From a virus: 64,000 bases of DNA. Each line of letters opens with the position of its first letter. The stretch's first letter is position 1. The stretch covers positions 62,001-126,000 of IMG/VR virus record IMGVR_UViG_3300042922_001475; one strand, given 5' to 3'. Positions 1-64,000 of this stretch are shown one piece after another. The notes below the pieces were generated by a model, which searched no databases, had not been told where the DNA came from, and saw only the letters and a program-made list of their open reading frames with translations. A program made the translations under genes and the position numbers.

Positions 1-275
1 TCGAGAACAGGATCAACCCTGAGAAGAATAAGATGGAGTCACAACTCAAGATCACTGAACACCAGACTGCAGCTCAGAAGGAGATTGCTGAGGGTCAGCT
101 TGAAGTAGACAAAGAACGTAATGATGCTCAGCTCAAGCACCAGAAGGAAGTAGAGAAGATGAAGCAGCAGACTCAAATTAAGGTAGCTAAGCTTAAGCCT
201 AAGCCAGCTACTCCGAAGAAGTCAGCTACGAAGAAACTTACCGACTGGTTGACTGGAAAGGATAAAGAAGATTAA
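1..275 (+). CDS. C-terminal end of a larger protein, probably portal (partial)
   Basis: The reading frame is open to the left edge of the window, so the ATG at 33 is probably internal and this is the last ~91 codons of a longer gene. The visible part is very rich in Lys, Glu and Gln and is predicted to be a long charged helix or coiled coil. It ends in a Lys/Pro-rich stretch and a short amphipathic tail (KKLTDWLTGKDKED). Charged helical C-termini are common in phage portal proteins. The gene lies just before the protease, scaffold and capsid genes, where portals usually sit, and no other portal is seen in the window. The portal call is inference from position and composition only. A rho-independent terminator follows 5 bases after the stop. 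Confidence 0.45.
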   Translation, partial: ENRINPEKNKMESQLKITEHQTAAQKEIAEGQLEVDKERNDAQLKHQKEVEKMKQQTQIKVAKLKPKPATPKKSATKKLTDWLTGKDKED

Positions 276-280
276 AATAC

Positions 281-314
281 AAGAGTAGGTTGCATTGAAT
301 GCGCCTACTCTTTT
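281..314 (+). terminator. Rho-independent terminator after the probable portal gene
   Basis: A 9-bp stem (281-289 with 304-312, AAGAGTAGG / CCTACTCTT) encloses a loop that itself contains a short GCAT/ATGC pairing. A short T-run to 314 follows. It lies immediately downstream of the stop codon at 275 and would separate the left-edge operon from the next genes. Confidence 0.75.
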
Positions 315-319
315 ATGTT
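290..319 (+). promoter_or_regulatory. Candidate promoter for the 362 and 690 genes
   Basis: TTGCAT (290-295) is followed after 18 bases by TATGTT (314-319). The -35 hexamer matches the two stronger promoters at 972 and 21530, which also begin TTGCA. It is embedded in the loop and 3' arm of the preceding terminator. A short inverted repeat (TGTTAG/CTAACA, 316-332) overlaps the -10 and could be an operator. The -10 is weak, so this is tentative. Confidence 0.35.
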
Positions 320-361
320 AGGCTATCTAACATGTCCCATCTCCCATAAGAGGTAGCACCA

Positions 362-685
362 ATGCTAAGAACCCTTATCCTCCGTAGCAAGCTCAAGAAG
401 TACTATAAGCACATGATGCCTATAGCTCTAACAACAAACCAAGACTATAGTATTGTCTTTATTAGAAAGCTTAATCTACTAACCGTAGAGGTAGACTATC
501 TAGATGTAGACGCACACACCCTTCTGGCGAGTGGGACTATGTTTATTTCAGACATCCAGTCTGTAGGAGATATATCAGTAGACTCAGTGAAGCTAAGACT
601 ACTAAGGCAGAATCCGGATCTCATTATTGATGACGGTTGGGGCGAAGACGATAGCGTAGACTGTCCAGTAGAAGACGAGGACTAA
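362..685 (+). CDS. Unknown phage protein, acidic C-terminus (107 aa)
   Basis: Not recognised. The N-terminus is basic (repeated Arg and Lys in the first 17 residues). The middle has alternating hydrophobic segments typical of beta strands. The last 15 residues are strongly acidic and end in VEDED. The start is supported by AGAGG about nine bases upstream of the ATG. It lies between the probable portal gene and the protease/scaffold gene, four bases before the next gene, so it is probably co-transcribed with it. A head-assembly role is only a positional guess. Confidence 0.65.
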   Translation: MLRTLILRSKLKKYYKHMMPIALTTNQDYSIVFIRKLNLLTVEVDYLDVDAHTLLASGTMFISDIQSVGDISVDSVKLRLLRQNPDLIIDDGWGEDDSVDCPVEDED

Positions 686-689
686 CAAC

Positions 690-968
690 ATGGCCAAATC
701 AGACAATAATGATATGATCAGGGTCACCTTAAAGTCTTACAATGAACCAGCCACTAAACGTGTTCTAGAGAGCATAGAGAGGTTTGAGATTGAAGGCCAC
801 AGGGTTACTCTAACTCAGAACGAATACGATAAGGATCAGTCCTGTGATGTTATCGTAATTGAGGGACCCAAGTCGTCCCTACTAAAGCTAGCCCAATATA
901 TCGAGTCACTAGAGAAGCTGGCTAAGGACTGGGTCATCCCCGTCCAGCCTAAGAATAATATTGCGTAA
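690..968 (+). CDS. Unknown small phage protein (92 aa)
   Basis: Not recognised. The sequence alternates predicted strands and helices (MIRVTLKSY, ATKRVLESIERF, CDVIVIEG, SSLLKLAQYIESLEKL), which suggests a compact alpha/beta domain of the ferredoxin-like type; no catalytic motif is visible. It starts four bases after the 362-685 gene and is probably translated with it. It ends shortly before the promoter that serves the protease/scaffold gene. Confidence 0.65.
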   Translation: MAKSDNNDMIRVTLKSYNEPATKRVLESIERFEIEGHRVTLTQNEYDKDQSCDVIVIEGPKSSLLKLAQYIESLEKLAKDWVIPVQPKNNIA

Positions 969-971
969 ATC

Positions 972-1000
972 TTGCATACTTAAATATGGTATTGTATACT
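972..1000 (+). promoter_or_regulatory. Sigma70-like promoter for the head operon
   Basis: TTGCAT (972-977) and TATACT (995-1000) are separated by exactly 17 bases. They lie in the intergenic gap upstream of the protease/scaffold gene, leaving a leader of about 30 bases that contains GAAGGG ahead of the ATG at 1036. The -35 sequence is shared with the candidate promoters at 290 and 21530. Confidence 0.7.
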
Positions 1001-1035
1001 ATCGTAGTGTTATTTAAAGAAGGGTCTTACATCAC

Positions 1036-2442
1036 ATGATAACAACGCTTCGTATACCTATAGCCAGACTCGGTAGATGGTACCATCCCGTTTACAAGAA
1101 CGATAAGGGCGAACCAGTAGTAGAGTTTAATCAGGCAGACTTCGATTCCATGAAGAATGCCTTCAGAAATGATGACCGTGGTTACGAGCCTTATCTAACC
1201 TATGGTCACGTAAAGGCTCTATACGATAAGACTACTAACGATGGCTTCCCTATCGAGGGATACCTAACCAAGATGGAGCAGGTGGATGATGTTCTCTATG
1301 GAGAGTTCACCCCAACCAATCCTAAGGTAGTAGAGCTAGTTAAAGACGGTAAATACCGTTACGCCTCTGGTGAATTTATTAGGGGCTTGCCATCTAAGGC
1401 AAATGGTGATAGAGTAAGAGTGTTCCTGAAGGGCGTTGCCCTCACTAATACTCCATTCGTGCCTAACCTGCCACTCAATGCAGTTAAGCATGTATCAGAG
1501 GACACTAATGAAGAATATCTTCTTATGTCCGAATCAATAGAGCTAGGAGACAACGCCGTAATGACAGAGAATCAAGATAAGTTAACGTGCCCTACCTGCG
1601 ATCAAGCAGTAGAGGTTGGATGTACTCACAATGCGACTGAAGAGGTTGTGGTTGTAGAACGCCCAGAAAACACCGTACCGAATATGGTAGAAAATATAGA
1701 GGATGTTAAGGAAGTTAAGAACCTTCTCTCAGAGCTAGTGACTCTAGCCAAGAACTTCTTCACTAAGCCTGAGGCTACTGAGAAGACTGAAGAGATTGTT
1801 GAGACTCCTTCTAACGATTCATCACTTACCGAGGAAGCTGTAACACAGGATGCCCCTCAGGTAATCAATGAGGAGAATAATGTGGAAGACACTACCCCTG
1901 AGCTAAACCAGGAACTGCCTGTCGAGGAAGTTGTTGAGGTTGAAGCCCCTGTAGCAGTTGTAGAAGATGCACCTGTTGTTGAGGAGCCCACTGACCTAGA
2001 CGCTGCCAAGAAGGACCTAGAGGACAAGCTAGCTGCTCTTGAAGCAGAGAAGGCCGCTCTAGAGGCTGAGAAGGTTGCTCTATCTGAGAGAGTAAGTTCA
2101 TACGAGAATGAGAGACTTGCTGCTATCGCCGATGCTAAGGAGAGTCAACTCTCTGAACAAGTTAACGGTCTAGTAAGCGCCGGTCTCGCCCCTGCAGTTG
2201 CTGACAGAGTCAAGGCTCTAGTAAGTTCAACTTCAGATTCAGTAATCTCCCTTTCTGAGGGCGATGAAGTAAGTCTAGGTGATGCCGTACTAGATCTAGT
2301 CAAGGAGATTCTCAAGCCTGAGAACCGTATTGAACTAGAGCAAGTAGGTGCCACTGCTGACACTGCTACACTATCTGACGATGCTGGAGATCCTTGGGCA
2401 GCTACCCGCGCCAAGTACTCACAGCTTAGACAAACTAAGTAA
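1036..2442 (+). CDS. Mu I-like head maturation protease fused to scaffold (468 aa)
   Basis: The first ~150 residues match the Mu I-protein family of phage head proteases: the segment YRYASGEF (candidate nucleophile Ser111) and LKGVALTNTPFV (131-142) are characteristic. The rest is scaffold-like: a long acidic Glu/Val/Pro-rich region (~200-320), a strong heptad coiled coil (~320-372), and an acidic C-terminal domain that ends just before the capsid gene. In Mu the same gene encodes protease and, from an internal start, scaffold. A similar arrangement is plausible here but no internal start was proved. An oddity is a possible metal knuckle, Cys185-x2-Cys188-x7-Cys196-x-His198, at the protease/scaffold junction. 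It would cleave itself and head proteins during prohead maturation. It is transcribed from the promoter at 972. Confidence 0.82.
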   Translation: MITTLRIPIARLGRWYHPVYKNDKGEPVVEFNQADFDSMKNAFRNDDRGYEPYLTYGHVKALYDKTTNDGFPIEGYLTKMEQVDDVLYGEFTPTNPKVVELVKDGKYRYASGEFIRGLPSKANGDRVRVFLKGVALTNTPFVPNLPLNAVKHVSEDTNEEYLLMSESIELGDNAVMTENQDKLTCPTCDQAVEVGCTHNATEEVVVVERPENTVPNMVENIEDVKEVKNLLSELVTLAKNFFTKPEATEKTEEIVETPSNDSSLTEEAVTQDAPQVINEENNVEDTTPELNQELPVEEVVEVEAPVAVVEDAPVVEEPTDLDAAKKDLEDKLAALEAEKAALEAEKVALSERVSSYENERLAAIADAKESQLSEQVNGLVSAGLAPAVADRVKALVSSTSDSVISLSEGDEVSLGDAVLDLVKEILKPENRIELEQVGATADTATLSDDAGDPWAATRAKYSQLRQTK

Positions 2443-2470
2443 GTCTTGACTATAAGGAGACATAATTTAA

Positions 2471-3649
2471 ATGCCTAACGGACAAGGAAATCTAGTAAAC
2501 GGTCACTTTGATGCACCGTTTAGTATCAAGGAGCTTGGTGGTACTTTCCTAACTAAGCTAGCTGCAGAGATGGCGCAGCTTCAGGCTGACCCCCTAGGTC
2601 AGTTCCTACCTACCATCCTCACCCCTGAGGAGGACATCAGAGTTGAATGGCTAGTAGACTCACTCGCTCTAACGGGCGTTGTGAAGCCTGGTATGCCTAA
2701 CCCGCTCAACCACCAGGACAAGGCACGTAGCTTCAAGGTGGAGCCCGCTTACTTCCGTAAGGGTGACTTCATTGATATGAAGACTATCAACTACCTACGT
2801 CAGCCTGGTACTGTGGACAAGACTTGGGGTATGGGCCTAGTAGAGCGTCAGATGCGTATGCTAGTCGATCAGGCTAACATGATGATGACTGTTCTTCGTG
2901 CACAGCTATTCACCGGTGGTATCAACTACACCGACCCCCAGACCCAGGTAACTATTACCGCTGCTTCAGGCATCCCTGCTAACAACTACTTCACCATTGG
3001 CCAGGCCACAGGTGGTGGTTCAGGCAATGCTGACTTCCTCACCGCTGGTGGTGGTAAGCAGTGGACCGATCCTACTGCTAAGGTTCTAGACGATCTTCTA
3101 AAGATCAAGAACCGTCAGGAGCGTCGTAACTTCGCTAAGCCCACTCACCTCATCATGAACGGCGAGCTAATGGAAGTTCTAATGCGTAACGAGCAGATCC
3201 GTGAGTACCTACGTACTGACTCAGGTCTAGCTGATCGCTTCGGCTTCATCACTTTCGCTGATGGTGAGATCGCAACTCTATGCGGTATGAAGGTTGTTAA
3301 GTGCAACACCCTAGCTGACTTCCCTAAGGCTGATGGTTCATTCGGTTTCGATCGTAAGTACATCATCCAGCCTAACCAGGTCATCATGTTCACTGACAAG
3401 AACCCTCTCCTAGCTTCAGAGCCCCTCGGCTTCTCATACCTAACCAAGGGCGAACACCCCTACGGTGGAATGGGTATCTGGGTTGAGACTATGGATGCAA
3501 GGTACCGTGGTCCTCAGGCTGCTCCTGGTGTAGCAATGCAGATCGGCATGGCTGGTCTACCTTACTTCCAGCACCCTGCTTGGGTCAACGTACTAACCGT
3601 TGCAGAGCTAGCTAACGTATCCCTCCAGACTGGCGCTGACTACAAGTAA
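2471..3649 (+). CDS. Major capsid protein, gpE-like HK97 fold (392 aa)
   Basis: The sequence resembles the lambda gpE-type capsid family: an N-terminal extended arm, then an EWLVDSLALTGVV segment, a central helix (GMGLVERQMRMLVDQAN) followed by MMMTVLRAQLFTG, and a C-terminal domain. The length is usual for the family. Position directly after the protease/scaffold gene fits. The start follows AAGGAG (2454-2459). Codon choice is noticeably more uniform than in neighbouring genes (Arg as CGT, Asn as AAC), as expected for the most highly expressed virion protein. A hairpin lies between it and the next gene. Confidence 0.88.
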   Translation: MPNGQGNLVNGHFDAPFSIKELGGTFLTKLAAEMAQLQADPLGQFLPTILTPEEDIRVEWLVDSLALTGVVKPGMPNPLNHQDKARSFKVEPAYFRKGDFIDMKTINYLRQPGTVDKTWGMGLVERQMRMLVDQANMMMTVLRAQLFTGGINYTDPQTQVTITAASGIPANNYFTIGQATGGGSGNADFLTAGGGKQWTDPTAKVLDDLLKIKNRQERRNFAKPTHLIMNGELMEVLMRNEQIREYLRTDSGLADRFGFITFADGEIATLCGMKVVKCNTLADFPKADGSFGFDRKYIIQPNQVIMFTDKNPLLASEPLGFSYLTKGEHPYGGMGIWVETMDARYRGPQAAPGVAMQIGMAGLPYFQHPAWVNVLTVAELANVSLQTGADYK

Positions 3650-3657
3650 GAATTAAG

Positions 3658-3686
3658 ATAGAGGGGGTGGTAACCCCACCCTCTCA
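3658..3686 (+). other. Stem-loop downstream of the capsid gene
   Basis: AGAGGG...TGG pairs with CCA...CCCTCT, with a two-base bulge, nine bases after the capsid stop. No T-run follows; an AAGGAG ribosome site comes next. It more likely protects the abundant capsid mRNA or attenuates partially than terminates transcription. Confidence 0.45.
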
Positions 3687-3709
3687 CTTATAAGGAGAAT
3701 TAATTCAAA

Positions 3710-4138
3710 ATGGCTAAGTACCAAACTTGGGAGCTAACCCCTAACGAGATCATCGAAGGCCTAATGGTCACCGCTGCTGGCGCTGTAGTATCATACACTG
3801 CTGGTCGTGCACGTATCGATGGTAGAGTTGTTGAGGTTGCCGCTGGCACCGTTACTAATACTGTAACTGGCGCTACTCCCGTAGACCTAACCCTATACAT
3901 CAATCCTGATAAGGATTACGACGGTAACGTCCTAGCTCGTATCTCCTTCACCAAGGAGCCCGATCACTCACACACCAACATCAACGGCACCGTAGGTACA
4001 CGTTACTCACGTTCACTACCTATCGCTACTATGAAGACTGCTACAACCACAGCTAACATTGATACTACCACTATCAACAACAACGCTAAGGATCTATACG
4101 CTTCATTCACCAACACTCGTTCAGAGATGGGTAACTAG
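3710..4138 (+). CDS. Probable head decoration or head-fibre protein (142 aa)
   Basis: Not matched to a named family. It lies directly after the capsid gene, has a strong ribosome site (AAGGAG) and the same highly biased codon usage as the capsid gene, so it is probably an abundant structural protein. The sequence is rich in Thr, Val and Gly with alternating strand-like segments (AGAVVSYTAGRARIDGRVVE), typical of small beta-barrel or trimeric decoration proteins. The C-terminus is Asn/Thr-rich. Capsid-adjacent genes of this size often encode decoration proteins, which is the basis for the tentative call. Confidence 0.6.
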   Translation: MAKYQTWELTPNEIIEGLMVTAAGAVVSYTAGRARIDGRVVEVAAGTVTNTVTGATPVDLTLYINPDKDYDGNVLARISFTKEPDHSHTNINGTVGTRYSRSLPIATMKTATTTANIDTTTINNNAKDLYASFTNTRSEMGN

Positions 4139-4143
4139 TTCTA

Positions 4144-4386
4144 ATGGTTAAACTCATATCACTATTTCCTCACAAGGGAGATGATGATGTATTTTATCCA
4201 GCAGGCGCCCACAGAGTAGTACAGGATGCTGATGCTCCTTTCCTACTCCAAGAAGTAGCCAACCTCAAGTACTATGAGCTAATCGGCCCCGTAGTAGAAG
4301 AGAAGAAAGCTGCTCCTGTAGTGGACGAAGCACCTGTTGAGTCTGATGAAGCAGAAGTAGTAGAGAAGCCTAAGAAGAAGAAGTAA
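4144..4386 (+). CDS. Small head-associated protein with charged tail (80 aa)
   Basis: Not recognised. Residues 1-50 look like a small folded domain (MVKLISLFPHKGDDDVFYPAG). The last 30 residues are a low-complexity Glu/Val/Pro stretch that ends in a run of lysines (KPKKKK). It starts six bases after the preceding stop, so it is probably in the same transcript as the capsid genes. Similar short proteins often sit between capsid and connector genes, but no function can be assigned from the sequence. Confidence 0.6.
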   Translation: MVKLISLFPHKGDDDVFYPAGAHRVVQDADAPFLLQEVANLKYYELIGPVVEEKKAAPVVDEAPVESDEAEVVEKPKKKK

Positions 4387-4393
4387 ACTATGA

Positions 4394-4428
4394 GGGTATC
4401 CTGGGCTATAGTGTTCAGGGTACCCTTT
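4394..4428 (+). terminator. Possible rho-independent terminator after the head genes
   Basis: A 10-bp stem with one G-U pair (4394-4403 with 4416-4425, GGGTATCCTG / CAGGGTACCC) is followed by only three T residues. It lies eight bases after a stop codon and before the connector gene. Termination is probably partial. Confidence 0.5.
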
Positions 4429-4447
4429 AGTTATAGGATACATTACA

Positions 4448-6004
4448 ATGGCATTTGATTACACAACCGCCGTGACTATGACTAAGAGTCTATCCAGCCT
4501 CATTAGTGGTGTAGCAGATACTGAAGTTAGGGCAGCACTGGAGAACCATGCTGTACCTCGAATCAAGAGTTATCTGATGACAGCTACGAATACTGCTGGT
4601 CAGTATCTCTTCTACACAGCTCTATCTGACATGGCCGATCCAAGTATGGCTGGTCAGGTAGAAGCACTAGTAGACCTAGTTATGGATGAACCTATTGTAG
4701 CAGGCGCTGTAAGGCGTATAGCTGCTGCTTTTGCGTGTTCATGGGTTCTGATGAGTAACCTAGGTATTATTACCTCACAGCAAGCTATGGCTGAAACTCT
4801 TGAGAAGCAGGCTATGGCCGACCTCAAGAACCTAGCTAAGTCAGATGTTATTAGCAAGAGTATAGATAGTGCTCTACCTAAGTTTAGTGCCAATACCTCT
4901 GAAGTCTTTTACTTTGCCTTGGACATGGATCCTGCAACAGTAGACGTGACAGCTAAGACCGCCTCACCTTATGCAGGCGCTCAACAGGCAGGTAAGGTCA
5001 CAGCAATCATTAATGGGTTTGTCGTGCAAGCTGATATAGCTATTGGAGACACCCCTATCCAAATCGTTAACAAACTAGCCCTAGCTATTAACGCTGCACA
5101 GACTACTGGCTCGGTTAATGTTAGTGCTGCTCCTAGTGAGGGTCCTGAGGTATCAGCTATTAGGGTTTTCTCCGATACTGATCCCGTAACCAGTGAACCT
5201 CGAAACACACAAGTCACTTATATTTCCAATGTGACGTCCCTGAAGATCTATCCCTTCAAGTACGATAACGTTATAGACGTAGCTACCATCACTATCTATA
5301 TTACTCATGACAATACTGTTACCCCGACCCAACAGGATCCAGGTAACTTAGGTATTGTGTATGGACTATCCTCAGCTATCTCAGCGTTGAGTAAGAATGG
5401 TCCTTATGCAGTTGGTGTAGATCTCAAGACCGGTAAGACTACAGCACTAAGTTCAACCCAAAATACTGAGACAGGTGTAGTATCCGACTCCCTGTTCTTC
5501 CAAGGAACCACGGTAGTAGACGGCACGGTTAGATATTCTATCAATGACAGCGCTACTCAGATAGTGGATGTACCAGCAGGGACTACAGCACAAAGACTAG
5601 CAGAGATGCTTGCACAGGACCTTGCAGACAAAGCAGCCACCTTAAGAATCCTAGGAGCTGTTAGGCCTTCCACAAAGATTACTATTAACGGATCACCAGT
5701 AGACGCACCAGGGCTTACTGTTGTTGCTTTTGCTATAGACAGACTCATGTCCAAGATGGTCTTCACCCTGGTGTCAGTACCTCAAGGTATAACCTTTGGT
5801 GTAGTACCTCCCACACTTATTACCCTCGCTAACTTCGATGAGAGAACCAAGTCAGTAGTGGTCAATACTACTATAGGTACCGGAGGCTCTACAGGCACTC
5901 CTGCGCCTACTGTCCAAGCTCCTACAGGTAATGTACTAACATCAACCTATAAGCCCTCAGACAGACTTAAGATGCTTCTCGACCAGCGCAACACAGACTT
6001 CTAA
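4448..6004 (+). CDS. Virion protein, probable head-tail connector region (518 aa)
   Basis: No single family is recognised. Residues 1-150 are mainly helical. Two segments, about 175-230 (KVTAIINGFVVQADIAIGDT) and 345-395, resemble the small module seen in phage sheaths and flagellar hook proteins: a glycine-containing strand pair followed by an IxxKLAxAINA-type helix. One copy of the same kind of module is inserted in the sheath at 7213. The C-terminus has a Gly/Thr/Pro linker and a helical end. Position between head genes and sheath suggests a head-tail connector or tail-completion role. Its stop codon overlaps the next start (TAATG at 6002-6006), so translation is probably coupled. Confidence 0.6.
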   Translation: MAFDYTTAVTMTKSLSSLISGVADTEVRAALENHAVPRIKSYLMTATNTAGQYLFYTALSDMADPSMAGQVEALVDLVMDEPIVAGAVRRIAAAFACSWVLMSNLGIITSQQAMAETLEKQAMADLKNLAKSDVISKSIDSALPKFSANTSEVFYFALDMDPATVDVTAKTASPYAGAQQAGKVTAIINGFVVQADIAIGDTPIQIVNKLALAINAAQTTGSVNVSAAPSEGPEVSAIRVFSDTDPVTSEPRNTQVTYISNVTSLKIYPFKYDNVIDVATITIYITHDNTVTPTQQDPGNLGIVYGLSSAISALSKNGPYAVGVDLKTGKTTALSSTQNTETGVVSDSLFFQGTTVVDGTVRYSINDSATQIVDVPAGTTAQRLAEMLAQDLADKAATLRILGAVRPSTKITINGSPVDAPGLTVVAFAIDRLMSKMVFTLVSVPQGITFGVVPPTLITLANFDERTKSVVVNTTIGTGGSTGTPAPTVQAPTGNVLTSTYKPSDRLKMLLDQRNTDF

Positions 6005-7200
6005 TGAATCCATATATCGACTTAGATACCATCATCGAGCGAACATTTATTATGTTGGCTCAGCACCCAGAAATAAGACAACCTGTTATCAAGAACTCTG
6101 CAGGGGCCACCTTTAAGATAACCAGGTTTAGAGACCACGATGGGTTTGACGATAACCAGTCTGGTGCCACTCTATCAATCTTTCCATATAGCTATGGCAC
6201 TACCACTACTACCCAATCAGGTAATGCCGGTATTGTGTACGAGCCCTATCATGTAGGTTCTGGTACTGCTGAGCCTGCGTTTGATAGAGCTAGAGTACAC
6301 CTTATGGTAAAGATTTCATACCTAGGCCAGAATAGATCCACTGCCACCGAGAACCATGATGGGTTTGCTATTCAGGTTGTACGTAATGAAACTGAGAGGC
6401 TCTTACGTAAGTGGGCTGAGAAGCTAAGACAAATATTGCTTACAAAACCCATGAGCAATGTGTCAGGATTAGTTAGGAATTCAAACGTTAACTACATTGG
6501 ATACCCGACCACTGAATGGACTGGTAAGCAGGGCGAGAACGCCGTTCTACATAGTACTTACTTTGTATGGCAGCTAGAGCTTAACGCTCCCCGCAACTGG
6601 AAGACCTGGCCTATCTACAACCCCCTGGATGGTGTGAACACCTGGGACTATGTTGGAGTAGAGCTTAGGACTGGAACCCTAATCTATTTTGATTCGAGTA
6701 TAGACAAGCTAGTAAGCGTTGATGGTTTTAACATAGCCTCTACTCCAGCTCCTGCTAATATTCCCGTCAAGTGGAATCCTGTAGCTAAGAGATTCGAGAA
6801 TGCAAAGACCAGCGTTCCACTAACTGATCTTGAGCTAACAGACCCGGCAACCAGTAAACCCTGGATAGCCACTTATCTTAAGATCGTGGGCGTCATCAAG
6901 GCAGCGGGTAGCTTCAACAAGCTACAACAAAACCTATTCTGGAATACAACAACTTTAAGGCTAGAGCTAGCAGATGGAACCATTGTAACTGCTCTACCAG
7001 GAGAAGACGGAGTACTCGGTAATGGTGATGACATTGGTATTAGCTACGATCCTGACTCCGGTATTTTGTCCGTGACTTACCCTGGACAATCATCACGCCC
7101 AGTAAATACCATTACTGATCCCGTATACTTGTTAAACACCTCCAACGTTAATATCTACGATGCTAACGGTATGGTTCTCAGAGAATCCTTTAAACTGTAA
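6004..7200 (+). CDS. Probable neck or tail-completion protein (398 aa)
   Basis: Not matched to a named family with confidence. Residues 1-200 form a compact domain that begins with a helix (DLDTIIERTFIML) and has strands around RVHLMVKISYLG and STYFVWQLELNAPRNWK. The arrangement resembles tail-terminator or neck proteins encoded just before sheaths. The C-terminal half is a beta-rich extension (TLRLELADGTIV, DSGILSVTYPG) that may bind the head or decorate the neck. The start overlaps the upstream stop by one base. The next gene, the sheath, follows after 12 bases. The role is inferred from position. Confidence 0.55.
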   Translation: MNPYIDLDTIIERTFIMLAQHPEIRQPVIKNSAGATFKITRFRDHDGFDDNQSGATLSIFPYSYGTTTTTQSGNAGIVYEPYHVGSGTAEPAFDRARVHLMVKISYLGQNRSTATENHDGFAIQVVRNETERLLRKWAEKLRQILLTKPMSNVSGLVRNSNVNYIGYPTTEWTGKQGENAVLHSTYFVWQLELNAPRNWKTWPIYNPLDGVNTWDYVGVELRTGTLIYFDSSIDKLVSVDGFNIASTPAPANIPVKWNPVAKRFENAKTSVPLTDLELTDPATSKPWIATYLKIVGVIKAAGSFNKLQQNLFWNTTTLRLELADGTIVTALPGEDGVLGNGDDIGISYDPDSGILSVTYPGQSSRPVNTITDPVYLLNTSNVNIYDANGMVLRESFKL

Positions 7201-7212
7201 GAGGAGATATAA

Positions 7213-9000
7213 ATGTCTCAGTTTCAACTTTATCCATCATTCTCATTCGATGAGAGTAATGTAGGTCTAAGAGCAATCAGACCTGCTGGAGTCGATCGTA
7301 TCGGCCTAGTAGGTGAGTTCGCTCGTGGCCCACTCAATCCTGTCATTGTTGACTATGCACTATTCAGAGCACTATACGGTGTAACCCTACACAACGGCTC
7401 TATCGGTGTTCAGGTTGCCAATGATCAAGGCGCTAATGACTTCGCTCTAGTACGTGTACTAGGTAAGGGCACCAAGGCTGCAAGAACTATCACCGTTACT
7501 GGCCCTGCTAGTGCTGCTGGTACTCTAACCGTTAACATTGACGACGGTACTGCTAAGACCTATACCGTAAACGTTGCTGAAGATGATAGCGCTGCTGTTA
7601 TCGCTGGTAAGATCAACACTGCCATTACTGCCGACTCTGCTAACCTGGTTGTTAACTCAACTCTAAATGCAGACCCTACTAAGGTAGACGTAACTGCTGA
7701 GACTGCTGGCCTAGCTGGTAACTCTTACACCATTCACGTCTCTGGTACCATCGCTGGCGTAACTGTAAGTCCTTCTGTTTCAACCCCTCTCGCAGGTGGT
7801 ACAGATGGCCCTATGAACGCAACCAAGACCCTGCTAAACGGTGCAACTGAAGTTCTTAAGCTAGATGCAGTATCACCTGGTGCATGGGGTAACAACATTA
7901 ACGTAACTATTACTGCTGGTTCAGACACCGGTCTAGTTAACATCACCGTAGAGTTCGCTGACGACAACATCATCGAGATCTATAACGATGTGGACTTCAC
8001 TGACCTCTACGATGAGGACAAGGTAGTAGCTTTCAGGTCATCAGTTCTAGTAACTGCAACTCTTCTAGATCCTACTCTAGAGCCCGACCTCGCAGCTGTT
8101 CAGCTAGAAGATGGTGCTAACGGCCCCGCTGTAACCACTCAGGACTACATCGACGCTATCAACAAGCTAGAAGATGTATATGTAACCTTCCTAGTTGCCC
8201 CCGGTATCAAGCCCGCAGGTATCGACCAGAATGCTATCAACTCTACTCTCGTTGCTCAGGCAGAGAAGGTAGATAACCTAATCGGTGAAGTTGGTGGTCT
8301 ACGTATGGCTATCATCCCTGCTCCTCGTGGTACTAAGGTTGCTGACCTACCTGGTCTCAAGGCTAACATTCCTAACTCTAAGCACGCTGTAATGGTTGCT
8401 GGTTGGGGTACCTACGCTAAGCAGCAGAAGCTACGTCGTTATGGCGTATCACCTGATGTCATCTACGTCGGTCACATGGTAGCAACTCCTGTACAGGTAT
8501 CCGCTGCTGCTCGCACCAGCTCACCTTTCGTACAGGCTATCCTAGAGGTAGACACCCCTATTGGTACCGCAGCTCAGAACGAGCTAACTAAGTACCGTCT
8601 AGAGGCTCTAATCCTAGATCCGACTACTGGTGGTATCCACTGCCTCAACGGTCGTTCAACTTCAACTGATCCTGCATGGTACTGGTCATGCATCCGTCGT
8701 GTCTACAACAAGATTCGTATGGACATCTTCTTCAACATGCAGTTCATCAAATCTGAGCCTAACGACAAGCGTCTCGACGCAGTTGTTCAGAACAGCATCA
8801 ACGCATACCTAGACGTACTACTCCAGTCACGTGTGATCAACGGTTACAACCCCACCATCTCTAACGACCAGAACAACCCTGCAGCACTACGTGGCACCGG
8901 CCTACGTTATGTTGACTTCGGTATCGAGCCTCTCTTCCCTGGAGACTTCGTACAGTTCCGTATCGCTAGAACACTAACCGGCCAGATCCGTCTAGGCTAA
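7213..9000 (+). CDS. Tail sheath protein (595 aa)
   Basis: This matches contractile tail sheaths. The N-terminus has the typical RPAGVDRIGLVGEFARGP pattern (many sheaths begin with a similar strand followed by a GxaxrGP turn). The C-terminal domain carries WYWSCIRRVYNKIRMDI, a helical NAYLDVLLQS segment and a final beta strand pair (YVDFGIEPLFPGDFVQFRI), the region that links neighbouring sheath subunits. An inserted domain at ~93-175 contains a hook-like module, a known kind of surface insertion in sheaths. A strong GAGGAG ribosome site precedes the ATG. Codon bias is high. The tube proteins follow immediately. Confidence 0.93.
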   Translation: MSQFQLYPSFSFDESNVGLRAIRPAGVDRIGLVGEFARGPLNPVIVDYALFRALYGVTLHNGSIGVQVANDQGANDFALVRVLGKGTKAARTITVTGPASAAGTLTVNIDDGTAKTYTVNVAEDDSAAVIAGKINTAITADSANLVVNSTLNADPTKVDVTAETAGLAGNSYTIHVSGTIAGVTVSPSVSTPLAGGTDGPMNATKTLLNGATEVLKLDAVSPGAWGNNINVTITAGSDTGLVNITVEFADDNIIEIYNDVDFTDLYDEDKVVAFRSSVLVTATLLDPTLEPDLAAVQLEDGANGPAVTTQDYIDAINKLEDVYVTFLVAPGIKPAGIDQNAINSTLVAQAEKVDNLIGEVGGLRMAIIPAPRGTKVADLPGLKANIPNSKHAVMVAGWGTYAKQQKLRRYGVSPDVIYVGHMVATPVQVSAAARTSSPFVQAILEVDTPIGTAAQNELTKYRLEALILDPTTGGIHCLNGRSTSTDPAWYWSCIRRVYNKIRMDIFFNMQFIKSEPNDKRLDAVVQNSINAYLDVLLQSRVINGYNPTISNDQNNPAALRGTGLRYVDFGIEPLFPGDFVQFRIARTLTGQIRLG

Positions 9001-9015
9001 TAGGAGATACCTGAT

Positions 9016-9597
9016 ATGGCAGACCTACCTTACGCAGGCCCTGCGGGCATTGAAACCGCAGATCCCCTACAAGGTTATGACATTAAGGTAAAGACATATG
9101 CTGCTACAGGGGGTAACACCCACCCCCTCGTAGGAGCCTTTACCTCAGCAATGTTCAAGATCGTCAACCAGACTGAAACTTACCTACCTCTGAACTCTAG
9201 AATTCCTAGACAGCTAGATGGTGAGATTATCATTGTGTGGGCACTTGAGCAGGGCCTAATCGCTCCTGATGTTATGACTAACACCTTCGGTACTAACTTT
9301 GGTGCTGCACTCAATGAGGGTCGTGGACACAAGATTCCTCGATCATCAAGATTCAATATCTCATTCCTAGTGGAGCTAGCTGCAGACGAACTTGCTGCTT
9401 CTAACCCTGCTATCTTTGATAACAACTTCTTCTCAGCTGGTGCTTTCGGTGCCAATGATAATAAGCCTGAATTTGAGTTCCACCTACTATTCTGCAGAGT
9501 AGACACCTACTCATTCGGTATGACTTCTGGTCGTCACGTTGTAGCCAACTCATGGCAAGGCACCGCTGAAGGCATCAAAGTCGTTCCGGCAAGCTAA
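9016..9597 (+). CDS. Tail tube protein, copy 1 (193 aa)
   Basis: Position directly after the sheath and size (193 aa) match contractile tail tube proteins. It is a clear paralogue of the next gene: both share VNQTETYLPLN, a conserved LDGE strand, RVDTYxFGxTxGR and a C-terminal VANSWQGTAE. The ribosome site AGGAGA lies upstream. The shared motifs cover both halves of the protein, so this is a whole-gene duplication. One copy may form the main tube and the other an initiator or tail-tip ring; the sequence does not say which. Confidence 0.82.
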   Translation: MADLPYAGPAGIETADPLQGYDIKVKTYAATGGNTHPLVGAFTSAMFKIVNQTETYLPLNSRIPRQLDGEIIIVWALEQGLIAPDVMTNTFGTNFGAALNEGRGHKIPRSSRFNISFLVELAADELAASNPAIFDNNFFSAGAFGANDNKPEFEFHLLFCRVDTYSFGMTSGRHVVANSWQGTAEGIKVVPAS

Positions 9598-9609
9598 AGG
9601 ATACTTATT

Positions 9610-10218
9610 ATGGCTAAAGATACAGATATCGTATTAGACCCTATTCAAGGGTTTGACGTAGGTGTATATGCACAGGTCTCTCCTACCCTAGCAGGTGGCG
9701 GCACTCCTGATGCAGTACTAGTTGGCACGTTTACTTCCGTCATGTTTAAGGTGGTGAATCAGACAGAGACGTATCTACCCCTCAACCAGCGTATTGCTCG
9801 TCACCTCGATGGTGAGCTACTATTCGTCTGGGCAGCAGAACAGGGCTTCATACACCCTGGGTTCCTGGCCAATACATTTGGTAGTAACTTTGCTGGAGAC
9901 CTATCAGGCACAGGTAGTCTAACTACCAATGCGGATCCTTCCAATCCTACAGTAAACTATAGGGGCGGTCGTGCAAGTAAGATTAGGCGTACTCAGCGCT
10001 TCTCACTAATCTTCCAGGTAGATATGTCAAGCGATGTAACCTCACAGAACGAGGCCAGCTTCTGGAATGATAACTTCACAGATGATGGTCAGAAGCTAGA
10101 GCTTAAGATGTGTCGTGTAGATACTTATACTTTTGGCGTAACTCCAGGTCGCAACATCGTTGCTAACTCATGGCAAGGTACAGCCGAGATGCTAAGTCTT
10201 CTAAAGCCCGCCGTCTAA
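9610..10218 (+). CDS. Tail tube protein, copy 2 (202 aa)
   Basis: Paralogue of the 9016 gene, sharing the blocks VNQTETYLPLN, EQGFIHPG/EQGLIAPD, CRVDTYTFGVTPGRN and VANSWQGTAE. It differs by a short Thr/Asn/Pro-rich insertion around residues 104-117 (TGSLTTNADPSNP), probably an exposed loop. It lies 12 bases after copy 1 behind an AAGGATA ribosome site and just before a strong terminator, so sheath and both tubes form one transcription unit. The two copies probably occupy different rings of the tail, as in phages with separate tube and tube-initiator proteins; this is inference. Confidence 0.8.
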   Translation: MAKDTDIVLDPIQGFDVGVYAQVSPTLAGGGTPDAVLVGTFTSVMFKVVNQTETYLPLNQRIARHLDGELLFVWAAEQGFIHPGFLANTFGSNFAGDLSGTGSLTTNADPSNPTVNYRGGRASKIRRTQRFSLIFQVDMSSDVTSQNEASFWNDNFTDDGQKLELKMCRVDTYTFGVTPGRNIVANSWQGTAEMLSLLKPAV

Positions 10219-10232
10219 ACTATAACTACTTA

Positions 10233-10259
10233 GAGAGGTCCCTACAGGGGCCTCTTTTT
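10233..10259 (+). terminator. Rho-independent terminator after the tail tube genes
   Basis: An 8-9 bp stem (around 10235-10242 with 10247-10254, GAGGTCCC / GGGGCCTC, one G-U pair) with loop TACA is followed by five T residues. It separates the sheath/tube transcript from the baseplate genes. Confidence 0.88.
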
Positions 10260-10278
10260 GTTGCCTAGATTATACTAC

Positions 10279-10312
10279 TTGACACGTCTAAACTAGAAAT
10301 ATAGTGTATAAT
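10279..10312 (+). promoter_or_regulatory. Candidate promoter for the baseplate operon
   Basis: A perfect TATAAT lies at 10307-10312 and a perfect TTGACA at 10279-10284, between the terminator and the hub gene. The spacing is 22 bases, longer than the usual 16-18, so they may not act as one promoter. The TATAAT alone, with an upstream TG, may serve, perhaps with a phage activator. Confidence 0.45.
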
Positions 10313-10337
10313 CATAATAAATAGAGGTGATATAAAC

Positions 10338-12080
10338 ATGGCCAATAACAAGCTTCCCAAGGACAAGAGACAGGTAAAGTACCCTAAGGGTATGCCCATC
10401 TGTCGAGTCTTCGTATACAGAACTAACAAGAATAACCCTACCAATCCAGACTCACTACCAGTTCATCAACATGCTCCACTAGCCTCAGGGGATACTCCCT
10501 GGTATTGCGTACTAGGCTGGTCTAAAGATTTAGCACCAGATGCAGAGTCGTTAAAGAACAAGATGTATACCATTGATGAGACCTGCAAAGCAGCTCTACT
10601 CAAGGGACGTTCTGATCCAAGACAATGGGAAGTGATGTCTGCCAAGGTTAACCTAGTGCGTGCCTGGTCATGTTCAATGGCCACTGTACAGATCGCTAGA
10701 CCCTACGATCGTGATGACAATGCCTATAGTCCCCCTATCCGTCCTGAGGATGTTATCGTCATTGAGATGGGCTATACAGATAGTATGATCTCTAAGAAGG
10801 CTAGATACGATCAGGTCTTCTATGGCATCGTCGATAACGTTAAAGAGCGTGGCGGTAGTGGAGACAATGACGGTATCACAGTAACTGTTACCGCTAGAGA
10901 TGCTATGAGATATCTTGTAGATAATAAGATTAGAGGTCAGATTCTATTGGCCGATGCCGCAGGCACTAACAGAGCTGAGATTATCAAGAAGCTCATCTAT
11001 AGAGGCTCCGCTATCAACTATGTTAAGTGGACCAAGAATACTGCTATTCACACCGACCCAGCACTCAAGGAAGCTTATCCTGATGGACTCAAGGTAGGCG
11101 AGAAGGCAGGTAGTACTAGAGCCGATGGTGACCTCCTAGTGCCAGAAGACTTTGGACCCAACAACAGCTATCTAAGATTAGGTGTTATTGAGAAGTCTAG
11201 ACGAGCAGATATTAAGCCTGCTGACAAGAATGCAGGTAACCAAACCATTATTATCATGGACAGGTTCCCTCTAGACATAATCAAGCATTACTCACTTATT
11301 GAGACCGCTCCTAGAGAACTATACGCTGACCATCGTACAGGAACCATCAACTGGATGTTCAGACGTACTGATGCTCGTAAACTACTGGCTACTAAGGACC
11401 AAGAGGCAAACAAGGAGAACCCTGCAGACCTAGCTAAGGTAGAGGCGAGACAATACTTCTATCGTAGACCGGGTAATAGAGCAAACGTAATCTCCTACAC
11501 CAACGAATGGACTACCATAGGTTCAGTTAGTCACTTCTCTATTACTACTCCGCAAGCGTTTAACTCTGGAGCTAAGCCTACTAAAGAACTGTATGTAGAG
11601 TCTCCCATTGCTCTATTTGATGATCCTCACGAGAATGATCTAAAAGGTAAGCCAGAGAAGCTTCGTAAGTTCACTCGTAATCGTTATGTATACGACGAGA
11701 CCACACTAGGCAATGATGGAGCTGAGCAGGTAGCTCTCGCACTATTCGCTACTTGGGGTAGGGACATTCAGACAGGTATGGTACACGTACCTGGAGACCC
11801 TACACTAGAGATTGGTGAAGCTGTGCAGCTATTTAATATGGGCCTATTCGGTATGCGTTATGACCCTAAGGCTAACGACCCGAAGTCAAAAGCAGTAACC
11901 TATGGACCTGAAGGCATTCATAGGGTAGAATCAGTAAGTCACATGTTCGCAGCAGGTGGTCCAAGTAAAGGATACACTACGGTGTTCTCCTTCGGTCCTT
12001 GCGATCCCCCGATGGGTGAAGCTGAAAGCAGACGCCTCATCGAGACGGACGAACAGTGGAAGGCTATTAAAGGTTTTTAA
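10338..12080 (+). CDS. Baseplate hub protein, gpD/gp27-like (580 aa)
   Basis: The N-terminal half carries the pattern of late-control D/gp27-type hub proteins: a strand DVIVIEMGY (edge of the first barrel), FYGIVDNVKERG, then ITVTVTARDAMRYLVDNKIRG, a very typical hub segment. The C-terminal half has the second barrel (EIGEAVQLFN, HRVESVSHMF). The trimeric hub sits under the tube and carries the spike encoded by the next gene. The gene begins after an AGAGGTGAT ribosome site and follows the terminator and promoter-like element after the tube genes. The gap to the next start is two bases. Confidence 0.8.
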   Translation: MANNKLPKDKRQVKYPKGMPICRVFVYRTNKNNPTNPDSLPVHQHAPLASGDTPWYCVLGWSKDLAPDAESLKNKMYTIDETCKAALLKGRSDPRQWEVMSAKVNLVRAWSCSMATVQIARPYDRDDNAYSPPIRPEDVIVIEMGYTDSMISKKARYDQVFYGIVDNVKERGGSGDNDGITVTVTARDAMRYLVDNKIRGQILLADAAGTNRAEIIKKLIYRGSAINYVKWTKNTAIHTDPALKEAYPDGLKVGEKAGSTRADGDLLVPEDFGPNNSYLRLGVIEKSRRADIKPADKNAGNQTIIIMDRFPLDIIKHYSLIETAPRELYADHRTGTINWMFRRTDARKLLATKDQEANKENPADLAKVEARQYFYRRPGNRANVISYTNEWTTIGSVSHFSITTPQAFNSGAKPTKELYVESPIALFDDPHENDLKGKPEKLRKFTRNRYVYDETTLGNDGAEQVALALFATWGRDIQTGMVHVPGDPTLEIGEAVQLFNMGLFGMRYDPKANDPKSKAVTYGPEGIHRVESVSHMFAAGGPSKGYTTVFSFGPCDPPMGEAESRRLIETDEQWKAIKGF

Positions 12081-12082
12081 GA

Positions 12083-12685
12083 ATGATATTTGATTCACTT
12101 TGGGGTCACCTCAATGACCCCTTCAAAGATAGTCCTAATGGACTACTAGACGCCAAGAAGGCTAATGTAAGTCTAGAACTAGCTAAGGTTGAGAAGTACT
12201 ATCCTGAGCTTAACGAAGCTGATGTTACTGTACTCAGTGCGGGTCTAGGTGATACTCCCGCTCGTATGTTGGTCCAGGTTCACTACCAAGGAGATACTCC
12301 AGGTACAGGTGAAACATATGCGTTTCACAAAGGTCAGTTAGTTATCGTAGCCTTCCTAGGTGGTATCTCTGATGGTTTCGGCCATCAGGGTATTATCCTA
12401 GGAACTCTAGCTACCCGTAACGACCACTTCTCCCCTAAGCACCCCATGATTACCCAGGCTGACAGTATTACACGTACTACTGTTGACCCTGGTGTAGATG
12501 GAGAAGGTAATGTAACTGTAGTAGAGAAAGATAAGGTCTCTAAGGTTACTGTAAATGATGTACACCATGAGAAGTATGGTTCAGAATCAGAATCACATGG
12601 TGGCCCTGTTAAGACCTACACAGAAAAGATGACCCAACAAACAGCCAGTGTCTTCAAGAACTCTGGCGGAGGTATTCCAGTCTAA
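12083..12685 (+). CDS. Baseplate spike protein, gpV-like OB fold (200 aa)
   Basis: Residues ~45-115 resemble the OB-fold of P2 gpV and T4 gp5: ARMLVQVHYQGD, KGQLVIVAFLGG and HQGIILGTLAT reproduce the usual series of strands in which the phage joins the hub. The C-terminal part is polar and shows no obvious beta-helix or metal-binding tip, so the needle is probably made by another protein, such as the 15390 product. Its start is two bases after the hub stop. Its last base is the first base of the next ATG (TAATG), which indicates coupled translation. Confidence 0.72.
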   Translation: MIFDSLWGHLNDPFKDSPNGLLDAKKANVSLELAKVEKYYPELNEADVTVLSAGLGDTPARMLVQVHYQGDTPGTGETYAFHKGQLVIVAFLGGISDGFGHQGIILGTLATRNDHFSPKHPMITQADSITRTTVDPGVDGEGNVTVVEKDKVSKVTVNDVHHEKYGSESESHGGPVKTYTEKMTQQTASVFKNSGGGIPV

Positions 12686-15390
12686 TGTCATTCTGCGATC
12701 CTAAAGATATTGATGACTTCTTCCTAAGTCTTCCAGAACAGCAAGCGTATGCGGACGTCAGACCCACTGTACCTGATACCCCATTTATTGCTCCCCCTAA
12801 GCCACCCGTCCCTGGTAACCAGATGGCGGCTATACAAGCGCGCACTGATGCAGACAAAGCTCAAGCTAAGAATGGCTTTGATAAGTTCATGATTGACCTT
12901 AGGTCTACTTATGAGAAGAGCAAGAATGTAGGTGACGGTATTAACCTAGCTTCTCAGGCCATCGCTAGAATAGGTACTATGGGAAGTGGCGGTGACAGAA
13001 GCACTGATACTAAGAAAGCTGCTGCCATGGCCAATGATTATAAGATCATGCAGGGAGCAGTTAAAGACCTAGAGACTTTACTTCTACAAGGGGCCATTAA
13101 CCTAGATTGGCTAAGTCCTGATATGTATAGACAGATCAAGGACATTGAGAAGAACATGGCCCCGTTTGTGGATTTCACTAACAATGCTTTCACCGCTGTG
13201 GGACCTTTCCTGGACCTAAGAGATCCAGATACTGGAACTATGTCTATAGATAAGCTTACTGCAGCTCTAACGGGTCCTGGACTTACTGCTGCTATGGCCA
13301 ACATAGAAACTATGATTGTTGGTGCCTTTGGCGAAGACATGTCTAAGTTTGCTAGAGGCATGGCTAATCAGTTCCAGAACATACAGAACAAGATTGCTGC
13401 TGCTCAGTTGTTTGTTAACAGTAAGGCTGACTACCTTGTGGGCCTCACTAACATTGCCGACTCTATGTTGACCGCTTCAGGCGAACTAGTTATCGGAATC
13501 TGTCTAATGATTCCCGGTATCCTAGCTCTTGTTAGGTCGGCTTGGGAGTGGATCACTCACATCAAGTTTAATGGACTTAACTTAGCTCTAAACTTATCAT
13601 TCAAGTTTGATTGGCCTTCTGTTGACCTATCGGCTCTATGGAAGTGGCCTAGTCTGGACGCTCTTAAGAGAGTCGGAGCTAACCTAAAGAATGTAATGGG
13701 TAAGCAGCAGAAGCTATGGGAAGGCGCTGGAGTAGCCTGTGACCCACAGAAACTAGGAGTTGGCTGGAATGGCGTAGCTCCAGACTTTGCTGAACTATCC
13801 AAGAAGATGGGAGAGGTAGGCACAAGAGCGGCCCTTATTACCAGTGGCCAGGCTAAAGAAGGAATCAAGAAGCTAGACCTAGAGTCAGCTGCTAAGATGA
13901 AGGTAACTGACACACTCTGGAATCAGGGTGGTTCTATCCTTCCGATTGCCCCTGCAAGAGTTAACCCTCCTGCTGGATCCCCTTTGGCTGCCATGAATGG
14001 AGGCAGCACTCCTGTTGGTGATCCTACTGTCCTGAATCTACCTAATGGTTACACAACTATGAATAGTCAGAACGCTATGGCCATGCACCCAACAGAGGGC
14101 CTTCCTGTGCCCCCTGACCCTGCTGGACATCTCTCTAATGAGATTGCCAACGTAGCAGACTTGATAGCCTTTACGAGGTCAGGAATGGTCTCTGCTGAGG
14201 CCACCCGTGATATCGGTCTAGCTATTAAGATTCTTGCTCAACCTAAGGGAGCTGCAACAGATAAAGATATCAAGAAAGCAGTGAAGGTACTATTAAAAGC
14301 TACCCGCAGATTAAGAGCAGTTAAGAATAACCAGTTCATGTCTGATGGAGGGGAACTGGCTCCAGTAGCTAGAGATTATTATGCTTGTGGAGTTAAATCT
14401 ACTAAGGGCTACAAGGTTCAGTCACTTGAGGATGCTTCTGAAAGACTAGCCTCAACAGCTAACCAGGCTCCGGGGCTAAACGGTTCACTGATGTCTATTG
14501 CTAGTATCAATAACCCTAATGCGTTCAAGACGGATGCCAACTCAGCATTCGATCCAGCTAAGGAAGAGGCCAAATACCAACAGGCTATCACTGCCTCATC
14601 TGCAGCTATGGCAGAGCTAGATAAATCATCATCTATTACGGAGACACTAGACTCACTTATCGAAAGACTACCTACTGAAGCTTTCCCGCCCACATACCAC
14701 GACGCAGAGTATAGAACATTCTTAGGTACCCTTCTCAATGCTTCTAACGAAGAGCCAGAGAAGCTACCCTTATACATGGCATGTAATAGTTTCACCCAGA
14801 AGAAGTACCTAGACGACCTATTAGCTCTCCAGAAGCTCTTAAGTGACATTGACCCTAAGGTATCAGATGGACTCTACGAGAAGGCTTTCATGCAGGGTCT
14901 TCTAGATGATAACTCCTACACCTACCTATCTATTGGTAAGAAGGTACTAGAAGCCTTTAGTCAGAAGACTCTTGAGGAACACCTAGTAGACTTCCTATAC
15001 CATAAGGGTGAGGACATTAGACCTATGCTCAAGTGGCTACAAAGCTCTATGAACCAGAACGTAACCAATCCGCCCCTACCGCTTAACTTAACTGACGAAG
15101 AGAATGCTCTAGCTGCACTAAGCTATGAATTCTGTAATGCTAGGAACAGAGACCTATCTAGTCCCTTTATCGATCTCAGAATAGCTTGTGACGATGTTGG
15201 AGGTCCTATGGGCTATGACTTCATTGCTGCTCTAGCTCTAGAAGGTATGATGATGGACGCAGAGAGTAGAACTATTGAAGGAGAGGACCTAAGTGAGTTC
15301 TTCACTAAGCTAAAGAAGATAGCAGAGAAGATGCCCTCAGGTAAGAATGTAACCACTATGATCGATATCATCAGTAAGGGAGGTAACTAA
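12685..15390 (+). CDS. Large baseplate or tail protein of unknown family (901 aa)
   Basis: Not recognised. The protein is mostly helical with long Ala/Lys/Asp-rich stretches, a proline-rich segment near the N-terminus (~32-44, IAPPKPPVPG) and one clearly hydrophobic segment at about 269-287 (LVIGICLMIPGILALV). The location, between the spike and the beta-helix protein, implies a hub- or tip-associated role, and the hydrophobic segment could contact a host membrane on ejection. At 901 residues it could in principle be a short tape measure, but the position after the hub is unusual for that. Both ends overlap neighbours by one base (TAATG). Confidence 0.6.
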   Translation: MSFCDPKDIDDFFLSLPEQQAYADVRPTVPDTPFIAPPKPPVPGNQMAAIQARTDADKAQAKNGFDKFMIDLRSTYEKSKNVGDGINLASQAIARIGTMGSGGDRSTDTKKAAAMANDYKIMQGAVKDLETLLLQGAINLDWLSPDMYRQIKDIEKNMAPFVDFTNNAFTAVGPFLDLRDPDTGTMSIDKLTAALTGPGLTAAMANIETMIVGAFGEDMSKFARGMANQFQNIQNKIAAAQLFVNSKADYLVGLTNIADSMLTASGELVIGICLMIPGILALVRSAWEWITHIKFNGLNLALNLSFKFDWPSVDLSALWKWPSLDALKRVGANLKNVMGKQQKLWEGAGVACDPQKLGVGWNGVAPDFAELSKKMGEVGTRAALITSGQAKEGIKKLDLESAAKMKVTDTLWNQGGSILPIAPARVNPPAGSPLAAMNGGSTPVGDPTVLNLPNGYTTMNSQNAMAMHPTEGLPVPPDPAGHLSNEIANVADLIAFTRSGMVSAEATRDIGLAIKILAQPKGAATDKDIKKAVKVLLKATRRLRAVKNNQFMSDGGELAPVARDYYACGVKSTKGYKVQSLEDASERLASTANQAPGLNGSLMSIASINNPNAFKTDANSAFDPAKEEAKYQQAITASSAAMAELDKSSSITETLDSLIERLPTEAFPPTYHDAEYRTFLGTLLNASNEEPEKLPLYMACNSFTQKKYLDDLLALQKLLSDIDPKVSDGLYEKAFMQGLLDDNSYTYLSIGKKVLEAFSQKTLEEHLVDFLYHKGEDIRPMLKWLQSSMNQNVTNPPLPLNLTDEENALAALSYEFCNARNRDLSSPFIDLRIACDDVGGPMGYDFIAALALEGMMMDAESRTIEGEDLSEFFTKLKKIAEKMPSGKNVTTMIDIISKGGN

Positions 15391-16532
15391 TGGATATTCT
15401 ATCTATCGGACAGCAACTAGCTATTCCGTCAGCCAAAGAAGCTAAGACTGTTATTAACCAAACAGGTGAATCGTTTGAGCATAGCGCCAAGGCTCAAGGA
15501 GTTGTGACTAGAGGTACTCCTGAAGAGGTTAGTGGTTCTAGTCTGCAATTCAACCCCGCCAAGGTACAGGAAAGAGAGAAGTGGGAGATCTATGAGGAGT
15601 TTATTCTTAGGTTTAGATCTAAGATGGATTTCTTAACAGAGACCACCCTGGTTGGTAAGGTTACACCCTTTAACGTACTACTTGGAACCTCAGGTGCTCC
15701 CCTAACTAAGCAACCCCTACTGTCAGTTATCTCTGCTAAGCTCACTGGAGTAATTAGCGGTATTGCTGCTGAGATGTCTGCTGTACGTGCGCTACAGAAA
15801 GACATTATGACTACTGGGTTCAAGATTATCAGGCAATCTGAATCTCTGTTCCAGCAGTTCAAGGGTCTGTTCGTTAGGTCTGAAAGTGTCATCGACTTCG
15901 AGGCACCTATGATCAACTCTACAGCATCGGTAGTTACCCAGAATGGTTACTATATCAATAATAATGCTGACCTTATGGCCGTTATGTGTAGAGAGGAACT
16001 TCACAGGGTTGCTAATGTATTCGGACTAGAGGCTGACTTCCTAACTGCTATAGTTAAGACTGCTGTGCTCATGAAGTCTGCTGGAGACATCCAGATGGAT
16101 GCTAATGGAGCCATCACGCTTAGTTCTGTAGGAGACTTCACCATTAAGACTGGTGGTAAGTTTGCTGTAGAGACCATGGGCGGAGCTAAGATTAGTTCCC
16201 TTACTGGTATAGACTTTAAGGCAGGCACTACTATGAACCTTAATGCTGGCTCAGCTATCAGTGCCCAAACGTCTATTCTAAACTTACATGGTATGGCTTC
16301 AGCTAATCTCTTATCTAGTGGTGCTGCTACTGTTGTAGGTTCTGTAGGTGCTATGCCTATGGGTATGGCTCCAGTGCCTCCGATCGATGCCACCTATGCA
16401 GTTCCCCCTGTGCTTATTCCACCTATTGCTATGCTTCCCCCAGACCTCATCAAGAATGATTCTCTAATCAAACCTAGTGAGACAGTAAGGCAGGCTCAGG
16501 GTATGGGTTCCGTTGGTGGACCTATCGTCTAA
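15390..16532 (+). CDS. Beta-helix spike or needle protein (380 aa)
   Basis: Residues ~228-310 contain short repeating units with a strand-turn rhythm (SAGDIQMDANGAITLSSVGD, FTIKTGGKFAVETMGGAKIS, LTGIDFKAGTTMNLNAGSAI), the pattern of the triple-stranded beta-helix at the C-terminus of T4 gp5 and VgrG. The N-terminal half is helical and may bind the hub. The C-terminal ~70 residues are Pro/Met/Gly-rich. It is the best candidate for the membrane-piercing needle, separate from the OB-fold protein at 12083. The start overlaps the stop of the 901-residue gene. Confidence 0.65.
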   Translation: MDILSIGQQLAIPSAKEAKTVINQTGESFEHSAKAQGVVTRGTPEEVSGSSLQFNPAKVQEREKWEIYEEFILRFRSKMDFLTETTLVGKVTPFNVLLGTSGAPLTKQPLLSVISAKLTGVISGIAAEMSAVRALQKDIMTTGFKIIRQSESLFQQFKGLFVRSESVIDFEAPMINSTASVVTQNGYYINNNADLMAVMCREELHRVANVFGLEADFLTAIVKTAVLMKSAGDIQMDANGAITLSSVGDFTIKTGGKFAVETMGGAKISSLTGIDFKAGTTMNLNAGSAISAQTSILNLHGMASANLLSSGAATVVGSVGAMPMGMAPVPPIDATYAVPPVLIPPIAMLPPDLIKNDSLIKPSETVRQAQGMGSVGGPIV

Positions 16533-16576
16533 AGATTACACAGAAATTACTTATAGATTATAGTTAGGATAGTAAG

Positions 16577-17053
16577 ATGGCTGACAATTTTGATATCAAC
16601 TCACAGAGTCAAGTAGTAAACCTTGGCGCAGATATACTCATTAAGAAGGGTGATCTGGACATAACTCCTACAGGAGACATCGGTACTGTCATAAGTACAG
16701 ATAACCTCCAGCAAGCTATTAAGCGTAGGATCTTTACCCCTCAGGGGTTACTTGGTCGTAGGATTCTAGACCCCTATGTCTTATACACCGTTACAGATGA
16801 ATACGGTAATGGTGCTCACAGGTTCTTGTCTGAGCCGTTGTCTGCTAGCCTTCTAGCTCAGATTAAGGACTCTATCATAGACTGCTTAGCCCAGGAGCCT
16901 AGGATAGAAGTGATTGATGTAACTCCAACTATTGAGACCAATGCAGAAGGACTAGTCTTTATTAACTTAGTTGCTGAGTATAATATTATTGGCGCTAACA
17001 CTACAGATAACCTTGTTATCAACTTCAATCCGAACACCGGTACCATCACCTAG
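16577..17053 (+). CDS. Baseplate wedge protein, W/gp25-like (158 aa)
   Basis: Size and motif order fit the gp25/W family: GADILIKKGDLDITPTGDIG, then a helix with LQQAIKRRIFTPQG, LSASLLAQIKDSIIDCL and a final strand pair (IEVIDVTPTIE, INLVAEYNII). In related phages W joins the wedge to the sheath/tube baseplate ring. The gene is immediately before the J-like gene, which is the usual W-J order. The ribosome site is AGGATAG upstream of the ATG. The gap to the upstream gene is 44 bases with no clear promoter. Confidence 0.82.
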   Translation: MADNFDINSQSQVVNLGADILIKKGDLDITPTGDIGTVISTDNLQQAIKRRIFTPQGLLGRRILDPYVLYTVTDEYGNGAHRFLSEPLSASLLAQIKDSIIDCLAQEPRIEVIDVTPTIETNAEGLVFINLVAEYNIIGANTTDNLVINFNPNTGTIT

Positions 17054-17061
17054 AGGTAACA

Positions 17062-18159
17062 ATGTCTATAAACTTTAAATCATTCACTGAGATCTTCCAG
17101 GAGATGGCTGCAGAGCTAGAGTCTCAAGGTTCAGGACTAACTGACCTCAACGAAGGTTCACAGCTCTATGTCTTACTAAGAGCCTACTCTGCTGCGGTCA
17201 GTAACGGGTGGACTGGTCTAGCTGATCTCAAGTCACTCTTCTTTGTGAATAGTAGTCATGGTACTGATCTTGAAGCTAGGGTGGCTGACTTTGACATGAC
17301 TAAGAAGCCAGGAGCATTTGCTGCTGGTGTCCTAGCTGCTTATCCGCTTAGTACCGGTCAGTCTGTAACTGTAGGTGACTACCTGACTAACTCAGACGGC
17401 ACCCTTCTATATGAAGTCTTAGAGTCCAAAACTATTGAGAGCCCCTACACTACAGTAGGTGTAGTAGCTACAGATGTAGGATTTAAATATAACCTACCTG
17501 CTGGTGCTCAGCTCTTCGGAGTAGATGGACTTCTAGGAGACATTAGGTTCGTTGTTGCTACAGACGGAATAGACATCAATGGTAAGCCATCAGGAGCTTT
17601 ATCAGGTGGCGTAGACGCAGAGACAGATGAAGAGCTTAAGTCCAGATTCTCAGCATACCTGAAGTCACTAGCACGCGGTACCAGAACAGCTATTGATCAA
17701 GCTATCAGGGGCATCAATGGGGTGGGTAATGTAATCATCGAAGAGGCTAAGCCTGCTCCCGGTTGGATCACTGTAACCATCGCTGACTCTCTTGGTATCC
17801 TAACTCCTCAACTGAAAGAGGAGACTGAGTCAGTGCTCAAGGAGTGGGGACCTGCAGGCATGGGCTACATAATCAAATCTATTCTTAAAACTCCGTTTAC
17901 TATCGAAGTAAACGTATACTGTAAGGATCTAACAGTAGCCAGGTCTCTTATTGAGAATACTGTGACTGCTCAACTTACTGCTAAGTTCGGTAGTCTTGGT
18001 ATAGGGGAAGGGTTCAATAGTTCACAGATTATCAACGCTTCCTTCATTCCAGATATCCTACATAAGGTAGAGGTAGTTACTCCTACAACTGAACCTACAG
18101 TGGCTCCTGGAGAACTGCTAGGTCTAGATAGTGTCAAGGTCAATGTAATCTATGCCTAG
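17062..18159 (+). CDS. Baseplate wedge protein, J-like (365 aa)
   Basis: The central and C-terminal regions carry the Baseplate_J signature: GGVDAETDEELKSRFSAYL followed by RGTRTAIDQAIRGINGVGNV, and the N-terminal part has FFVNSSHGTDLEARVADFDM, also usual in the family. This protein forms the wedge periphery with the W- and I-like partners. It is in the canonical W-J-I gene order. The start follows an AGAGGTAAC site. The last eight bases overlap the next gene, which indicates coupled translation. Confidence 0.88.
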   Translation: MSINFKSFTEIFQEMAAELESQGSGLTDLNEGSQLYVLLRAYSAAVSNGWTGLADLKSLFFVNSSHGTDLEARVADFDMTKKPGAFAAGVLAAYPLSTGQSVTVGDYLTNSDGTLLYEVLESKTIESPYTTVGVVATDVGFKYNLPAGAQLFGVDGLLGDIRFVVATDGIDINGKPSGALSGGVDAETDEELKSRFSAYLKSLARGTRTAIDQAIRGINGVGNVIIEEAKPAPGWITVTIADSLGILTPQLKEETESVLKEWGPAGMGYIIKSILKTPFTIEVNVYCKDLTVARSLIENTVTAQLTAKFGSLGIGEGFNSSQIINASFIPDILHKVEVVTPTTEPTVAPGELLGLDSVKVNVIYA

Positions 18160-19111
18160 AATTAATCCGGGTAAGAGACTTACCGTTAAAGAGATAACCA
18201 AAAACATCCCCATAGGTGAGGGCTGGTTTACTAAAGAAGCTGTGACTAACGGCGAGCTGGGTAAACTAATCAATGCTGTGTCTTTACCATTAGGTAACCT
18301 CCTAAATGAGATTAGTGCTAACAGAACATCTCTCTATCTCAAGCAGGCTACCGGCAGCGACCTAGACCTATGGGGACTGGACCTAGCCGTACCTAGAGAC
18401 TTCGAAGAACCGGACAATGTATACAGAGCTAGACTCTTAAATCAGTTAACTGGTGGAAAACTAACCAAAGAGATTATCACTCAGTTCTTAGTTGATACCT
18501 TTGACTTTGATGTAGCCATCTACGAGCCGTGGAGAGATCTAGATTGGAGAAGTCAGAACCAAGGACTTACCTTACCTAATGGAACTAATAGGAAGGCCGG
18601 CAGGTCTGGTAGCACCAGAAGGTCTAGCTTGTACTACACAGCAGGTGTAATCGACGTAGTGACAGGTGACTACAGCAGAGACCTACCTAAGATCGTTAAT
18701 GCTCTAAAGGCAGCTAACGTTAAGGTATACTACACTCCCTCTATCAAGGCCGATAAGGTAGAGATGGGGGATAACCTGTTAGTAGCTAGTCAGACTACTC
18801 GACACATAATCTCATACACTACCCCATACAATAATCTTCCGGAATACGTAGGCTATGGTCAGAGACGTTCAGGTAAGAGAATTATTAATAGCGCCTACTG
18901 CTATGCATATAAGATTAAGTCCACAGGGGCTACAACGCAAAGACTATGGGATGACCCCTTCCAGAACCACGGTAGCTTTAGATACACGTCTTTGACTTGG
19001 GATACAGTCGGAGACATGACCTGGAATGAATTGCTAGAAGGCCATGAGAGGCAAGTTATGTCTCGCACTCAACAGTACAGTATAACTACTGACACAACCA
19101 CAGAAGTTTAA
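18152..19111 (+). CDS. Baseplate/tail protein in P2 gpI position (319 aa)
   Basis: Tentatively the third wedge component, by order after J and by a helical segment similar to wedge/J-associated proteins (LDLWGLDLAVPRDFEEPDNV, YRARLLNQLTGGKLTKEII). The N-terminal 110 residues probably bind J, and the C-terminal half, with scattered Trp, Tyr and Arg, may anchor fibres. It overlaps the J gene by eight bases and is followed after 13 bases by the first long fibre gene. Family assignment below the level of wedge-fibre connector is not possible from sequence alone. Confidence 0.6.
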   Translation: MPRINPGKRLTVKEITKNIPIGEGWFTKEAVTNGELGKLINAVSLPLGNLLNEISANRTSLYLKQATGSDLDLWGLDLAVPRDFEEPDNVYRARLLNQLTGGKLTKEIITQFLVDTFDFDVAIYEPWRDLDWRSQNQGLTLPNGTNRKAGRSGSTRRSSLYYTAGVIDVVTGDYSRDLPKIVNALKAANVKVYYTPSIKADKVEMGDNLLVASQTTRHIISYTTPYNNLPEYVGYGQRRSGKRIINSAYCYAYKIKSTGATTQRLWDDPFQNHGSFRYTSLTWDTVGDMTWNELLEGHERQVMSRTQQYSITTDTTTEV

Positions 19112-19124
19112 GGAGAATATTTAA

Positions 19125-21512
19125 ATGGCTTATGGAGATGGAAGAGTTCATATCATTCCGTGGAAGCGTGTAGAAGGCTTCCCAGCGGAAGAGATTCAAG
19201 ATACTTCTGGGTCTAACGTTCAGGAGTATCTGAACACTCGTAGACGCTTTAGAGGTACCGTAGCTGACACCACTGCAAGAGATGCTCTAGCTAGCACGGT
19301 TACTAGTGACTTTGTATATGTGGAATCTGTTAAGCAGTTTCACTATTACAATGGCTCAGCATGGGCTACTGTTGATTCTGCTACGCTAGGTGGAGCTGCT
19401 CCTGCTACATCAGCAACAGCAGATACCATTGTTAAAAGAGATGCTTCAGGTAATATCATCGCTGCTGGGTTTACTGGTAGTGGTGCTAGCATTACCGGCA
19501 TCAGTGCTGCAAACATCACAGCAGGTACACTACCGCTAGCTAGACTAGTTGGTATCACTAACACTGAGATCTCAGCCTCAGCCGCTATCGACTGGACTAA
19601 GATTAATAAGTCTGGATCAAGTCTTGGTGACCTAACTACTAGGTCTGCTGCTGATCTAAGTTCAGGTACTCTAGCTGATGGTCGTCTGTCATCTAACGTA
19701 CCCCTTAAGAACACAGCCAATGACTATACCCAACCTACGAGCATTACCTATGGTGCTACTCAATATAAGTTTGGTACTGCTGCTGGTCAGGGTTCTATTA
19801 CTGCTGACAATGCTTCAACTACTCTTGCTTGGGGCGCTGACTGGTCAGGCACTAATTGGGTAGCTCGTCAGACCACTTCAGCTCAGATGGCTATCTCCGG
19901 AGCTGATGTCAAGTTCTACGTCAATGCCGGCCTCACTGCAAGCTCTAACTTTACACCAACCCTAGTTGGTACAATCAACTCTAGTGGTTTCAACGGTGTC
20001 GGTACTGGTCTAACAGCTCTTAATGCTTCTAACTTAGGTTCAGGTACTGTACCCCTAGCTAGGCTCTCAGGCATCACTAATACAGAAATCGCTGCTGGTG
20101 CCGCTATTGCAGATACCAAGCTCGGTACTATTTCTACTGCCCTAAAGGTATCTAACTCAGCTACTACTGCTACCTCTGCCCAGACAGCCAATGCTATCGT
20201 TGCTCGTGATGCTAACGGAGACTTCTCTGCTAGATATATTACCCTTAGTGGCGATCCGGTAAATGCTCTCCACGCTGCCACTAAGCAGTATGTGGATAAC
20301 ATGGCTACTGGTTTAGATATTAAGGGTTCTGTGCGTGCAGCAACTACTGCTGTACTACCTACTAACACCAGATCAACCAATACTCTTACTGCATCGGTTA
20401 ACGGCGCTCTGCCTGCTATCGACGGTATCACTATGGTTGTTGGAGATAGGGTCCTCGTTAAGAACGAAGCTACCAGTGCTAACAATGGTATCTATACAAT
20501 CACGTCTCTAGGTGCTGTCGGCGCTCCATGGACCATGCTCAGAGCTACTGATGCTGACGGTTCACCTGCTTCAGAAGTTACTTCTGGTATGTTTACCTTC
20601 GTAGAAGAAGGAACTACTAATGCTGATACTGGTTGGGTACTAACTACTAACAACCCTATCACGCTAAATACTTCAAGCTTGGTATTCACTCAGTTTGCTG
20701 GTGTTGGTACGTTCACTGCTGGTTCTGGTCTAACCAACACTGGTACTACGTTTGATGTGAACGTAGATAACTCAACTCTAGAAGTTAACAGTGACCAGGT
20801 ACGAGTAAAAGCTCTAGGTATCACTAACTCACACATTAGTGCTACTGCTGCTATTGCAGATACTAAACTAGGTACCATCTCTACTGCTGGTAAGGTTTCA
20901 GACTCAGCTCTATCTTCAAACATCCCGTTGAAGAATGGTTCTAACATCTTTACCGTAGGCCAGTCTATCAAGTTTGGTACTGCAGGATCTACCGCACTAG
21001 GTATCGGTGTATCAGGAGATACAACCAATAAGTTCCAGATTACTAACGACGGAATAATCTCGTTTGGTGCTGGCGGATCTACAGCAGTAGACACTAACCT
21101 GTACAGATCAGCAGCCAATACACTCAAAACTGACGATGACTTCATTGTTGGTACCAACCTATCAGTAACTGGTACATCTACTCTAACTGGTAACACCACG
21201 ATGGGTGTCGGTGCTACGCTTACTCTTGCAGTTGCTCCCTCTGTGGATATGCACGCTGCTACCAAGAAGTATGTAGACGATAAGCAAGCTGCAACTTATG
21301 TAGACAAAGAGATTCCTACAGGAACTATTAATGGTTCTAACACAGTATTCACCCTAGCCAACACCCCAATAACAGGTTCAGATCATGTATATGTTTCAGG
21401 CATGCTATTCCTAGCAGGCACTCACTACAACATCTCTGGAGCTACTATTACCTTTGTTTCTGGTTACCAGCCTCAGACTGGTGAGTGGATCAGAGTATCT
21501 TACAGAAAGTAA
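19125..21512 (+). CDS. Long tail fibre 1 (795 aa)
   Basis: The first ~70 residues (MAYGDGRVHIIPWKRVEGFP and RRRFRGTVAD) are homologous to the start of the 28062 fibre and are probably the domain that attaches both to the baseplate. The shaft has typical fibre repeats: LPLARLVGITNTEISASAAI recurs as VPLARLSGITNTEIAAGAAI, with NSHISATAAIADTKLGTIS; HAATKQYVDN and HAATKKYVDD also occur, a motif common to phage fibres. The last ~62 residues form a beta module (SNTVFTLANTPITGSDHV) reused in three other fibre proteins here. It starts behind AAGGAGAA. It would be a trimeric receptor-binding fibre. Confidence 0.85.
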   Translation: MAYGDGRVHIIPWKRVEGFPAEEIQDTSGSNVQEYLNTRRRFRGTVADTTARDALASTVTSDFVYVESVKQFHYYNGSAWATVDSATLGGAAPATSATADTIVKRDASGNIIAAGFTGSGASITGISAANITAGTLPLARLVGITNTEISASAAIDWTKINKSGSSLGDLTTRSAADLSSGTLADGRLSSNVPLKNTANDYTQPTSITYGATQYKFGTAAGQGSITADNASTTLAWGADWSGTNWVARQTTSAQMAISGADVKFYVNAGLTASSNFTPTLVGTINSSGFNGVGTGLTALNASNLGSGTVPLARLSGITNTEIAAGAAIADTKLGTISTALKVSNSATTATSAQTANAIVARDANGDFSARYITLSGDPVNALHAATKQYVDNMATGLDIKGSVRAATTAVLPTNTRSTNTLTASVNGALPAIDGITMVVGDRVLVKNEATSANNGIYTITSLGAVGAPWTMLRATDADGSPASEVTSGMFTFVEEGTTNADTGWVLTTNNPITLNTSSLVFTQFAGVGTFTAGSGLTNTGTTFDVNVDNSTLEVNSDQVRVKALGITNSHISATAAIADTKLGTISTAGKVSDSALSSNIPLKNGSNIFTVGQSIKFGTAGSTALGIGVSGDTTNKFQITNDGIISFGAGGSTAVDTNLYRSAANTLKTDDDFIVGTNLSVTGTSTLTGNTTMGVGATLTLAVAPSVDMHAATKKYVDDKQAATYVDKEIPTGTINGSNTVFTLANTPITGSDHVYVSGMLFLAGTHYNISGATITFVSGYQPQTGEWIRVSYRK

Positions 21513-21529
21513 TTGCCCAGAATAGTCCG

Positions 21530-21558
21530 TTGCACTATTACTAGAATAGCTATATAAT
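21530..21558 (+). promoter_or_regulatory. Sigma70-like promoter for the gp53-like/DUF4815 operon
   Basis: TTGCAC (21530-21535) and a perfect TATAAT (21553-21558) are separated by exactly 17 bases, in the 81-base gap after the fibre 1 gene. A GAGGAACC ribosome site and ATG at 21594 follow. The -35 shares TTGCA with the promoters at 290 and 972. Confidence 0.75.
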
Positions 21559-21593
21559 GTTTAATCATATGACCCACAATAGAGGAACCACAA

Positions 21594-22379
21594 ATGCCTA
21601 ATGCTACCGCTACACTTTTAGCTCATGTACGTAGAGCTGTTCAGTTCTACAACGAGACTGACGTTTATGTAGGCTTCGGTAAGTCCGATCCCTGGAGTAA
21701 CGAAAGTGCTCCTCCGAATCCTGATCCTGCATCTAGAAATATAGGTATGGTAATCAACGAGACTTACACTGGTAGTAGCCTAACTTCAACAACTGCACAA
21801 GCTAAGATCAATAGAGATCTCTTTGTAGGCGGAGTTAAGGTATATAGAGTAACCGCATTAACCTCGAACACCTATGAAGTAAGAGAGGTTGGAGGAGCTG
21901 GTGCTCTACAAGGTAATGCTTCTTATGCAGTACAAGAAGCTGCTAGGGCCGACATTATCGTGGGTGTAGACATTAAGGTTAATGGAACCCTAACTCCCGC
22001 CGATACATACACCTTTACGGTAGATGGAGCTGTGGGCTTTAAGAAGGTCTCTGAGAAGCACATCATTGCTCAGGATCCAGATGGAACCATCGTGTTTGGT
22101 TCTGAGAAGTACTCTATTGTTGATCCAGCTCTAGCTTATGATAATAACGCTAGGTGGGTGTATATTAAGACCACTTTTGAGTATGACGAACTACCAGCTA
22201 CTGACTACAGACAGTTAGGTATATTCGTAGGTCTAGTTAAGAAGGATGGAGTGGTCGCTGAAGCTCTACTGCCTTCAGATATTGAGTCTACCGGTATCAT
22301 GGTTCTCACAGAGAACAGAAGGGTAGTTTACAGAGACGAGACTACTAAAGAAATAGTAGAGTTTATTGTGGAGCACTAA
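21594..22379 (+). CDS. Probable baseplate wedge protein, gp53-like (261 aa)
   Basis: The N-terminal region (FYNETDVYVGFGKSDPWSNE, then APPNPDP) resembles the start of T4-type gp53 wedge proteins, which have a YxxxGKPxPWxxExxPPxP pattern. The rest is beta-rich. The partner gene downstream contains DUF4815, and these two protein types occur together in large contractile phages. It is transcribed from its own promoter and separated from the next start by six bases. Similarity is by eye and partial, so the family call is moderate. Confidence 0.55.
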   Translation: MPNATATLLAHVRRAVQFYNETDVYVGFGKSDPWSNESAPPNPDPASRNIGMVINETYTGSSLTSTTAQAKINRDLFVGGVKVYRVTALTSNTYEVREVGGAGALQGNASYAVQEAARADIIVGVDIKVNGTLTPADTYTFTVDGAVGFKKVSEKHIIAQDPDGTIVFGSEKYSIVDPALAYDNNARWVYIKTTFEYDELPATDYRQLGIFVGLVKKDGVVAEALLPSDIESTGIMVLTENRRVVYRDETTKEIVEFIVEH

Positions 22380-22385
22380 TAAGAA

Positions 22386-25300
22386 ATGGCTAACGAGAAC
22401 GGATATTACAATAATTTCGACCCTAACGATAACTACTACGAAGTAAGAGCCATCGCCGGACGCGTAGAGCAGTCCAGGGAAGATAATGAGCTACAGGCCA
22501 TTGCCAAGCATATCTCAAAGGGTATTGCGGATAACCTGTGGAAGAACGGCCAGAAGCTTCGTGGCGGGGAACTAGCACCAGACATTGCTAACCCAAAGAG
22601 TATCACCGTTAAGAGCGCTGAGGTGTACTATAACGGTGTTGTACATACTGTGCCTTCAAGCACGGTCACTATTGCTGGTGTTGGCAATGAAACCATTGGG
22701 GTCCTCTTTACTGAAGAGGTAGTAACCTACATTACTGATGAGAGGCTAAAAGATCCCGCTCTAGGTGAAGATAACGTAGGCCAGCCCGGCGCTAATCGTC
22801 TAAAGATTACCAAGCAGTGGACTGTAAACAATCCTAATGCCGTAGTGGTATATAACTTCATCGATGGTAAGCTAGCTCGCCTACCAGATGATGGTATTGA
22901 TGCTGTCAATCAAACTCTAGCACGCCGTACTTATGATGAGTCAGGTAACTACACTGTTAACGGTTTCGACGTAAGCGTAGAGACTAAAGATAGCGATAGC
23001 TTTTATGCTGTGGTTGGTAACAACTCAGTTACTGGTTCTTCAAGTAAGGCCTATGTGCAGGGTCGAGAGATTGTTAAGCTTATTCCTGAGCGTATCTCAA
23101 TTCAGAAGGCTAACGACCCTAGACTATACGAGCTAGACCAGGTTATTTACACAGGCGTAGCCCAGTCACTAGTTATCAACGGTACCACTGTAAATTCTTC
23201 AGACCTACTACGTGTAGCTGAGGATCGTGTGCGTGATTTTACAGAAGTCTTTGCAGAGTTCAGAGTTGAGAACAAGGCTGTAACTCATGGTGGTACAGAC
23301 TCAGTAGATAGTTTCATTAACTCTGGAGAGTCTCTTCGTGAGATCTATGCAGTTAAGAACACCTCTGGTGGGGCCACTGCATACTCAGCGGGCACTGATT
23401 ACCTGAAGACTGGTAATACTATTAACTGGGCACCCGTAGGTGCAGAGCCTGCTTCTGGTGCTACCTACTACGTTGACTACAGATACAAGCGCAAGCTTAA
23501 TCCATCAGAGTACTCTCTAGTTGTGGATGAGGCTACTGGTGCTTCTTACCTAGACCTAACTAACTGCAACCCTAAGCCTGAGGCTAACTATGGTGTAGAT
23601 GTAAGCTACAACTACTACCTATCTCGCATCGACGTTCTATACGTTAAGCCTGATGGTGTTATCGAAGTAGCTCGTGGCGAGTCTGAGCGTAATGCTTCTG
23701 CCAAGCCTGTTCCCCCTGGTATGCTCGGTCTCTGTGAGATCGCTATTCCTGCAGGCCGTGGTGCCGAGAGTGCTGTTGTAACTCAATACAACACACGCAG
23801 ATTCACCATGGAAGATTTCCACAGGATCCTAACTCGTCTAGAGCGTGCTGAGTATAATCAAGCCGTTAAGGATCTAGACTCAAGCGCTATTCAGTACGCT
23901 GGTTCTAGCTCAACAACTCTGTCAGGTATCCTAACCGAAGGATTCGTATATACTGCCGACGACATCATCTATGATGGCGTAAATGGTATTAGCCGTATCA
24001 AGTTCGATAAGGCTCTAACTAACAATCGTATTATTGACGTACCCGCTCAGGAGCTAGTTCTCCCCGAGATTCAGAGCACCACACTGCTAACTATTCTAGA
24101 AGGTGATACAACAGCTCGTAAATTCGCTAACACTGTAACAATGGCTACCCTATCTGAAACCAATGCTCTTGTGTCTCAGCTAGTAGCTAGCAGTGCGCTA
24201 AAAATCAACCCTTATGGTACTTCACAGAGTTCTCCAACTATCTTTATCACCCCGAGTGTAGATAGCGAGACTGAGTCTGATGCGGTTATTACATCTAACT
24301 CAAATGTACTACTAACTCCTCTAGTTCAGACCAGAGAGCAGTTCCCTAGCACAACTCAGACCGCAGCAAAGGATAATAACCTAAGACAGTTCACTAACAG
24401 CATCAAGACTTATATCAAGTCTGGTAAGGTTGTTCACGTGAGAGGCTTTGGTTATCCTGCTGATGCTATTGTTCAGGCTTCATTCGATAACCAGACTGTA
24501 GTTCTAACCCCTGTAACAAGTACTGTTGGCCTACCTGCTGGAATGACTCTACCTGCTGGCGCTGCAACTATTGCAGGTGTTGACGGTAAGGTTCAGTGTA
24601 ACTCTAATGGCGAGTTCCTAGCTAAGTTTAACGTTCCTGTTGGTGTCACTACAGGCATCAAGGGTGTAGTAGTTTCAGATGCTCAGGGTAACTCAGGGTC
24701 TGCTGCCTTTGACGGTAGAGGTCTTCAGAAGGCTGCTCTAGCTCCTACTCTCAAGAGAGTATCTGAAGTTGTAGCAGCACCTGTTCCTAAGATTGTTACT
24801 TTCAACGCACCTTCCAATATGGTAGGTGGTTCTGGAACTGTGACCTTCACTGGTTCACTAACTGGACTAGCTACTAAGGGTATCGTCAGACTAGGCACCG
24901 GTGTACTAGAAGAGTTCACTATCTCTCCTACATCTACCAACTTCTCCTTCACTACTACTGCTACAGTAGCTACTGCAACCCACTATGAGGTGTTCTTAAT
25001 TGGTCCTTCAGGTAGGTCAGAAGTTAAGGCTGGTGTTATCCAGTTTGGTGGTCTAGACCCAATTGGGACCGCTCCTGTTGTTGATATCTTCAGTGTTCCT
25101 ACAGATAGTTCTAACATTGGTTATTCAACAGCTACTGTTGCATGGAAGTTCTCAGGTCAAGTAGAGAAGGTGACTCTAAACTTCTCTAATGATTCATACA
25201 CCAACCGCAGCACCCACGTCCTAACTAACCTACCCACCTCAGGTACTCTAAAGTTAGATGTGTTTGAGTCTGGTACTGTTACCATCTCAGCTTCTGGTCC

Positions 25301-26474
25301 TGGTGGTATCGTAAGTAAGACCGCTCAGGTCAATGTTCGTAGGTTCGTAGCCAAGTCAGCTCTAGTTAAGCGTGATCCTATTGGTCAGACGTTCTTCCTC
25401 AAAGAGGGTACTCTTGCTACTGAGGTAGAGGTGTTCTTCAAGGCTAAATCAGCTACTGTACCTGTCACTCTAGAGATCCGTAACGTTGTGAACGGCTACC
25501 CCGGTGCAGAGATCCTAGCATCTAAACAGCTAAGCCCTCTAGTGGACACCATTGCAGTATCTACTGATGGTTCAGCAGCAACTAGGTTTATCTTTGCTAA
25601 CCCTGTGTGGCTAGATACTGATGGCTCGACTGGTACTAAGGAGTATGCCATTGTTCTGCAGACAGATAGTCCTGACTATGACGTCTTCGTAGCTAAGATT
25701 GGTGAGAATACTCTAGGTGCAACCCCTAAGCTAATCCAGTCACAGGCCTACCTAGATGGTGTTCTATTCTCATCAAGCAACAACCTAACCTGGTCACCGA
25801 TTCAGGATAGTGATCTTAAGTTTGCCCTTAAGACTGCTACCTTCAATCAGACTACCACTAACATCCTAGCCTTCCAGTCGATCATTACTTCTAACTGTAC
25901 CGGTATGTTTGTGAAGACTGACATTGCTAACCAGGATGCTCAGAACATAGTAGCCTTCCAGTATAAGCTCAACAACACAGGTGCTTGGGTATCTATGGCT
26001 CCTGGAACTTATGTAGACTTCGATGTTCCTGCCAGTCAGATCGACATCAGAGCACTACTATCTGGATCGACTACAACTTCACCTGTAGTGGACTTCAGCA
26101 CAGTAACTGCTAAGCTTCTGTTCAGACAGTCATCAGGTGAATACATCTCAAAGAGAGCTACCTTTGCTCAGGCCTACAACAAGGTAAGAATGGTCACCAG
26201 ATCACTAGTACCTGCTCAGGGTACAGTTAAGGTCTACTTCACGGATGAGACCCCTGGTGCAGGTCCTGGAGGCTTCCAGTGGACGGAGGTTACTAACTTC
26301 GGTGCTTCTGTACTCCTACCAGATGGTAAGTACATCGAGAAGGATAACAAGCCTGGTACAACTCTAGGTACTAACTCTAACCGTAAATTCTTCAGATTCA
26401 GGGTAAGACTAGAGACCACCGACATTACTGTAACTCCTAGAGTTCGTAATGTCATGGGTATCGTAAATGCATAG
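22386..26474 (+). CDS. Large DUF4815 baseplate/fibre-anchor protein (1362 aa)
   Basis: The opening (YYNNFDPNDNYYEVRAIAGR, then QSREDNELQAIAKHISKGIA) matches the start of DUF4815 proteins, which are virion proteins of large contractile phages. N-terminal residues 1-500 contain the conserved beta-rich core, and a helix with FHRILTRLERAEYNQAV lies near 480. The middle holds Ig-like segments (about 740-1000: TFNAPSNMVGGSGTVTFTGS and VATHY-type strands), and the C-terminus contains another beta domain. It probably bridges baseplate and fibres. Its stop codon overlaps a small gene of 47 residues that starts at 26467. Confidence 0.72.
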   Translation: MANENGYYNNFDPNDNYYEVRAIAGRVEQSREDNELQAIAKHISKGIADNLWKNGQKLRGGELAPDIANPKSITVKSAEVYYNGVVHTVPSSTVTIAGVGNETIGVLFTEEVVTYITDERLKDPALGEDNVGQPGANRLKITKQWTVNNPNAVVVYNFIDGKLARLPDDGIDAVNQTLARRTYDESGNYTVNGFDVSVETKDSDSFYAVVGNNSVTGSSSKAYVQGREIVKLIPERISIQKANDPRLYELDQVIYTGVAQSLVINGTTVNSSDLLRVAEDRVRDFTEVFAEFRVENKAVTHGGTDSVDSFINSGESLREIYAVKNTSGGATAYSAGTDYLKTGNTINWAPVGAEPASGATYYVDYRYKRKLNPSEYSLVVDEATGASYLDLTNCNPKPEANYGVDVSYNYYLSRIDVLYVKPDGVIEVARGESERNASAKPVPPGMLGLCEIAIPAGRGAESAVVTQYNTRRFTMEDFHRILTRLERAEYNQAVKDLDSSAIQYAGSSSTTLSGILTEGFVYTADDIIYDGVNGISRIKFDKALTNNRIIDVPAQELVLPEIQSTTLLTILEGDTTARKFANTVTMATLSETNALVSQLVASSALKINPYGTSQSSPTIFITPSVDSETESDAVITSNSNVLLTPLVQTREQFPSTTQTAAKDNNLRQFTNSIKTYIKSGKVVHVRGFGYPADAIVQASFDNQTVVLTPVTSTVGLPAGMTLPAGAATIAGVDGKVQCNSNGEFLAKFNVPVGVTTGIKGVVVSDAQGNSGSAAFDGRGLQKAALAPTLKRVSEVVAAPVPKIVTFNAPSNMVGGSGTVTFTGSLTGLATKGIVRLGTGVLEEFTISPTSTNFSFTTTATVATATHYEVFLIGPSGRSEVKAGVIQFGGLDPIGTAPVVDIFSVPTDSSNIGYSTATVAWKFSGQVEKVTLNFSNDSYTNRSTHVLTNLPTSGTLKLDVFESGTVTISASGPGGIVSKTAQVNVRRFVAKSALVKRDPIGQTFFLKEGTLATEVEVFFKAKSATVPVTLEIRNVVNGYPGAEILASKQLSPLVDTIAVSTDGSAATRFIFANPVWLDTDGSTGTKEYAIVLQTDSPDYDVFVAKIGENTLGATPKLIQSQAYLDGVLFSSSNNLTWSPIQDSDLKFALKTATFNQTTTNILAFQSIITSNCTGMFVKTDIANQDAQNIVAFQYKLNNTGAWVSMAPGTYVDFDVPASQIDIRALLSGSTTTSPVVDFSTVTAKLLFRQSSGEYISKRATFAQAYNKVRMVTRSLVPAQGTVKVYFTDETPGAGPGGFQWTEVTNFGASVLLPDGKYIEKDNKPGTTLGTNSNRKFFRFRVRLETTDITVTPRVRNVMGIVNA

Positions 26475-26610
26475 TTATATTGATAATGGTTCAGGAGCGG
26501 TGGTATTCGTACCATCGCCCGAACAACAACAAATCAACGAACTGAAAGAGCGCGTAGCCCAGCTAGAGCAACTAGTCTATGGGCTTAGCCTCATGGTGAG
26601 GAAAGACTAA
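26467..26610 (+). CDS. Small coiled-coil protein (47 aa)
   Basis: A 47-codon frame starts with ATG eight bases before the end of the DUF4815 gene, and its stop shares its last base with the next ATG (TAATG at 26608-26612). This junction pattern is shared by other neighbouring genes in this window. After a short polar N-terminus the protein is a heptad helix with hydrophobic positions (INELKERVAQLEQLVYGLSL), so it could trimerise with or chaperone a fibre. It is not recognised. The evidence is coupling plus coding character; an accidental frame remains possible. Confidence 0.6.
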   Translation: MHSYIDNGSGAVVFVPSPEQQQINELKERVAQLEQLVYGLSLMVRKD

Positions 26611-27272
26611 TGGCATCGTTTAACTTTAATCCCATTACCCGTGATCAGACTATCGACCAGTCGTTCCAAGGTATCAACGATAACTTCGATAACCTAAATG
26701 ATGCGTTCATTAACGTTGACTCTACTGTTTCTAACTTAGGTGGTGCAATCCAGACCATCGATGAGAACTCAGTTAGAATCAAGGTATTCCAGGCCATCAT
26801 TTCTACGCCCAACCAGACCGTCTATTACACGCCTGAACCTTATCAGACTGGTAGACTCATGGTTTACTCTGGAGGCCTACTCATGGCCCCAGGAGTGCAC
26901 TATACTGAGACCAATGATACTACCATCACATTTGTTGAAGGTCGTGAGGCTACAGAAGTAGTTCAGATTATTGAGTTCCAGGTAGGTGACGGAGACAATC
27001 TACCATTCCCGATCGGCACCATTACTATTTTCACCAGTACAGAGACTGCTGCAGGTACTATCGATGGTACGGACGGTACAGATGGTAACGGCACGTTCAC
27101 CCTTACTCACGACATCCATACTGGTTCTACACCTGCTGTAAGAATCTCAGGTATCGTCGAGCTAGTCCCCGAAGAAGACTTCACTTGGGTTGGTAACACA
27201 ATTACTATCCTAGCCCCTAACAAGCCCATTGTGGGAGAGACTGTAGTAGTACAGTACCAGTGGAGTAGCTAA
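26610..27272 (+). CDS. Fibre-associated protein with two beta modules (220 aa)
   Basis: Residues 1-60 are helical and polar (ITRDQTIDQSFQGINDNFDN), likely an attachment or trimerisation segment. Residues ~62-125 and ~158-220 are two divergent copies of the small beta module seen at the C-terminus of fibre 1: a TFTL-type strand, a turn with G-x-V-x-x-x-G-x-x-L, then HY, an ITF or ITI strand and a final V-x-Y or VVQIIEF strand. A Gly/Thr/Asp-rich linker (~150-160) separates them. Both gene ends overlap neighbours by one base. It probably forms part of a branched fibre, as a tip or connector. Confidence 0.65.
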   Translation: MASFNFNPITRDQTIDQSFQGINDNFDNLNDAFINVDSTVSNLGGAIQTIDENSVRIKVFQAIISTPNQTVYYTPEPYQTGRLMVYSGGLLMAPGVHYTETNDTTITFVEGREATEVVQIIEFQVGDGDNLPFPIGTITIFTSTETAAGTIDGTDGTDGNGTFTLTHDIHTGSTPAVRISGIVELVPEEDFTWVGNTITILAPNKPIVGETVVVQYQWSS

Positions 27273-28048
27273 TGGCGGGAGGGCTTGGTGGACACAGAGT
27301 TATTGATAACTCAATCCCTGCGGGTAAACTCAAACAGGACGCCATAGCTCAAGTCATCAATGCTGTAGCCCTTATCTTTCCTCTAGAAGTAGAGAACGTA
27401 ACAGTAGTATCTGGTCAAACTAGCTTTACTGTTACGGTCTCTACAGGGCCCAGCAGCGGATTAAAAGACTATGGAATCGTGGTAGCTAGTAACTCTTTTG
27501 AGTTGGTAAAAGAATACGGTAACGTTATTCTATTAAACGAGTTTGATGAGGAGATGACTGTCTGGGGCCGTGTAACCATGGCTTCCGGTAGCTCTGGTTC
27601 TTACACTTACACAGTTACTACCTACCAAGGCAATAAGGGTGTAGAGAATCCTTCTATTGCTACGTTGCCTGGGAGTAGTATAGCTACAGTTGTATTACCT
27701 CTTCGTAAGCAATTATCTAACGTGTCTCAGACTGAGTTAACCAACGCTAGACTTATAAGTGGAGGCACTGCCACTTCGGAAGAGGTAAATGATTTGTTAA
27801 CTAGAGTGGCTCAAATCGAAGCTCAGGGAGTAGAGCTATATAATGAAACTCCAACAGGGGTTGTTAGCCTTGGTAATCATGCCTTTAGCTTAACCCATTC
27901 ACCTATTGCAGGAAGTACGCAGCTTATTGCTTATGGGTTGTGTTTGACCCCTGGAGTACATTATAATATTTCAGGTAGCACGCTCACGTATGTAGATGGA
28001 TTCGAACCTGCTTCTGGCGACACCCACAGAATAAGTTATCGTTATTAA
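27272..28048 (+). CDS. Fibre-associated protein with C-terminal beta module (258 aa)
   Basis: The last ~59 residues (HAFSLTHSPIAGSTQLIAYG, LTPGVHYNISGSTLTYV, ISYRY) are strikingly like the end of fibre 1 (LAGTHYNISGATITFV, VSYRK). The first ~190 residues are a separate beta-rich region with a helix at 1-35 (PAGKLKQDAIAQVINAVALI). Position next to the 26610 protein and shared module imply a fibre part. It starts overlapping the upstream stop by one base. It is followed after 13 bases, with a GGAGAAT site, by the second long fibre. Confidence 0.65.
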   Translation: MAGGLGGHRVIDNSIPAGKLKQDAIAQVINAVALIFPLEVENVTVVSGQTSFTVTVSTGPSSGLKDYGIVVASNSFELVKEYGNVILLNEFDEEMTVWGRVTMASGSSGSYTYTVTTYQGNKGVENPSIATLPGSSIATVVLPLRKQLSNVSQTELTNARLISGGTATSEEVNDLLTRVAQIEAQGVELYNETPTGVVSLGNHAFSLTHSPIAGSTQLIAYGLCLTPGVHYNISGSTLTYVDGFEPASGDTHRISYRY

Positions 28049-28061
28049 CGGAGAATATTAA

Positions 28062-29759
28062 ATGCCTTTTGGAGATGGAAGAGCCTGGGTTACGCCCTGG
28101 AAGAGAATCCAACCTATCCCTGCCAACGAGATTGGTGATACAACCGCTGGATCTACGTCTAATGCCCAGACCATTCTGGACAACGTTAGGCGCTATCGTG
28201 GTAACGTAGCTAACGAAGCTGCTCGTGATGCCCTAGCTAATAAAGTAGACGGTGATTGGGTACTCGTTCGTAACGATTCTGGTGGTAACGCTGCTATTCA
28301 GGTATACGACTCTGGCGCAGGTTCATGGGAGTCTATCTCAGGTTCCGGTGGCGGCGGAGGTGGTGGCAATAACAATGGCCACGGCGTACCCATTCAAATC
28401 GGTACTGGTGATGGTGTAGATACCACGTTCACGTTACCGTATACGGGTGCTAACGAGTTCGTATGGATGGACGGAGCCCTAATGATCCGTACCATGGACT
28501 ACACGGTAGCTGCTGGTGTTATCACCTTCTTGACTGCTCCTCCTACCGGAGCAATTATCATTGCTACTGCTGTAGAGCTAACTCCTGCAGAAGATGTAGC
28601 CACCACTCAGTTCAAGGGTGACTTCCCTACAGAGGCTGAGAGACCTTCCAGTGGCCTTATCGATGGTGACTGGTGCTTCGTAGCTACTGCTGCTTCTGGT
28701 GTCCCTGAGATTCAGTACTACACTGTCGCTGATGGTTGGGTACAGATCGGTCAGGGTGGCTTTGCTGTACTTGGTACTCCCGAGATCATCGGTACCGGTA
28801 ATGGTTCTACCACTGTATTTACCCTACCCGGAACCAAGACCAATGAGATCGTCTGGAAAGGTGGCGCTATTCAGCTACCTGGCGTAGACTACACTAAAGC
28901 TGGCGGTAACATTACTTTCTTAACCGCTCCTGCTACAGGTGCTCAGATCCTAGCATCATGCCCGACTGTAATGCCTACCGAGAATGCTGCCACTGCCGGG
29001 GGTGCTACTGGTACTCCCGTAGTGATTGGCACAGGTGACGGTACTACTGCAACGTTTACTCTCCCGTATTCTCAGACTAACGAGACTGTTTGGAAAGGTG
29101 GCGCCGTACAGGTAGCTACTACAGACTACACTAAGTCTGGAGCTACGATTACATTTGTAGCCGGTAACATACCTGCTGTAGGCGAAGAGGTAGTAGCTAC
29201 TGCTGCTGTTAATCCTCTGCTGGGTACTGATGCTCTAACTCTTAACGGAGCCACTGCAACTAACCTAGCTACTGCTAACATGATTGTTCAGCGTCGTAAC
29301 GATGGCACCATTGCTGGTGTCTGTGACGAGGCTCTAACTCTATCTGGTTCTGGTGCAGCTGACTTCGAGCTACTAGCCAATAAGGGTGAAGCTAATGGCT
29401 ACGCTGAACTGGATGCTACCGGTAAGGTTCCCCTAGCTCAGCTACCCCCAATCAGTAACGGCTACACGGTCGTTAACTACACTTCAGGTACTTCAGCTAC
29501 TCTAGCAGCTACCACTACGTTTGCTACCCTTAAGCTAGCTTCATCAGCCTTCTTTACATTTACTCTACCTACCGCTGCCTCTATTGAGAGTGGTCATTCA
29601 GTGGTCATTAAAGATAAGAAGGGCGATGCAGACGTCTATGCAATCACGGTAGCTTCACCTGACTCAGCACTTATCGATGGCTACTCAACATTCGCCATGA
29701 CAGGTGACTTTGCTGCTGCTACGTTCGTCTTTGATGGAACCGACTGGAACGTGATCTAA
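28062..29759 (+). CDS. Long tail fibre 2 (565 aa)
   Basis: The first ~70 residues (MPFGDGRAWVTPWKRIQPIP and RRYRGNVANEAARDALA) match the N-terminus of fibre 1, so both probably dock at the same baseplate site or compete for it. A Gly/Asn-rich hinge lies at ~98-112. Then come three copies of the beta module (about 109-176, 238-304, 317-385), each starting IGTGxGxxTxFTLP. The C-terminus (~460-565) is a different beta domain that ends in TFVFDGTDWNVI, similar in style to phage fibre tips. The TAATG overlap with the next gene suggests coupled translation. Confidence 0.78.
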   Translation: MPFGDGRAWVTPWKRIQPIPANEIGDTTAGSTSNAQTILDNVRRYRGNVANEAARDALANKVDGDWVLVRNDSGGNAAIQVYDSGAGSWESISGSGGGGGGGNNNGHGVPIQIGTGDGVDTTFTLPYTGANEFVWMDGALMIRTMDYTVAAGVITFLTAPPTGAIIIATAVELTPAEDVATTQFKGDFPTEAERPSSGLIDGDWCFVATAASGVPEIQYYTVADGWVQIGQGGFAVLGTPEIIGTGNGSTTVFTLPGTKTNEIVWKGGAIQLPGVDYTKAGGNITFLTAPATGAQILASCPTVMPTENAATAGGATGTPVVIGTGDGTTATFTLPYSQTNETVWKGGAVQVATTDYTKSGATITFVAGNIPAVGEEVVATAAVNPLLGTDALTLNGATATNLATANMIVQRRNDGTIAGVCDEALTLSGSGAADFELLANKGEANGYAELDATGKVPLAQLPPISNGYTVVNYTSGTSATLAATTTFATLKLASSAFFTFTLPTAASIESGHSVVIKDKKGDADVYAITVASPDSALIDGYSTFAMTGDFAAATFVFDGTDWNVI

Positions 29760-30748
29760 TGGCTCACAATCTTATTCACCCTAATCAACTTACTCGTGAT
29801 CAGCTGGCTGCTATACTCTCGCAGTCTGGCGGCAAAGCCTTTGTGTTTGGTGGTTCTATTACGGGTGGCTGGCGAAGCACGGTAGAGCAATACTTCTTTG
29901 CTACTCCCGGAACTAAGGGAGCCGCACCTATAGTATTAGCCGAAGTGTTAAACGGTAGAAAGGCATCTTCAAATGCTACCAATGCTTTTGTCTTTGGTGG
30001 TGATGATGGCGCTGCTACCCCTGTTATGAGAACTACTGTAGAGAATTATATTTTCTCTACTCCTGCAACCAAAGGTACCACCCCTGCTGCACTAAACGAA
30101 GGTAAGAGTTTGTGTATTACTGCAGCCAGTGCTACTAATGCTTTTCTTTTTGGAGGACGTACCTCCTCTACTACATATTTGGACACAGTAGAGAATTACC
30201 AGTTTAGTGTGCCGGGTACAAAGGGCACCACTCCAGCTAATTTAACCACTGCTATGGGACGAACAGAAGCCTCAAGTAATGGTACCAATGCGTTTATATT
30301 TGGGGGGAGTCCGTCATCAAACGCATCAGCCACTAGTACAGTTGAGAACTATATCTTTGCTACACCGGCAAGCAAGGGAACCAGTGCGGCTGCACTAGCT
30401 GTGGCATGCAGTAAGTTAGGAGCTGCAGGTAATGCGATTAATGCGCTTAAAATGGGTGGTTCCAATACTTCAGATACTGACCTAACAACAGTAGAGAATT
30501 ACATCTACGCCACCCCCGGCACTAAAGGTACTGCAGGTGCTGCACTTAGTGGAGGCTATAGTTGGATTACCTGTTCTGCGTCTGCTACTAATGTATTCAA
30601 ATTTGGAGGCAACGGTGGCGGAGCCATTCAAGCTGGCGTTGAGAACTATCAACTTAGTGTACCCGGAACCAAAGGTACTGCACCTGCTTCCCTATCTGCA
30701 GCTGTAAATAATGCTACTTCAGCGTCAAGCCGTTACTTCATCTCATAG
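29759..30748 (+). CDS. Kelch-like six-repeat propeller protein, copy 1 (329 aa)
   Basis: After an N-terminal helix the protein consists of six repeats of ~45-52 residues. Each begins with a strand AFVFGG or variant (AFLFGG, AFIFGG, ALKMGG, VFKFGG), followed by a variable loop, TVENYxF, ATPGTKGT, PAxL and a SxATN end. The Gly-Gly and aromatic positions fit Kelch beta-propeller blades, though the usual tryptophan is absent. It ends SASSRYFIS, a tail shared with the next two genes. Loop lengths vary between blades, as expected for a binding face. It is the first of three tandem paralogues; a fourth lies at 37009. It is probably a fibre-tip adhesin. Confidence 0.72.
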   Translation: MAHNLIHPNQLTRDQLAAILSQSGGKAFVFGGSITGGWRSTVEQYFFATPGTKGAAPIVLAEVLNGRKASSNATNAFVFGGDDGAATPVMRTTVENYIFSTPATKGTTPAALNEGKSLCITAASATNAFLFGGRTSSTTYLDTVENYQFSVPGTKGTTPANLTTAMGRTEASSNGTNAFIFGGSPSSNASATSTVENYIFATPASKGTSAAALAVACSKLGAAGNAINALKMGGSNTSDTDLTTVENYIYATPGTKGTAGAALSGGYSWITCSASATNVFKFGGNGGGAIQAGVENYQLSVPGTKGTAPASLSAAVNNATSASSRYFIS

Positions 30749-30756
30749 GTGTAACC

Positions 30757-31734
30757 ATGTCTTATAACTTAACCAGAATCAAAGATGTAACATCTGAAGT
30801 TGCAGCTAACACCTTCGCTAACTGGGGTGGTGGTGTAGCGTTTGTAATCGGTGGTATTATCCACCCAGAGTGGACCGAGATAGATACCTGTGAACAATAT
30901 GTATTTGCTACACCAGGTACTAAAGGTGTAGCCCCTATCAACCTTAGTGCAGCGCTGGGAGGATACCTATGCACAGGGTCTAACGCTACTGATGCCCTTG
31001 TGTTCTCAGTATGGATGGATCACTATATATTTGCTCAGCCTGGAAGCAAAGGAGCTATGCCAGCAGCACCCTATGAGAACGTTTATGGTTCCAGTGCTGC
31101 TAGTAACTCTACTAACATGTTTATGTTTGGAGGTATAAGAGGATCAGGGGTTAACGCTGGCGTTAATAGTACTTATGTTGATAATTATATTTTTGCTACC
31201 CCAGCTAGTAAGGGTATAACTCCAGCGGTACTATCTATGGCCAGATTCATATCTGCTGCTGCATCTAACAGTTCTGTAGCATTTGTATTTGGAGGCGACA
31301 CCACTGCGTCAGGTAATGGAAGTTCTCTCACTAATACAGTAGAACAGTACGTGTTTACTACGCCAACATCTAAGGGAACAGCTCCAATCAATCTGGCTTC
31401 AAATAAGTATATTATGGGTGCCAGCGGGAACGCTACCAATGCTTTCGTATTTGGAGGGGCTCCAACTACCACCTCAGTAGAAAACTATCAGTTTAATGTT
31501 CCGGCTACTAAGGGTACAACACCTGCGGTACTTAGCGCTGCTCGCGCCCATATGAGTGCAGCTGGAAACGCAACTAATGCCTTTACCTTTGGAGGCCTGG
31601 ATGCAACTACTGATGTGACTACCTGTGAGAACTATCAGTACAATGTTCCTGGTACTAAGGGTACAGCTCCTGCTGCGCTAGCCGTAGCTAAGTATTCAAG
31701 TGCTGCAGCATCTTCAAGATACTTCATCAACTAA
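30757..31734 (+). CDS. Kelch-like six-repeat propeller protein, copy 2 (325 aa)
   Basis: Paralogue of the upstream gene. Six repeats open with AFVIGG, ALVFSV, MFMFGG, AFVFGG, AFVFGG and AFTFGG, and most carry ENYxF or EQYxF, then PxTKGT and a SNATN-type end. Blade 2 has lost the GG pair and is shorter, so the propeller may be imperfect. It ends in SAAASSRYFIN. N-terminal residues 1-25 differ from copy 1, which could place the proteins in different positions of the virion. It is separated from copy 1 by eight bases. A ribosome site is weak (AGGTG). Confidence 0.7.
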   Translation: MSYNLTRIKDVTSEVAANTFANWGGGVAFVIGGIIHPEWTEIDTCEQYVFATPGTKGVAPINLSAALGGYLCTGSNATDALVFSVWMDHYIFAQPGSKGAMPAAPYENVYGSSAASNSTNMFMFGGIRGSGVNAGVNSTYVDNYIFATPASKGITPAVLSMARFISAAASNSSVAFVFGGDTTASGNGSSLTNTVEQYVFTTPTSKGTAPINLASNKYIMGASGNATNAFVFGGAPTTTSVENYQFNVPATKGTTPAVLSAARAHMSAAGNATNAFTFGGLDATTDVTTCENYQYNVPGTKGTAPAALAVAKYSSAAASSRYFIN

Positions 31735-31742
31735 GAGCATGC

Positions 31743-31772
31743 TTGAAATTTACCCGCTAAGGGGAGTATAAT
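31743..31772 (+). promoter_or_regulatory. Promoter-like element before Kelch-like copy 3
   Basis: TTGAAA (31743-31748) and TATAAT (31767-31772) are separated by 18 bases. A transcript would start at about the ATG at 31779, so it would have no leader, while AAGGGGAG (31759-31766) is a good ribosome site for read-through mRNA. The element may be accidental. Confidence 0.3.
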
Positions 31773-31778
31773 AATACA

Positions 31779-32765
31779 ATGGCTTTCGGACTACACAAAC
31801 CAACTATATTTGATACAGATGCTATCTCAAATGCTCTCCAGAGTACTAACGCTGGAGTGGCCTTTGTCTTTGGTGGTGAAGATGGAGTAGTTGCAACCGA
31901 CTACACCACTGTAGAACAGTACATCTTTGCTACACCTGCCACTAAGGGTGCTATGCCTATCAGTTTAGCATATGGTTTGGCAGCCGCTAGTGCTGCTTCT
32001 AACGCTACTGTGGCTTTTATCTTTTGTGGGCAAAAGGATAACGTTTCTGGTGATTTTAATCATCAATATATCTTTGCTAGTCCCGGTACCAGAGGTGCCA
32101 CCCCCGTAGCTACAGCTACTGGTAAATCTAAGACCTGTGCTGCTTCTAATGCTACAGATGCTTTCTTATTTGGCGGCCACCAGGGTGCAGGTGCAGACCT
32201 AGACACAGTAGAGAACTATATATTTGCTGTCCCTAGTAGTAAGGGAGCTAGTCCAACTTCATTAACTCAACCAAGAACTAGAGCATCAGCTTGCGGTAAC
32301 TCTACCATGGCATTTATGTTTGGTGGAGAGTTCATGACTGCAGGTGCTATGCCTATAGGTGCAACGGCTGACTGTGATATATACTTATTCACTAAACCCG
32401 GTACACGTGGATCAGGCGCAGCAGCTTTAAATAGTGCTAGAAGGTTAACCTCAGCTGCCAGTAACGCTACCAATGCATTCGTGTTTGGAGGTGGTGCTAC
32501 TGCTTCAGCCACTTATTACACCACTGTAGAGAACTATTTATATGCTACACCCGGAACCAAGGGTACTGTACCTGCATCACTAAGTAGCGCCGATAGAGCA
32601 GATTCTGCTGCTTCTAGTGCCACCAATGCATTTACATTTGGTACTGCCAGCATTTGTGAGAACTATCAATTTAATGTACCAGGTACTAAGGGTGCTGCCC
32701 CGGCTAACCTATCAAACAACAGATCTAACCACTGTGCTGCCTCTTCTCGTTATTACATTTCGTAA
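31779..32765 (+). CDS. Kelch-like six-repeat propeller protein, copy 3 (328 aa)
   Basis: Third tandem paralogue. Repeats open with AFVFGG, AFIFCG, AFLFGG, AFMFGG, AFVFGG and AFTFGT and carry EQYIF, HQYIF, ENYIF, DIYLF, ENYLY and ENYQF. It ends in CAASSRYYIS, like copies 1 and 2. The variable loop after each GG differs in length (from 3 to ~17 residues), consistent with a diversified binding face. A ribosome site AAGGGGAG lies 12 bases before the ATG, and a promoter-like TATAAT overlaps it. Whether all copies are assembled in one virion or used alternatively cannot be told. Confidence 0.72.
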   Translation: MAFGLHKPTIFDTDAISNALQSTNAGVAFVFGGEDGVVATDYTTVEQYIFATPATKGAMPISLAYGLAAASAASNATVAFIFCGQKDNVSGDFNHQYIFASPGTRGATPVATATGKSKTCAASNATDAFLFGGHQGAGADLDTVENYIFAVPSSKGASPTSLTQPRTRASACGNSTMAFMFGGEFMTAGAMPIGATADCDIYLFTKPGTRGSGAAALNSARRLTSAASNATNAFVFGGGATASATYYTTVENYLYATPGTKGTVPASLSSADRADSAASSATNAFTFGTASICENYQFNVPGTKGAAPANLSNNRSNHCAASSRYYIS

Positions 32766-32782
32766 GGACAACTAATTAATTT

Positions 32783-33484
32783 ATGATGCATGTCAAGAAT
32801 TCCGCCTTTCATATCCTAACCATCATGGTCGGGACTCGTAACACTCCTGACGAAGCCTACAGAGTTCTGTACTTCGAACTAGAAGATCGTAAGCGTGCAT
32901 ACGATGCTGCTATGGCTGGTCGTCTACGCACTAAGGCTAAGCGCATGAAGCTTGAGGCTAAACTCAACACAGCTATAGATGAAATCGAGCGCCTAGAGAT
33001 CGAAGCAGACCTCATGGAGCTAGAGTCAGGAGAGAAGACCACTGAGAACGCTATCCTAGGCTGTGAGCAGGAGATGATGTTTATCCGCCAGATCATGGAT
33101 AAGCTAGAGCCACAGCGCAAGTATGGTCACTTAGAGCTTGGTGCAGCGTTTCAAGCATGCCAAGCCGAAGAGTGGGCTCATGAGTACGTCAAGCGTGCTA
33201 AGCACTTCCAGTTGACCACAGGCACGATTCCTACGGATCACCTAGACGTAATGGTTGCTCACCCCATGTTTGAATCTTTTATTGCTCCTGCTATCGAAGA
33301 CTTCAGAATGGAGCTTGTAGACCGTAAGGCTGGCCTCCACGCTATGCCCGAACTAGCTCCACCACCGTTCATGCAACAGCTCATGGTGGACTTCGCTCCA
33401 CTACTACCTGCCAGTCCAGAGCAGGCCCAGCTCCAGCTAGAAGCCACTAAACTAAACCTACTAAAAGAGAACAACGATGCCTAA
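32783..33484 (+). CDS. Coiled-coil protein, candidate fibre chaperone (233 aa)
   Basis: Not recognised. Residues ~30-110 form a long charged helix or coiled coil (RKRAYDAAMAGRLRTKAKRM, IDEIERLEIEADLMELE), and the rest is helical with a C-terminal Pro/Leu-rich region. It is unlike the beta-rich proteins around it. Small helical proteins inside fibre clusters are often assembly chaperones, but there is no motif to prove it. The start is one of two adjacent ATGs (32783 or 32786) behind AAGGACA. It overlaps the next gene by eight bases. Confidence 0.55.
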   Translation: MMHVKNSAFHILTIMVGTRNTPDEAYRVLYFELEDRKRAYDAAMAGRLRTKAKRMKLEAKLNTAIDEIERLEIEADLMELESGEKTTENAILGCEQEMMFIRQIMDKLEPQRKYGHLELGAAFQACQAEEWAHEYVKRAKHFQLTTGTIPTDHLDVMVAHPMFESFIAPAIEDFRMELVDRKAGLHAMPELAPPPFMQQLMVDFAPLLPASPEQAQLQLEATKLNLLKENNDA

Positions 33485-35630
33485 GATTCATGAAAATGCA
33501 GTAAACATCCCAGACCTAGGTTTGGGCACTAGAATGGTAGCTAACGTAGCTAGCCAGGCTGACCTCAGGGTTACTGGTGGTGTTGAGCGCGTAACTCTAG
33601 ACGGTGAAGTAGATTCGCTTACCGGTGCTTATGTACCTAAAGACAAGCGCATTACTCTTAGCAGAGGTTGGATAGATACATATGGTGCCTCTACAGCTTA
33701 TGGGCTCCCCTATGATAACCCCATGGTGTCCAGCACGACCAGCCCTGTTCGCTTGTATAGCAATGTAGCTAATACCACTATGACGATCAACTGGCGTGGT
33801 ACTGGCCTTGTCGCTTCTCTTGCTCGTATTGAGACTGGTGGAACGTTCACCGTTAGTAATGATGGTGGCGGGACCACAACTCACGATACATACAACCCAG
33901 GAGCTAACAGTAGCTTTGGTAATAGCATGGTTGTTGCGTCGGGGTTAACTTATGGTGACCACACTACTGTTATTACAGTTACAGGCACTAAGGGGGGATC
34001 GGGAGCTTCAAGTGGTGCTACAGTTTATGTTAATGGCTTTGACATCCTAACCTCCACGGATGCCACAGTTAAGTACACTACCGGTAGTGCTTTCCCTAGC
34101 GGAGAGAAGGCCACGGTAGCTACTGCTGGGTCACTTAGTCTGACGGCTATCAGCACTGCTACTGGCCGCAAGGACCTAGTAGTCATGCGTGCTGGCGAGA
34201 CTATCCCTGAGGTGATTACTGGTACTGCTAGTAATTCTGGTGATAACCTAGCTACGTTCAAGTCTAAGAATGAGATTGCCTATACTGTTGGGGTTACTGA
34301 CCAATCAGGTAAGTTAGCTAATATCTGGCAGACTTCTGGTGTAGTAACGTATAACTCAACTATGGTGACTATCGGAAGTAGTGGGACTGGCGGAACAACT
34401 GATTATGTTATGATCGGCTTTATTGGTACGGGCATCAGCGCTGTATTCGAAACCGGTCTAGATCGTGGCGAGTTTGGTTGGAGCATAGATGGCGGAGCAG
34501 AGACACTGCACGACCTTTACAGTAATCCTCGTAGTACAAAAGCATTTGATACAGGTAAGAATCTAACCTACGGCTATCATCAGTTAAAAATTAGAAAGGC
34601 AGGAAGCAAGAACCTCAGTGCAAGTGATTACTGGGTAATTCTAAGCCACTTTGATATCTACCACCCCAAGGCTCCTGCATGCCCTGCAGACGCCATGCCC
34701 CTTGCTGAGGTCATCCCTACCCCTGCTAATGGTTGGGTGAGGTACGATGATGCTGCTGGTTGGGTGTACACTGGAACTAACTGGACTACTGTTAGTGCAG
34801 GCGCAGCTACTGGCGGGATTGTTCGTCAAAACGCTAATACAAACACAACGGATAAGGCCGAGTTCACATTTGTAGGTACACAGTGCCGAATCATCACGAC
34901 CAACAATACAGCAAACGGTAAATACAATATCTCTATTGACGGGGGAGCTAATACATTAGTTGACTGTTATGGTAGCAATAACTATGCTGCAACCTATACC
35001 TCAGCTACACTAACTCCAGGAGTCCATACAGTTACCATTACAATGGCTAACGCTAAGCACGCTAGTTCTAGTAGTAACGTTGTTAACCTAGACTCTATCG
35101 AAGTATTACCCCTACCTGCTCAGGTTCGTGATGTTCGTAACTTCAGTGTGGTTGGTGACGATGTTCTTGAGAAGTTAGAAGAGAAGATTGAGATAGTTAA
35201 GGCTGGAGTTGAAGCTATTAAGTCTAGAGTTTATGTAACTTCAACGGCTGGCATCGCATTCCCCATCAACAACTCTACTTTGAAAATTCCTTATGGTAAT
35301 CCAACAGTAGATACCAAGGGAGAGTGGGATAATGCTACCAATAGGTGGACAGCCAAAGAAACTTGCACTATTCATCTAACTGCTGCGTACACCCCCAGTA
35401 CGTGGGTTAGCAATATGTTAAGTGAACTGCTAGTCTACAAAAACGGTGTACATGAAATCAGCATCAGCAAGGGTTCTTACTCTTCAACTAACTCTGGTTG
35501 GTTCGGGTCTACTTACATAGATGTCAATGCAGGGGACTATATTGAACTTTACATGTATAAGTCTGGCGGCACAAACGTTACCCCTACAACTGAAGGTAAG
35601 ACCACTTGGGTGCGTCTAAGAGAAGTATAA
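33477..35630 (+). CDS. Fibre protein with three jelly-roll repeats and C1q-like tip (717 aa)
   Basis: Three divergent ~90-residue repeats lie at about 100-192, 309-398 and 460-546. They share a pattern: FxGTGxxxxxET or FVGTQ strand, a FxxSxDGGxxTLxDxY-type segment (SIDGGAETLHDLY, SIDGGANTLVDCY), an LTYGxHxxxIT strand (LTPGVHTVTITM) and a final D-I or DSI strand. This resembles galactose-binding-like modules. A helical spacer (~556-585) precedes a C-terminal ~130-residue beta domain with a TNF/C1q flavour (SELLVYKNGVHEISISKGSY, VNAGDYIELYMYKSGG). It is probably a host-sugar-binding fibre. The start overlaps the upstream gene. Confidence 0.65.
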   Translation: MPKIHENAVNIPDLGLGTRMVANVASQADLRVTGGVERVTLDGEVDSLTGAYVPKDKRITLSRGWIDTYGASTAYGLPYDNPMVSSTTSPVRLYSNVANTTMTINWRGTGLVASLARIETGGTFTVSNDGGGTTTHDTYNPGANSSFGNSMVVASGLTYGDHTTVITVTGTKGGSGASSGATVYVNGFDILTSTDATVKYTTGSAFPSGEKATVATAGSLSLTAISTATGRKDLVVMRAGETIPEVITGTASNSGDNLATFKSKNEIAYTVGVTDQSGKLANIWQTSGVVTYNSTMVTIGSSGTGGTTDYVMIGFIGTGISAVFETGLDRGEFGWSIDGGAETLHDLYSNPRSTKAFDTGKNLTYGYHQLKIRKAGSKNLSASDYWVILSHFDIYHPKAPACPADAMPLAEVIPTPANGWVRYDDAAGWVYTGTNWTTVSAGAATGGIVRQNANTNTTDKAEFTFVGTQCRIITTNNTANGKYNISIDGGANTLVDCYGSNNYAATYTSATLTPGVHTVTITMANAKHASSSSNVVNLDSIEVLPLPAQVRDVRNFSVVGDDVLEKLEEKIEIVKAGVEAIKSRVYVTSTAGIAFPINNSTLKIPYGNPTVDTKGEWDNATNRWTAKETCTIHLTAAYTPSTWVSNMLSELLVYKNGVHEISISKGSYSSTNSGWFGSTYIDVNAGDYIELYMYKSGGTNVTPTTEGKTTWVRLREV

Positions 35631-35634
35631 AATT

Positions 35635-36504
35635 ATGCTAGAAGCAACAATCACAAATACATTCCCATCAGGACTCAAGCTAGTCCGCCACTATGACTCA
35701 CATGAGGTCGGTAGCTACTCTATCGACACTCAGTGTGGCACTGTGAGCTACTACTCAGCTATGGTGGACCAACTGATCTACCAGTCACTTGAGTACTACA
35801 ACAAGCCTGACGGTAAGAATAAGTTCTTGGAGAAGGTAGAGCTACACGTCTATTCATTCTTCATCCCTAACATGCCTAACTCCACTGCTCAGGCTTACTG
35901 TATCGATCTAGGTAACTATCGTTCACGTATTGATATTAGGTTTTACGATACGCCTAGCTTCGGATCTTATAAGATGCTAGCCGCTGTCTCACATGAGATG
36001 GGCCACGCATACCATAACTGGATCAGATGCTTCTCACACGCTAACATCAACGGTGAGTTCTCTCAGTTCTGGGAGAAGCAGGTGTCTAGCAACCATACCG
36101 TCTGGAACCCCAACATGAAGCCTTGGGATCAGCCCTGGGGTACTGGGTCACGTGACGAGGATAAGTTCGAGCAGTTCGCTAATGCATTCAGATACTTCAA
36201 GGGAGTCCTAGCTACTCGTGGCGTCTCCGGTGCTGGTACTACTGATCCGGTGGTCCCTGGTTTCGAAGACCCTGCAGCCCATGCTGAGTGGGGTAAGCAG
36301 CTTAAGATCCTTCCCGAGACCTGTGCCTTCTGGGAGACATATGGCCTAAAACCTGCATCACTTGTATGGTATGGTGGTACTACAGGTTACTGGCAGTTCC
36401 AGCAATCAGATGGTACTTGGATTGCTCAGACGGACTATAACACTTGGTTCAAGTGGCAGAACAACGCTTGGGTACAGTACTGGCCCACATACAATAGGAC
36501 TTAA
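35635..36504 (+). CDS. Virion-associated zinc metallopeptidase candidate (289 aa)
   Basis: His120-Glu-Met-Gly-His124 in VSHEMGHAYHNW is a zincin HExxH motif in a helix. Glu179 in DEDKFEQFANAFRYF is a good third zinc ligand for a gluzincin-type fold (E-x-F-A). Residues 60-110 supply preceding strands (KVELHVYSF, SRIDIRFYD). The last ~65 residues are Trp/Tyr/Gln-rich (GYWQFQQSDG, TWFKWQNN, WVQYW) and look like a separate binding segment. It lies between fibre genes, has no signal peptide, and starts four bases after the upstream stop. It could cut a host surface protein or process virion proteins; substrate unknown. Confidence 0.65.
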   Translation: MLEATITNTFPSGLKLVRHYDSHEVGSYSIDTQCGTVSYYSAMVDQLIYQSLEYYNKPDGKNKFLEKVELHVYSFFIPNMPNSTAQAYCIDLGNYRSRIDIRFYDTPSFGSYKMLAAVSHEMGHAYHNWIRCFSHANINGEFSQFWEKQVSSNHTVWNPNMKPWDQPWGTGSRDEDKFEQFANAFRYFKGVLATRGVSGAGTTDPVVPGFEDPAAHAEWGKQLKILPETCAFWETYGLKPASLVWYGGTTGYWQFQQSDGTWIAQTDYNTWFKWQNNAWVQYWPTYNRT

Positions 36505-36508
36505 TTAG

Positions 36509-37009
36509 ATGCCTGATATTCATCCTTCAGTGTTCGATGCGGCGGCCATCGATCTATCAACTAACCCTCTAGCCACTGATGTAGCTGAAGCAGTCGCAGA
36601 CGCGGACAGTGCTCTTGCTGCTGCAGGCTCAGCCCAGACTGCTGCTAACACTGCTAACACTACGGCTAACAATCTCAAGTTCTATGATATCGGTGCAGGC
36701 TGTATGGGTAAGCCTGCTGCTAGCGCTATCATACTTATTTACAAGCTCCCCAGAGCAGTTAACTTTGGTGCCAACATGGCAGGCAGTTATGCTGTTGCTG
36801 CTACGGCTGCTACTGCTTCGACCGTGTTCACAGTCTACAAAAACGCTGTCCAGGTAGCTACTATTACCTTTGCTGCTTCAGCCACCACTGGTACGTATTC
36901 AGGTACGGCTAACTTCGCTGCTGGCGACAACATTGGTATCGTAGCTCCTGGTACCCAAGACAGTACCTTAGCTGACATTGGCTTTAGTCTCGCAGGAGTA
37001 ATTCCCTAA
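36509..37009 (+). CDS. Lectin-like fibre-tip protein, copy 1 (166 aa)
   Basis: Residues 1-55 are an Ala/Thr/Asp-rich helix (ADADSALAAAGSAQTAANTA) that probably forms a trimeric stalk. Residues ~57-166 are a beta domain that recurs in the 37948 protein: FYDIGxG, KPxAxxxI, RAVxFxANMxGS, a F-T-V-x-K strand, GDxxxIxAPxTxDxTLAD and a final F-x-L strand. This domain type is common at phage fibre tips, with a signature close to FxKNGxxxGTI and GDxLxIxAPxxxDxTLADI. The gene overlaps the next one by one base. It is probably a receptor-contact protein or an adhesin tip. Confidence 0.62.
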   Translation: MPDIHPSVFDAAAIDLSTNPLATDVAEAVADADSALAAAGSAQTAANTANTTANNLKFYDIGAGCMGKPAASAIILIYKLPRAVNFGANMAGSYAVAATAATASTVFTVYKNAVQVATITFAASATTGTYSGTANFAAGDNIGIVAPGTQDSTLADIGFSLAGVIP

Positions 37010-37935
37010 TGCCACCTATGGTTAGCGTCTTCAATAGAGCGCGTCCAAATCTAGATACTGCAATGGGGTTTCTGTTTGGTGGTATCATCACAGGCAACTC
37101 CAGTGCGGTTGTAGATACATACCAGTTTGCTAACCTCAGTACTAGAGGCGCTGCGGCTGCTAACCTTAGCGCTGGTAGATACAACTTCAGAGCTGCGGGT
37201 AATAATACTAACGCGTTTACATTCGGTGGCTGGACCAATACGACAGTGTCTACTGTAGAGAACTACCTGTTTGCTACTCCAACTACTAAAGGCACTACAC
37301 CCAGCGCATTAAGTGGTATCCGTCACGGTACTGCAGCATCTAGTAACAACACCAATGCCTTTACGTACGGCGGTAGAACCAGTAGTGACTCTAATGCTGT
37401 AGAGAATTATGTCTTTGCTACTCCGACCAGTAAGGGCACATCCCCTTCAACCCTATCTACTGCTAGAGCCCACCTAAGAGCAACTGGAAATAATACTGTT
37501 GCATTTGTATTCGGAGGAAGCACTGGCGAAGGTTCTGCCTTTGTGAGTACCGTAGAGCAGTACCAGTACGCTAGTCCCGGTACCAAGGGCACTACCCCCT
37601 CGGTCTTGGCACAAGCTAAAGATGGTATGGGTGTAGGGGCTAATGCCACTATTGCCCTAGTTATGGGTGGTAGAACTACTTCTGGTGGAACCAACATTGC
37701 TACCGGCGAGCAGTATATTTTCGCTACACCCACTACTAAGGGCGCTGCTCCAGCAAACCTAGCGTCAGCTAATGCTAGTGCTGGTGACCTCTGTAGTGGA
37801 ATATCTTTACTGTTAGTTTATGGCTCATATGCCGAGCACTATATCCTAGCCACTCCTAGCAGCAAGGGTGCATCCCCCGCAACCTGTACCGTGGAGTGGG
37901 GCGGCGCTGGTGCAACCAACTATACAAAGTCATAA
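37009..37935 (+). CDS. Kelch-like six-repeat propeller protein, copy 4 (308 aa)
   Basis: Paralogue of the 29759-32765 set but separated from it by fibre and peptidase genes. Repeats open with GFLFGG, AFTFGG, AFTYGG, AFVFGG, ALVMGG and SLLLVY and carry VDTYQF, VENYLF, VENYVF, VEQYQY, GEQYIF and AEHYIL, followed by TxTKGT-type turns and NNTN ends. The last blade lacks the GG pair. The C-terminus (GGAGATNYTKS) differs from copies 1-3, which end in SSRYFI[NS]. It sits between the two lectin-like tip genes, suggesting that tip and propeller genes work in pairs. It overlaps the upstream gene by one base. Confidence 0.7.
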   Translation: MPPMVSVFNRARPNLDTAMGFLFGGIITGNSSAVVDTYQFANLSTRGAAAANLSAGRYNFRAAGNNTNAFTFGGWTNTTVSTVENYLFATPTTKGTTPSALSGIRHGTAASSNNTNAFTYGGRTSSDSNAVENYVFATPTSKGTSPSTLSTARAHLRATGNNTVAFVFGGSTGEGSAFVSTVEQYQYASPGTKGTTPSVLAQAKDGMGVGANATIALVMGGRTTSGGTNIATGEQYIFATPTTKGAAPANLASANASAGDLCSGISLLLVYGSYAEHYILATPSSKGASPATCTVEWGGAGATNYTKS

Positions 37936-37947
37936 TGGAGAATAACA

Positions 37948-38439
37948 ATGCCTAAGATTGGTAAAGCTGGAGTGCACAGCGACATTGCACTAGACTCGGA
38001 AGTAACAGCAGCTCTAGCCAGTAAGGCTGACACATCAGCACTAACGTCTAAGGCCGATACCACTACAGTTACTGCTCTTCAGTTCTATGATGTGGGTGGC
38101 GGTTTTGGAATCAAGCCTTCTGCTAACGAAGTCATCTTGGTTTACAGGACTGCTAGAGCCCTAAGCTTTGCAGCTAACTTTACTGGATCAGTAGGCTATG
38201 CTAACGTAGCCCCGACTGCTAGTACTACCTTCACTGTACATACTAAGACTACCCCTACCGGTTCTGAGACCCAGATCGGTACCATCGTGTTTGGTACCAA
38301 CAAGTCTGCTACCTTCACCACCACCAGCGGTACAGCTAAGTCCATGGCAGTAGGTGATATCCTCATCGTTAAGGCTCCCGCATCCCCCGATGCTACTCTA
38401 GCTGAGGGATGCTTCACTCTTATTGCGACCTTAGTCTAA
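37948..38439 (+). CDS. Lectin-like fibre-tip protein, copy 2 (163 aa)
   Basis: Paralogue of the 36509 gene. It has a helical N-terminal stalk (~1-45, TAALASKADTSALTSKADT) followed by the same beta domain: QFYDVGGG, IKPSANEVILVYR, ARALSFAANFTGS, TFTVHTK, GDILIVKAPASPDATLAEG and CFTLIATLV. The start follows GGAGAATA. It ends one base inside the next gene (TAATG at 38437-38441). As for copy 1, trimerisation through the helical part and receptor contact through the beta domain are inferred from the domain type and the position among adhesins. Confidence 0.62.
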   Translation: MPKIGKAGVHSDIALDSEVTAALASKADTSALTSKADTTTVTALQFYDVGGGFGIKPSANEVILVYRTARALSFAANFTGSVGYANVAPTASTTFTVHTKTTPTGSETQIGTIVFGTNKSATFTTTSGTAKSMAVGDILIVKAPASPDATLAEGCFTLIATLV

Positions 38440-39587
38440 TGCCTTTTATTCAGAATAGGACAGGAGGTCGAGGAGGCTTCGGCTTCTTTAAAAATAGTGG
38501 AATAGAGTTCACCTATAACTTAGGTGGAGCATCTGCGCTTGCTCAGCCAACCGATGATAGAAACGAGATAGGTTTTGCTACCGACGGGAATAAGTTATTC
38601 TTCTTCGGAGGTAAGAACTCAGCGGCCTCGGCTCTCTACAACACTGTACAGATTTACGACATCGCCTCTAATCAGTGGAGTACAGGACCCACGATGGCGG
38701 CATCCAGAACCTCTTCTGCATGTATATACTATCCACCTACTAACAAGATTTATGTCTTTGGAGGCGGTAATACATCGGATGGTGGTGGTGGCAGTAGCAC
38801 TGTTTACATATACAATGTTGCAACTAATTCATGGGATGTTAACGGTGCTCTCGCTCCAGCAATTAACTCAGATGACCAGTGCTTCTTGGTAGGAAGTGAT
38901 GTCTATGTAGGTAGAGGTACTGCGGTGGGTGCAACTAACACCACCTGGTACAAGTACAGTATTACCAATAATACTTGGTCTAGTACTGTGGCCGCGTACC
39001 CTATTGGTAACTGTTCAGGTGCAGCAGCCACCGTTCTAGGCAAGGGCTACGTATTTGGTGGTCAGGGCTCAACAGCAGGCCAGGCCGTATATATGTACGA
39101 GAACTCTAACAACACTTGGGTAGGTAAAGCTAGCATGCCCGGACTTGTTATGGAACCAGTAGCAACCACCCTTCCAGATAATTCTGTATATGTCATAGGT
39201 GGTATGGATGGTTCAAGCGTAGCACAGAACTACATTCAGATTTATAATCCGGTAAGTAATACATGGGACAACACACATACGTTAACTACCGCTAGGACCA
39301 GACATGCTGCTCTATCAGTTAAAGGACGAGTATACGTTGCTTACGGTTCAAACACTACGTCTATGGAAGCTTTCGATACAATGGCCTACATTGGAACAGC
39401 AAATACCGAGGGTACAGTTACCTGCACAACTAACGGCTACCAGGTGACTAACGTAACCTCTGGCGTGACCGCAGATTCAGTAAGCTTTACTATAGGTGAT
39501 GTTCTAGTAGTTAAGACAGCCCCTATTAAGGTTGGAACCCAACAGTTAGAAATAAAGGTTCGCATAGTCGGAACCGTAACCCCCTAA
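38439..39587 (+). CDS. Classical Kelch-repeat beta-propeller protein (382 aa)
   Basis: Six blades of ~45-50 residues follow a Gly-rich N-terminus. They open with KLFFFGG, KIYVFGG, DVYVGRG, GYVFGG, SVYVIGG and RVYVAYG. Most carry the Kelch pattern of IYxxxxNxW (IYDIASNQWST, IYNVATNSWDV, IYNPVSNTWDN). This is much closer to canonical Kelch than the four other propellers, which lack the tryptophan. The last ~65 residues form a beta domain with a GDVLVVKTAP segment, similar to the tip domain of the preceding genes. The start ATG at 38439 is preferred over an in-frame ATG at 38409 because it overlaps the upstream stop as TAATG. Confidence 0.75.
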   Translation: MPFIQNRTGGRGGFGFFKNSGIEFTYNLGGASALAQPTDDRNEIGFATDGNKLFFFGGKNSAASALYNTVQIYDIASNQWSTGPTMAASRTSSACIYYPPTNKIYVFGGGNTSDGGGGSSTVYIYNVATNSWDVNGALAPAINSDDQCFLVGSDVYVGRGTAVGATNTTWYKYSITNNTWSSTVAAYPIGNCSGAAATVLGKGYVFGGQGSTAGQAVYMYENSNNTWVGKASMPGLVMEPVATTLPDNSVYVIGGMDGSSVAQNYIQIYNPVSNTWDNTHTLTTARTRHAALSVKGRVYVAYGSNTTSMEAFDTMAYIGTANTEGTVTCTTNGYQVTNVTSGVTADSVSFTIGDVLVVKTAPIKVGTQQLEIKVRIVGTVTP

Positions 39588-39598
39588 GGAGAAAACAA

Positions 39599-39874
39599 AT
39601 GACTAACATTCTAATCAAACTGGTCCAGGTGGTAATCGCCATGGTGACCGAAGCTATCCTACGTAAGGGTAATGCTGCCGGTGCAGATGCTAACGAAGCC
39701 CTTATTATCGAAGCTATCGTGACTGCTGCAAAGCTAGCCATTGAAGCTGCTAAACTACCCATCTACGTTAGGATGTTTATTAATGATGCCATGCTGTATG
39801 CTGTTGCTAAGGCTGCAGCTGACCTAGTAGAAGAGCTTATCGCCAAAGGTCTCGATCTAGTCAACAAGAAGTAG
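39599..39874 (+). CDS. Unknown small helical protein (91 aa)
   Basis: Not recognised. It is almost entirely Ala/Ile/Leu/Lys helices, with an amphipathic or membrane-seeking N-terminus (LIKLVQVVIAMVTEAIL) and several Glu/Lys-balanced helices (EAIVTAAKLAIEAAKLPIYV). It follows the Kelch gene by 11 bases behind an AAGGAG site. A structured segment and then the holin gene follow. It could be a virion or lysis-accessory protein, such as an antiholin or spanin-like helper, but the sequence does not decide. Confidence 0.6.
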   Translation: MTNILIKLVQVVIAMVTEAILRKGNAAGADANEALIIEAIVTAAKLAIEAAKLPIYVRMFINDAMLYAVAKAAADLVEELIAKGLDLVNKK

Positions 39875-39877
39875 TAA

Positions 39878-39955
39878 CACCTTAATATTGCTCAGATATC
39901 ACCCCGCCGTATCAACTATGATTAGATGTTACAGTGGGGTAATATCTTTAAGGTG
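39878..39955 (+). ncRNA. Candidate structured RNA upstream of the lysis genes
   Basis: The 78-base gap segment folds into nested stems. The outer 8-bp stem is CACCTTAA (39878-39885) with TTAAGGTG (39948-39955). The inner stem is GATAT-c-ACCCC (39895-39905) with GGGGT-a-ATATC (39936-39946), 10 base pairs with one mismatch. The outer strands are joined by a 9-base bulge, and the apical loop is 30 bases. No T-run follows, so it is not a normal terminator. It lies 40 bases before the holin start and could regulate holin timing or be an mRNA-processing site. No named RNA family was recognised. Confidence 0.55.
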
Positions 39956-39995
39956 CCGAAGCTTGAGCTAGGATGAACACCAAAGGAACATCAAA

Positions 39996-40502
39996 ATGGA
40001 TAAACTATTAGAGTCAGTCATGGCTGCACTACCCGCATGGAAGATGTTACTAGCAGGAGCCCTAGCAAGCCCTCTACTAGCCTTCTTCAACGTGCCCGCC
40101 CTCCACATGTTATTCCTCATCCTAGTAGTTGATTTCATTACCGGACTATATAAGGCCAGAGCACTTAAGCGTCTGACCAGTAATAAGTTCTCAGGAGCAC
40201 TAGAAAGAGCATTTGGCTATGCTATGATCTTTACCGTCATGCATGCCCTAACCGTTATCTCCCCGCTACTGTTCGTTGTAGAGCAGGCTATCCTAGCAGG
40301 CTGTGCCCTCAGAGAAGCCATCTCAGTAGTAGAGAACATCAAGACTGTAGAGTTGTACAAGGGTAGAGAGAACAAGGTCCTAGATAAACTAGTAGAGTTA
40401 CTAGGCCTAAACCTAGACAAGCTTCTTGCTGACGCCGATAAGGGTGCTAAGAGCAAGACCCACAAAGAGGAAACTAAAGATGAAACTAACGAAGGTCAAT
40501 AA
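39996..40502 (+). CDS. Holin, phage_holin_4_1-like (168 aa)
   Basis: Several hydrophobic segments lie in the first ~105 residues (about 15-53 and 72-105). The family-typical segment DFITGLYKARALKRLTSNKF lies between them, as in the TcdE/phage holin family 4_1, followed by a helical charged C-terminus. The protein would oligomerise in the inner membrane and open pores that release the amidase. It starts behind AAGGAAC. Its last 23 bases overlap the amidase gene, a common holin-endolysin arrangement. Confidence 0.82.
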   Translation: MDKLLESVMAALPAWKMLLAGALASPLLAFFNVPALHMLFLILVVDFITGLYKARALKRLTSNKFSGALERAFGYAMIFTVMHALTVISPLLFVVEQAILAGCALREAISVVENIKTVELYKGRENKVLDKLVELLGLNLDKLLADADKGAKSKTHKEETKDETNEGQ

Positions 40503-40905
40503 CATTGTTCTTCACCACTCAGCCAGTGGTCGTGACACAACTACTAAAGCTATGATCGAGCAGTGGCACCTTGGTAAGGGCTACGCTGGTATCGGCTACC
40601 ACTATATCATCACTGGTGATGGTAAGCTCCACACTGGCCGTCCTGCCACTGAGGTAGGCGCACATGCATATGGACGTAACTCTGATACCCTAGGTATCTG
40701 CCTAACAGGTAACTTCGATAAGGAGAAGCCTTCAGATGCCCAGATGAAGACTCTAATTCAGCTCCTAGCTACTCTATGTCAGAGACACAAGCTAAGAACT
40801 GCAGCTATTATTGGTCACAGAGATACCATTGCTACCTCCTGCCCTGGAGCCAACGTCTACAACAAGCTAAGCTACATCAAGACTGAAGTAGCCAAGTACC
40901 TATAA
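40480..40905 (+). CDS. Endolysin, N-acetylmuramoyl-L-alanine amidase (141 aa)
   Basis: An amidase_2/PGRP-fold enzyme, about the length of T7 lysozyme. Zinc ligands appear to be His12 (in LHHSASG), His113 (in IGHRDT) and Cys121 (in CPG), matching the His-His-Cys set of T7 lysozyme (17, 122, 130). GYHYIITGDG is also typical. It cuts the bond between muramic acid and L-alanine. The ATG at 40480 is preferred to an upstream in-frame ATG at 40426, because AGAGG lies ten bases upstream and the family begins here. It overlaps the holin. Confidence 0.9.
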   Translation: MKLTKVNNIVLHHSASGRDTTTKAMIEQWHLGKGYAGIGYHYIITGDGKLHTGRPATEVGAHAYGRNSDTLGICLTGNFDKEKPSDAQMKTLIQLLATLCQRHKLRTAAIIGHRDTIATSCPGANVYNKLSYIKTEVAKYL

Positions 40906-40917
40906 GGTAATCAAGTC

Positions 40918-42726
40918 ATGGGCTACGAATTCAACCTGGATATGCTTAATCCTGTCCAGAGGAAGATAACCAAACAACTTCAAGGTGTCTACAAGGTCAC
41001 CGAAACAGCAGAACCTGGCGAGCAGGTGAAACCAGCTAGACCGCTAGGTGATAGTGAGTATCCTCACGGGGATGTCTCACTTACGTCCTTTGCTGCAACT
41101 GAGAAAGGGTTTGCAGAAGCAGGTGCTAAAGTAGGCTATGACAAGATAACTGAAGAGGACTTTCGTAAGAAGACGGGTGTTGGTGGTCGTGCTGAGTTCT
41201 GGCTAAGACCCCTAGATGGTAAGAAGAAGGGTTATGGACCTGGAGCACGTATCGAACTGATGCCTGCTCGTAAGTCCATGACCCCTAACCAAGGACAAGC
41301 AGTACCTGGTGCTGGTGCAGGACTAGAGATCAGAACTAAGTCTAGTATGGCTAAGCTTCTAATCCCTGGCAGCTACCCTATCTGGCAGTACATGGGTACA
41401 GCCGAAGAGACTATCACCCTTGTAGGAGCATTTGCAGGGTTCGATATTCCATCTAGTATGGATGAGAACCCCGCTATCTCCCAAATGTCATACGACCGTA
41501 GACGTCTAGGTAATGCTTGGGACGAGGCCATCAACGTTCTAGAGCAAGTCAAAGCTGGCTACGAACTAGAGCTAGTGATGCGTTGGAACAGCGACAGTGA
41601 TAGTCTCCCTGAGGACCTATCTCTTGAGTTCCTGCCCGGTCTCAAGTACACAGGTTATGTACGAAACTTCAGACAAGAAAGAGCCACAGCTCAGAGAGTA
41701 TATTACTTTATCGAGTTCGTGGTTACTAATCGTGACCATTCAATTCTTAACGAGAAGGCAGATGCTCCTAGCCTAGCCCCTAAGACTGTAAGAGCTGATA
41801 AGCTTGTCACGGCTTCTGGTTCTGGAGCCACTCCTGCTGAGATCAAAGCCGCTGAAGAGCGTCAGAAGAAGGAGCAGGAAGAGCGTAGAGGCGACACTAC
41901 CCTAGAAGTAAGCAAACAAGATCACAATGCTAAGGGCGTGCCTATCTATGTTGATGACAAGCCCAAGGGCCACATATACGTTAAGTACACAGAAGAGAAG
42001 GTTCACACTTTCAAGACCTGGCCTATGCACTATACCACCAAGGGCCTACCTATAGCTCTACAGTCAGCTAGCTTCGATCCAGTAAATGGTAGAGCTACTC
42101 TTGTTGCAGCGCCTGGAGAAGAGTCCAAAGGAGTAGGAACAGTCTTTTACATTGAGGCTGCTCCTAGAAGCATTGAAGGTGCTAGGGAGAATTTTATTCA
42201 GACCTACATTGATCCAGTGTTCAAAGCTAAGGGTAAAGCTTATAAGCCTACCTATACTAAGATCTCCCCACCTAAGGCCAAGGCTACTGCGTCTAATCCT
42301 AACGCTCCTGCTACACCTGTTCCTGCTAAGGCTCCTAAGGCTCCTGTGAAACCTAAGACTCCTACACCAACAGCAACATCAACGAGTAGAGAACTACATG
42401 CACCTGGGACAATGGTGAACCTAGAAGGTGGAAGAATTATAGTACCTGCTCCTGACACCTATGCAGTTGATAGGAGTACTGATGTAGTACCTGATCCGGC
42501 ATTACTAGCCCTCATCGGTGGTAAGGGAACCACAGTCAACGTTTGGTGGGTCTTACCCATAATAGGTAAGACCTTGCCGGGCACTAGTCAATACTGTTAC
42601 TATATTGAAACTGAAACTCTATATAGACGACTTCCAGATAATGTAACGTGGATTCCTCATAAAAATGTTTCTATGAATGAGTTCTTAAGAATATTTAGTA
42701 TTAAAGTGAAAGCAGTAAATGAGTAA
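40918..42726 (+). CDS. Late tail/baseplate protein (602 aa)
   Basis: Not matched to a named family with confidence. Residues ~150-190 have the pattern LIPGSYPIWQYMGTAEETIT followed by LVGAFAGFD, which resembles the PGG...I.DMG...R.ITLTG segment of baseplate/DNA-circulation-type tail proteins, and YELELVMRW with FRQERATAQRVYYFIEFVV fits a following strand pair. C-terminal residues ~450-500 are a Pro/Lys/Ala/Thr linker, and the last ~100 residues form a separate domain. It follows the amidase by 12 bases and may be a tail-tip or peripheral baseplate component. The next gene overlaps it by eight bases. Confidence 0.6.
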   Translation: MGYEFNLDMLNPVQRKITKQLQGVYKVTETAEPGEQVKPARPLGDSEYPHGDVSLTSFAATEKGFAEAGAKVGYDKITEEDFRKKTGVGGRAEFWLRPLDGKKKGYGPGARIELMPARKSMTPNQGQAVPGAGAGLEIRTKSSMAKLLIPGSYPIWQYMGTAEETITLVGAFAGFDIPSSMDENPAISQMSYDRRRLGNAWDEAINVLEQVKAGYELELVMRWNSDSDSLPEDLSLEFLPGLKYTGYVRNFRQERATAQRVYYFIEFVVTNRDHSILNEKADAPSLAPKTVRADKLVTASGSGATPAEIKAAEERQKKEQEERRGDTTLEVSKQDHNAKGVPIYVDDKPKGHIYVKYTEEKVHTFKTWPMHYTTKGLPIALQSASFDPVNGRATLVAAPGEESKGVGTVFYIEAAPRSIEGARENFIQTYIDPVFKAKGKAYKPTYTKISPPKAKATASNPNAPATPVPAKAPKAPVKPKTPTPTATSTSRELHAPGTMVNLEGGRIIVPAPDTYAVDRSTDVVPDPALLALIGGKGTTVNVWWVLPIIGKTLPGTSQYCYYIETETLYRRLPDNVTWIPHKNVSMNEFLRIFSIKVKAVNE

Positions 42727-43081
42727 ACTAGTACCAGAGGACTACAAGCCTCGCCTATTGAACTTAGCACGAACTCTTGGTAGTATGGATGCTGTGGGTA
42801 ATCTACCTGAAGCAACCATACTACAGGCGGTCGCCCATCCGGAAGACGTTATTGGCGTAACGTTAAAGAAGTGGGTATTTAACCTCACCGGCATCACTGC
42901 CGACTATGAGGTGTTTGACAAGAACCTAACGTACCTATACGCAGCAGATGCTATCGATGGTACGTGGGGCATGGACGAGAAGGACCAGCTATTATTAGCT
43001 CAAGTGCCATCAGGTCACTGGTTCTATATCGGCTACGAGACAGAGGAAGAAGACCGTTTCATAATGGTCATAAAACAATAA
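42719..43081 (+). CDS. Unknown small protein before terminase (120 aa)
   Basis: Not recognised. It has a helical N-terminal half (PRLLNLARTLGSMDAV) and two aromatic strands near the end (VPSGHWFYIGYETEEEDRFI). It overlaps the upstream gene by eight bases, and its stop shares a base with the terminase ATG (TAATG), so it is translated with both. In many phages a packaging or tail-assembly protein precedes the terminase, but no terminase small-subunit helix-turn-helix is evident, so it is not called one. It is probably a tail or wedge component. Confidence 0.6.
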   Translation: MSKLVPEDYKPRLLNLARTLGSMDAVGNLPEATILQAVAHPEDVIGVTLKKWVFNLTGITADYEVFDKNLTYLYAADAIDGTWGMDEKDQLLLAQVPSGHWFYIGYETEEEDRFIMVIKQ

Positions 43082-44988
43082 TGACACCAAACCATGAAGA
43101 TGAAAGTAATAACGAATTCCAGAAACTAATCAAACATAGTACGTTCGACCTCGATCTGTTCTCTGCTCTTGAGCAGGGCATCAAGGGTCAGGAACAAAGA
43201 GATCTCAACATCATTGAGTTTGCAAACGAAGTGGTGACAGGATTCGACAAGGGACTATTCTTGTCCCAGAAAGTAATTCTAAAGTCCATCTACTCAATTC
43301 CACTAGATGATACCATCGTGGACGAGAAGTTCGAGATGACTGAAAAGCAGCTCATGGATAGTTGGGTTGCTGACCGTAAGACTAACTGGGTCGACCCAGA
43401 GACACTGCTGGTCAAAAAGAATCAACAGATAGCTGAGCTTAACTTAAGCCTAGATCCTAAGAAACAGCTAGCACCGCTAGAAGCATGGCGCTTCCAAGAG
43501 TTGATTATCGAAGCAGGAATGAGAAGCTCAAAGACAACCATGGCTGCTCTCATGACCGCTTATGAGTTCTATAGGTTGATCAAGACAGACAACCCTCAAG
43601 AGTTGTTCGGACTACCTAAGACCTCACTACTGTTCTTCACCGTAATGGCTACCACTGCTGGTCAGGGTGAAAACACGGTATACGGTAACGTTAAGTCTAT
43701 GATTCAGAACTCTAACTTCTTCAAGGAAGAGGAGAAGGCTGGAAGGCTTATCGTTGGTGCCGAATCAATGAAGTACCCTAGCAAGAATATTATTATCTCC
43801 CTAGGTCACTCAAGAGCTGCATCTATTGTAGGTAGATCAGCACCCATTGTGGTATTCGACGAGATCGCCATGTTCGGCCTAGACGATACTGCTGCCGTTA
43901 ACGTATCTGAGATCTACGCCCGAGTGGGCCGTTCAGCAGCTACGTTCGGAGACAAAGCTAAGCGCATCACCATTTCATCTGCCAAGGTGAAGGGCGATTT
44001 CATGGAGGTCCTAGTACGTGATAACTGGGACCGCATCGAGCAGGGTACCTTAGTGTTCTCACTGTCCACGTTTGACGTGAACCCTATGATGAACATGCAG
44101 AACCCCATCATTTCAGGTGACTATCACCGAGACATTGAACAAGCACAGCGCGACTATGAGAACCTACGTCCAGGCTCTATCTCAGGCTTCCTGAACCCTA
44201 CAGTTATTAAGCAGTGCATTTCTCACGAGCCTATGAAGTACTGTCAGTACGAGACTGAGCAAGAAACCGTAACAGTAGATGGAGAAGACAGGACTTACAT
44301 CAACTTAGTGCTTAACGGTATTAAGCGTCCAGACAGCGCTGCAGTCATGTATGCCCACGCTGACCCTGGAGTACGTAAAGATAGCTTCGGACTTGTTATA
44401 GGACATCCAGAGTACTCTAAAGATGGTGTCGTAACAGTCATCGACTTAGTACTAGAATGGATCCCACAGAAGGCCGGTAAGGGTATCGTATACGAAGTTA
44501 ACCTAGACGACGTAGAGTCACGCATCGTAGAGCTGAATAAAGAATTCAGATTCGTACACTTGACCTTTGACCAATGGGAGTCTCACGGTGCTATCCAGAG
44601 ACTGTTCAGAGCAGGCATCCCTACATTCAAGCAGCAGTTCGCTAAGAACAATCAGCTACAGATGTACAAGGCTCTCAGGCAGCGTATGAAGGATGGTCTG
44701 GTTAAGATACCTAACCACCCAACCCTAATCGAAGAACTAGAGAATCTAGAGCTTCGTAATGGTTCAAGGGTAGACCACCCTAAGAACAAAGATAGTCAGG
44801 TTGTAGGTCGTGGTAAGATCTCAAAGGACCTTGCTGACGGACTGGCCATGGTCAATTGGATCATCTCCATTAAGGAGAGAGGCTATGACCGTGACTCAGG
44901 ATTCGCTAACACCCCTGACCAGTCAGGTAACTTTATTAAGACCATTGGTCGTACTAGAGCTGCTGATCTAGGCCAAGGGTGGCGCTAA
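43081..44988 (+). CDS. terL: Terminase large subunit (635 aa)
   Basis: An N-terminal ATPase has a Walker A-like segment A145-G-M-R-S-S-K151-T152 and Walker B IVVFDE (Asp260, Glu261). The C-terminal nuclease has HADPG around Asp428 followed by FGLVIG, the first acidic motif of terminase RNase H-fold nucleases. Walker A is unusual: a phage terminase would normally have G-x4-G-K-[ST], and here it reads GMRSSKT without the second glycine. It couples ATP hydrolysis to DNA packaging and cuts the concatemer. The start at 43081 is chosen over 42964 because it forms a TAATG overlap. It ends against a minus-strand gene, overlapping it by four bases. Confidence 0.87.
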   Translation: MTPNHEDESNNEFQKLIKHSTFDLDLFSALEQGIKGQEQRDLNIIEFANEVVTGFDKGLFLSQKVILKSIYSIPLDDTIVDEKFEMTEKQLMDSWVADRKTNWVDPETLLVKKNQQIAELNLSLDPKKQLAPLEAWRFQELIIEAGMRSSKTTMAALMTAYEFYRLIKTDNPQELFGLPKTSLLFFTVMATTAGQGENTVYGNVKSMIQNSNFFKEEEKAGRLIVGAESMKYPSKNIIISLGHSRAASIVGRSAPIVVFDEIAMFGLDDTAAVNVSEIYARVGRSAATFGDKAKRITISSAKVKGDFMEVLVRDNWDRIEQGTLVFSLSTFDVNPMMNMQNPIISGDYHRDIEQAQRDYENLRPGSISGFLNPTVIKQCISHEPMKYCQYETEQETVTVDGEDRTYINLVLNGIKRPDSAAVMYAHADPGVRKDSFGLVIGHPEYSKDGVVTVIDLVLEWIPQKAGKGIVYEVNLDDVESRIVELNKEFRFVHLTFDQWESHGAIQRLFRAGIPTFKQQFAKNNQLQMYKALRQRMKDGLVKIPNHPTLIEELENLELRNGSRVDHPKNKDSQVVGRGKISKDLADGLAMVNWIISIKERGYDRDSGFANTPDQSGNFIKTIGRTRAADLGQGWR

Positions 44989-45161
44989 CAAGTAAACACC
45001 ACTTCATAGTCTTTATGGAAGACTGTCATCTTATGAGCTATACCTGGAATCTCACATCGGATAGCTGCTTCCTTAACTTCTAAAACTTCACCAAGATACC
45101 CTGCGGCTTTACTAAACCAATGGGTATCTTTTATTATGACAATATCTCCTGGCTGGATCAT
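44985..45161 (-). CDS. Small KOW/SH3-like protein (58 aa)
   Basis: A short frame on the minus strand starts MIQPGDIVIIKDTHW, continues GYLGEVLEVKE, and ends VVFTC. The strands with GxxVxI and GEVLEV spacing look like a KOW or SH3-type small barrel, as does the upstream partner at 45158. Its ATG lies inside the upstream stop (ATGA), so translation is probably coupled. It overlaps the terminase gene tail-to-tail by four bases. Not recognised by name; function unknown. Confidence 0.65.
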   Translation of the reverse strand: MIQPGDIVIIKDTHWFSKAAGYLGEVLEVKEAAIRCEIPGIAHKMTVFHKDYEVVFTC

Positions 45162-45364
45162 ACAGTAAACATCACAGTCAGATCAGCAGGCTTACAGTAG
45201 TAGGCATGACCATTATCGAATGTAACACAGACTGTATAGGGATCCCCCGATGCAGGTGTAACCCATTCGTGGACCTCTACCCTACCGATACTGCCATCAG
45301 GTACGATACAACTATGAGGCTCACACTTACAATTAAAGACTACTAGATCATCTATTCCAAACAT
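45158..45364 (-). CDS. Small SH3/KOW-like protein (68 aa)
   Basis: Not recognised. It has a pattern of short strands (IDDLVVFN, GSIGRVEVHEWV, YTVCVTFDNGHAYYC, ADLTVMF), which suggests a small beta barrel. It contains five cysteines (C13, C15, C19, C46 and C57), a possible metal site. It lies downstream of the reductase terminator on the minus strand and is coupled to the next small gene through ATGA. The ribosome site is weak (TAGG), so expression level is uncertain. Confidence 0.6.
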   Translation of the reverse strand: MFGIDDLVVFNCKCEPHSCIVPDGSIGRVEVHEWVTPASGDPYTVCVTFDNGHAYYCKPADLTVMFTV

Positions 45365-45379
45365 TACTTATATACCTAC

Positions 45380-45407
45380 AAAAAGAGAGCCCCCGAAGGG
45401 GCTCTCA
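45380..45407 (-). terminator. Strong rho-independent terminator after the reductase gene
   Basis: On the minus strand GAGAGCCCC pairs with GGGGCTCTC through a TTCG loop, in RNA a stable UUCG tetraloop. A run of five T residues follows. It lies 11 bases after the reductase stop. Confidence 0.92.
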
Positions 45408-45417
45408 TTTATTATGT

Positions 45418-47694
45418 TTACCTTACAGGACAAGCACCAGTGGCACAAGCTGCATCAAGATCGTCATCAGCAGAGTTAGAACCATTCTCGATAGCGTTGA
45501 GTAGAGCAATATCGATAGCCTGCTGGCCAGCAATACGTTCGTTGTACTCGTCTTCCTCGATAGCCTCATAAGGGGCTAGGTCATACTTATCATTAGATTT
45601 GTTCTGGAAAGAAACACCAATGTAGTCATCCCAGTTATCGTGTAGCTTCTTGAAGAGAGGGAGCCACTCATCATCACCAACCTGAATGGTTGCTGAAGTG
45701 TTGTGGTCAGTCCAGTTCTTCTGAGCAGCTAGATACCTATCAAACTGATCAATGGCTGACTCATCAGCAGCCTTACTCTTAGCAGCGGTCTTCACTACGA
45801 ACTCCACTACCCAGGTGTCGGCTAGATCAAGAATCATGTCCTTGGTGTAGTCGTCTAGCATATCAAAGTGCTTAGAGGTCATGGTGTAGAGATTATCGTT
45901 ACCGGTTACCTTAAATACGTGATCGTGGAACTCTGCAGGGAGCTTAGTCCATCCCTTTCCAAACTCAGGATACACCTTGTAGCCTTGCTGCCTTACAGTT
46001 CTCGCAAGAGCATCGAAACTGTTAATACGAACGCGACGAATAAAATAAGGGGCAAAAGAACGGTGGAAACCACTGGAACAAGCAACCAACTGAGAAAGAG
46101 TACCAGAGGGCTGAACAGTAGTAACCAGAAGAGGACGGGGAATTCCCATCTCGACAGAGTACGTATCAGCTTCCTCATTAGCAGCCTCCCTTAGGTCAGC
46201 AAGTAGTTGATCAGCGTGGACAGTCTTGATATTACCATCTTCGTCAACGGTGTGGACCATACGACCACCAGCAGTAGCTGCATCGAATGCATCCTCGATA
46301 CCAGTTAGATTCACACCTAGTAGGCGGTCACGCTTCTGTACAGCATCCCACTTAGGTAGCTCGATGTCTACGTTAGTAATACGCATACAGTGACGAGTAG
46401 CCTGACGCACTAGTCTCTTAAGCATACCTACATCAAGCATGCCCCCAGTAATAGCTGTAGTCATGAAGACAGTAGCTAGGTTACAGAAGCCACGGTTGGC
46501 TAGTAGGATCTCAGCACAAGGGTTCACACCAGCGAAGTTAGGACGACGCTTAGCAGCAGCCTGAGCATTGATGAAACCAGGCTCGTAGCTATTCTTGATG
46601 CTATCAACCAACTTGTTAAGGTAAGAGCGCTTAGGCTTGCCCCAGAACATGATTGAGTTGTTAGACATGTTACGGTGTTGGGTCCTAGGGTCAGCCCAGA
46701 ACTCATCCTTAGCATGTAGCATCTGATCATCTTCAGCATCAAACAGAGCAATCTGAGCAGTCCTACGGACGCCGCCAGCTACTACATTCTTACCGATAAT
46801 GTTGCTAATATCTAGTACGTCAATAGGACGTAGGCGAGCCATACCGCCATAGATCTCTTCGTGCTGCTTACGGGTCAAAGTATCCCAACCAGTAATCCTA
46901 CGGTTGATATCTAATTCATCTGGACCAATAAAAGGCTCTTCGGGAGCTTCTACAATCACCTGATGAATGAGTTTGAGCATATCTACGTATGACTCAGGAC
47001 CAGAGGACTTACCACCAAAACGCTTTAGACGCTCACCTTGAGGTCTGATGCTATCTACGTTTACAGTAATCTTAGTAACAGTTTTCTCAGCTAGAAGCTC
47101 AAAGAACTTCTGCACACCCTTAGCCCAGCCCTCACGTGAGTCACCAACATAGATGACCTTAGCGGTAGGGTTAAACATCTCATCTTGAACGATAGTCTCA
47201 TCTGCGTAAGACTGATTCCAGTTGTAAGGTTGAACTACTAGTTCGATGTTCTTGTTAAATAGGGGTAGCTTCTTTACATGCTCCCACTCTGTTGAGAAGC
47301 CTACTCCACAGCCTACCATTAGGAGGTAGAACATGTCATGGAAAGACTCAATACTGTCAACAGCAGTAAAGCTACAGTTGTAGTTAGCGGTAGGAATCAT
47401 ATCAATGATGTCCGTTCCACCAACCCACATAGTACGGCCTGAGGGTAGCTGCCTCAGATAAAACATATCATCAAGAGACTGGATAGCCTCCTGCATTAAA
47501 ACTTCTTGTGCTTTAGGGCCTCTGTAAAGGCTGTAACTGTACCTGACACACCTTAGACAGGTCTCTAACCATGTCTCTCGGCGACCCTCGTTCTCTAGCC
47601 ATCTTGAGTATGTTCGTAGGTAAACGAACTCACTAAATGCATTGGGGAACGGGTTAATACCAGTGTACTGTTCTAAAGCTTCTTGACTAAACAT
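45418..47694 (-). CDS. rtpR: Class II adenosylcobalamin-dependent ribonucleoside-triphosphate reductase (758 aa)
   Basis: It converts ribonucleotides to deoxynucleotides using a cobalamin radical. Key residues line up with the monomeric Lactobacillus leichmannii enzyme (739 aa): Cys107 (C119), Cys393 and Glu395 in NPCAEI (C408, E410), Cys404 in GFCN (C419), and the C-terminal pair Cys750-x4-Cys755 (C731, C736). It has QPSGTLSQL. The length and lack of a separate subunit fit class II. Thioredoxin in the same minus-strand cassette is a plausible reductant. It starts behind GGAG and ends before a strong terminator. Use of this enzyme makes phage replication depend on B12. Confidence 0.92.
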   Translation of the reverse strand: MFSQEALEQYTGINPFPNAFSEFVYLRTYSRWLENEGRRETWLETCLRCVRYSYSLYRGPKAQEVLMQEAIQSLDDMFYLRQLPSGRTMWVGGTDIIDMIPTANYNCSFTAVDSIESFHDMFYLLMVGCGVGFSTEWEHVKKLPLFNKNIELVVQPYNWNQSYADETIVQDEMFNPTAKVIYVGDSREGWAKGVQKFFELLAEKTVTKITVNVDSIRPQGERLKRFGGKSSGPESYVDMLKLIHQVIVEAPEEPFIGPDELDINRRITGWDTLTRKQHEEIYGGMARLRPIDVLDISNIIGKNVVAGGVRRTAQIALFDAEDDQMLHAKDEFWADPRTQHRNMSNNSIMFWGKPKRSYLNKLVDSIKNSYEPGFINAQAAAKRRPNFAGVNPCAEILLANRGFCNLATVFMTTAITGGMLDVGMLKRLVRQATRHCMRITNVDIELPKWDAVQKRDRLLGVNLTGIEDAFDAATAGGRMVHTVDEDGNIKTVHADQLLADLREAANEEADTYSVEMGIPRPLLVTTVQPSGTLSQLVACSSGFHRSFAPYFIRRVRINSFDALARTVRQQGYKVYPEFGKGWTKLPAEFHDHVFKVTGNDNLYTMTSKHFDMLDDYTKDMILDLADTWVVEFVVKTAAKSKAADESAIDQFDRYLAAQKNWTDHNTSATIQVGDDEWLPLFKKLHDNWDDYIGVSFQNKSNDKYDLAPYEAIEEDEYNERIAGQQAIDIALLNAIENGSNSADDDLDAACATGACPVR

Positions 47695-47732
47695 TTATCT
47701 ACTTTTCTCCGACTTCTCTAATTCTCTGAGAC

Positions 47733-47761
47733 AATAAAGCCCAACCACTAGAGTAGCTGGG
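47733..47761 (-). terminator. Probable rho-independent terminator before the reductase gene
   Basis: On the minus strand CCCAGCTAC pairs with GTGGTTGGG (9 bp, two G-U pairs) around a TCTA loop, followed by CTTTATT. It sits after the 47794-48357 gene and ~40 bases before the reductase start, so the reductase may need read-through or its own promoter. Confidence 0.6.
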
Positions 47762-47793
47762 TGAAGTATATTTAATAACAACTAATGGTGTAT

Positions 47794-48357
47794 TTACTTA
47801 GCAAATCCATGCTTGCTAAGTCCTGCTTCAAGCTGGGTATACTTAGTACCAAGCCATAATGCCATGTCAGGCAGGTTTACAAAGGACGTACTGGGCTCTA
47901 CTTTAAGTAGTAAATGTCTTCCGTCTAGTCTGATACGAGACTTGTCCTGTTCGATTCGGTGGGACTGGTTTAATTTATTTACTCGGAGAACCTTGGTGAG
48001 CTGCTGGGCTAGAAGTCTAGAACCAGTAGTTCCCATAGGCGAGCCTACCATACTGTTTAATTGTTTAAAGGTCGCTTCACCAAACTGTGACAGAATGTGA
48101 GAAGCGATGGTGTCTATGTTTCCGATAGCCAACCGACCATTAGTGTAGTTAGTTTTAAGATACGATATATCTCTAGCTAAGTCAACTAGTAGTACTGATC
48201 CAATAGCTACTGGAGTGGGGTCTCCCTTAAACACGGGTGAGACTCTGAGAAGGGTCTCTTGATAGTAAACTCCAACCCAATCAACTAGATCGGGTACGGA
48301 GTGAATGATTTCGATCTTCTGATCAGACAGTAAAGGCGAGTTCAAGGTCATCCTCAT
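47794..48357 (-). CDS. Unknown protein in the minus-strand cassette (187 aa)
   Basis: Not recognised. The protein is alpha/beta in character, with helices around VGVYYQETLLRVS and GNIDTIASHILSQFGEA and a basic segment (RVNKLNQSHRIEQDKSRIRL) in the C-terminal half. It overlaps the upstream gene by 35 bases and has two possible starts (48357 and 48351). It lies between the unknown 48323 gene and the reductase. Function cannot be inferred. Confidence 0.6.
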   Translation of the reverse strand: MRMTLNSPLLSDQKIEIIHSVPDLVDWVGVYYQETLLRVSPVFKGDPTPVAIGSVLLVDLARDISYLKTNYTNGRLAIGNIDTIASHILSQFGEATFKQLNSMVGSPMGTTGSRLLAQQLTKVLRVNKLNQSHRIEQDKSRIRLDGRHLLLKVEPSTSFVNLPDMALWLGTKYTQLEAGLSKHGFAK

Positions 48358-48904
48358 AAACTAGAATAGGGTAAGGGGCAGGGCTATGAGCACTACTACC
48401 GACATAAGTACTAGCAGTGGTAACCGATTTCTTAATAGCCTCACGGTCCTCGTCTGTGGTGAAGTCCACCCGGTAACCAGAAATAAGCTTAGGTCTGGTA
48501 AGAGTCTTGTTATCATCATCCAGCTCCAGCACTAATCGAGCACTACTTCGCTGAATGATCTTACCGATCTTCTTGTAGTAGGGAGAAGACTTATCCATAC
48601 AGATGACTAGGTCATTGACAGCAAAGTTGAAGGCTGCTGACACGAAGCCAGCGACATCTACTTCTACGTCTCCCACTTTAACCTTAATAGAGGGAGCACC
48701 AAGATAAGCTGAGTCTATGTACATATTGGAGGGTCCATTGCCTAATCCAATAGGCTGAGCTTGAATTACGATACTGTTATTGGCATTAAGGCTAGCAAGA
48801 GTATTAGCCGCTTGCTGTGCAATAGTTGTACCCTGAGTAGTAACGCCATTAGGTACAATGGCAGCTACCTGCGGTGTCCCATAATTATTATTGGGTATAT
48901 TCAT
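48323..48904 (-). CDS. Unknown protein, Asn/Ala-rich N-terminus (193 aa)
   Basis: Not recognised. The N-terminal 50 residues are rich in Asn, Gly, Thr and Gln (NANNSIVIQAQPIGLGNGPS). Residues ~70-150 are a beta-rich core (SIKVKVGDVEVDVAGFV, ARLVLELDDDN). The end is mixed. It overlaps the upstream SLOG gene by 17 bases and the next gene by 35. It is in a replication and nucleotide cassette but looks more like a virion or DNA-binding protein; no clear evidence supports either. Confidence 0.55.
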   Translation of the reverse strand: MNIPNNNYGTPQVAAIVPNGVTTQGTTIAQQAANTLASLNANNSIVIQAQPIGLGNGPSNMYIDSAYLGAPSIKVKVGDVEVDVAGFVSAAFNFAVNDLVICMDKSSPYYKKIGKIIQRSSARLVLELDDDNKTLTRPKLISGYRVDFTTDEDREAIKKSVTTASTYVGSSAHSPAPYPILVYEDDLELAFTV

Positions 48905-49262
48905 ACGTGATTATTAGTTCTTTGCCAAGCTTCTTGGCGATGTTGATAGACCCTTCGGTCCCTCTAGATAGACCGTCCCAGTATGCTAGTACTAGATCGG
49001 CATCTTTTATAATTAGCTCATTACGGACATGACCGGCAGCCTTACCATACTTCTTCCAATCAGGCAGATGTATCTCTATGCTCCAGCCTAGATGGTCAGC
49101 TGCTTTAGCCCCCATGCTATCTGCACCAGAGGCTCCTCCACTCACAAGTGTAAAGTCTACTGTACCGAAGTAATGTTCCTGTATGCAGGACAAGTGCCGG
49201 AAGATAATAAACTTATCTTTCCAGCTCCTGCTTCCTACTACGGCCACCCTTAGTTGATTCAT
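48888..49262 (-). CDS. SLOG-fold protein, DUF2493/YspA-like (124 aa)
   Basis: The pattern VAVVGSRSWKD, LVSGGASGADSMGAKAAD, LPDWKKYGKAAG, VRNELIIKDADLVLAYWDG and SRGTEGS is that of small SLOG-superfamily proteins (DprA-like Rossmann fold; DUF2493/YspA). These bind nucleotide-type ligands such as NAD or ADP-ribose derivatives, and some occur in phages and in bacterial defence systems. No toxin partner is evident. It is the second gene after the ligase on this strand, overlapping neighbours by 17 and four bases. A role in nucleotide sensing or counter-defence is inference. Confidence 0.82.
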   Translation of the reverse strand: MNQLRVAVVGSRSWKDKFIIFRHLSCIQEHYFGTVDFTLVSGGASGADSMGAKAADHLGWSIEIHLPDWKKYGKAAGHVRNELIIKDADLVLAYWDGLSRGTEGSINIAKKLGKELIITYEYTQ

Positions 49263-49630
49263 ATTGAAAAGACCATCTCTATGTCGTTCTCAGATACGAA
49301 TCCATGGTTCCACATAACTATGGGAGTCTGAGGATCATGAGAGTTAAAGATCTCGTGCTTACTACAATCGAACACATGGTGATAGTGTAGGTAGGCTTCG
49401 TCCTCTTCACAGAGAGCCCACTCATCTGAGCCATCAACCCAGAAACAAGCACAAGAGATCAGTTCAAATATAAGGCCAGAAGGCTTATGTAGGACTAGGT
49501 CCCCCGGCTGGTAAGTGTGCGCCGACTTATAGTCCTGCGGACATTCTGGTTGCTCTGGGTACATGAACCAATGATCGTCGGTATCGTAATGAGTATTTAG
49601 TTCTTCTACTGTGTAGAGAGGTCTGTGCAC
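49259..49630 (-). CDS. Unknown small protein, His/Trp-rich (123 aa)
   Basis: Not recognised. It has several His, Trp and Tyr residues and a segment PGDLVLHKPSGLIFELIS resembling a small barrel strand pair. C-terminal residues (HDPQTPIVMWNHG) are aromatic. It overlaps the downstream SLOG gene by four bases (ATGA) and the upstream gene by 25. The strand-GD-strand style resembles the small genes at 44985 and 45158, which may be a phage-specific family of regulators. Function unknown. Confidence 0.55.
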   Translation of the reverse strand: MHRPLYTVEELNTHYDTDDHWFMYPEQPECPQDYKSAHTYQPGDLVLHKPSGLIFELISCACFWVDGSDEWALCEEDEAYLHYHHVFDCSKHEIFNSHDPQTPIVMWNHGFVSENDIEMVFSI

Positions 49631-49980
49631 TTGTGAGCCTCTATAAGAGCTTGTACTTTCTCAAGGTCTCGTAGTGCATCTAGTACAGTCGAGGCCTCTT
49701 CTAGGCCATCCTGGACCATCAATTCATGCACCCACTTGAGTGCTGATTGAGTATTAGGATGGAAGGGGCGGGGAGCCTGAACCCAAGGTCCATAGTCCCC
49801 AGCCTTCACAAAGTCATACTGAGTGACCCCATCTACCTTTTTGGGTATCTGAGCATCCTCTACATAACGCTTGCGCTTATGCACAACCACATTGAGTCTA
49901 CCTGACTCTACACCTAGACCGTAGTACCCGTCTTCCCAGACAGGCTTTACGATAGTCTTCTCTTGTTCTTTCTTCGACAT
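49606..49980 (-). CDS. Unknown small protein (124 aa)
   Basis: Not recognised. It starts with a Lys/Glu-rich segment, then a small beta part (GYYGLGVESGRLNVVVHKRK) and a C-terminal helical half (LKWVHELMVQDGLEEASTVL, ALRDLEKVQALIEAHK). Its ATG shares a base with the ligase stop (TAATG at the 49980 junction), so it is translated with the ligase. It may be a regulator or partner of replication enzymes, but there is no motif to support any specific role. Confidence 0.55.
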   Translation of the reverse strand: MSKKEQEKTIVKPVWEDGYYGLGVESGRLNVVVHKRKRYVEDAQIPKKVDGVTQYDFVKAGDYGPWVQAPRPFHPNTQSALKWVHELMVQDGLEEASTVLDALRDLEKVQALIEAHKCTDLSTQ

Positions 49981-52061
49981 TAGTTAGCACCGTTGTTAGA
50001 TATAATAGCTGTGAGTTGGTGCTCATCAATAATAGTCACTACCCTAAGCTTCTCAGCCTTCTCAAGCTTACTACCTGCTGCCTCACCGGCTACAAGATAG
50101 TCCAGCTTCTTACTGACTGAGCTAGTCACAGTACCACCATTCTCAATGATCTGCTTCTCAAGAACACCCCTAGGAACAGAGTGAGTACCAGTGATGCAGA
50201 AGGTCTTACCAACTAGACTACCAGAGGCCACTACAGTCTCATCTTTATCGGTGTAAACCTCAGACCACTCAAGGTCATGTAGCCAGCCAGAGTTATCGTC
50301 TAGCCAGTTAACAAAACTATTGGCTGTCTCTTTACCGATACCCTTGAGAGATATTAATTGTTTAGTAAGCTCTTCGTGTTCTTCGTTCATGATTGTGTTT
50401 AGAAGTTCTTCTAGTGACCAATTCTGAGCAATAGCCTTACACTCAGGCTCACCTAAACCAGGACAGCCCATAGCATGAAGAGTCCTGAACCATGGTAGCG
50501 TCTTAGCCTTCTCAATCTGCTCTACGAGCTTCTTAGTACGACTAGCCCCAAAGGTAATGCCATCAATCTTAGTCTTAGCAATCTGAGACGCCATAGACTT
50601 AAGCTTAAGCAGGTCAGGAATAAACTTAACGAAGCCTTCAGTTACCAGCATCTCTGCTACTGATTCGCCTAGGCCATCAATATCCCAATTCTTCTTGATA
50701 CCTGCATTATATACAGCACCACTAAGTCTTGGACCACAGTGGAGATTACCACAGATCAAGTCTACACCGGTCTCGTTCCATTCAGTCTTGTCCCCACAAG
50801 AAGGACATTCTTTAGGGAGTAATGGGCCACGCTCAGCGGGCATAGTGCAACCCACAGGGTATTCAAACTTCTCAATAACCTTAGCTACCTGTGGGATGAT
50901 CATGTTGGCCTTAAAGACCTCTACAATATCACCAACCTCAATATCTAACTCTTTGACATTCTTGGCGTTGTGTAGTGTAGCTCTCTCAACGGTGGTCCCG
51001 TCTAGCTCCACAGGTTCGAACACAGCAGTAGGAACAATTCTACCAGTTCTAGTGGCAACCCAATCAATCTCTTTAATAGTTGTTTCAGCTGTTTCAGTTT
51101 TGAACTTAATAGCGATACCATATTTAGGGAACCTCGTGGATAGGCCCATAGACCTCTGGATGTTCATGTCATCAATCATGACGACTACACCATCGTTAGG
51201 ATCGTCTACGTTACCTAAGAACTCTTCTTCTAGATACCAGAAGGGCGTACCGCCGTCGGATAGCTGGAAGATGTCTGACTCATCAAACTCACCTTCAAGA
51301 CCACCCAGCGTAACAGACCCTCCACCCTGAGTGGACATATCAGCTATAACCTCAGGTGTGTGGAACATCTGATCTCGTAGCCACCAGATCTTATCCTGGA
51401 ACCTATCAAACCACAGATCTTCGTGATGCTGCTTACTTTGGTCAAAGACCTCATAGGCAGTGAATCTCAAGAACTGTACGAACTCTTTATCAGACTCTTT
51501 ACGTAGGATGCCTGAGGCAGCGTTACGAGTGTTCTTGAACTGATCCTTCTTACGCTCTGCACGTAGGAGATTGGCCTCATACAAGTCCTCTTCAGACATA
51601 TACACCTCACCACGGATTTCTACTGGGTGGCCCATAGCAGGAATGTGTTTGGGCAGGTAGTAACTGTCCATGGCCAAGACCTGTGAAGTGACGTCCTCAC
51701 CATAGGACACACCACCCACAAGCTTACCTCGGGTGATGGCCTTAACAAGCTTACCTGTGGGGTCATACCAGAGAGACAGAGAGCTTCCGTCAATCTTTGG
51801 CATGATAAAAATAGCTAGGTCTTTACGGTCACCGAAGAACTTAAGAACCTCCTCAGGGGTGTGGGCCTTCTCAAGTGAAAGCATGGGACGCTTATGCTGT
51901 ACAGTTCCAGAGTTACCGAACTGCATCCACTTCTCTCCCGTGAGCGAGAAGTACTGCTCAACTAGAGCGTTATACTCATAGTCTTCCATGATTGGATTAC
52001 TAAGGTCGTAGTAGGCTACATCAGCCTCTTGTAGTTTCTTTGTTAGTTCTTCTAGATTCAT
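49980..52061 (-). CDS. ligA: NAD-dependent DNA ligase with BRCT domain (693 aa)
   Basis: All LigA domains are visible: Ia (~1-60, YYDLSNPIMEDYEYNAL), adenylation with active Lys89 in KIDG, the OB fold, a Zn finger (CPSC and CGNLHC), helix-hairpin-helix repeats and a C-terminal BRCT domain (~620-690, VGKTFCITGTHS). One substitution is notable: motif IV reads DGVVVMID, with Met295 where the family has a Lys (Lys290 of E. coli). Motif V (IAIKF) is normal. It seals nicks in replicating phage DNA. Its ATG lies six bases after a terminator U-run and lacks a near ribosome site. Confidence 0.9.
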   Translation of the reverse strand: MNLEELTKKLQEADVAYYDLSNPIMEDYEYNALVEQYFSLTGEKWMQFGNSGTVQHKRPMLSLEKAHTPEEVLKFFGDRKDLAIFIMPKIDGSSLSLWYDPTGKLVKAITRGKLVGGVSYGEDVTSQVLAMDSYYLPKHIPAMGHPVEIRGEVYMSEEDLYEANLLRAERKKDQFKNTRNAASGILRKESDKEFVQFLRFTAYEVFDQSKQHHEDLWFDRFQDKIWWLRDQMFHTPEVIADMSTQGGGSVTLGGLEGEFDESDIFQLSDGGTPFWYLEEEFLGNVDDPNDGVVVMIDDMNIQRSMGLSTRFPKYGIAIKFKTETAETTIKEIDWVATRTGRIVPTAVFEPVELDGTTVERATLHNAKNVKELDIEVGDIVEVFKANMIIPQVAKVIEKFEYPVGCTMPAERGPLLPKECPSCGDKTEWNETGVDLICGNLHCGPRLSGAVYNAGIKKNWDIDGLGESVAEMLVTEGFVKFIPDLLKLKSMASQIAKTKIDGITFGASRTKKLVEQIEKAKTLPWFRTLHAMGCPGLGEPECKAIAQNWSLEELLNTIMNEEHEELTKQLISLKGIGKETANSFVNWLDDNSGWLHDLEWSEVYTDKDETVVASGSLVGKTFCITGTHSVPRGVLEKQIIENGGTVTSSVSKKLDYLVAGEAAGSKLEKAEKLRVVTIIDEHQLTAIISNNGAN

Positions 52062-52066
52062 ACAGA

Positions 52067-52095
52067 TAAAAAGAGAGGAGGCTTACGCCTCCTCA
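52067..52095 (-). terminator. Terminator overlapping the 41-aa gene and abutting ligA
   Basis: On the minus strand GAGGAGGC pairs with GCCTCCTC (8 bp, loop GTAA) and then TCTTTTT. The stop codon TAA of the 41-residue gene lies in the loop, and the ligase ATG begins about six bases after the U-run. Confidence 0.85.
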
Positions 52096-52208
52096 TCCTC
52101 GGTAGTAGTTGGGGGAGCTTCGGTAGGAGCAGAGCCTTCGATCATATACTGAACGTCGGCTCCCTCAAAATCTACCAGAGGCTCAGGTTTCTGAGTCTCT
52201 TCTGACAT
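52083..52208 (-). CDS. Very small acidic protein (41 aa)
   Basis: A 41-codon frame starts at a TAATG overlap with the upstream gene and ends inside the terminator loop. It is acidic (SEETQKPEPLVDFEGADVQY) and ends Pro/Thr/Glu-rich. The tight coupling to the upstream gene and the coincidence of its end with a terminator support it being real. Not recognised; function unknown. Confidence 0.65.
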   Translation of the reverse strand: MSEETQKPEPLVDFEGADVQYMIEGSAPTEAPPTTTEDEEA

Positions 52209-52492
52209 TAGATACCCTGTAGGTGCTCTAGCTCAGTGCGCTTCTTAGCGGTCTTGGGCTGGTCGGCCTCTACAACAGGAGTCTCCTCACCATCACGAGC
52301 ACCACCTAGAGCAGCGACTAGGTCGACTGATACTGAGCGCTTCATACCCTTTAGGCGGAGTGATACCTTACCATCAGCTAGTAGTTCGGCTACTACTGCT
52401 CTCTCATCACCGTTCTTATCAATTAGAGTCACATCTAGCTCGCGAACTACTGACTCAACCTTCTCTGCCGTTACGTTTAGCTTTGCTGCCAT
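52208..52492 (-). CDS. Unknown small protein, basic C-terminus (94 aa)
   Basis: Not recognised. Residues 1-60 are an alpha/beta or small barrel (NVTAEKVESVVRELDVTLID, GKVSLRLKGMKRSVSVDLVA), and the last third is polar and charged with a KKRTELEHLQGI end. It is one base after the thioredoxin gene and directly followed by the 41-aa gene. It may be a nucleic-acid-binding or regulatory factor, but this is based on the small basic character only. Confidence 0.6.
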   Translation of the reverse strand: MAAKLNVTAEKVESVVRELDVTLIDKNGDERAVVAELLADGKVSLRLKGMKRSVSVDLVAALGGARDGEETPVVEADQPKTAKKRTELEHLQGI

Positions 52493-52493
52493 T

Positions 52494-52808
52494 TTAATTG
52501 TTTCCTTCGGTCAACTCTGTGACCTTATCGATAATAAATTCTTTAGTGCGCATACCTAGGAAGAACCCCTTGCTCTCTCCGTTTTGGAATACCACTGTTG
52601 TTGGGACTGTCTTGACCTTATACTCTCTAGCTAGGTCCTGGTTCTCTGCCAGGTTTACCGTATAGATGTTGTACTGGTCGTCTAACTGCTCTAGGGTGGC
52701 GTCAAGAATCTTACAAGGGCCACAAGTAGTTAGATAAAACTTTACGAGGCTCACGCCTGCTGATTTGGTTACCAGCTCATCGAACTGGTCATGTTGAATG
52801 TCTTGCAT
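52494..52808 (-). CDS. Thioredoxin (104 aa)
   Basis: It has the canonical active site Cys29-Gly-Pro-Cys32 and the cis-Pro loop TVPTTV (Pro69), with length and fold order of a standard thioredoxin (beta strand VSLVKFYLTTCGPC, TVNLAEN). In this phage it is encoded directly after dUTPase and in the same strand cassette as the reductase. That makes it a likely electron donor to the C-terminal Cys pair of the class II reductase. It also could serve in virion assembly or redox control. It overlaps dUTPase by one base. Confidence 0.92.
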   Translation of the reverse strand: MQDIQHDQFDELVTKSAGVSLVKFYLTTCGPCKILDATLEQLDDQYNIYTVNLAENQDLAREYKVKTVPTTVVFQNGESKGFFLGMRTKEFIIDKVTELTEGNN

Positions 52809-53482
52809 TACTTCTTAAAGATCCCGCTAATACCGATGTTCCAGGTATTAACATAGTTAGCTCCCTTAGGGTGACTAGTTTGTAGGTTGGCAGGAGGCTT
52901 AGATCCGTTAACCTTATTGAGAACATCATCAGCCATCTTGTGAAGAATGGGAGGAGCACCTACACCAGTAGAACCGTAACCGCCTGTGCGATTAGAGTCT
53001 TCGTCCTTCTCAGGAACGACACCCTCTACTGCTTCCATCTGGTAGTATCTCTCTACACAACCCTGAGCAATACGGTCACCTGCAGTGACCACAAAGTCTA
53101 CATCACTATGGTTGTATAGGATGATACCAATCTCTTGTCTGTAGTCCTCATCAATAAGACCTGCACCGACTTCGATACCGTGCTTAAGGGATAGACCAGA
53201 CCTAGAGTGTAGCCTAATTCTAAACCCTTGAGGGATTACCATCTTTAGGCCAGTCTTGATGAGTAGTCTGCCACGAGCAGGGACCACAGCATCAACAGGA
53301 GAGACGAAATCACAACCAGCAGCCTTCATAGACCCATAGATGGGCAGAGCAGCATTGGGGTGAGTCTTCTCTACTATAAACTTAGGGTTATCGAATTGGG
53401 GATAGCCCTGTTGATTTAAATAATACTTGTTAGACAAGTTTAAATATCCTTGTGAATTTGGTATAATGCTTACTATAAGCAC
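52808..53482 (-). CDS. dut: dUTPase (up to 224 aa)
   Basis: All five trimeric dUTPase motifs are visible in order: AAGCDFVSP, RSGLSLKHG, GAGLIDEDYRQEIG, GDRIAQGCVERYY and, near the C-terminus, NRTGGYGSTG. It hydrolyses dUTP, preventing uracil incorporation and supplying dUMP. About 65 residues follow motif V, a phage-specific extension (~155-224). The start is uncertain: GTG at 53482 fits the promoter leader, while a downstream TTG with AAGGA upstream would shorten it by about 17 residues. It is the first gene of the minus-strand cassette and is driven by the divergent promoter. Confidence 0.9.
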   Translation of the reverse strand: MLIVSIIPNSQGYLNLSNKYYLNQQGYPQFDNPKFIVEKTHPNAALPIYGSMKAAGCDFVSPVDAVVPARGRLLIKTGLKMVIPQGFRIRLHSRSGLSLKHGIEVGAGLIDEDYRQEIGIILYNHSDVDFVVTAGDRIAQGCVERYYQMEAVEGVVPEKDEDSNRTGGYGSTGVGAPPILHKMADDVLNKVNGSKPPANLQTSHPKGANYVNTWNIGISGIFKK

Positions 53483-53500
53483 TTGTTTGCTCGTTAGAAT

Positions 53501-53514
53501 AGTATAATTATACT
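53501..53514. promoter_or_regulatory. Divergent promoter palindrome
   Basis: AGTATAATTATACT is a perfect 14-base palindrome with a TATAAT -10 on each strand (plus 53503-53508, minus 53507-53512). It could drive the giant gene rightwards and the dut cassette leftwards, or be a dimeric repressor site. On the plus strand no good -35 at 17 bases is visible. Confidence 0.6.
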
Positions 53515-53535
53515 CTAAACGAACGAGGTTGTAAA
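53507..53535 (-). promoter_or_regulatory. Minus-strand promoter for the dut-trx-ligA cassette
   Basis: Read on the minus strand, TTTACA (53530-53535) and TATAAT (53507-53512) are separated by exactly 17 bases. The transcript would start near 53500, giving an 18-base leader to the GTG at 53482. Confidence 0.72.
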
Positions 53536-53544
53536 TAACTAATT

Positions 53545-56500
53545 ATGGCCGAGACGCCACTTAACGGTAACGTACCCAACAACTCCCTAGAGAGTAACTA
53601 TAGAATGGTGTACCCTGCAGACCTTAGTTCTGACAGGATGCTCAAGTATGGGCAGGATACTGTACAGTCCCGTATGGACTTGGTTAACAGGTCCAACAAG
53701 TATGAAGTTACCTCTTACGATGTAAGGTTCGGTAACGAGTTTACTGATCAGGTCTTTACTAACCCTAACTTCACACTATACGGATCTAACCGCTCTACTA
53801 GTGAGAACAATGCCTATGCTTATGGTAACTATGCTAAGGCTGCTAGATGGGGAGCCGCTAAAGGTACCCTAGTAGAACTACCTACAGAGCCCTTCGGCAG
53901 GCAGATGCACATTAAGGCAGCCATAGCTGAACTTAAGACCGGAGAAACTGTAGGATTTGTTGGGACAGCTAACGCCACGGATAGTGGGCTAGGTGAGGGC
54001 AGTAGAGCCCAGTTCAACTATGGAGTAGAGTTCTCAGACAAAGAGCTAGTAAGCCAGCTAAGAACCGTTATGAACCAGATTGCTACTGGTGAGTCCCCTA
54101 CTTCAACTAAGAACTTTATTGTTCAGTCTCCTAAAGATCCTGACGCAGGTTTAGCTGCTGTAGTTGGGTTTATCAATAATGAAAAGAATCATAGTGATCT
54201 ATACATCTCATCTGCTTCACTGACCAATAAAGATGTCATAGGGGCCTTAGTGGCTAAGGCTGGTCGTGGAGAAGATGTATACGTAGGGTTCGGTGGATTA
54301 AGCCAAGACGACGATTGGCGTAGTCAGGGTGCTTATGAGATGCTCATGAGTGACCCGGAGACCGCTAAGCACATCCATGCGGGTATGCGTAGAGGTGGAC
54401 GTCACGAGAACATGATAGCTATGGGCGACGAAGCCATAGTTGGTTCTATGCGTTTCTCTAAGTCAACCCTAGACGGAGTTATGGATAGAGAGACTGGTAA
54501 GAGAACACACGGTACAGAGCTTCTACTCTATGCTAAGAACAAGCATCTAGCTAAAGACGTACAGAATAAAATTGCTGAAGGTTACGACTACAAAGCTACA
54601 GAAGCATGGGCTAACAGATTTGAGTCTAAGTATAGCTGGCTAGCTAACCAGTTCATGCCCCTTAACTCGGCCACAGGTAGAACCAAGTATCTTATTGATC
54701 CCACAGTGCCGACCTTTGCTAAAGAGTATGCCATTGAGTCAGGAACTATAGATAGGTTCGAACAGAGTGCATCACTCGGTACGTCTATTTATGCTTCACT
54801 CTTTAACGAAACATACAACCGTCTTCCAACCGCTGGCGAGATGCCTGAAGAGGTCAAAGCTTTTGATCGACTAGCCGCTAAGCGCACCTGGGGTCAAGAG
54901 TCATTCGGACTAGAGAAGGTTCCTGTAATTGGAGACCTTATAAAGAACTGGGGTGGACTAAGACAGCTAGGTACCAGAGGCCCCATCGATTCTATGTTGA
55001 TCCGTGGAGCCATGTGGGCTGATGATCATGTCTTTACCAGCGCACTACGTGAGCGTAATCCTTATACAGGAGAGTATCAGAAAGAAACTCCTATGCAGGC
55101 TCTTGCAAGATTCACCTATGATTCCACTTCAGGTATCGTAGGTAACATCGCTGGGTACTACTGGGTGACTCTACCTGGTCTACGTGTAATGATTCACGCT
55201 AGGTCAGCCATCCAAGATCAACTTAACACTTGGGCAGCTAAAGAGAGAAGCCCTGGTGTTGGTCGTGCTGCTAAGTTCCTATTCGGACGTAACTACGATC
55301 TAATCGGCCACCGTATTGCGGGTGAAGTAACCGGTACTGTACTCAAGCCAGTAGCCCAGATGCTAGAACCAATTCTAGGGTTTACCCGAGGCATCAACGA
55401 AATTGAACAGATGTACCTTAATGGTGGCGACTGGGATGATGACGTTAAAGCCAGAGGTAGTGCACCTGCTCGTCTACAGACAGAGATCAGTCACCCTCAA
55501 GGTAAAGAAAGAGCATTCAGGATAGCTGACAGAACGCTAGCTAACCACCCTCTACTTAGAGCTGTATCTGGTATGGGTATCGCTAGGTACTTTGCTGAGT
55601 ATAGCCCCTACATGCTGTACAAGACAGCTATGGATGGTATAGATGTAGTAAAGGCTGGACTAGATGTCTACAGAACAGAAGGTACTCACTCGACCGAACT
55701 ACGTAAGGCTATGAGGGATGTAACCACAGGTAAGGTCCTAAACAAGTTCTCATTCGGATTGCTTGGTCAGGATATCTATCAGCGTGGTTATGAAGTCTGG
55801 GACAAGATCTATGGGGAGAACAGCAAAGCTGTAGGTAAGACCTCAGCTAGGGGTCCTGCGGTAAATCGCTTTGGTAGGCCTACAGGTAACGCTAAAAAGG
55901 GATATACCCTCAAGAGCGGTAAGTTAGAGTTCGCTGGAAGAACTATTACAGTCAACACTGCTAACGTACTTCTTGACGATAAGATGACCAGAGTACACCA
56001 GAGTATCAACAGCGCTACTGCTGACTTTGATACACGCTGGAACAAAGCCCTGGGTATCGATAATCAACTTAAGAAGGCTGTGCAGAACACTGACGGTATG
56101 TGGGCGCGTAAAGCTCTAGCAGTGGCCATTCCTCTTATCTTCTTGAATAAGTGGGCTGGTGATGTTGGTGCTGCCTCTCGTGTAGACGTAGCTGCACAAG
56201 CTGCCTTCAGAGATAGGGTTAATGATCTCAACTCAGTTAAGGGTTTCAGAAGAGACATAGACATTAACTGGACTGGAGGTATATCTGATTGGGGTGGACT
56301 TGGTATCCTAAACCCAATTACCTTACCTCTACAAGCCATGGCTTATAAGTTCGATCAACTAAAAGCTTCTTGGTATAACTACACCACTACATCAAAGGCC
56401 CTAGATAAAGTACAGGTAGCTTCTGGTGGTGTATACGGTCAGGCAGCTCTACAGCTAGCTGGAATGGCCATTGCTAACCCAGGTAAGGTGTACACCGGCA

Positions 56501-59500
56501 CCGGTAACGACTCGGCTGCTATGAAGCAGAGAGCTGCTCAGTTTGCTGCATCAGGTAATTACAGTCTAGCTAACAGTCTACTTCTAGAATCTAGATTAGG
56601 TCCTGGAGCTAACACACAAGCCTTCTCAACCAGGAATGGCCTATCACTAGCTCTACAGATTGACGCTGTACCCCTACTCTTCACCCCTACTGCTGCTGTA
56701 AGCTTTATGGGCGACCAGGGTGTATTCTCATTCTCACTACAGGGTCCTGTTATGTTCCCTGTAGGTTTCACCATTGGTTCACCCCTAGGACTTAAGAAGC
56801 ACGACGGAGCACCTGAAGACGCTCACCTAGGATTCCTAAAGGGTATGGGCCTTCTTGAGCACATCTCAGGTTACAACGTAGACTACGTATCAGGTACCTC
56901 AGGTGAGAAGCTATTCAGGCTAGGCATGACTGCTTATGGTGCAGCTTCAGTAGCTAGAGCCCTTACCATGGATTATGAGTTCAGAGGTAAGACTTACGAT
57001 AACAAGCTCAAGTTCCTAAAGGAGATGAACACCTATAAGACCCTGAGCAATGCTAATAAAGTAATTAAGTTTGCTTCAGCCACTGCACCTATGTCACTAG
57101 TGAACCTAGGACTAGCAGGGCTCAATCTAGCTGGGGATGCTTGGCACTATGTAAACCTACAAGAGACTGGAGGATTTTCTAGAGACGCAGTTAACAACAT
57201 TCTACGTCATAGTGATAAAGACCTAAGAGCCCAAACCATCAAGGAAGAGATCTGGCACGCCAAAGCTGGTAAGGTTGATGTTAAGATCGGGTCACACTTA
57301 GATAGTGTTCTTGAAAGGATAGCCACTGAAGAAAGAAGACTAGGAGTAACTGGACTACCTAACAATCACCAGTTCTATAATGATCTGGTACAGGATGAAT
57401 ATAAGCACCTTCTAAAGGGTAAGTATTCAGATAGATTCTGGAATGGGCGTCTATCTCAAGGTATCGCCCTTGCAGGTGGTGTACTAGCTGGTGCTTACTT
57501 CCTAGCGGACCTAGGTCTCTCAATGTATGGCCAAGCATTTGCTAGTGGTCCTGGTGGTTCTGCAGATTGGTACAAGCGTATCAATGAAGGCATCATGAGA
57601 ACCACAGGAGCGCTATCTGAGGGCATAGACAATACTGTAGGTAAGCTACCTGGAGTATTCGGTCTACCTGGACATACTGCTGCTGCAGCTGTAAATGTTA
57701 TAGGCGGTCTGTTTGCATCACTATTTGATGTAGGCTACTCTACTGCCATGAGCAAGGACATGATGGCCATAGCTGCCTTCAAGAAGCGCATTGGAGATAG
57801 AGAAGGCTTCGAAGAGTACAGTGGGGATATGAATGGTTACTTCATTCGTATGGGTAACAGATTCAAGGATGCCTTTGCAGGTACCTATGGTGGCGTGGCT
57901 CCTAGATTCCTAGGTACCAGTAACCTCGGTGCTGTGTTCGGGCAGGTAGGTCTAGACTCAACAACATTTAGTAAGGTCTACGTACAGGGCGGTATTCTTG
58001 GTATCACAGGTACTGTGGCTACTGGAGCTATCAACACCCAAGAGGACACCAACACCTCTAGGATGATGGCTGCTTACATTGAAAGAGCCTTTGTTGATCC
58101 TGGTCGCGACGAACGTACATCTAATCGTAGAAAGTCTGGTGTGATTGGTGAGATGTTCCACAACGAAAGTGGAACTCGTAGCCAGAGCGGTATTGTACAG
58201 ATGCAGATCCGTAACCGCACACAGATGACTAACTGGATCCTAAGCACTGACACGGTAGACGTGGCCAGACACTTCTTCATGCCTACAGAGCAGTCTAATA
58301 AGGGAGCTGGTCTTCTAGATGGACTGAAGGCTATCCTGGGTCCTAACGTAGACAGGAGAGTTAAGCAGTGGGGTACAGGTATTGCTGACTTCGGCTATAT
58401 GTTCGGGTCATCTAAGTCTAAGAGCTTCTTTGAACTATTCGAGTCTACCCGAGACTACGCAACCCAGACAGGCGAACTAGGAGAACTAGACTTCTTTGCT
58501 CACGACTACCAAGGAGAGAGTAACAGAATAGCTTTCGACAACCCTAAGGGTATGTCCCCAGAAGATTTCCATAGAGAAGTCTTCCAGACCAACCCGGCAG
58601 CTAAGGCCGGTCTAGTTATCGGTACCTTAGGTACTATTGGTATTGGTATCCTGGCAGCTAGGAACGTCCTTCGTGGAAAGGGTGTTGGTCAGATCAAGCC
58701 TGATATGATTGGCGATGTATTAGGCGAATCAGGTAGAGCAGCTAGAATCGGTGTAGTGGGAATCAGTCCTACTGGATCACATGCTATGCAATCTACTTCA
58801 GCTTTCAAGCCTGGCTCTAAGCCATTCACGGGTGCTCAGGTAGCTGGTAAGTTCTACGATAGATACGCATTTGTTATTGGTTCAGGAACTAACCAAGGCC
58901 TATACTCATTCGGTCTGTTTGGCAATATCGAAGATGAATACGGTAATCCTTACATGCAGAAGGGCCGTGTTATGGGAGCTGTCAACCACAGAACCTTTAA
59001 AGAAACCCTAGTACAAGCTAAGACTCTTGCTGGTGGTAAGGGTGTTAAGGACCTAGCCGTATCCCTAGAACTCATGAGAGAGACAAAGGGAATCAATATT
59101 GCTGGACACCAGTTCCCCAAGCTTGCTGTTGCTGAGAAACTAGAGAAGTTAGTATCACAGATTGATGACCTAGACGATGCTCTACGTACTCAGCGCAAGA
59201 TGCTACAGACTAGTCTCCAGGACATTAAGGAGCTAACCACCAAGGGTAAGCTAATGGCTGATGGAACCCGTCAAGCACTAGACACTACAGAACAGGCTGT
59301 TATGGCTCGTCGTAGGGACACCCGCAAGGTAGCGATGAGGGGCACAGATCACTTACTAGCTAACCTAAACTACAAGACAGACCTAACAGACTTCGTACAG
59401 GACCTACGTGGAGGTCGTGGTGCTGCATGGACTGGAAGTAAGGTTCAGGTAGATGGTCGTAAAGCACTAACCCAAATGAGTGATGAGCTAAGTAAGAGAC

Positions 59501-62500
59501 TCACAGCTGCTCAGAAGGGCGGAAGACTACTAGCTACTCAGAGGGTAGATCTAACAAGAGAATTCCTAGAGGAAGCTTACCTACATAACGGTAAGGCTAT
59601 CGATGTCGGCGGACGTAACCTAACTAAGGGTGAAGTCCTAGGTCGTCTATCTGCTGTTGTAGATAGCGTTACTAACGCAGCCTACACAGAGTCAGAAGTA
59701 GTTAAGAACTTCGCTATGAGTGCTCTTAAAGAGGGTAGGATTCAGCAGTACGCTGGCAAGACTATGCTACGCCGTAACGCCAGAGAGGGTATGCAGATCA
59801 CTCTAGGTCAACTCTTAAGAGGAGAACTAAAGGACTACATCAACTCTAGCTGGGAGCAGATGCGTGAAGTAGCTATTGAAAAGAATAGACAGGGATACAT
59901 CAAGAGTCTAGCCCTAGCTTATGAGAAGACTCATGGAGGTATCGTTGGAGCAGGTAGCACTGATCTACTAACCGAACTACACCAGCACCTAGCCAAGAAG
60001 GCTCTAGCTGGTGAGCAGGTTGCTGATGATATGCTACACACTGTGTTTAGCACAATGATGAACGCTAAGGGTGAAGCTGCAAGACTATCTCCCGCAGGAG
60101 AATCAGCATTCCTAGCTGAGCAAGCTCGTCTATACGCCAAGTATGATATGGCTGGAACCGGAGGACTAACCACAAGAGGCGCTCTAGCCCTAGCTGCAGA
60201 CACTGCTCTAGGTAAGACTGTCGGTGGTGCCTTCTGGGCCGCAAAGGGTGCAGCAGTACATGGTGTAGCTCTAGCCCCTATCATGGGTAACATGGCTTCC
60301 ATCTACTCACTAGGTCAAGCAGCTAACGATACCAACCCATATAGACTAGAAGATGCTCAGAGAGGCGGAGAAGGTCTCAAATACATGGCTAAGGTCCCTA
60401 TGAACATAGCCTTTACGTCCATGCTCTTAGCTGGCCACAACGCTAATAAAGCTGCTGGTCTAACCTATGGAGCTGCCTTCAAATCAGCTAAGGTGGCTAG
60501 ACAGTCATTCAGTACAGCCGTAGCTGGAATGAGATTTACTAGGGCTATGTGGGCAGTTGGAGCCTTAGCTATTGCGGGTACCGGCGGTGCGGCTATGCTA
60601 CCGGTGGTAGGTGGTTTGCTAGCTACAGAACTTGTATTTGCAGGACTACAGTACTTCACGCCTATGGACGAAATGATCGACAAGTGGGCTGAAGAGAATA
60701 AGGAAGGTATAGCTCACACAGCAAGCTTGCCGGTCATTAGCCAGATGCTTCAAGCTGGTGGTCATATCTTCAGAGCACTACAAGCAGCTAATGATTACAC
60801 CTTTGGTAACCTAGCAGGTTGGTCACGCGATCCCAACAAGGCAGGATGGCAGCAAGCCCTGGGATCAGGTTTCGATATTGTACATAATATTCTAAGCGTA
60901 ATCCCTGAATGGCATCCAGCTAACGAAAGCTATAAGCCCTTCAAGGGAGGTCCCAGTCCATCAGTAACTGATAGAGTACTGGCCAGATCACCAATCTGGT
61001 ATGGTAGCTATGAGGACTTCTTTGGAGTCCAGCATGGTCGCCAAGAACGCATGATGATGGGTAACCCTACATCACTAATCTATGACTGGTTCCATGAGAG
61101 TTCATTTGGTGGAAGTAGCGTAGCCAGTAACTTCAACTCAGGCAGACATGCAGGAGGAGATACGGCTGATATGATGAGAGGTCCTTCACTGTTCTCAGAA
61201 CCTGTAATGACCATCCTCAAGAGCAGAGCAATAGACACTCAGTTCCTAATGGCAGGTCTATCTGATAGATCGCTAGCTTATGGTGGCTCCGATAAGGACG
61301 TAAGGTCAGTAGACAGCGGTTACTTCAAGGATCCCTACATAGTTGCTAAAGGGTCTATGACGTTCTGGAGTAAAGGCTGGGGAGAGAACTTCATCGAGGG
61401 TGTTCAGAGCAAGCTTGTTGAAGGGTTCTCTGGTTCAAGTGTCAACTATGACATGCTACCAAGTGCTAAGAACCTTAAACAGTGGGAGCCTCTAATCCAG
61501 AAGGCTGCTAAACAGTTCAACCTGGACGCTAACGTTATGCGCGCTGTTATGATGCAAGAGTCTGGAGGCGACAAGAAGGCAACCTCATGGGCAGGCGCTG
61601 GGGGACTAATGCAGTTCACACCAGAGACATTTGCTATGTTCAAGGCTAAGTACCCTCACCTAATCAAGGGTGATAGGTATGATCCTGAATCATCACTAAT
61701 GGCTTCTGCAGCTTACCTATCAGATCTCAACAGACAGTTCAAGGGAGACATCAAACTCATTGCTGCTGGCTATAATGCTGGTACAGGTAATGCTCGTAAG
61801 GCTCTATTACAAACTAGAGCTGAAGCTGAAGCTGCTGTAATAAGATCTAAGAAAGGTCCTAGACCGATCGAGATGAAGGATACCTGGTGGGGCCAGACTC
61901 AACCATACGCTAAGATCATCGAGAGTAACTTCAAGAAGCTCCAAGAGGCCAGTGGCGCTCTAGTAACCCCATCACTAGACAAGCTAACTATCACAAGTCG
62001 TCACGGAGTAAGAAAGCACCCTGTAACTGGTAAGGTATCTAAACACGAGGGCACTGACTTCAATGCTCCTCCTGGAACCCGCCAGTATGCTGTTACTGCT
62101 GGTACGGTACTTCAAGTTGGCTGGAACGATGCTGGAGGTCAGATTGTATCTTATGGCTGGACCGACCCTCAGGGCAAGGAACATGTCATTAAGCTTATGC
62201 ACAACTCTACTGTCCACGTTAAGGCAGGAGATAAGGTTAAGGCAGGAACCCTATTAGCTAGCTCAGGTGCTTCTGGTAAAGTGAGTGGTGCACACATCCA
62301 CATCGAACACTGGGTTGATAAGGTCGACCAAGGACTAGAAGAAGATAGTGACATCGCTCGTAGAACAGTCGGTATGGACTTCGGACCTATCCCAGCTCAC
62401 AATCATGACCACGATCATAAACCTAAAGCTAAGCCCAAGCCTAAGAAGAAGGTGGTCGCTGCTCAGGAGAAGCCCAAGACTGTCAGAGTAGATAACAAGA

Positions 62501-62661
62501 CTAAGCCTCTACCTAAGAGAACTAACGTCAAGGTATCAGTCAAAGATGGTATGCCACCAACCTTCTCGTTGGGCTGGTTCGAAGGTCAAGAGTTCGGAGC
62601 TGCTATGGACAATAACTACAGGCCGTACTGTGGACCAGTTAGAATCGATAACTGGGGTTAA
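53545..62661 (+). CDS. Giant virion protein: PLD-like + SLT + M23 domains (3038 aa)
   Basis: Residues ~110-330 resemble a phospholipase D-type domain: HIK (His122, Lys124) with GFVGTAN, then VIGALVAKAGRGEDVYVGFG, and a second HEN (His287) with Asp295 and IVGSMRFS. One Lys and one spacing differ from the HxKx4D consensus, so activity is uncertain. The middle is largely helical with hydrophobic segments and a coiled coil near 1870-1910. C-terminal domains are a soluble lytic transglycosylase (catalytic Glu2672 in QESGG) and an M23 peptidase (HEGTD: His2834, Asp2838; HIHIEHW: His2917, His2919). It probably digests peptidoglycan at ejection. It may be the tape measure, absent elsewhere; an ejected capsid protein is the alternative. 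Confidence 0.78.
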   Translation: MAETPLNGNVPNNSLESNYRMVYPADLSSDRMLKYGQDTVQSRMDLVNRSNKYEVTSYDVRFGNEFTDQVFTNPNFTLYGSNRSTSENNAYAYGNYAKAARWGAAKGTLVELPTEPFGRQMHIKAAIAELKTGETVGFVGTANATDSGLGEGSRAQFNYGVEFSDKELVSQLRTVMNQIATGESPTSTKNFIVQSPKDPDAGLAAVVGFINNEKNHSDLYISSASLTNKDVIGALVAKAGRGEDVYVGFGGLSQDDDWRSQGAYEMLMSDPETAKHIHAGMRRGGRHENMIAMGDEAIVGSMRFSKSTLDGVMDRETGKRTHGTELLLYAKNKHLAKDVQNKIAEGYDYKATEAWANRFESKYSWLANQFMPLNSATGRTKYLIDPTVPTFAKEYAIESGTIDRFEQSASLGTSIYASLFNETYNRLPTAGEMPEEVKAFDRLAAKRTWGQESFGLEKVPVIGDLIKNWGGLRQLGTRGPIDSMLIRGAMWADDHVFTSALRERNPYTGEYQKETPMQALARFTYDSTSGIVGNIAGYYWVTLPGLRVMIHARSAIQDQLNTWAAKERSPGVGRAAKFLFGRNYDLIGHRIAGEVTGTVLKPVAQMLEPILGFTRGINEIEQMYLNGGDWDDDVKARGSAPARLQTEISHPQGKERAFRIADRTLANHPLLRAVSGMGIARYFAEYSPYMLYKTAMDGIDVVKAGLDVYRTEGTHSTELRKAMRDVTTGKVLNKFSFGLLGQDIYQRGYEVWDKIYGENSKAVGKTSARGPAVNRFGRPTGNAKKGYTLKSGKLEFAGRTITVNTANVLLDDKMTRVHQSINSATADFDTRWNKALGIDNQLKKAVQNTDGMWARKALAVAIPLIFLNKWAGDVGAASRVDVAAQAAFRDRVNDLNSVKGFRRDIDINWTGGISDWGGLGILNPITLPLQAMAYKFDQLKASWYNYTTTSKALDKVQVASGGVYGQAALQLAGMAIANPGKVYTGTGNDSAAMKQRAAQFAASGNYSLANSLLLESRLGPGANTQAFSTRNGLSLALQIDAVPLLFTPTAAVSFMGDQGVFSFSLQGPVMFPVGFTIGSPLGLKKHDGAPEDAHLGFLKGMGLLEHISGYNVDYVSGTSGEKLFRLGMTAYGAASVARALTMDYEFRGKTYDNKLKFLKEMNTYKTLSNANKVIKFASATAPMSLVNLGLAGLNLAGDAWHYVNLQETGGFSRDAVNNILRHSDKDLRAQTIKEEIWHAKAGKVDVKIGSHLDSVLERIATEERRLGVTGLPNNHQFYNDLVQDEYKHLLKGKYSDRFWNGRLSQGIALAGGVLAGAYFLADLGLSMYGQAFASGPGGSADWYKRINEGIMRTTGALSEGIDNTVGKLPGVFGLPGHTAAAAVNVIGGLFASLFDVGYSTAMSKDMMAIAAFKKRIGDREGFEEYSGDMNGYFIRMGNRFKDAFAGTYGGVAPRFLGTSNLGAVFGQVGLDSTTFSKVYVQGGILGITGTVATGAINTQEDTNTSRMMAAYIERAFVDPGRDERTSNRRKSGVIGEMFHNESGTRSQSGIVQMQIRNRTQMTNWILSTDTVDVARHFFMPTEQSNKGAGLLDGLKAILGPNVDRRVKQWGTGIADFGYMFGSSKSKSFFELFESTRDYATQTGELGELDFFAHDYQGESNRIAFDNPKGMSPEDFHREVFQTNPAAKAGLVIGTLGTIGIGILAARNVLRGKGVGQIKPDMIGDVLGESGRAARIGVVGISPTGSHAMQSTSAFKPGSKPFTGAQVAGKFYDRYAFVIGSGTNQGLYSFGLFGNIEDEYGNPYMQKGRVMGAVNHRTFKETLVQAKTLAGGKGVKDLAVSLELMRETKGINIAGHQFPKLAVAEKLEKLVSQIDDLDDALRTQRKMLQTSLQDIKELTTKGKLMADGTRQALDTTEQAVMARRRDTRKVAMRGTDHLLANLNYKTDLTDFVQDLRGGRGAAWTGSKVQVDGRKALTQMSDELSKRLTAAQKGGRLLATQRVDLTREFLEEAYLHNGKAIDVGGRNLTKGEVLGRLSAVVDSVTNAAYTESEVVKNFAMSALKEGRIQQYAGKTMLRRNAREGMQITLGQLLRGELKDYINSSWEQMREVAIEKNRQGYIKSLALAYEKTHGGIVGAGSTDLLTELHQHLAKKALAGEQVADDMLHTVFSTMMNAKGEAARLSPAGESAFLAEQARLYAKYDMAGTGGLTTRGALALAADTALGKTVGGAFWAAKGAAVHGVALAPIMGNMASIYSLGQAANDTNPYRLEDAQRGGEGLKYMAKVPMNIAFTSMLLAGHNANKAAGLTYGAAFKSAKVARQSFSTAVAGMRFTRAMWAVGALAIAGTGGAAMLPVVGGLLATELVFAGLQYFTPMDEMIDKWAEENKEGIAHTASLPVISQMLQAGGHIFRALQAANDYTFGNLAGWSRDPNKAGWQQALGSGFDIVHNILSVIPEWHPANESYKPFKGGPSPSVTDRVLARSPIWYGSYEDFFGVQHGRQERMMMGNPTSLIYDWFHESSFGGSSVASNFNSGRHAGGDTADMMRGPSLFSEPVMTILKSRAIDTQFLMAGLSDRSLAYGGSDKDVRSVDSGYFKDPYIVAKGSMTFWSKGWGENFIEGVQSKLVEGFSGSSVNYDMLPSAKNLKQWEPLIQKAAKQFNLDANVMRAVMMQESGGDKKATSWAGAGGLMQFTPETFAMFKAKYPHLIKGDRYDPESSLMASAAYLSDLNRQFKGDIKLIAAGYNAGTGNARKALLQTRAEAEAAVIRSKKGPRPIEMKDTWWGQTQPYAKIIESNFKKLQEASGALVTPSLDKLTITSRHGVRKHPVTGKVSKHEGTDFNAPPGTRQYAVTAGTVLQVGWNDAGGQIVSYGWTDPQGKEHVIKLMHNSTVHVKAGDKVKAGTLLASSGASGKVSGAHIHIEHWVDKVDQGLEEDSDIARRTVGMDFGPIPAHNHDHDHKPKAKPKPKKKVVAAQEKPKTVRVDNKTKPLPKRTNVKVSVKDGMPPTFSLGWFEGQEFGAAMDNNYRPYCGPVRIDNWG

Positions 62662-62665
62662 ACAT

Positions 62666-62700
62666 AAAAAAGGAGAGACCCTAATTAGGGTCTCTCTTTA
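62666..62700. terminator. Bidirectional terminator between convergent genes
   Basis: GAGAGACCC TAATTA GGGTCTCTC (62673-62696) is a perfect 9-bp stem. T residues follow on the plus strand (62697-62699), and a run of six T follows on the minus strand. It ends the giant gene and the minus-strand HTH operon. The stop of the 62854 gene lies inside it. Confidence 0.88.
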
Positions 62701-62854
62701 TGCTTAGAATAAACTTCTTAGCTGCTTGTATTGATTTGTCTGGATAGTCGCTGACTAGCTCGTCAATTAAGTCAGGGTCTCCTTCAAGGTCTGAGTGACC
62801 GTTGTTAACCTCTTTCCATTTGCGCTTCTCTTCTTCGAACTCATTATCTTTCAT
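62681..62854 (-). CDS. Small acidic protein, stop inside terminator (57 aa)
   Basis: A 57-codon frame begins at a TAATG overlap with the HTH gene. It reads MKDNEFEEEKRKWKEVNN, then DLIDELVSDYPDKS and a Lys-rich helix (IQAAKKFILSIKRD). The TAG lies in the loop of the bidirectional terminator. It is highly charged and helical. Overlap and end position support it. Function is unknown; it may assist the upstream DNA-binding protein. Confidence 0.68.
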   Translation of the reverse strand: MKDNEFEEEKRKWKEVNNGHSDLEGDPDLIDELVSDYPDKSIQAAKKFILSIKRDPN

Positions 62855-63396
62855 TATCCGATAAGACCTCTGAGTTCTTTGACTGCCCCTAGCTCGTCCA
62901 TAATCTGCTTACGTAGTTCAGGGGATACTCGTCTGATGCACTCTAGGATGACTTCGATAGTATGCTTCTGAGTCTCCATACGTTGTACCTTCTCCAGGAT
63001 CTCTGAAGCTAGCTTAAGTTGCATACGCTGCTCGGCTAGGTACTTAGCGTACATCTCAGGATTGTTCTCGACCAACTTAGTCATCTGCTGCGTCTGCGTG
63101 TAGATCTTCTCTAGCTGGTCTTTAAGGTTAAATACTGAATTCTCTTCCATTAGTTTAAGCTGGTCCTTTTGTTGTTTAGGGCTCAGCGCATTAAAGTTAC
63201 GGATGAACCTCTGTGTTGTGTCTTTGTTGAGGCCGAGTATTTGAGCAATCTTAGAAGCACTATACCCTAGCTTCTTCATCTTGATGATCTCTGGACCTAG
63301 GCCAAGCCTGGTAATCTTGTCAGCCTTGAGGTTAGCAAAGGACCTCTTCTCAGGGTCCATATCCTCAATCCAGGTAAAGTCATCTCTTCTTGGCAT
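62854..63396 (-). CDS. HTH protein, candidate terminase small subunit or regulator (180 aa)
   Basis: Residues ~36-70 form a helix-turn-helix (MKKLGYSASKIAQILGLNKD, TTQRFIRNF), of the Hin/resolvase or small-terminase type. The rest (~80-160) is a long coiled coil (LKDQLEKIYTQTQQMTKLVE) suited to oligomerisation, ending in a helical tail. This arrangement is common in terminase small subunits and also in regulators. It overlaps the next small gene by one base (TAATG) and abuts the 63396-63806 gene, also with a one-base overlap. The packaging role is not proven; the large subunit lies 18 kb away. Confidence 0.65.
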   Translation of the reverse strand: MPRRDDFTWIEDMDPEKRSFANLKADKITRLGLGPEIIKMKKLGYSASKIAQILGLNKDTTQRFIRNFNALSPKQQKDQLKLMEENSVFNLKDQLEKIYTQTQQMTKLVENNPEMYAKYLAEQRMQLKLASEILEKVQRMETQKHTIEVILECIRRVSPELRKQIMDELGAVKELRGLIG

Positions 63397-63779
63397 TAAC
63401 CATCTCCGTAAGTTACAGGTGTATCTCTTTCCTCTATTGTACCATCTGGCTTACGGATTGAAAATAGACCCTTAGGCCACATTCTCTGGTGCTCAACAAA
63501 CTGCATAATGACGTCACAAACAACATCGAGCTTACGCTTAACTGTGGTCGGATCCATGAACAACTGCTCTGCTGCTCTGGTTCTCTTCAGTCTGGTATGC
63601 ATGTGATACCATAGTACCCTCAGTAGTTGAGGGTCGTTATCCTTTAACTTCTCTATACACTCTTTTATGCGAGCATAAGTGTATACTTTCCCGTCAGGAT
63701 CTGTGTAGTCGTATTTGTAAGGGAATGACTCTCTTAAGTACTTAAGGAAAGCTGCCCTTTTAGGATTAGGTGCTGGCAT
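63396..63779 (-). CDS. Putative DNA-binding protein with HTH-like region (127 aa)
   Basis: Not recognised by name. A helical region around TRLKRTRAAEQLFMDPTTVKRKLD resembles an HTH of the type ...AAxxLxxxxxTVxRxL. The start at 63779 (MPAPNPKRA) is preferred to the upstream GTG at 63806 because GGAG lies eleven bases before it. The N-terminal part is basic, with an aromatic segment (YKYDYTDPDGKVYTY). It is transcribed with the HTH gene below, whose ATG overlaps its stop. It could be a transcription regulator for the late genes. Confidence 0.6.
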   Translation of the reverse strand: MPAPNPKRAAFLKYLRESFPYKYDYTDPDGKVYTYARIKECIEKLKDNDPQLLRVLWYHMHTRLKRTRAAEQLFMDPTTVKRKLDVVCDVIMQFVEHQRMWPKGLFSIRKPDGTIEERDTPVTYGDG

Positions 63780-63828
63780 AATAATGTGTACTCCAATAAT
63801 ATACACATTAAGATTAGCATAATTATAA

Positions 63829-63849
63829 GGGAGAGATCAAGTCTCTCCC
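63829..63849 (-). terminator. Hairpin terminator after the right-edge partial gene
   Basis: On the minus strand GGGAGAGA pairs with TCTCTCCC (8 bp, loop CTTGA) followed by TTATAATT, so it would terminate the gene ending at 63858. The plus strand also forms the hairpin. The same A/T-rich tail contains TATAAT, which may serve as a -10 for the 63779 gene. Confidence 0.7.
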
Positions 63850-63857
63850 TTATATAA

Positions 63858-64000
63858 TTACATATTAGGTAGTAAATCTTTATGGCAAAGACTGAAGTAA
63901 GGACAATAGGTGGGTCCTTTACTACTCTGAGTAATACACATCGAACCATAACCATTAGGATCTTGTTTGATAAAGACCTTAGCGTTGATGCCCTTAATAG
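63858..64000 (-). CDS. C-terminal end of a possible PD-(D/E)XK/Fe-S nuclease (partial)
   Basis: Only the last ~47 codons are inside the window. The visible end reads MCITQSSKGPTYCPYFSLC and then HKDLLPNM. Cysteine spacing of C..YCPYFSLC at the C-terminus resembles the Cys cluster at the end of Cas4/RecB-type nucleases, which hold an iron-sulphur cluster. The nuclease motif itself would lie outside the window, so this is a weak call. The stop is nine bases before a hairpin terminator. Confidence 0.5.
   Translation of the reverse strand, partial: IKGINAKVFIKQDPNGYGSMCITQSSKGPTYCPYFSLCHKDLLPNM

Follow-up and report, generated by a model that had tools for sequence, protein, structure and literature searches.

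The propeller genes and their setting

The window, the whole 64,000-nucleotide stretch analyzed here, comprises bases 62001–126000 of a 200,185-bp IMG/VR virus record. Its + strand carries, in order, genes for a major head protein, tail sheath, baseplate, fibre, holin, amidase and terminase. The sheath and terminase are nearest to those of the Microcystis phage Ma-LMM01 and its relatives (26–31% identity), so that, on sequence grounds, the source virus is judged to be a large, contractile-tailed bacteriophage distantly related to freshwater cyanophages. Ma-LMM01 has a similar gene order (sheath, baseplate, fibres, terminase); as neither the window repeat profile nor Kelch profiles matched anything in that genome, it was dropped as a source of propeller relatives.

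Five propeller genes, referred to as k1–k5, lie within the fibre module of the window, beside genes for fibre-end proteins (Table 1). All five ORFs were confirmed as placed by a preliminary description of the window, and its assignment of them to the fibre region agrees with their flanks, namely sheath, baseplate wedge and tail genes upstream, and holin and endolysin genes downstream. For k5, the mechanical ORF opens at an ATG at 38409, and the start at 38439 was judged likelier because it overlaps the stop of the upstream gene. No further copies of the k1-type protein were found in the whole 200,185-bp record.

Table 1. Coordinates of the propeller genes and associated features in the window.
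Feature	Coordinates	Strand	Description
Tail-fibre/virion structural protein	28062..29759	+	565 aa; phrog_11431 (virion structural) 1.9e-11, phrog_2710 (tail fiber) 3.6e-11
k1	29759..30748	+	Tryptophan-less Kelch-type propeller, predicted six-bladed, 329 aa; six repeats
k2	30757..31734	+	k1 paralogue, 325 aa; 46% identity to k1
k3	31779..32765	+	k1 paralogue, 328 aa; 49% identity to k1
Partner gene	32783..33484	+	233 aa; phrog_1409 (unknown function); candidate helper in the assembly of propeller tips
Short fibre-end protein before k4	36509..37009	+	166 aa; phrog_11585, 22757, 7049 (tail fiber), 11660
Dock domain of gene 36509	36665..37006	+	Dock alignment A7, dock HMM
k4	37009..37935	+	Tryptophan-less Kelch-type propeller, 308 aa; more diverged, degenerate last blade
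Short fibre-end protein before k5	37948..38439	+	163 aa; phrog_22757, 11585, 7049
Dock domain of gene 37948	38074..38436	+	Dock alignment A7, dock HMM
k5	38439..39587	+	Classical Kelch propeller, 382 aa; short C-terminal extension

Repeat architecture and origin of the paralogues

Identity to k1 is 41–49% across k2–k4, and each of k1–k4 possesses exactly six units of the form [YH]x[FYL]xx[PL]x[TS][KR]G, in keeping with the six repeats first read from them. Across the four proteins, the looser Px[TS][KR]G is seen 23 times, compared with a mean of 0.08 in shuffled sequences, and the strict form [AG]F[VLIT][FY]GG 14 times (0.003 in shuffled sequences). The repeat motifs originally proposed are therefore real and far above the shuffled level, but were drawn slightly too strictly, as PxTKGT and PAxL appear nine times each and are missing from some blades. 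The unit core is 37 aa long in 18 of 20 complete units and 38 aa in the other two, and the loop that follows the GG doublet varies from 4 to 18 aa around it, which bears out the loop-length variation noted before. Sequence variation peaks in this post-GG loop and in columns 18–25, after PAxL, the latter being a second hypervariable stretch that had escaped the preliminary description.

None of the 24 units of k1–k4 has a conserved tryptophan in its core; PxTKG stands in its place. The Kelch tryptophan (YDPxxNxW, after strand C) is present in k5, which was rightly called a classical Kelch gene: it matches Pfam Kelch_1 at 2e-28 (97.9 bits, with four repeats passing singly) and Kelch_6 at 4.8e-27, and also phrog_16120 (virion structural) at 3.2e-23. 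By eye, it has about five clear blades and a degenerate sixth. Against the Kelch_1 (PF01344) cut-off of 20.1 bits, k1 (20.7) and k4 (25.2) score above and k2 (10) below, while k3 is not listed.

When blades are compared among k1, k2 and k3, the closest pairs are those of equal index (identity 0.52–0.55, versus 0.44–0.46 otherwise), indicating that these genes arose by whole-gene duplication; k4 blades show no same-index pairing with the other paralogues. A role as target of a diversity-generating retroelement was rejected, since no reverse transcriptase (RVT_1) match was found in the 200-kb record, which may be incomplete. Diversity is thus more likely to have come from duplication and divergence.

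Predicted fold

The fold of k1, among the four paralogues, was modelled with AlphaFold2 from alignment A2, whose 65 rows include 60 homologous six-blade segments from IMG/VR. The resulting model (pLDDT 89.4, pTM 0.87) is a six-bladed Kelch propeller; its confidence leans on the homologous rows, as the four window proteins alone gave a pLDDT of 31. When the model was compared with the PDB by Foldseek, the best 50 matches were all Kelch domains or designed Kelch propellers, with E-values down to 2.8e-17 and TMt mostly of 0.84–0.90, including Keap1 (1zgk, 0.89), SAKe6BE-L2 (0.90) and KLHL proteins. A sequence search of the PDB for direct relatives of the TKG-type repeat returned none. Among viral models, Foldseek matches include a BcepSaruman "Kelch-motif containing protein" and M4QT40 of S-SKS1. 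On this model, k1 is predicted to be a closed, six-bladed ring of Kelch topology, as the preliminary description had anticipated in calling k1–k4 Kelch-related propellers without the tryptophan.

In Kelch domains such as that of Keap1, the BC and DA loops belong to one face. By analogy, the variable stretches that follow GG and PAxL in each blade would be the BC and DA loops, and variation would be concentrated on one putative receptor-binding face.

Relatives of the propeller family

An HMM of the window units matched marine virus ORFs (best 6.6e-9), and a reversed-sequence control was empty. In the opposite direction, an HMM of the marine repeat was run against every window ORF and found propellers only, namely k4 (5.5e-6), k2 and, weakly, k3. 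In a MAFFT alignment, the marine repeat and k1–k4 correspond column for column across six blades. The PHROG 19111 profile matches an S-SKS1 protein at 1e-233 and k4 at 1.7e-8; k1–k3 have no direct match to it, and all four align in register with its members. The marine homologues carry their repeats in blocks of six, mostly with 12, 18 or 24 blades per protein (one half plus multiples of six), an independent sign that the ring closes at six blades. At least two propeller ORFs are present in 58 of 76 marine loci.

Arrays of tryptophan-less Kelch-type propellers are thus common in phages, and k1–k4 are best regarded as a new and strongly diverged branch of a larger phage propeller family, which is represented by PHROG 19111 (S-SKS1) and to which BcepSaruman gp110 and propellers on many IMG/VR contigs are also related. 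The suggestion of a previously undescribed adhesin family is not supported in that form, given this kinship and the passing Kelch_1 scores of k1 and k4; the repeat profile reached marine ORFs rather than picking out an isolated family.

Searches of phages, viral contigs and bacterial genomes turned up the PxTKG flavour nowhere else, although pattern scans may overlook variants in codons or residues. INPHARED phages held no k1 relatives of the TKG type, and scans for related loci with alignment A1 (viral) and k4 (genomes) confirmed nothing. The exact DNA pattern of the TKG repeat was absent from genomes; its one viral match (L006) follows a ribonucleotide-reductase-like ORF, outside any propeller, and was discarded. 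With a second DNA pattern, the motif was met in short ORFs (L008–L010) and, in a further rejected candidate (L011), once within an unrelated ORF. The literature on Kelch or propeller tips in cyanophages yielded nothing on the PxTKG/tryptophan-less family.

The putative fibre-end dock domain

The 28062 gene lies directly upstream of k1, with a one-base stop/start overlap. Likewise, the stops of genes 36509 and 37948 overlap the starts of k4 and k5, respectively, by one base each. The last ~110 residues of the 36509 and 37948 products form a domain, termed here the dock, that is 41% identical between the two. It precedes k4 and k5, and not k1–k3. The start region of gene 37948 resembles that of gene 33477 (family D9). 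The preliminary description did not mention the dock that precedes k4 and k5.

Both docks are homologous to the C-termini of long fibre proteins in three further loci (L110, L111 and L119; 5e-30 or better), where the long, dock-ending protein is directly upstream of a propeller. Among 80 viral IMG/VR loci, some of them near-duplicates, the dock ends within 15 residues of the stop codon in 74. The next gene is often 0–12 bases away, and its products are diverse: propellers in four loci (two near-identical), F5/8-type C (discoidin) domains in L154 and L162, a SPRY-like product, below the cut-off, in L173, and products without a Pfam match in others. The 1,412-aa gp101 of phiCbK also ends with a dock domain (phrog_11660), and mass spectrometry of purified virions detected this tail protein (PMC3556154). 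The N-terminus MFRFLLCK is common, exactly or nearly, to four propellers and one lectin-like ORF (Laminin_G_3, below the cut-off) of L121, as expected of a shared docking peptide with exchangeable tips. Taken together, these observations suggest that the dock is a socket at the fibre end, into which tips of different folds plug.

The partner gene

Directly after k3 is gene 32783, another feature to which attention had not been drawn before. Relatives of this partner occur in only three phages among 50,697 phage records. One of them, BcepSaruman_109, is 40% identical over 168 residues and adjoins the kelch-motif gene gp110. When IMG/VR was searched with aligned sequences of the closer partner group, 17 loci were obtained, 14 of them distinct by our count; L130, where the partner is at the contig end, was left out of the linkage count. 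The partner directly adjoins a propeller ORF in 12 of the 13 assessable contigs, nine by profile (L111, L118, L119, L120, L121, L122, L124, L125 and L126) and three by reading of the repeats (L128/L129, L132 and L133, the last being the weakest). In the other, L131, the propeller is about 5 kb away. No locus was selected for propellers, L108–L111 having first been met via the partner itself, and neither propellers nor partners were matched when the same 519 ORFs were reversed or shuffled as controls.

More distant, PaBG-type relatives (25–29% identity; L106 and L112) have other gene surroundings, with no propellers, and linkage is therefore claimed for the closer group only. The partner is also absent from the marine arrays and the k4/k5 pairs and is thus not generally needed. 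Because of the propeller linkage, and because tail-assembly chaperone genes (PF16778 or homologues; PF16778 itself in L121) are found near some of these loci, the 32783 product probably helps to fold or mount propellers. The roles of both the dock domain and the helper gene seem undescribed so far.

Proposed function and alternatives

From the repeats, the predicted fold, the homology and the gene order, we infer a virion location, docking and receptor binding for k1–k5, and a helper role for 32783. It is probable that k1–k5, as six-bladed Kelch-type propellers, are interchangeable, separately encoded fibre-tip adhesins that are mounted on a dock, helped by the 32783 product and varied on one face. 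Fibre ends would carry the dock, and one of several propellers would be mounted through its short N-terminus. The N-terminal segments of k4 and k5 would dock on the distal domain of the 36509 and 37948 products, and k1–k3 probably attach likewise to a fibre whose end is the 28062 product. The 32783 product would assist propeller folding or mounting, and the face made of BC and DA loops would touch a glycan or protein of the host surface. A pool of tips, as originally suggested, is plausible, and receptor-binding tips are the most likely role on the combined strength of gene order, dock and partner linkage, the last two being the elements that best support it.

Propellers and lectin-like domains are also known on phage virions as such, and some PHROG matches of k5 and the 28062 product are labelled "head and packaging / virion structural protein". 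The window propellers might accordingly be surface decoration or weak glycan binders, on the capsid or tail, that aid adherence to mucus or cell-surface sugars and do not determine host range. This is unlikely, however, as the genes occupy the baseplate-to-lysis interval, which points to fibres, the docks are at fibre C-termini, and in relatives tail-assembly chaperone genes lie close by (PF16778 in L121).

An enzymatic function, with some propellers trimming the host surface as galactose-oxidase-like or glycan-modifying proteins, is brought to mind by the Pfam name of some Kelch models ("Galactose oxidase, central domain") and by the neighbouring genes 33477 (CE2_N) and 35635 (HExxH motif), which look enzymatic or sugar-binding. 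It is considered very improbable, as k1–k4 consist of blades and a short N-terminus with no extra catalytic domain, and their conserved columns (G, P, F, Y) are structural in type. Similarly improbable is a role within the host cell, such as that of a protein-binding scaffold disturbing host proteins in the manner of eukaryotic and poxvirus Kelch proteins. BcepSaruman gp110 would fit such a role, as it sits among non-structural genes, outside any annotated tail module, but k1–k5 are in a structural operon and linked to docks, and linkage to fibre genes recurs in L108, L110, L111, L119 and L121.

The tip-adhesin reading may also be an instance of a more general plug-and-socket arrangement, in which a ~110-residue fibre-end dock takes Kelch, discoidin, SPRY-like and lectin-like tips, and tryptophan-less Kelch tips have a helper of their own from the 32783 family. 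This wider proposal is tentative, with chances somewhat short of even. In uncultured phages, few components are harder to predict than receptor-binding proteins. Should the dock-plus-tip arrangement hold, a short conserved domain would mark the tip site, and the gene that follows would lead to tips of whatever fold; PHROG 19111 and phrog_1409 ("unknown function") would gain a testable role, and the Kelch propeller, a well understood binding scaffold, would join the phage receptor-binding repertoire as a free-standing tip.

Comparison with known systems

The PHROG 19111 proteins of marine cyanophages (S-SKS1 SWZG_00001; Marine virus AG-345-L05) share with k1–k4 a blade-for-blade geometry, an organization in blocks of six, genes arranged in tandem within a locus and the lack of the Kelch tryptophan. 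They differ in having mostly multiple blocks and the motif YGYFGGG...DRIDFSNETxSxPGNNL, whereas k1–k4 are single six-blade domains with the motif AFVFGG...VENYxFxxPxTKGxxPAxL and ~16–23% identity to the marine proteins. BcepSaruman gp110 and the propellers of L108, L110, L111, L119 and L121 resemble those of the window in consisting of one ~300-aa six-blade domain with a short N-terminus and in being linked to a 32783-partner homologue; in contrast, their motif is YTYSxDTVxxGTxL, without TKG, and there are usually one to four genes. Keap1, KLHL12, KLHL20 and the SAKe6 designs have the six-bladed Kelch fold (predicted for k1), the GG doublet and the strand-C aromatic in common with k1. The repeat core of k1–k4 differs from theirs in its lack of tryptophan and its length of 37 aa plus loop, with ~16–21% identity and a viral fibre context.

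Propellers have been used or proposed as host-binding domains in the receptor-binding protein of phi11/phi80alpha, P2 of PRD1 and gp131 of PhiKZ (PMC4901313, PMC7048315). These are five- or seven-bladed, rather than separate six-bladed tip genes. In phi11, moreover, the propeller is a domain within a larger trimeric protein, unlike those of the window. The gp38 tip adhesins of T-even phages have a polyglycine-rich fold. This fold is unrelated to that predicted for k1, and gp38 (for instance, PP01 gp38, PMC12892980) has no dock of the window type.

Probable fibre tips and neighbouring genes

The dock domain, a C-terminal domain of fibre-end proteins, is widespread in IMG/VR, with 182 confirmed stretches. 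Many unannotated genes lie directly after it in the loci examined (L136–L215), and the domain could serve as a handle for the discovery of phage tip proteins.

Two viral loci carry further ORFs beside propeller genes. The N-terminus of the laminin-like ORF in L121 is common to the adjoining propellers, which suggests that one docking peptide may bear different tip domains. In L108, both termini of the 118-aa ORF are nearly those of the preceding propeller, with only about two blades between them; it is possibly a deletion product, an assembly artefact, or a recombination donor.

Features in the window and in two viral loci
Location	Feature	Remark
Window 33477–35630	717-aa protein, matches to CE2_N-type N-terminal domain	Pfam PF17996
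Window 35635–36504	289-aa protein, HExxH motif, W-rich C-terminus	Fibre region
Window 53545–62661	Single 3,038-aa ORF	After nucleotide-metabolism genes on other strand
L121 8991–9731	ORF with Laminin_G_3-like domain	N-terminus MFRFLLCK
L108 4661–5922	Six-blade propeller, then 118-aa ORF	

The HExxH motif reads SHEMGHAYH in a gene flanked by two fibre-type genes; Pfam comparison of its product gave no family above the cut-off. The 717-aa protein matched the carbohydrate-esterase-type domain at 4.2e-10 and is possibly another sugar-binding module borne on the fibre. The start region of its gene resembles that of the short fibre-end gene at 37948 (74% over 46 nt).
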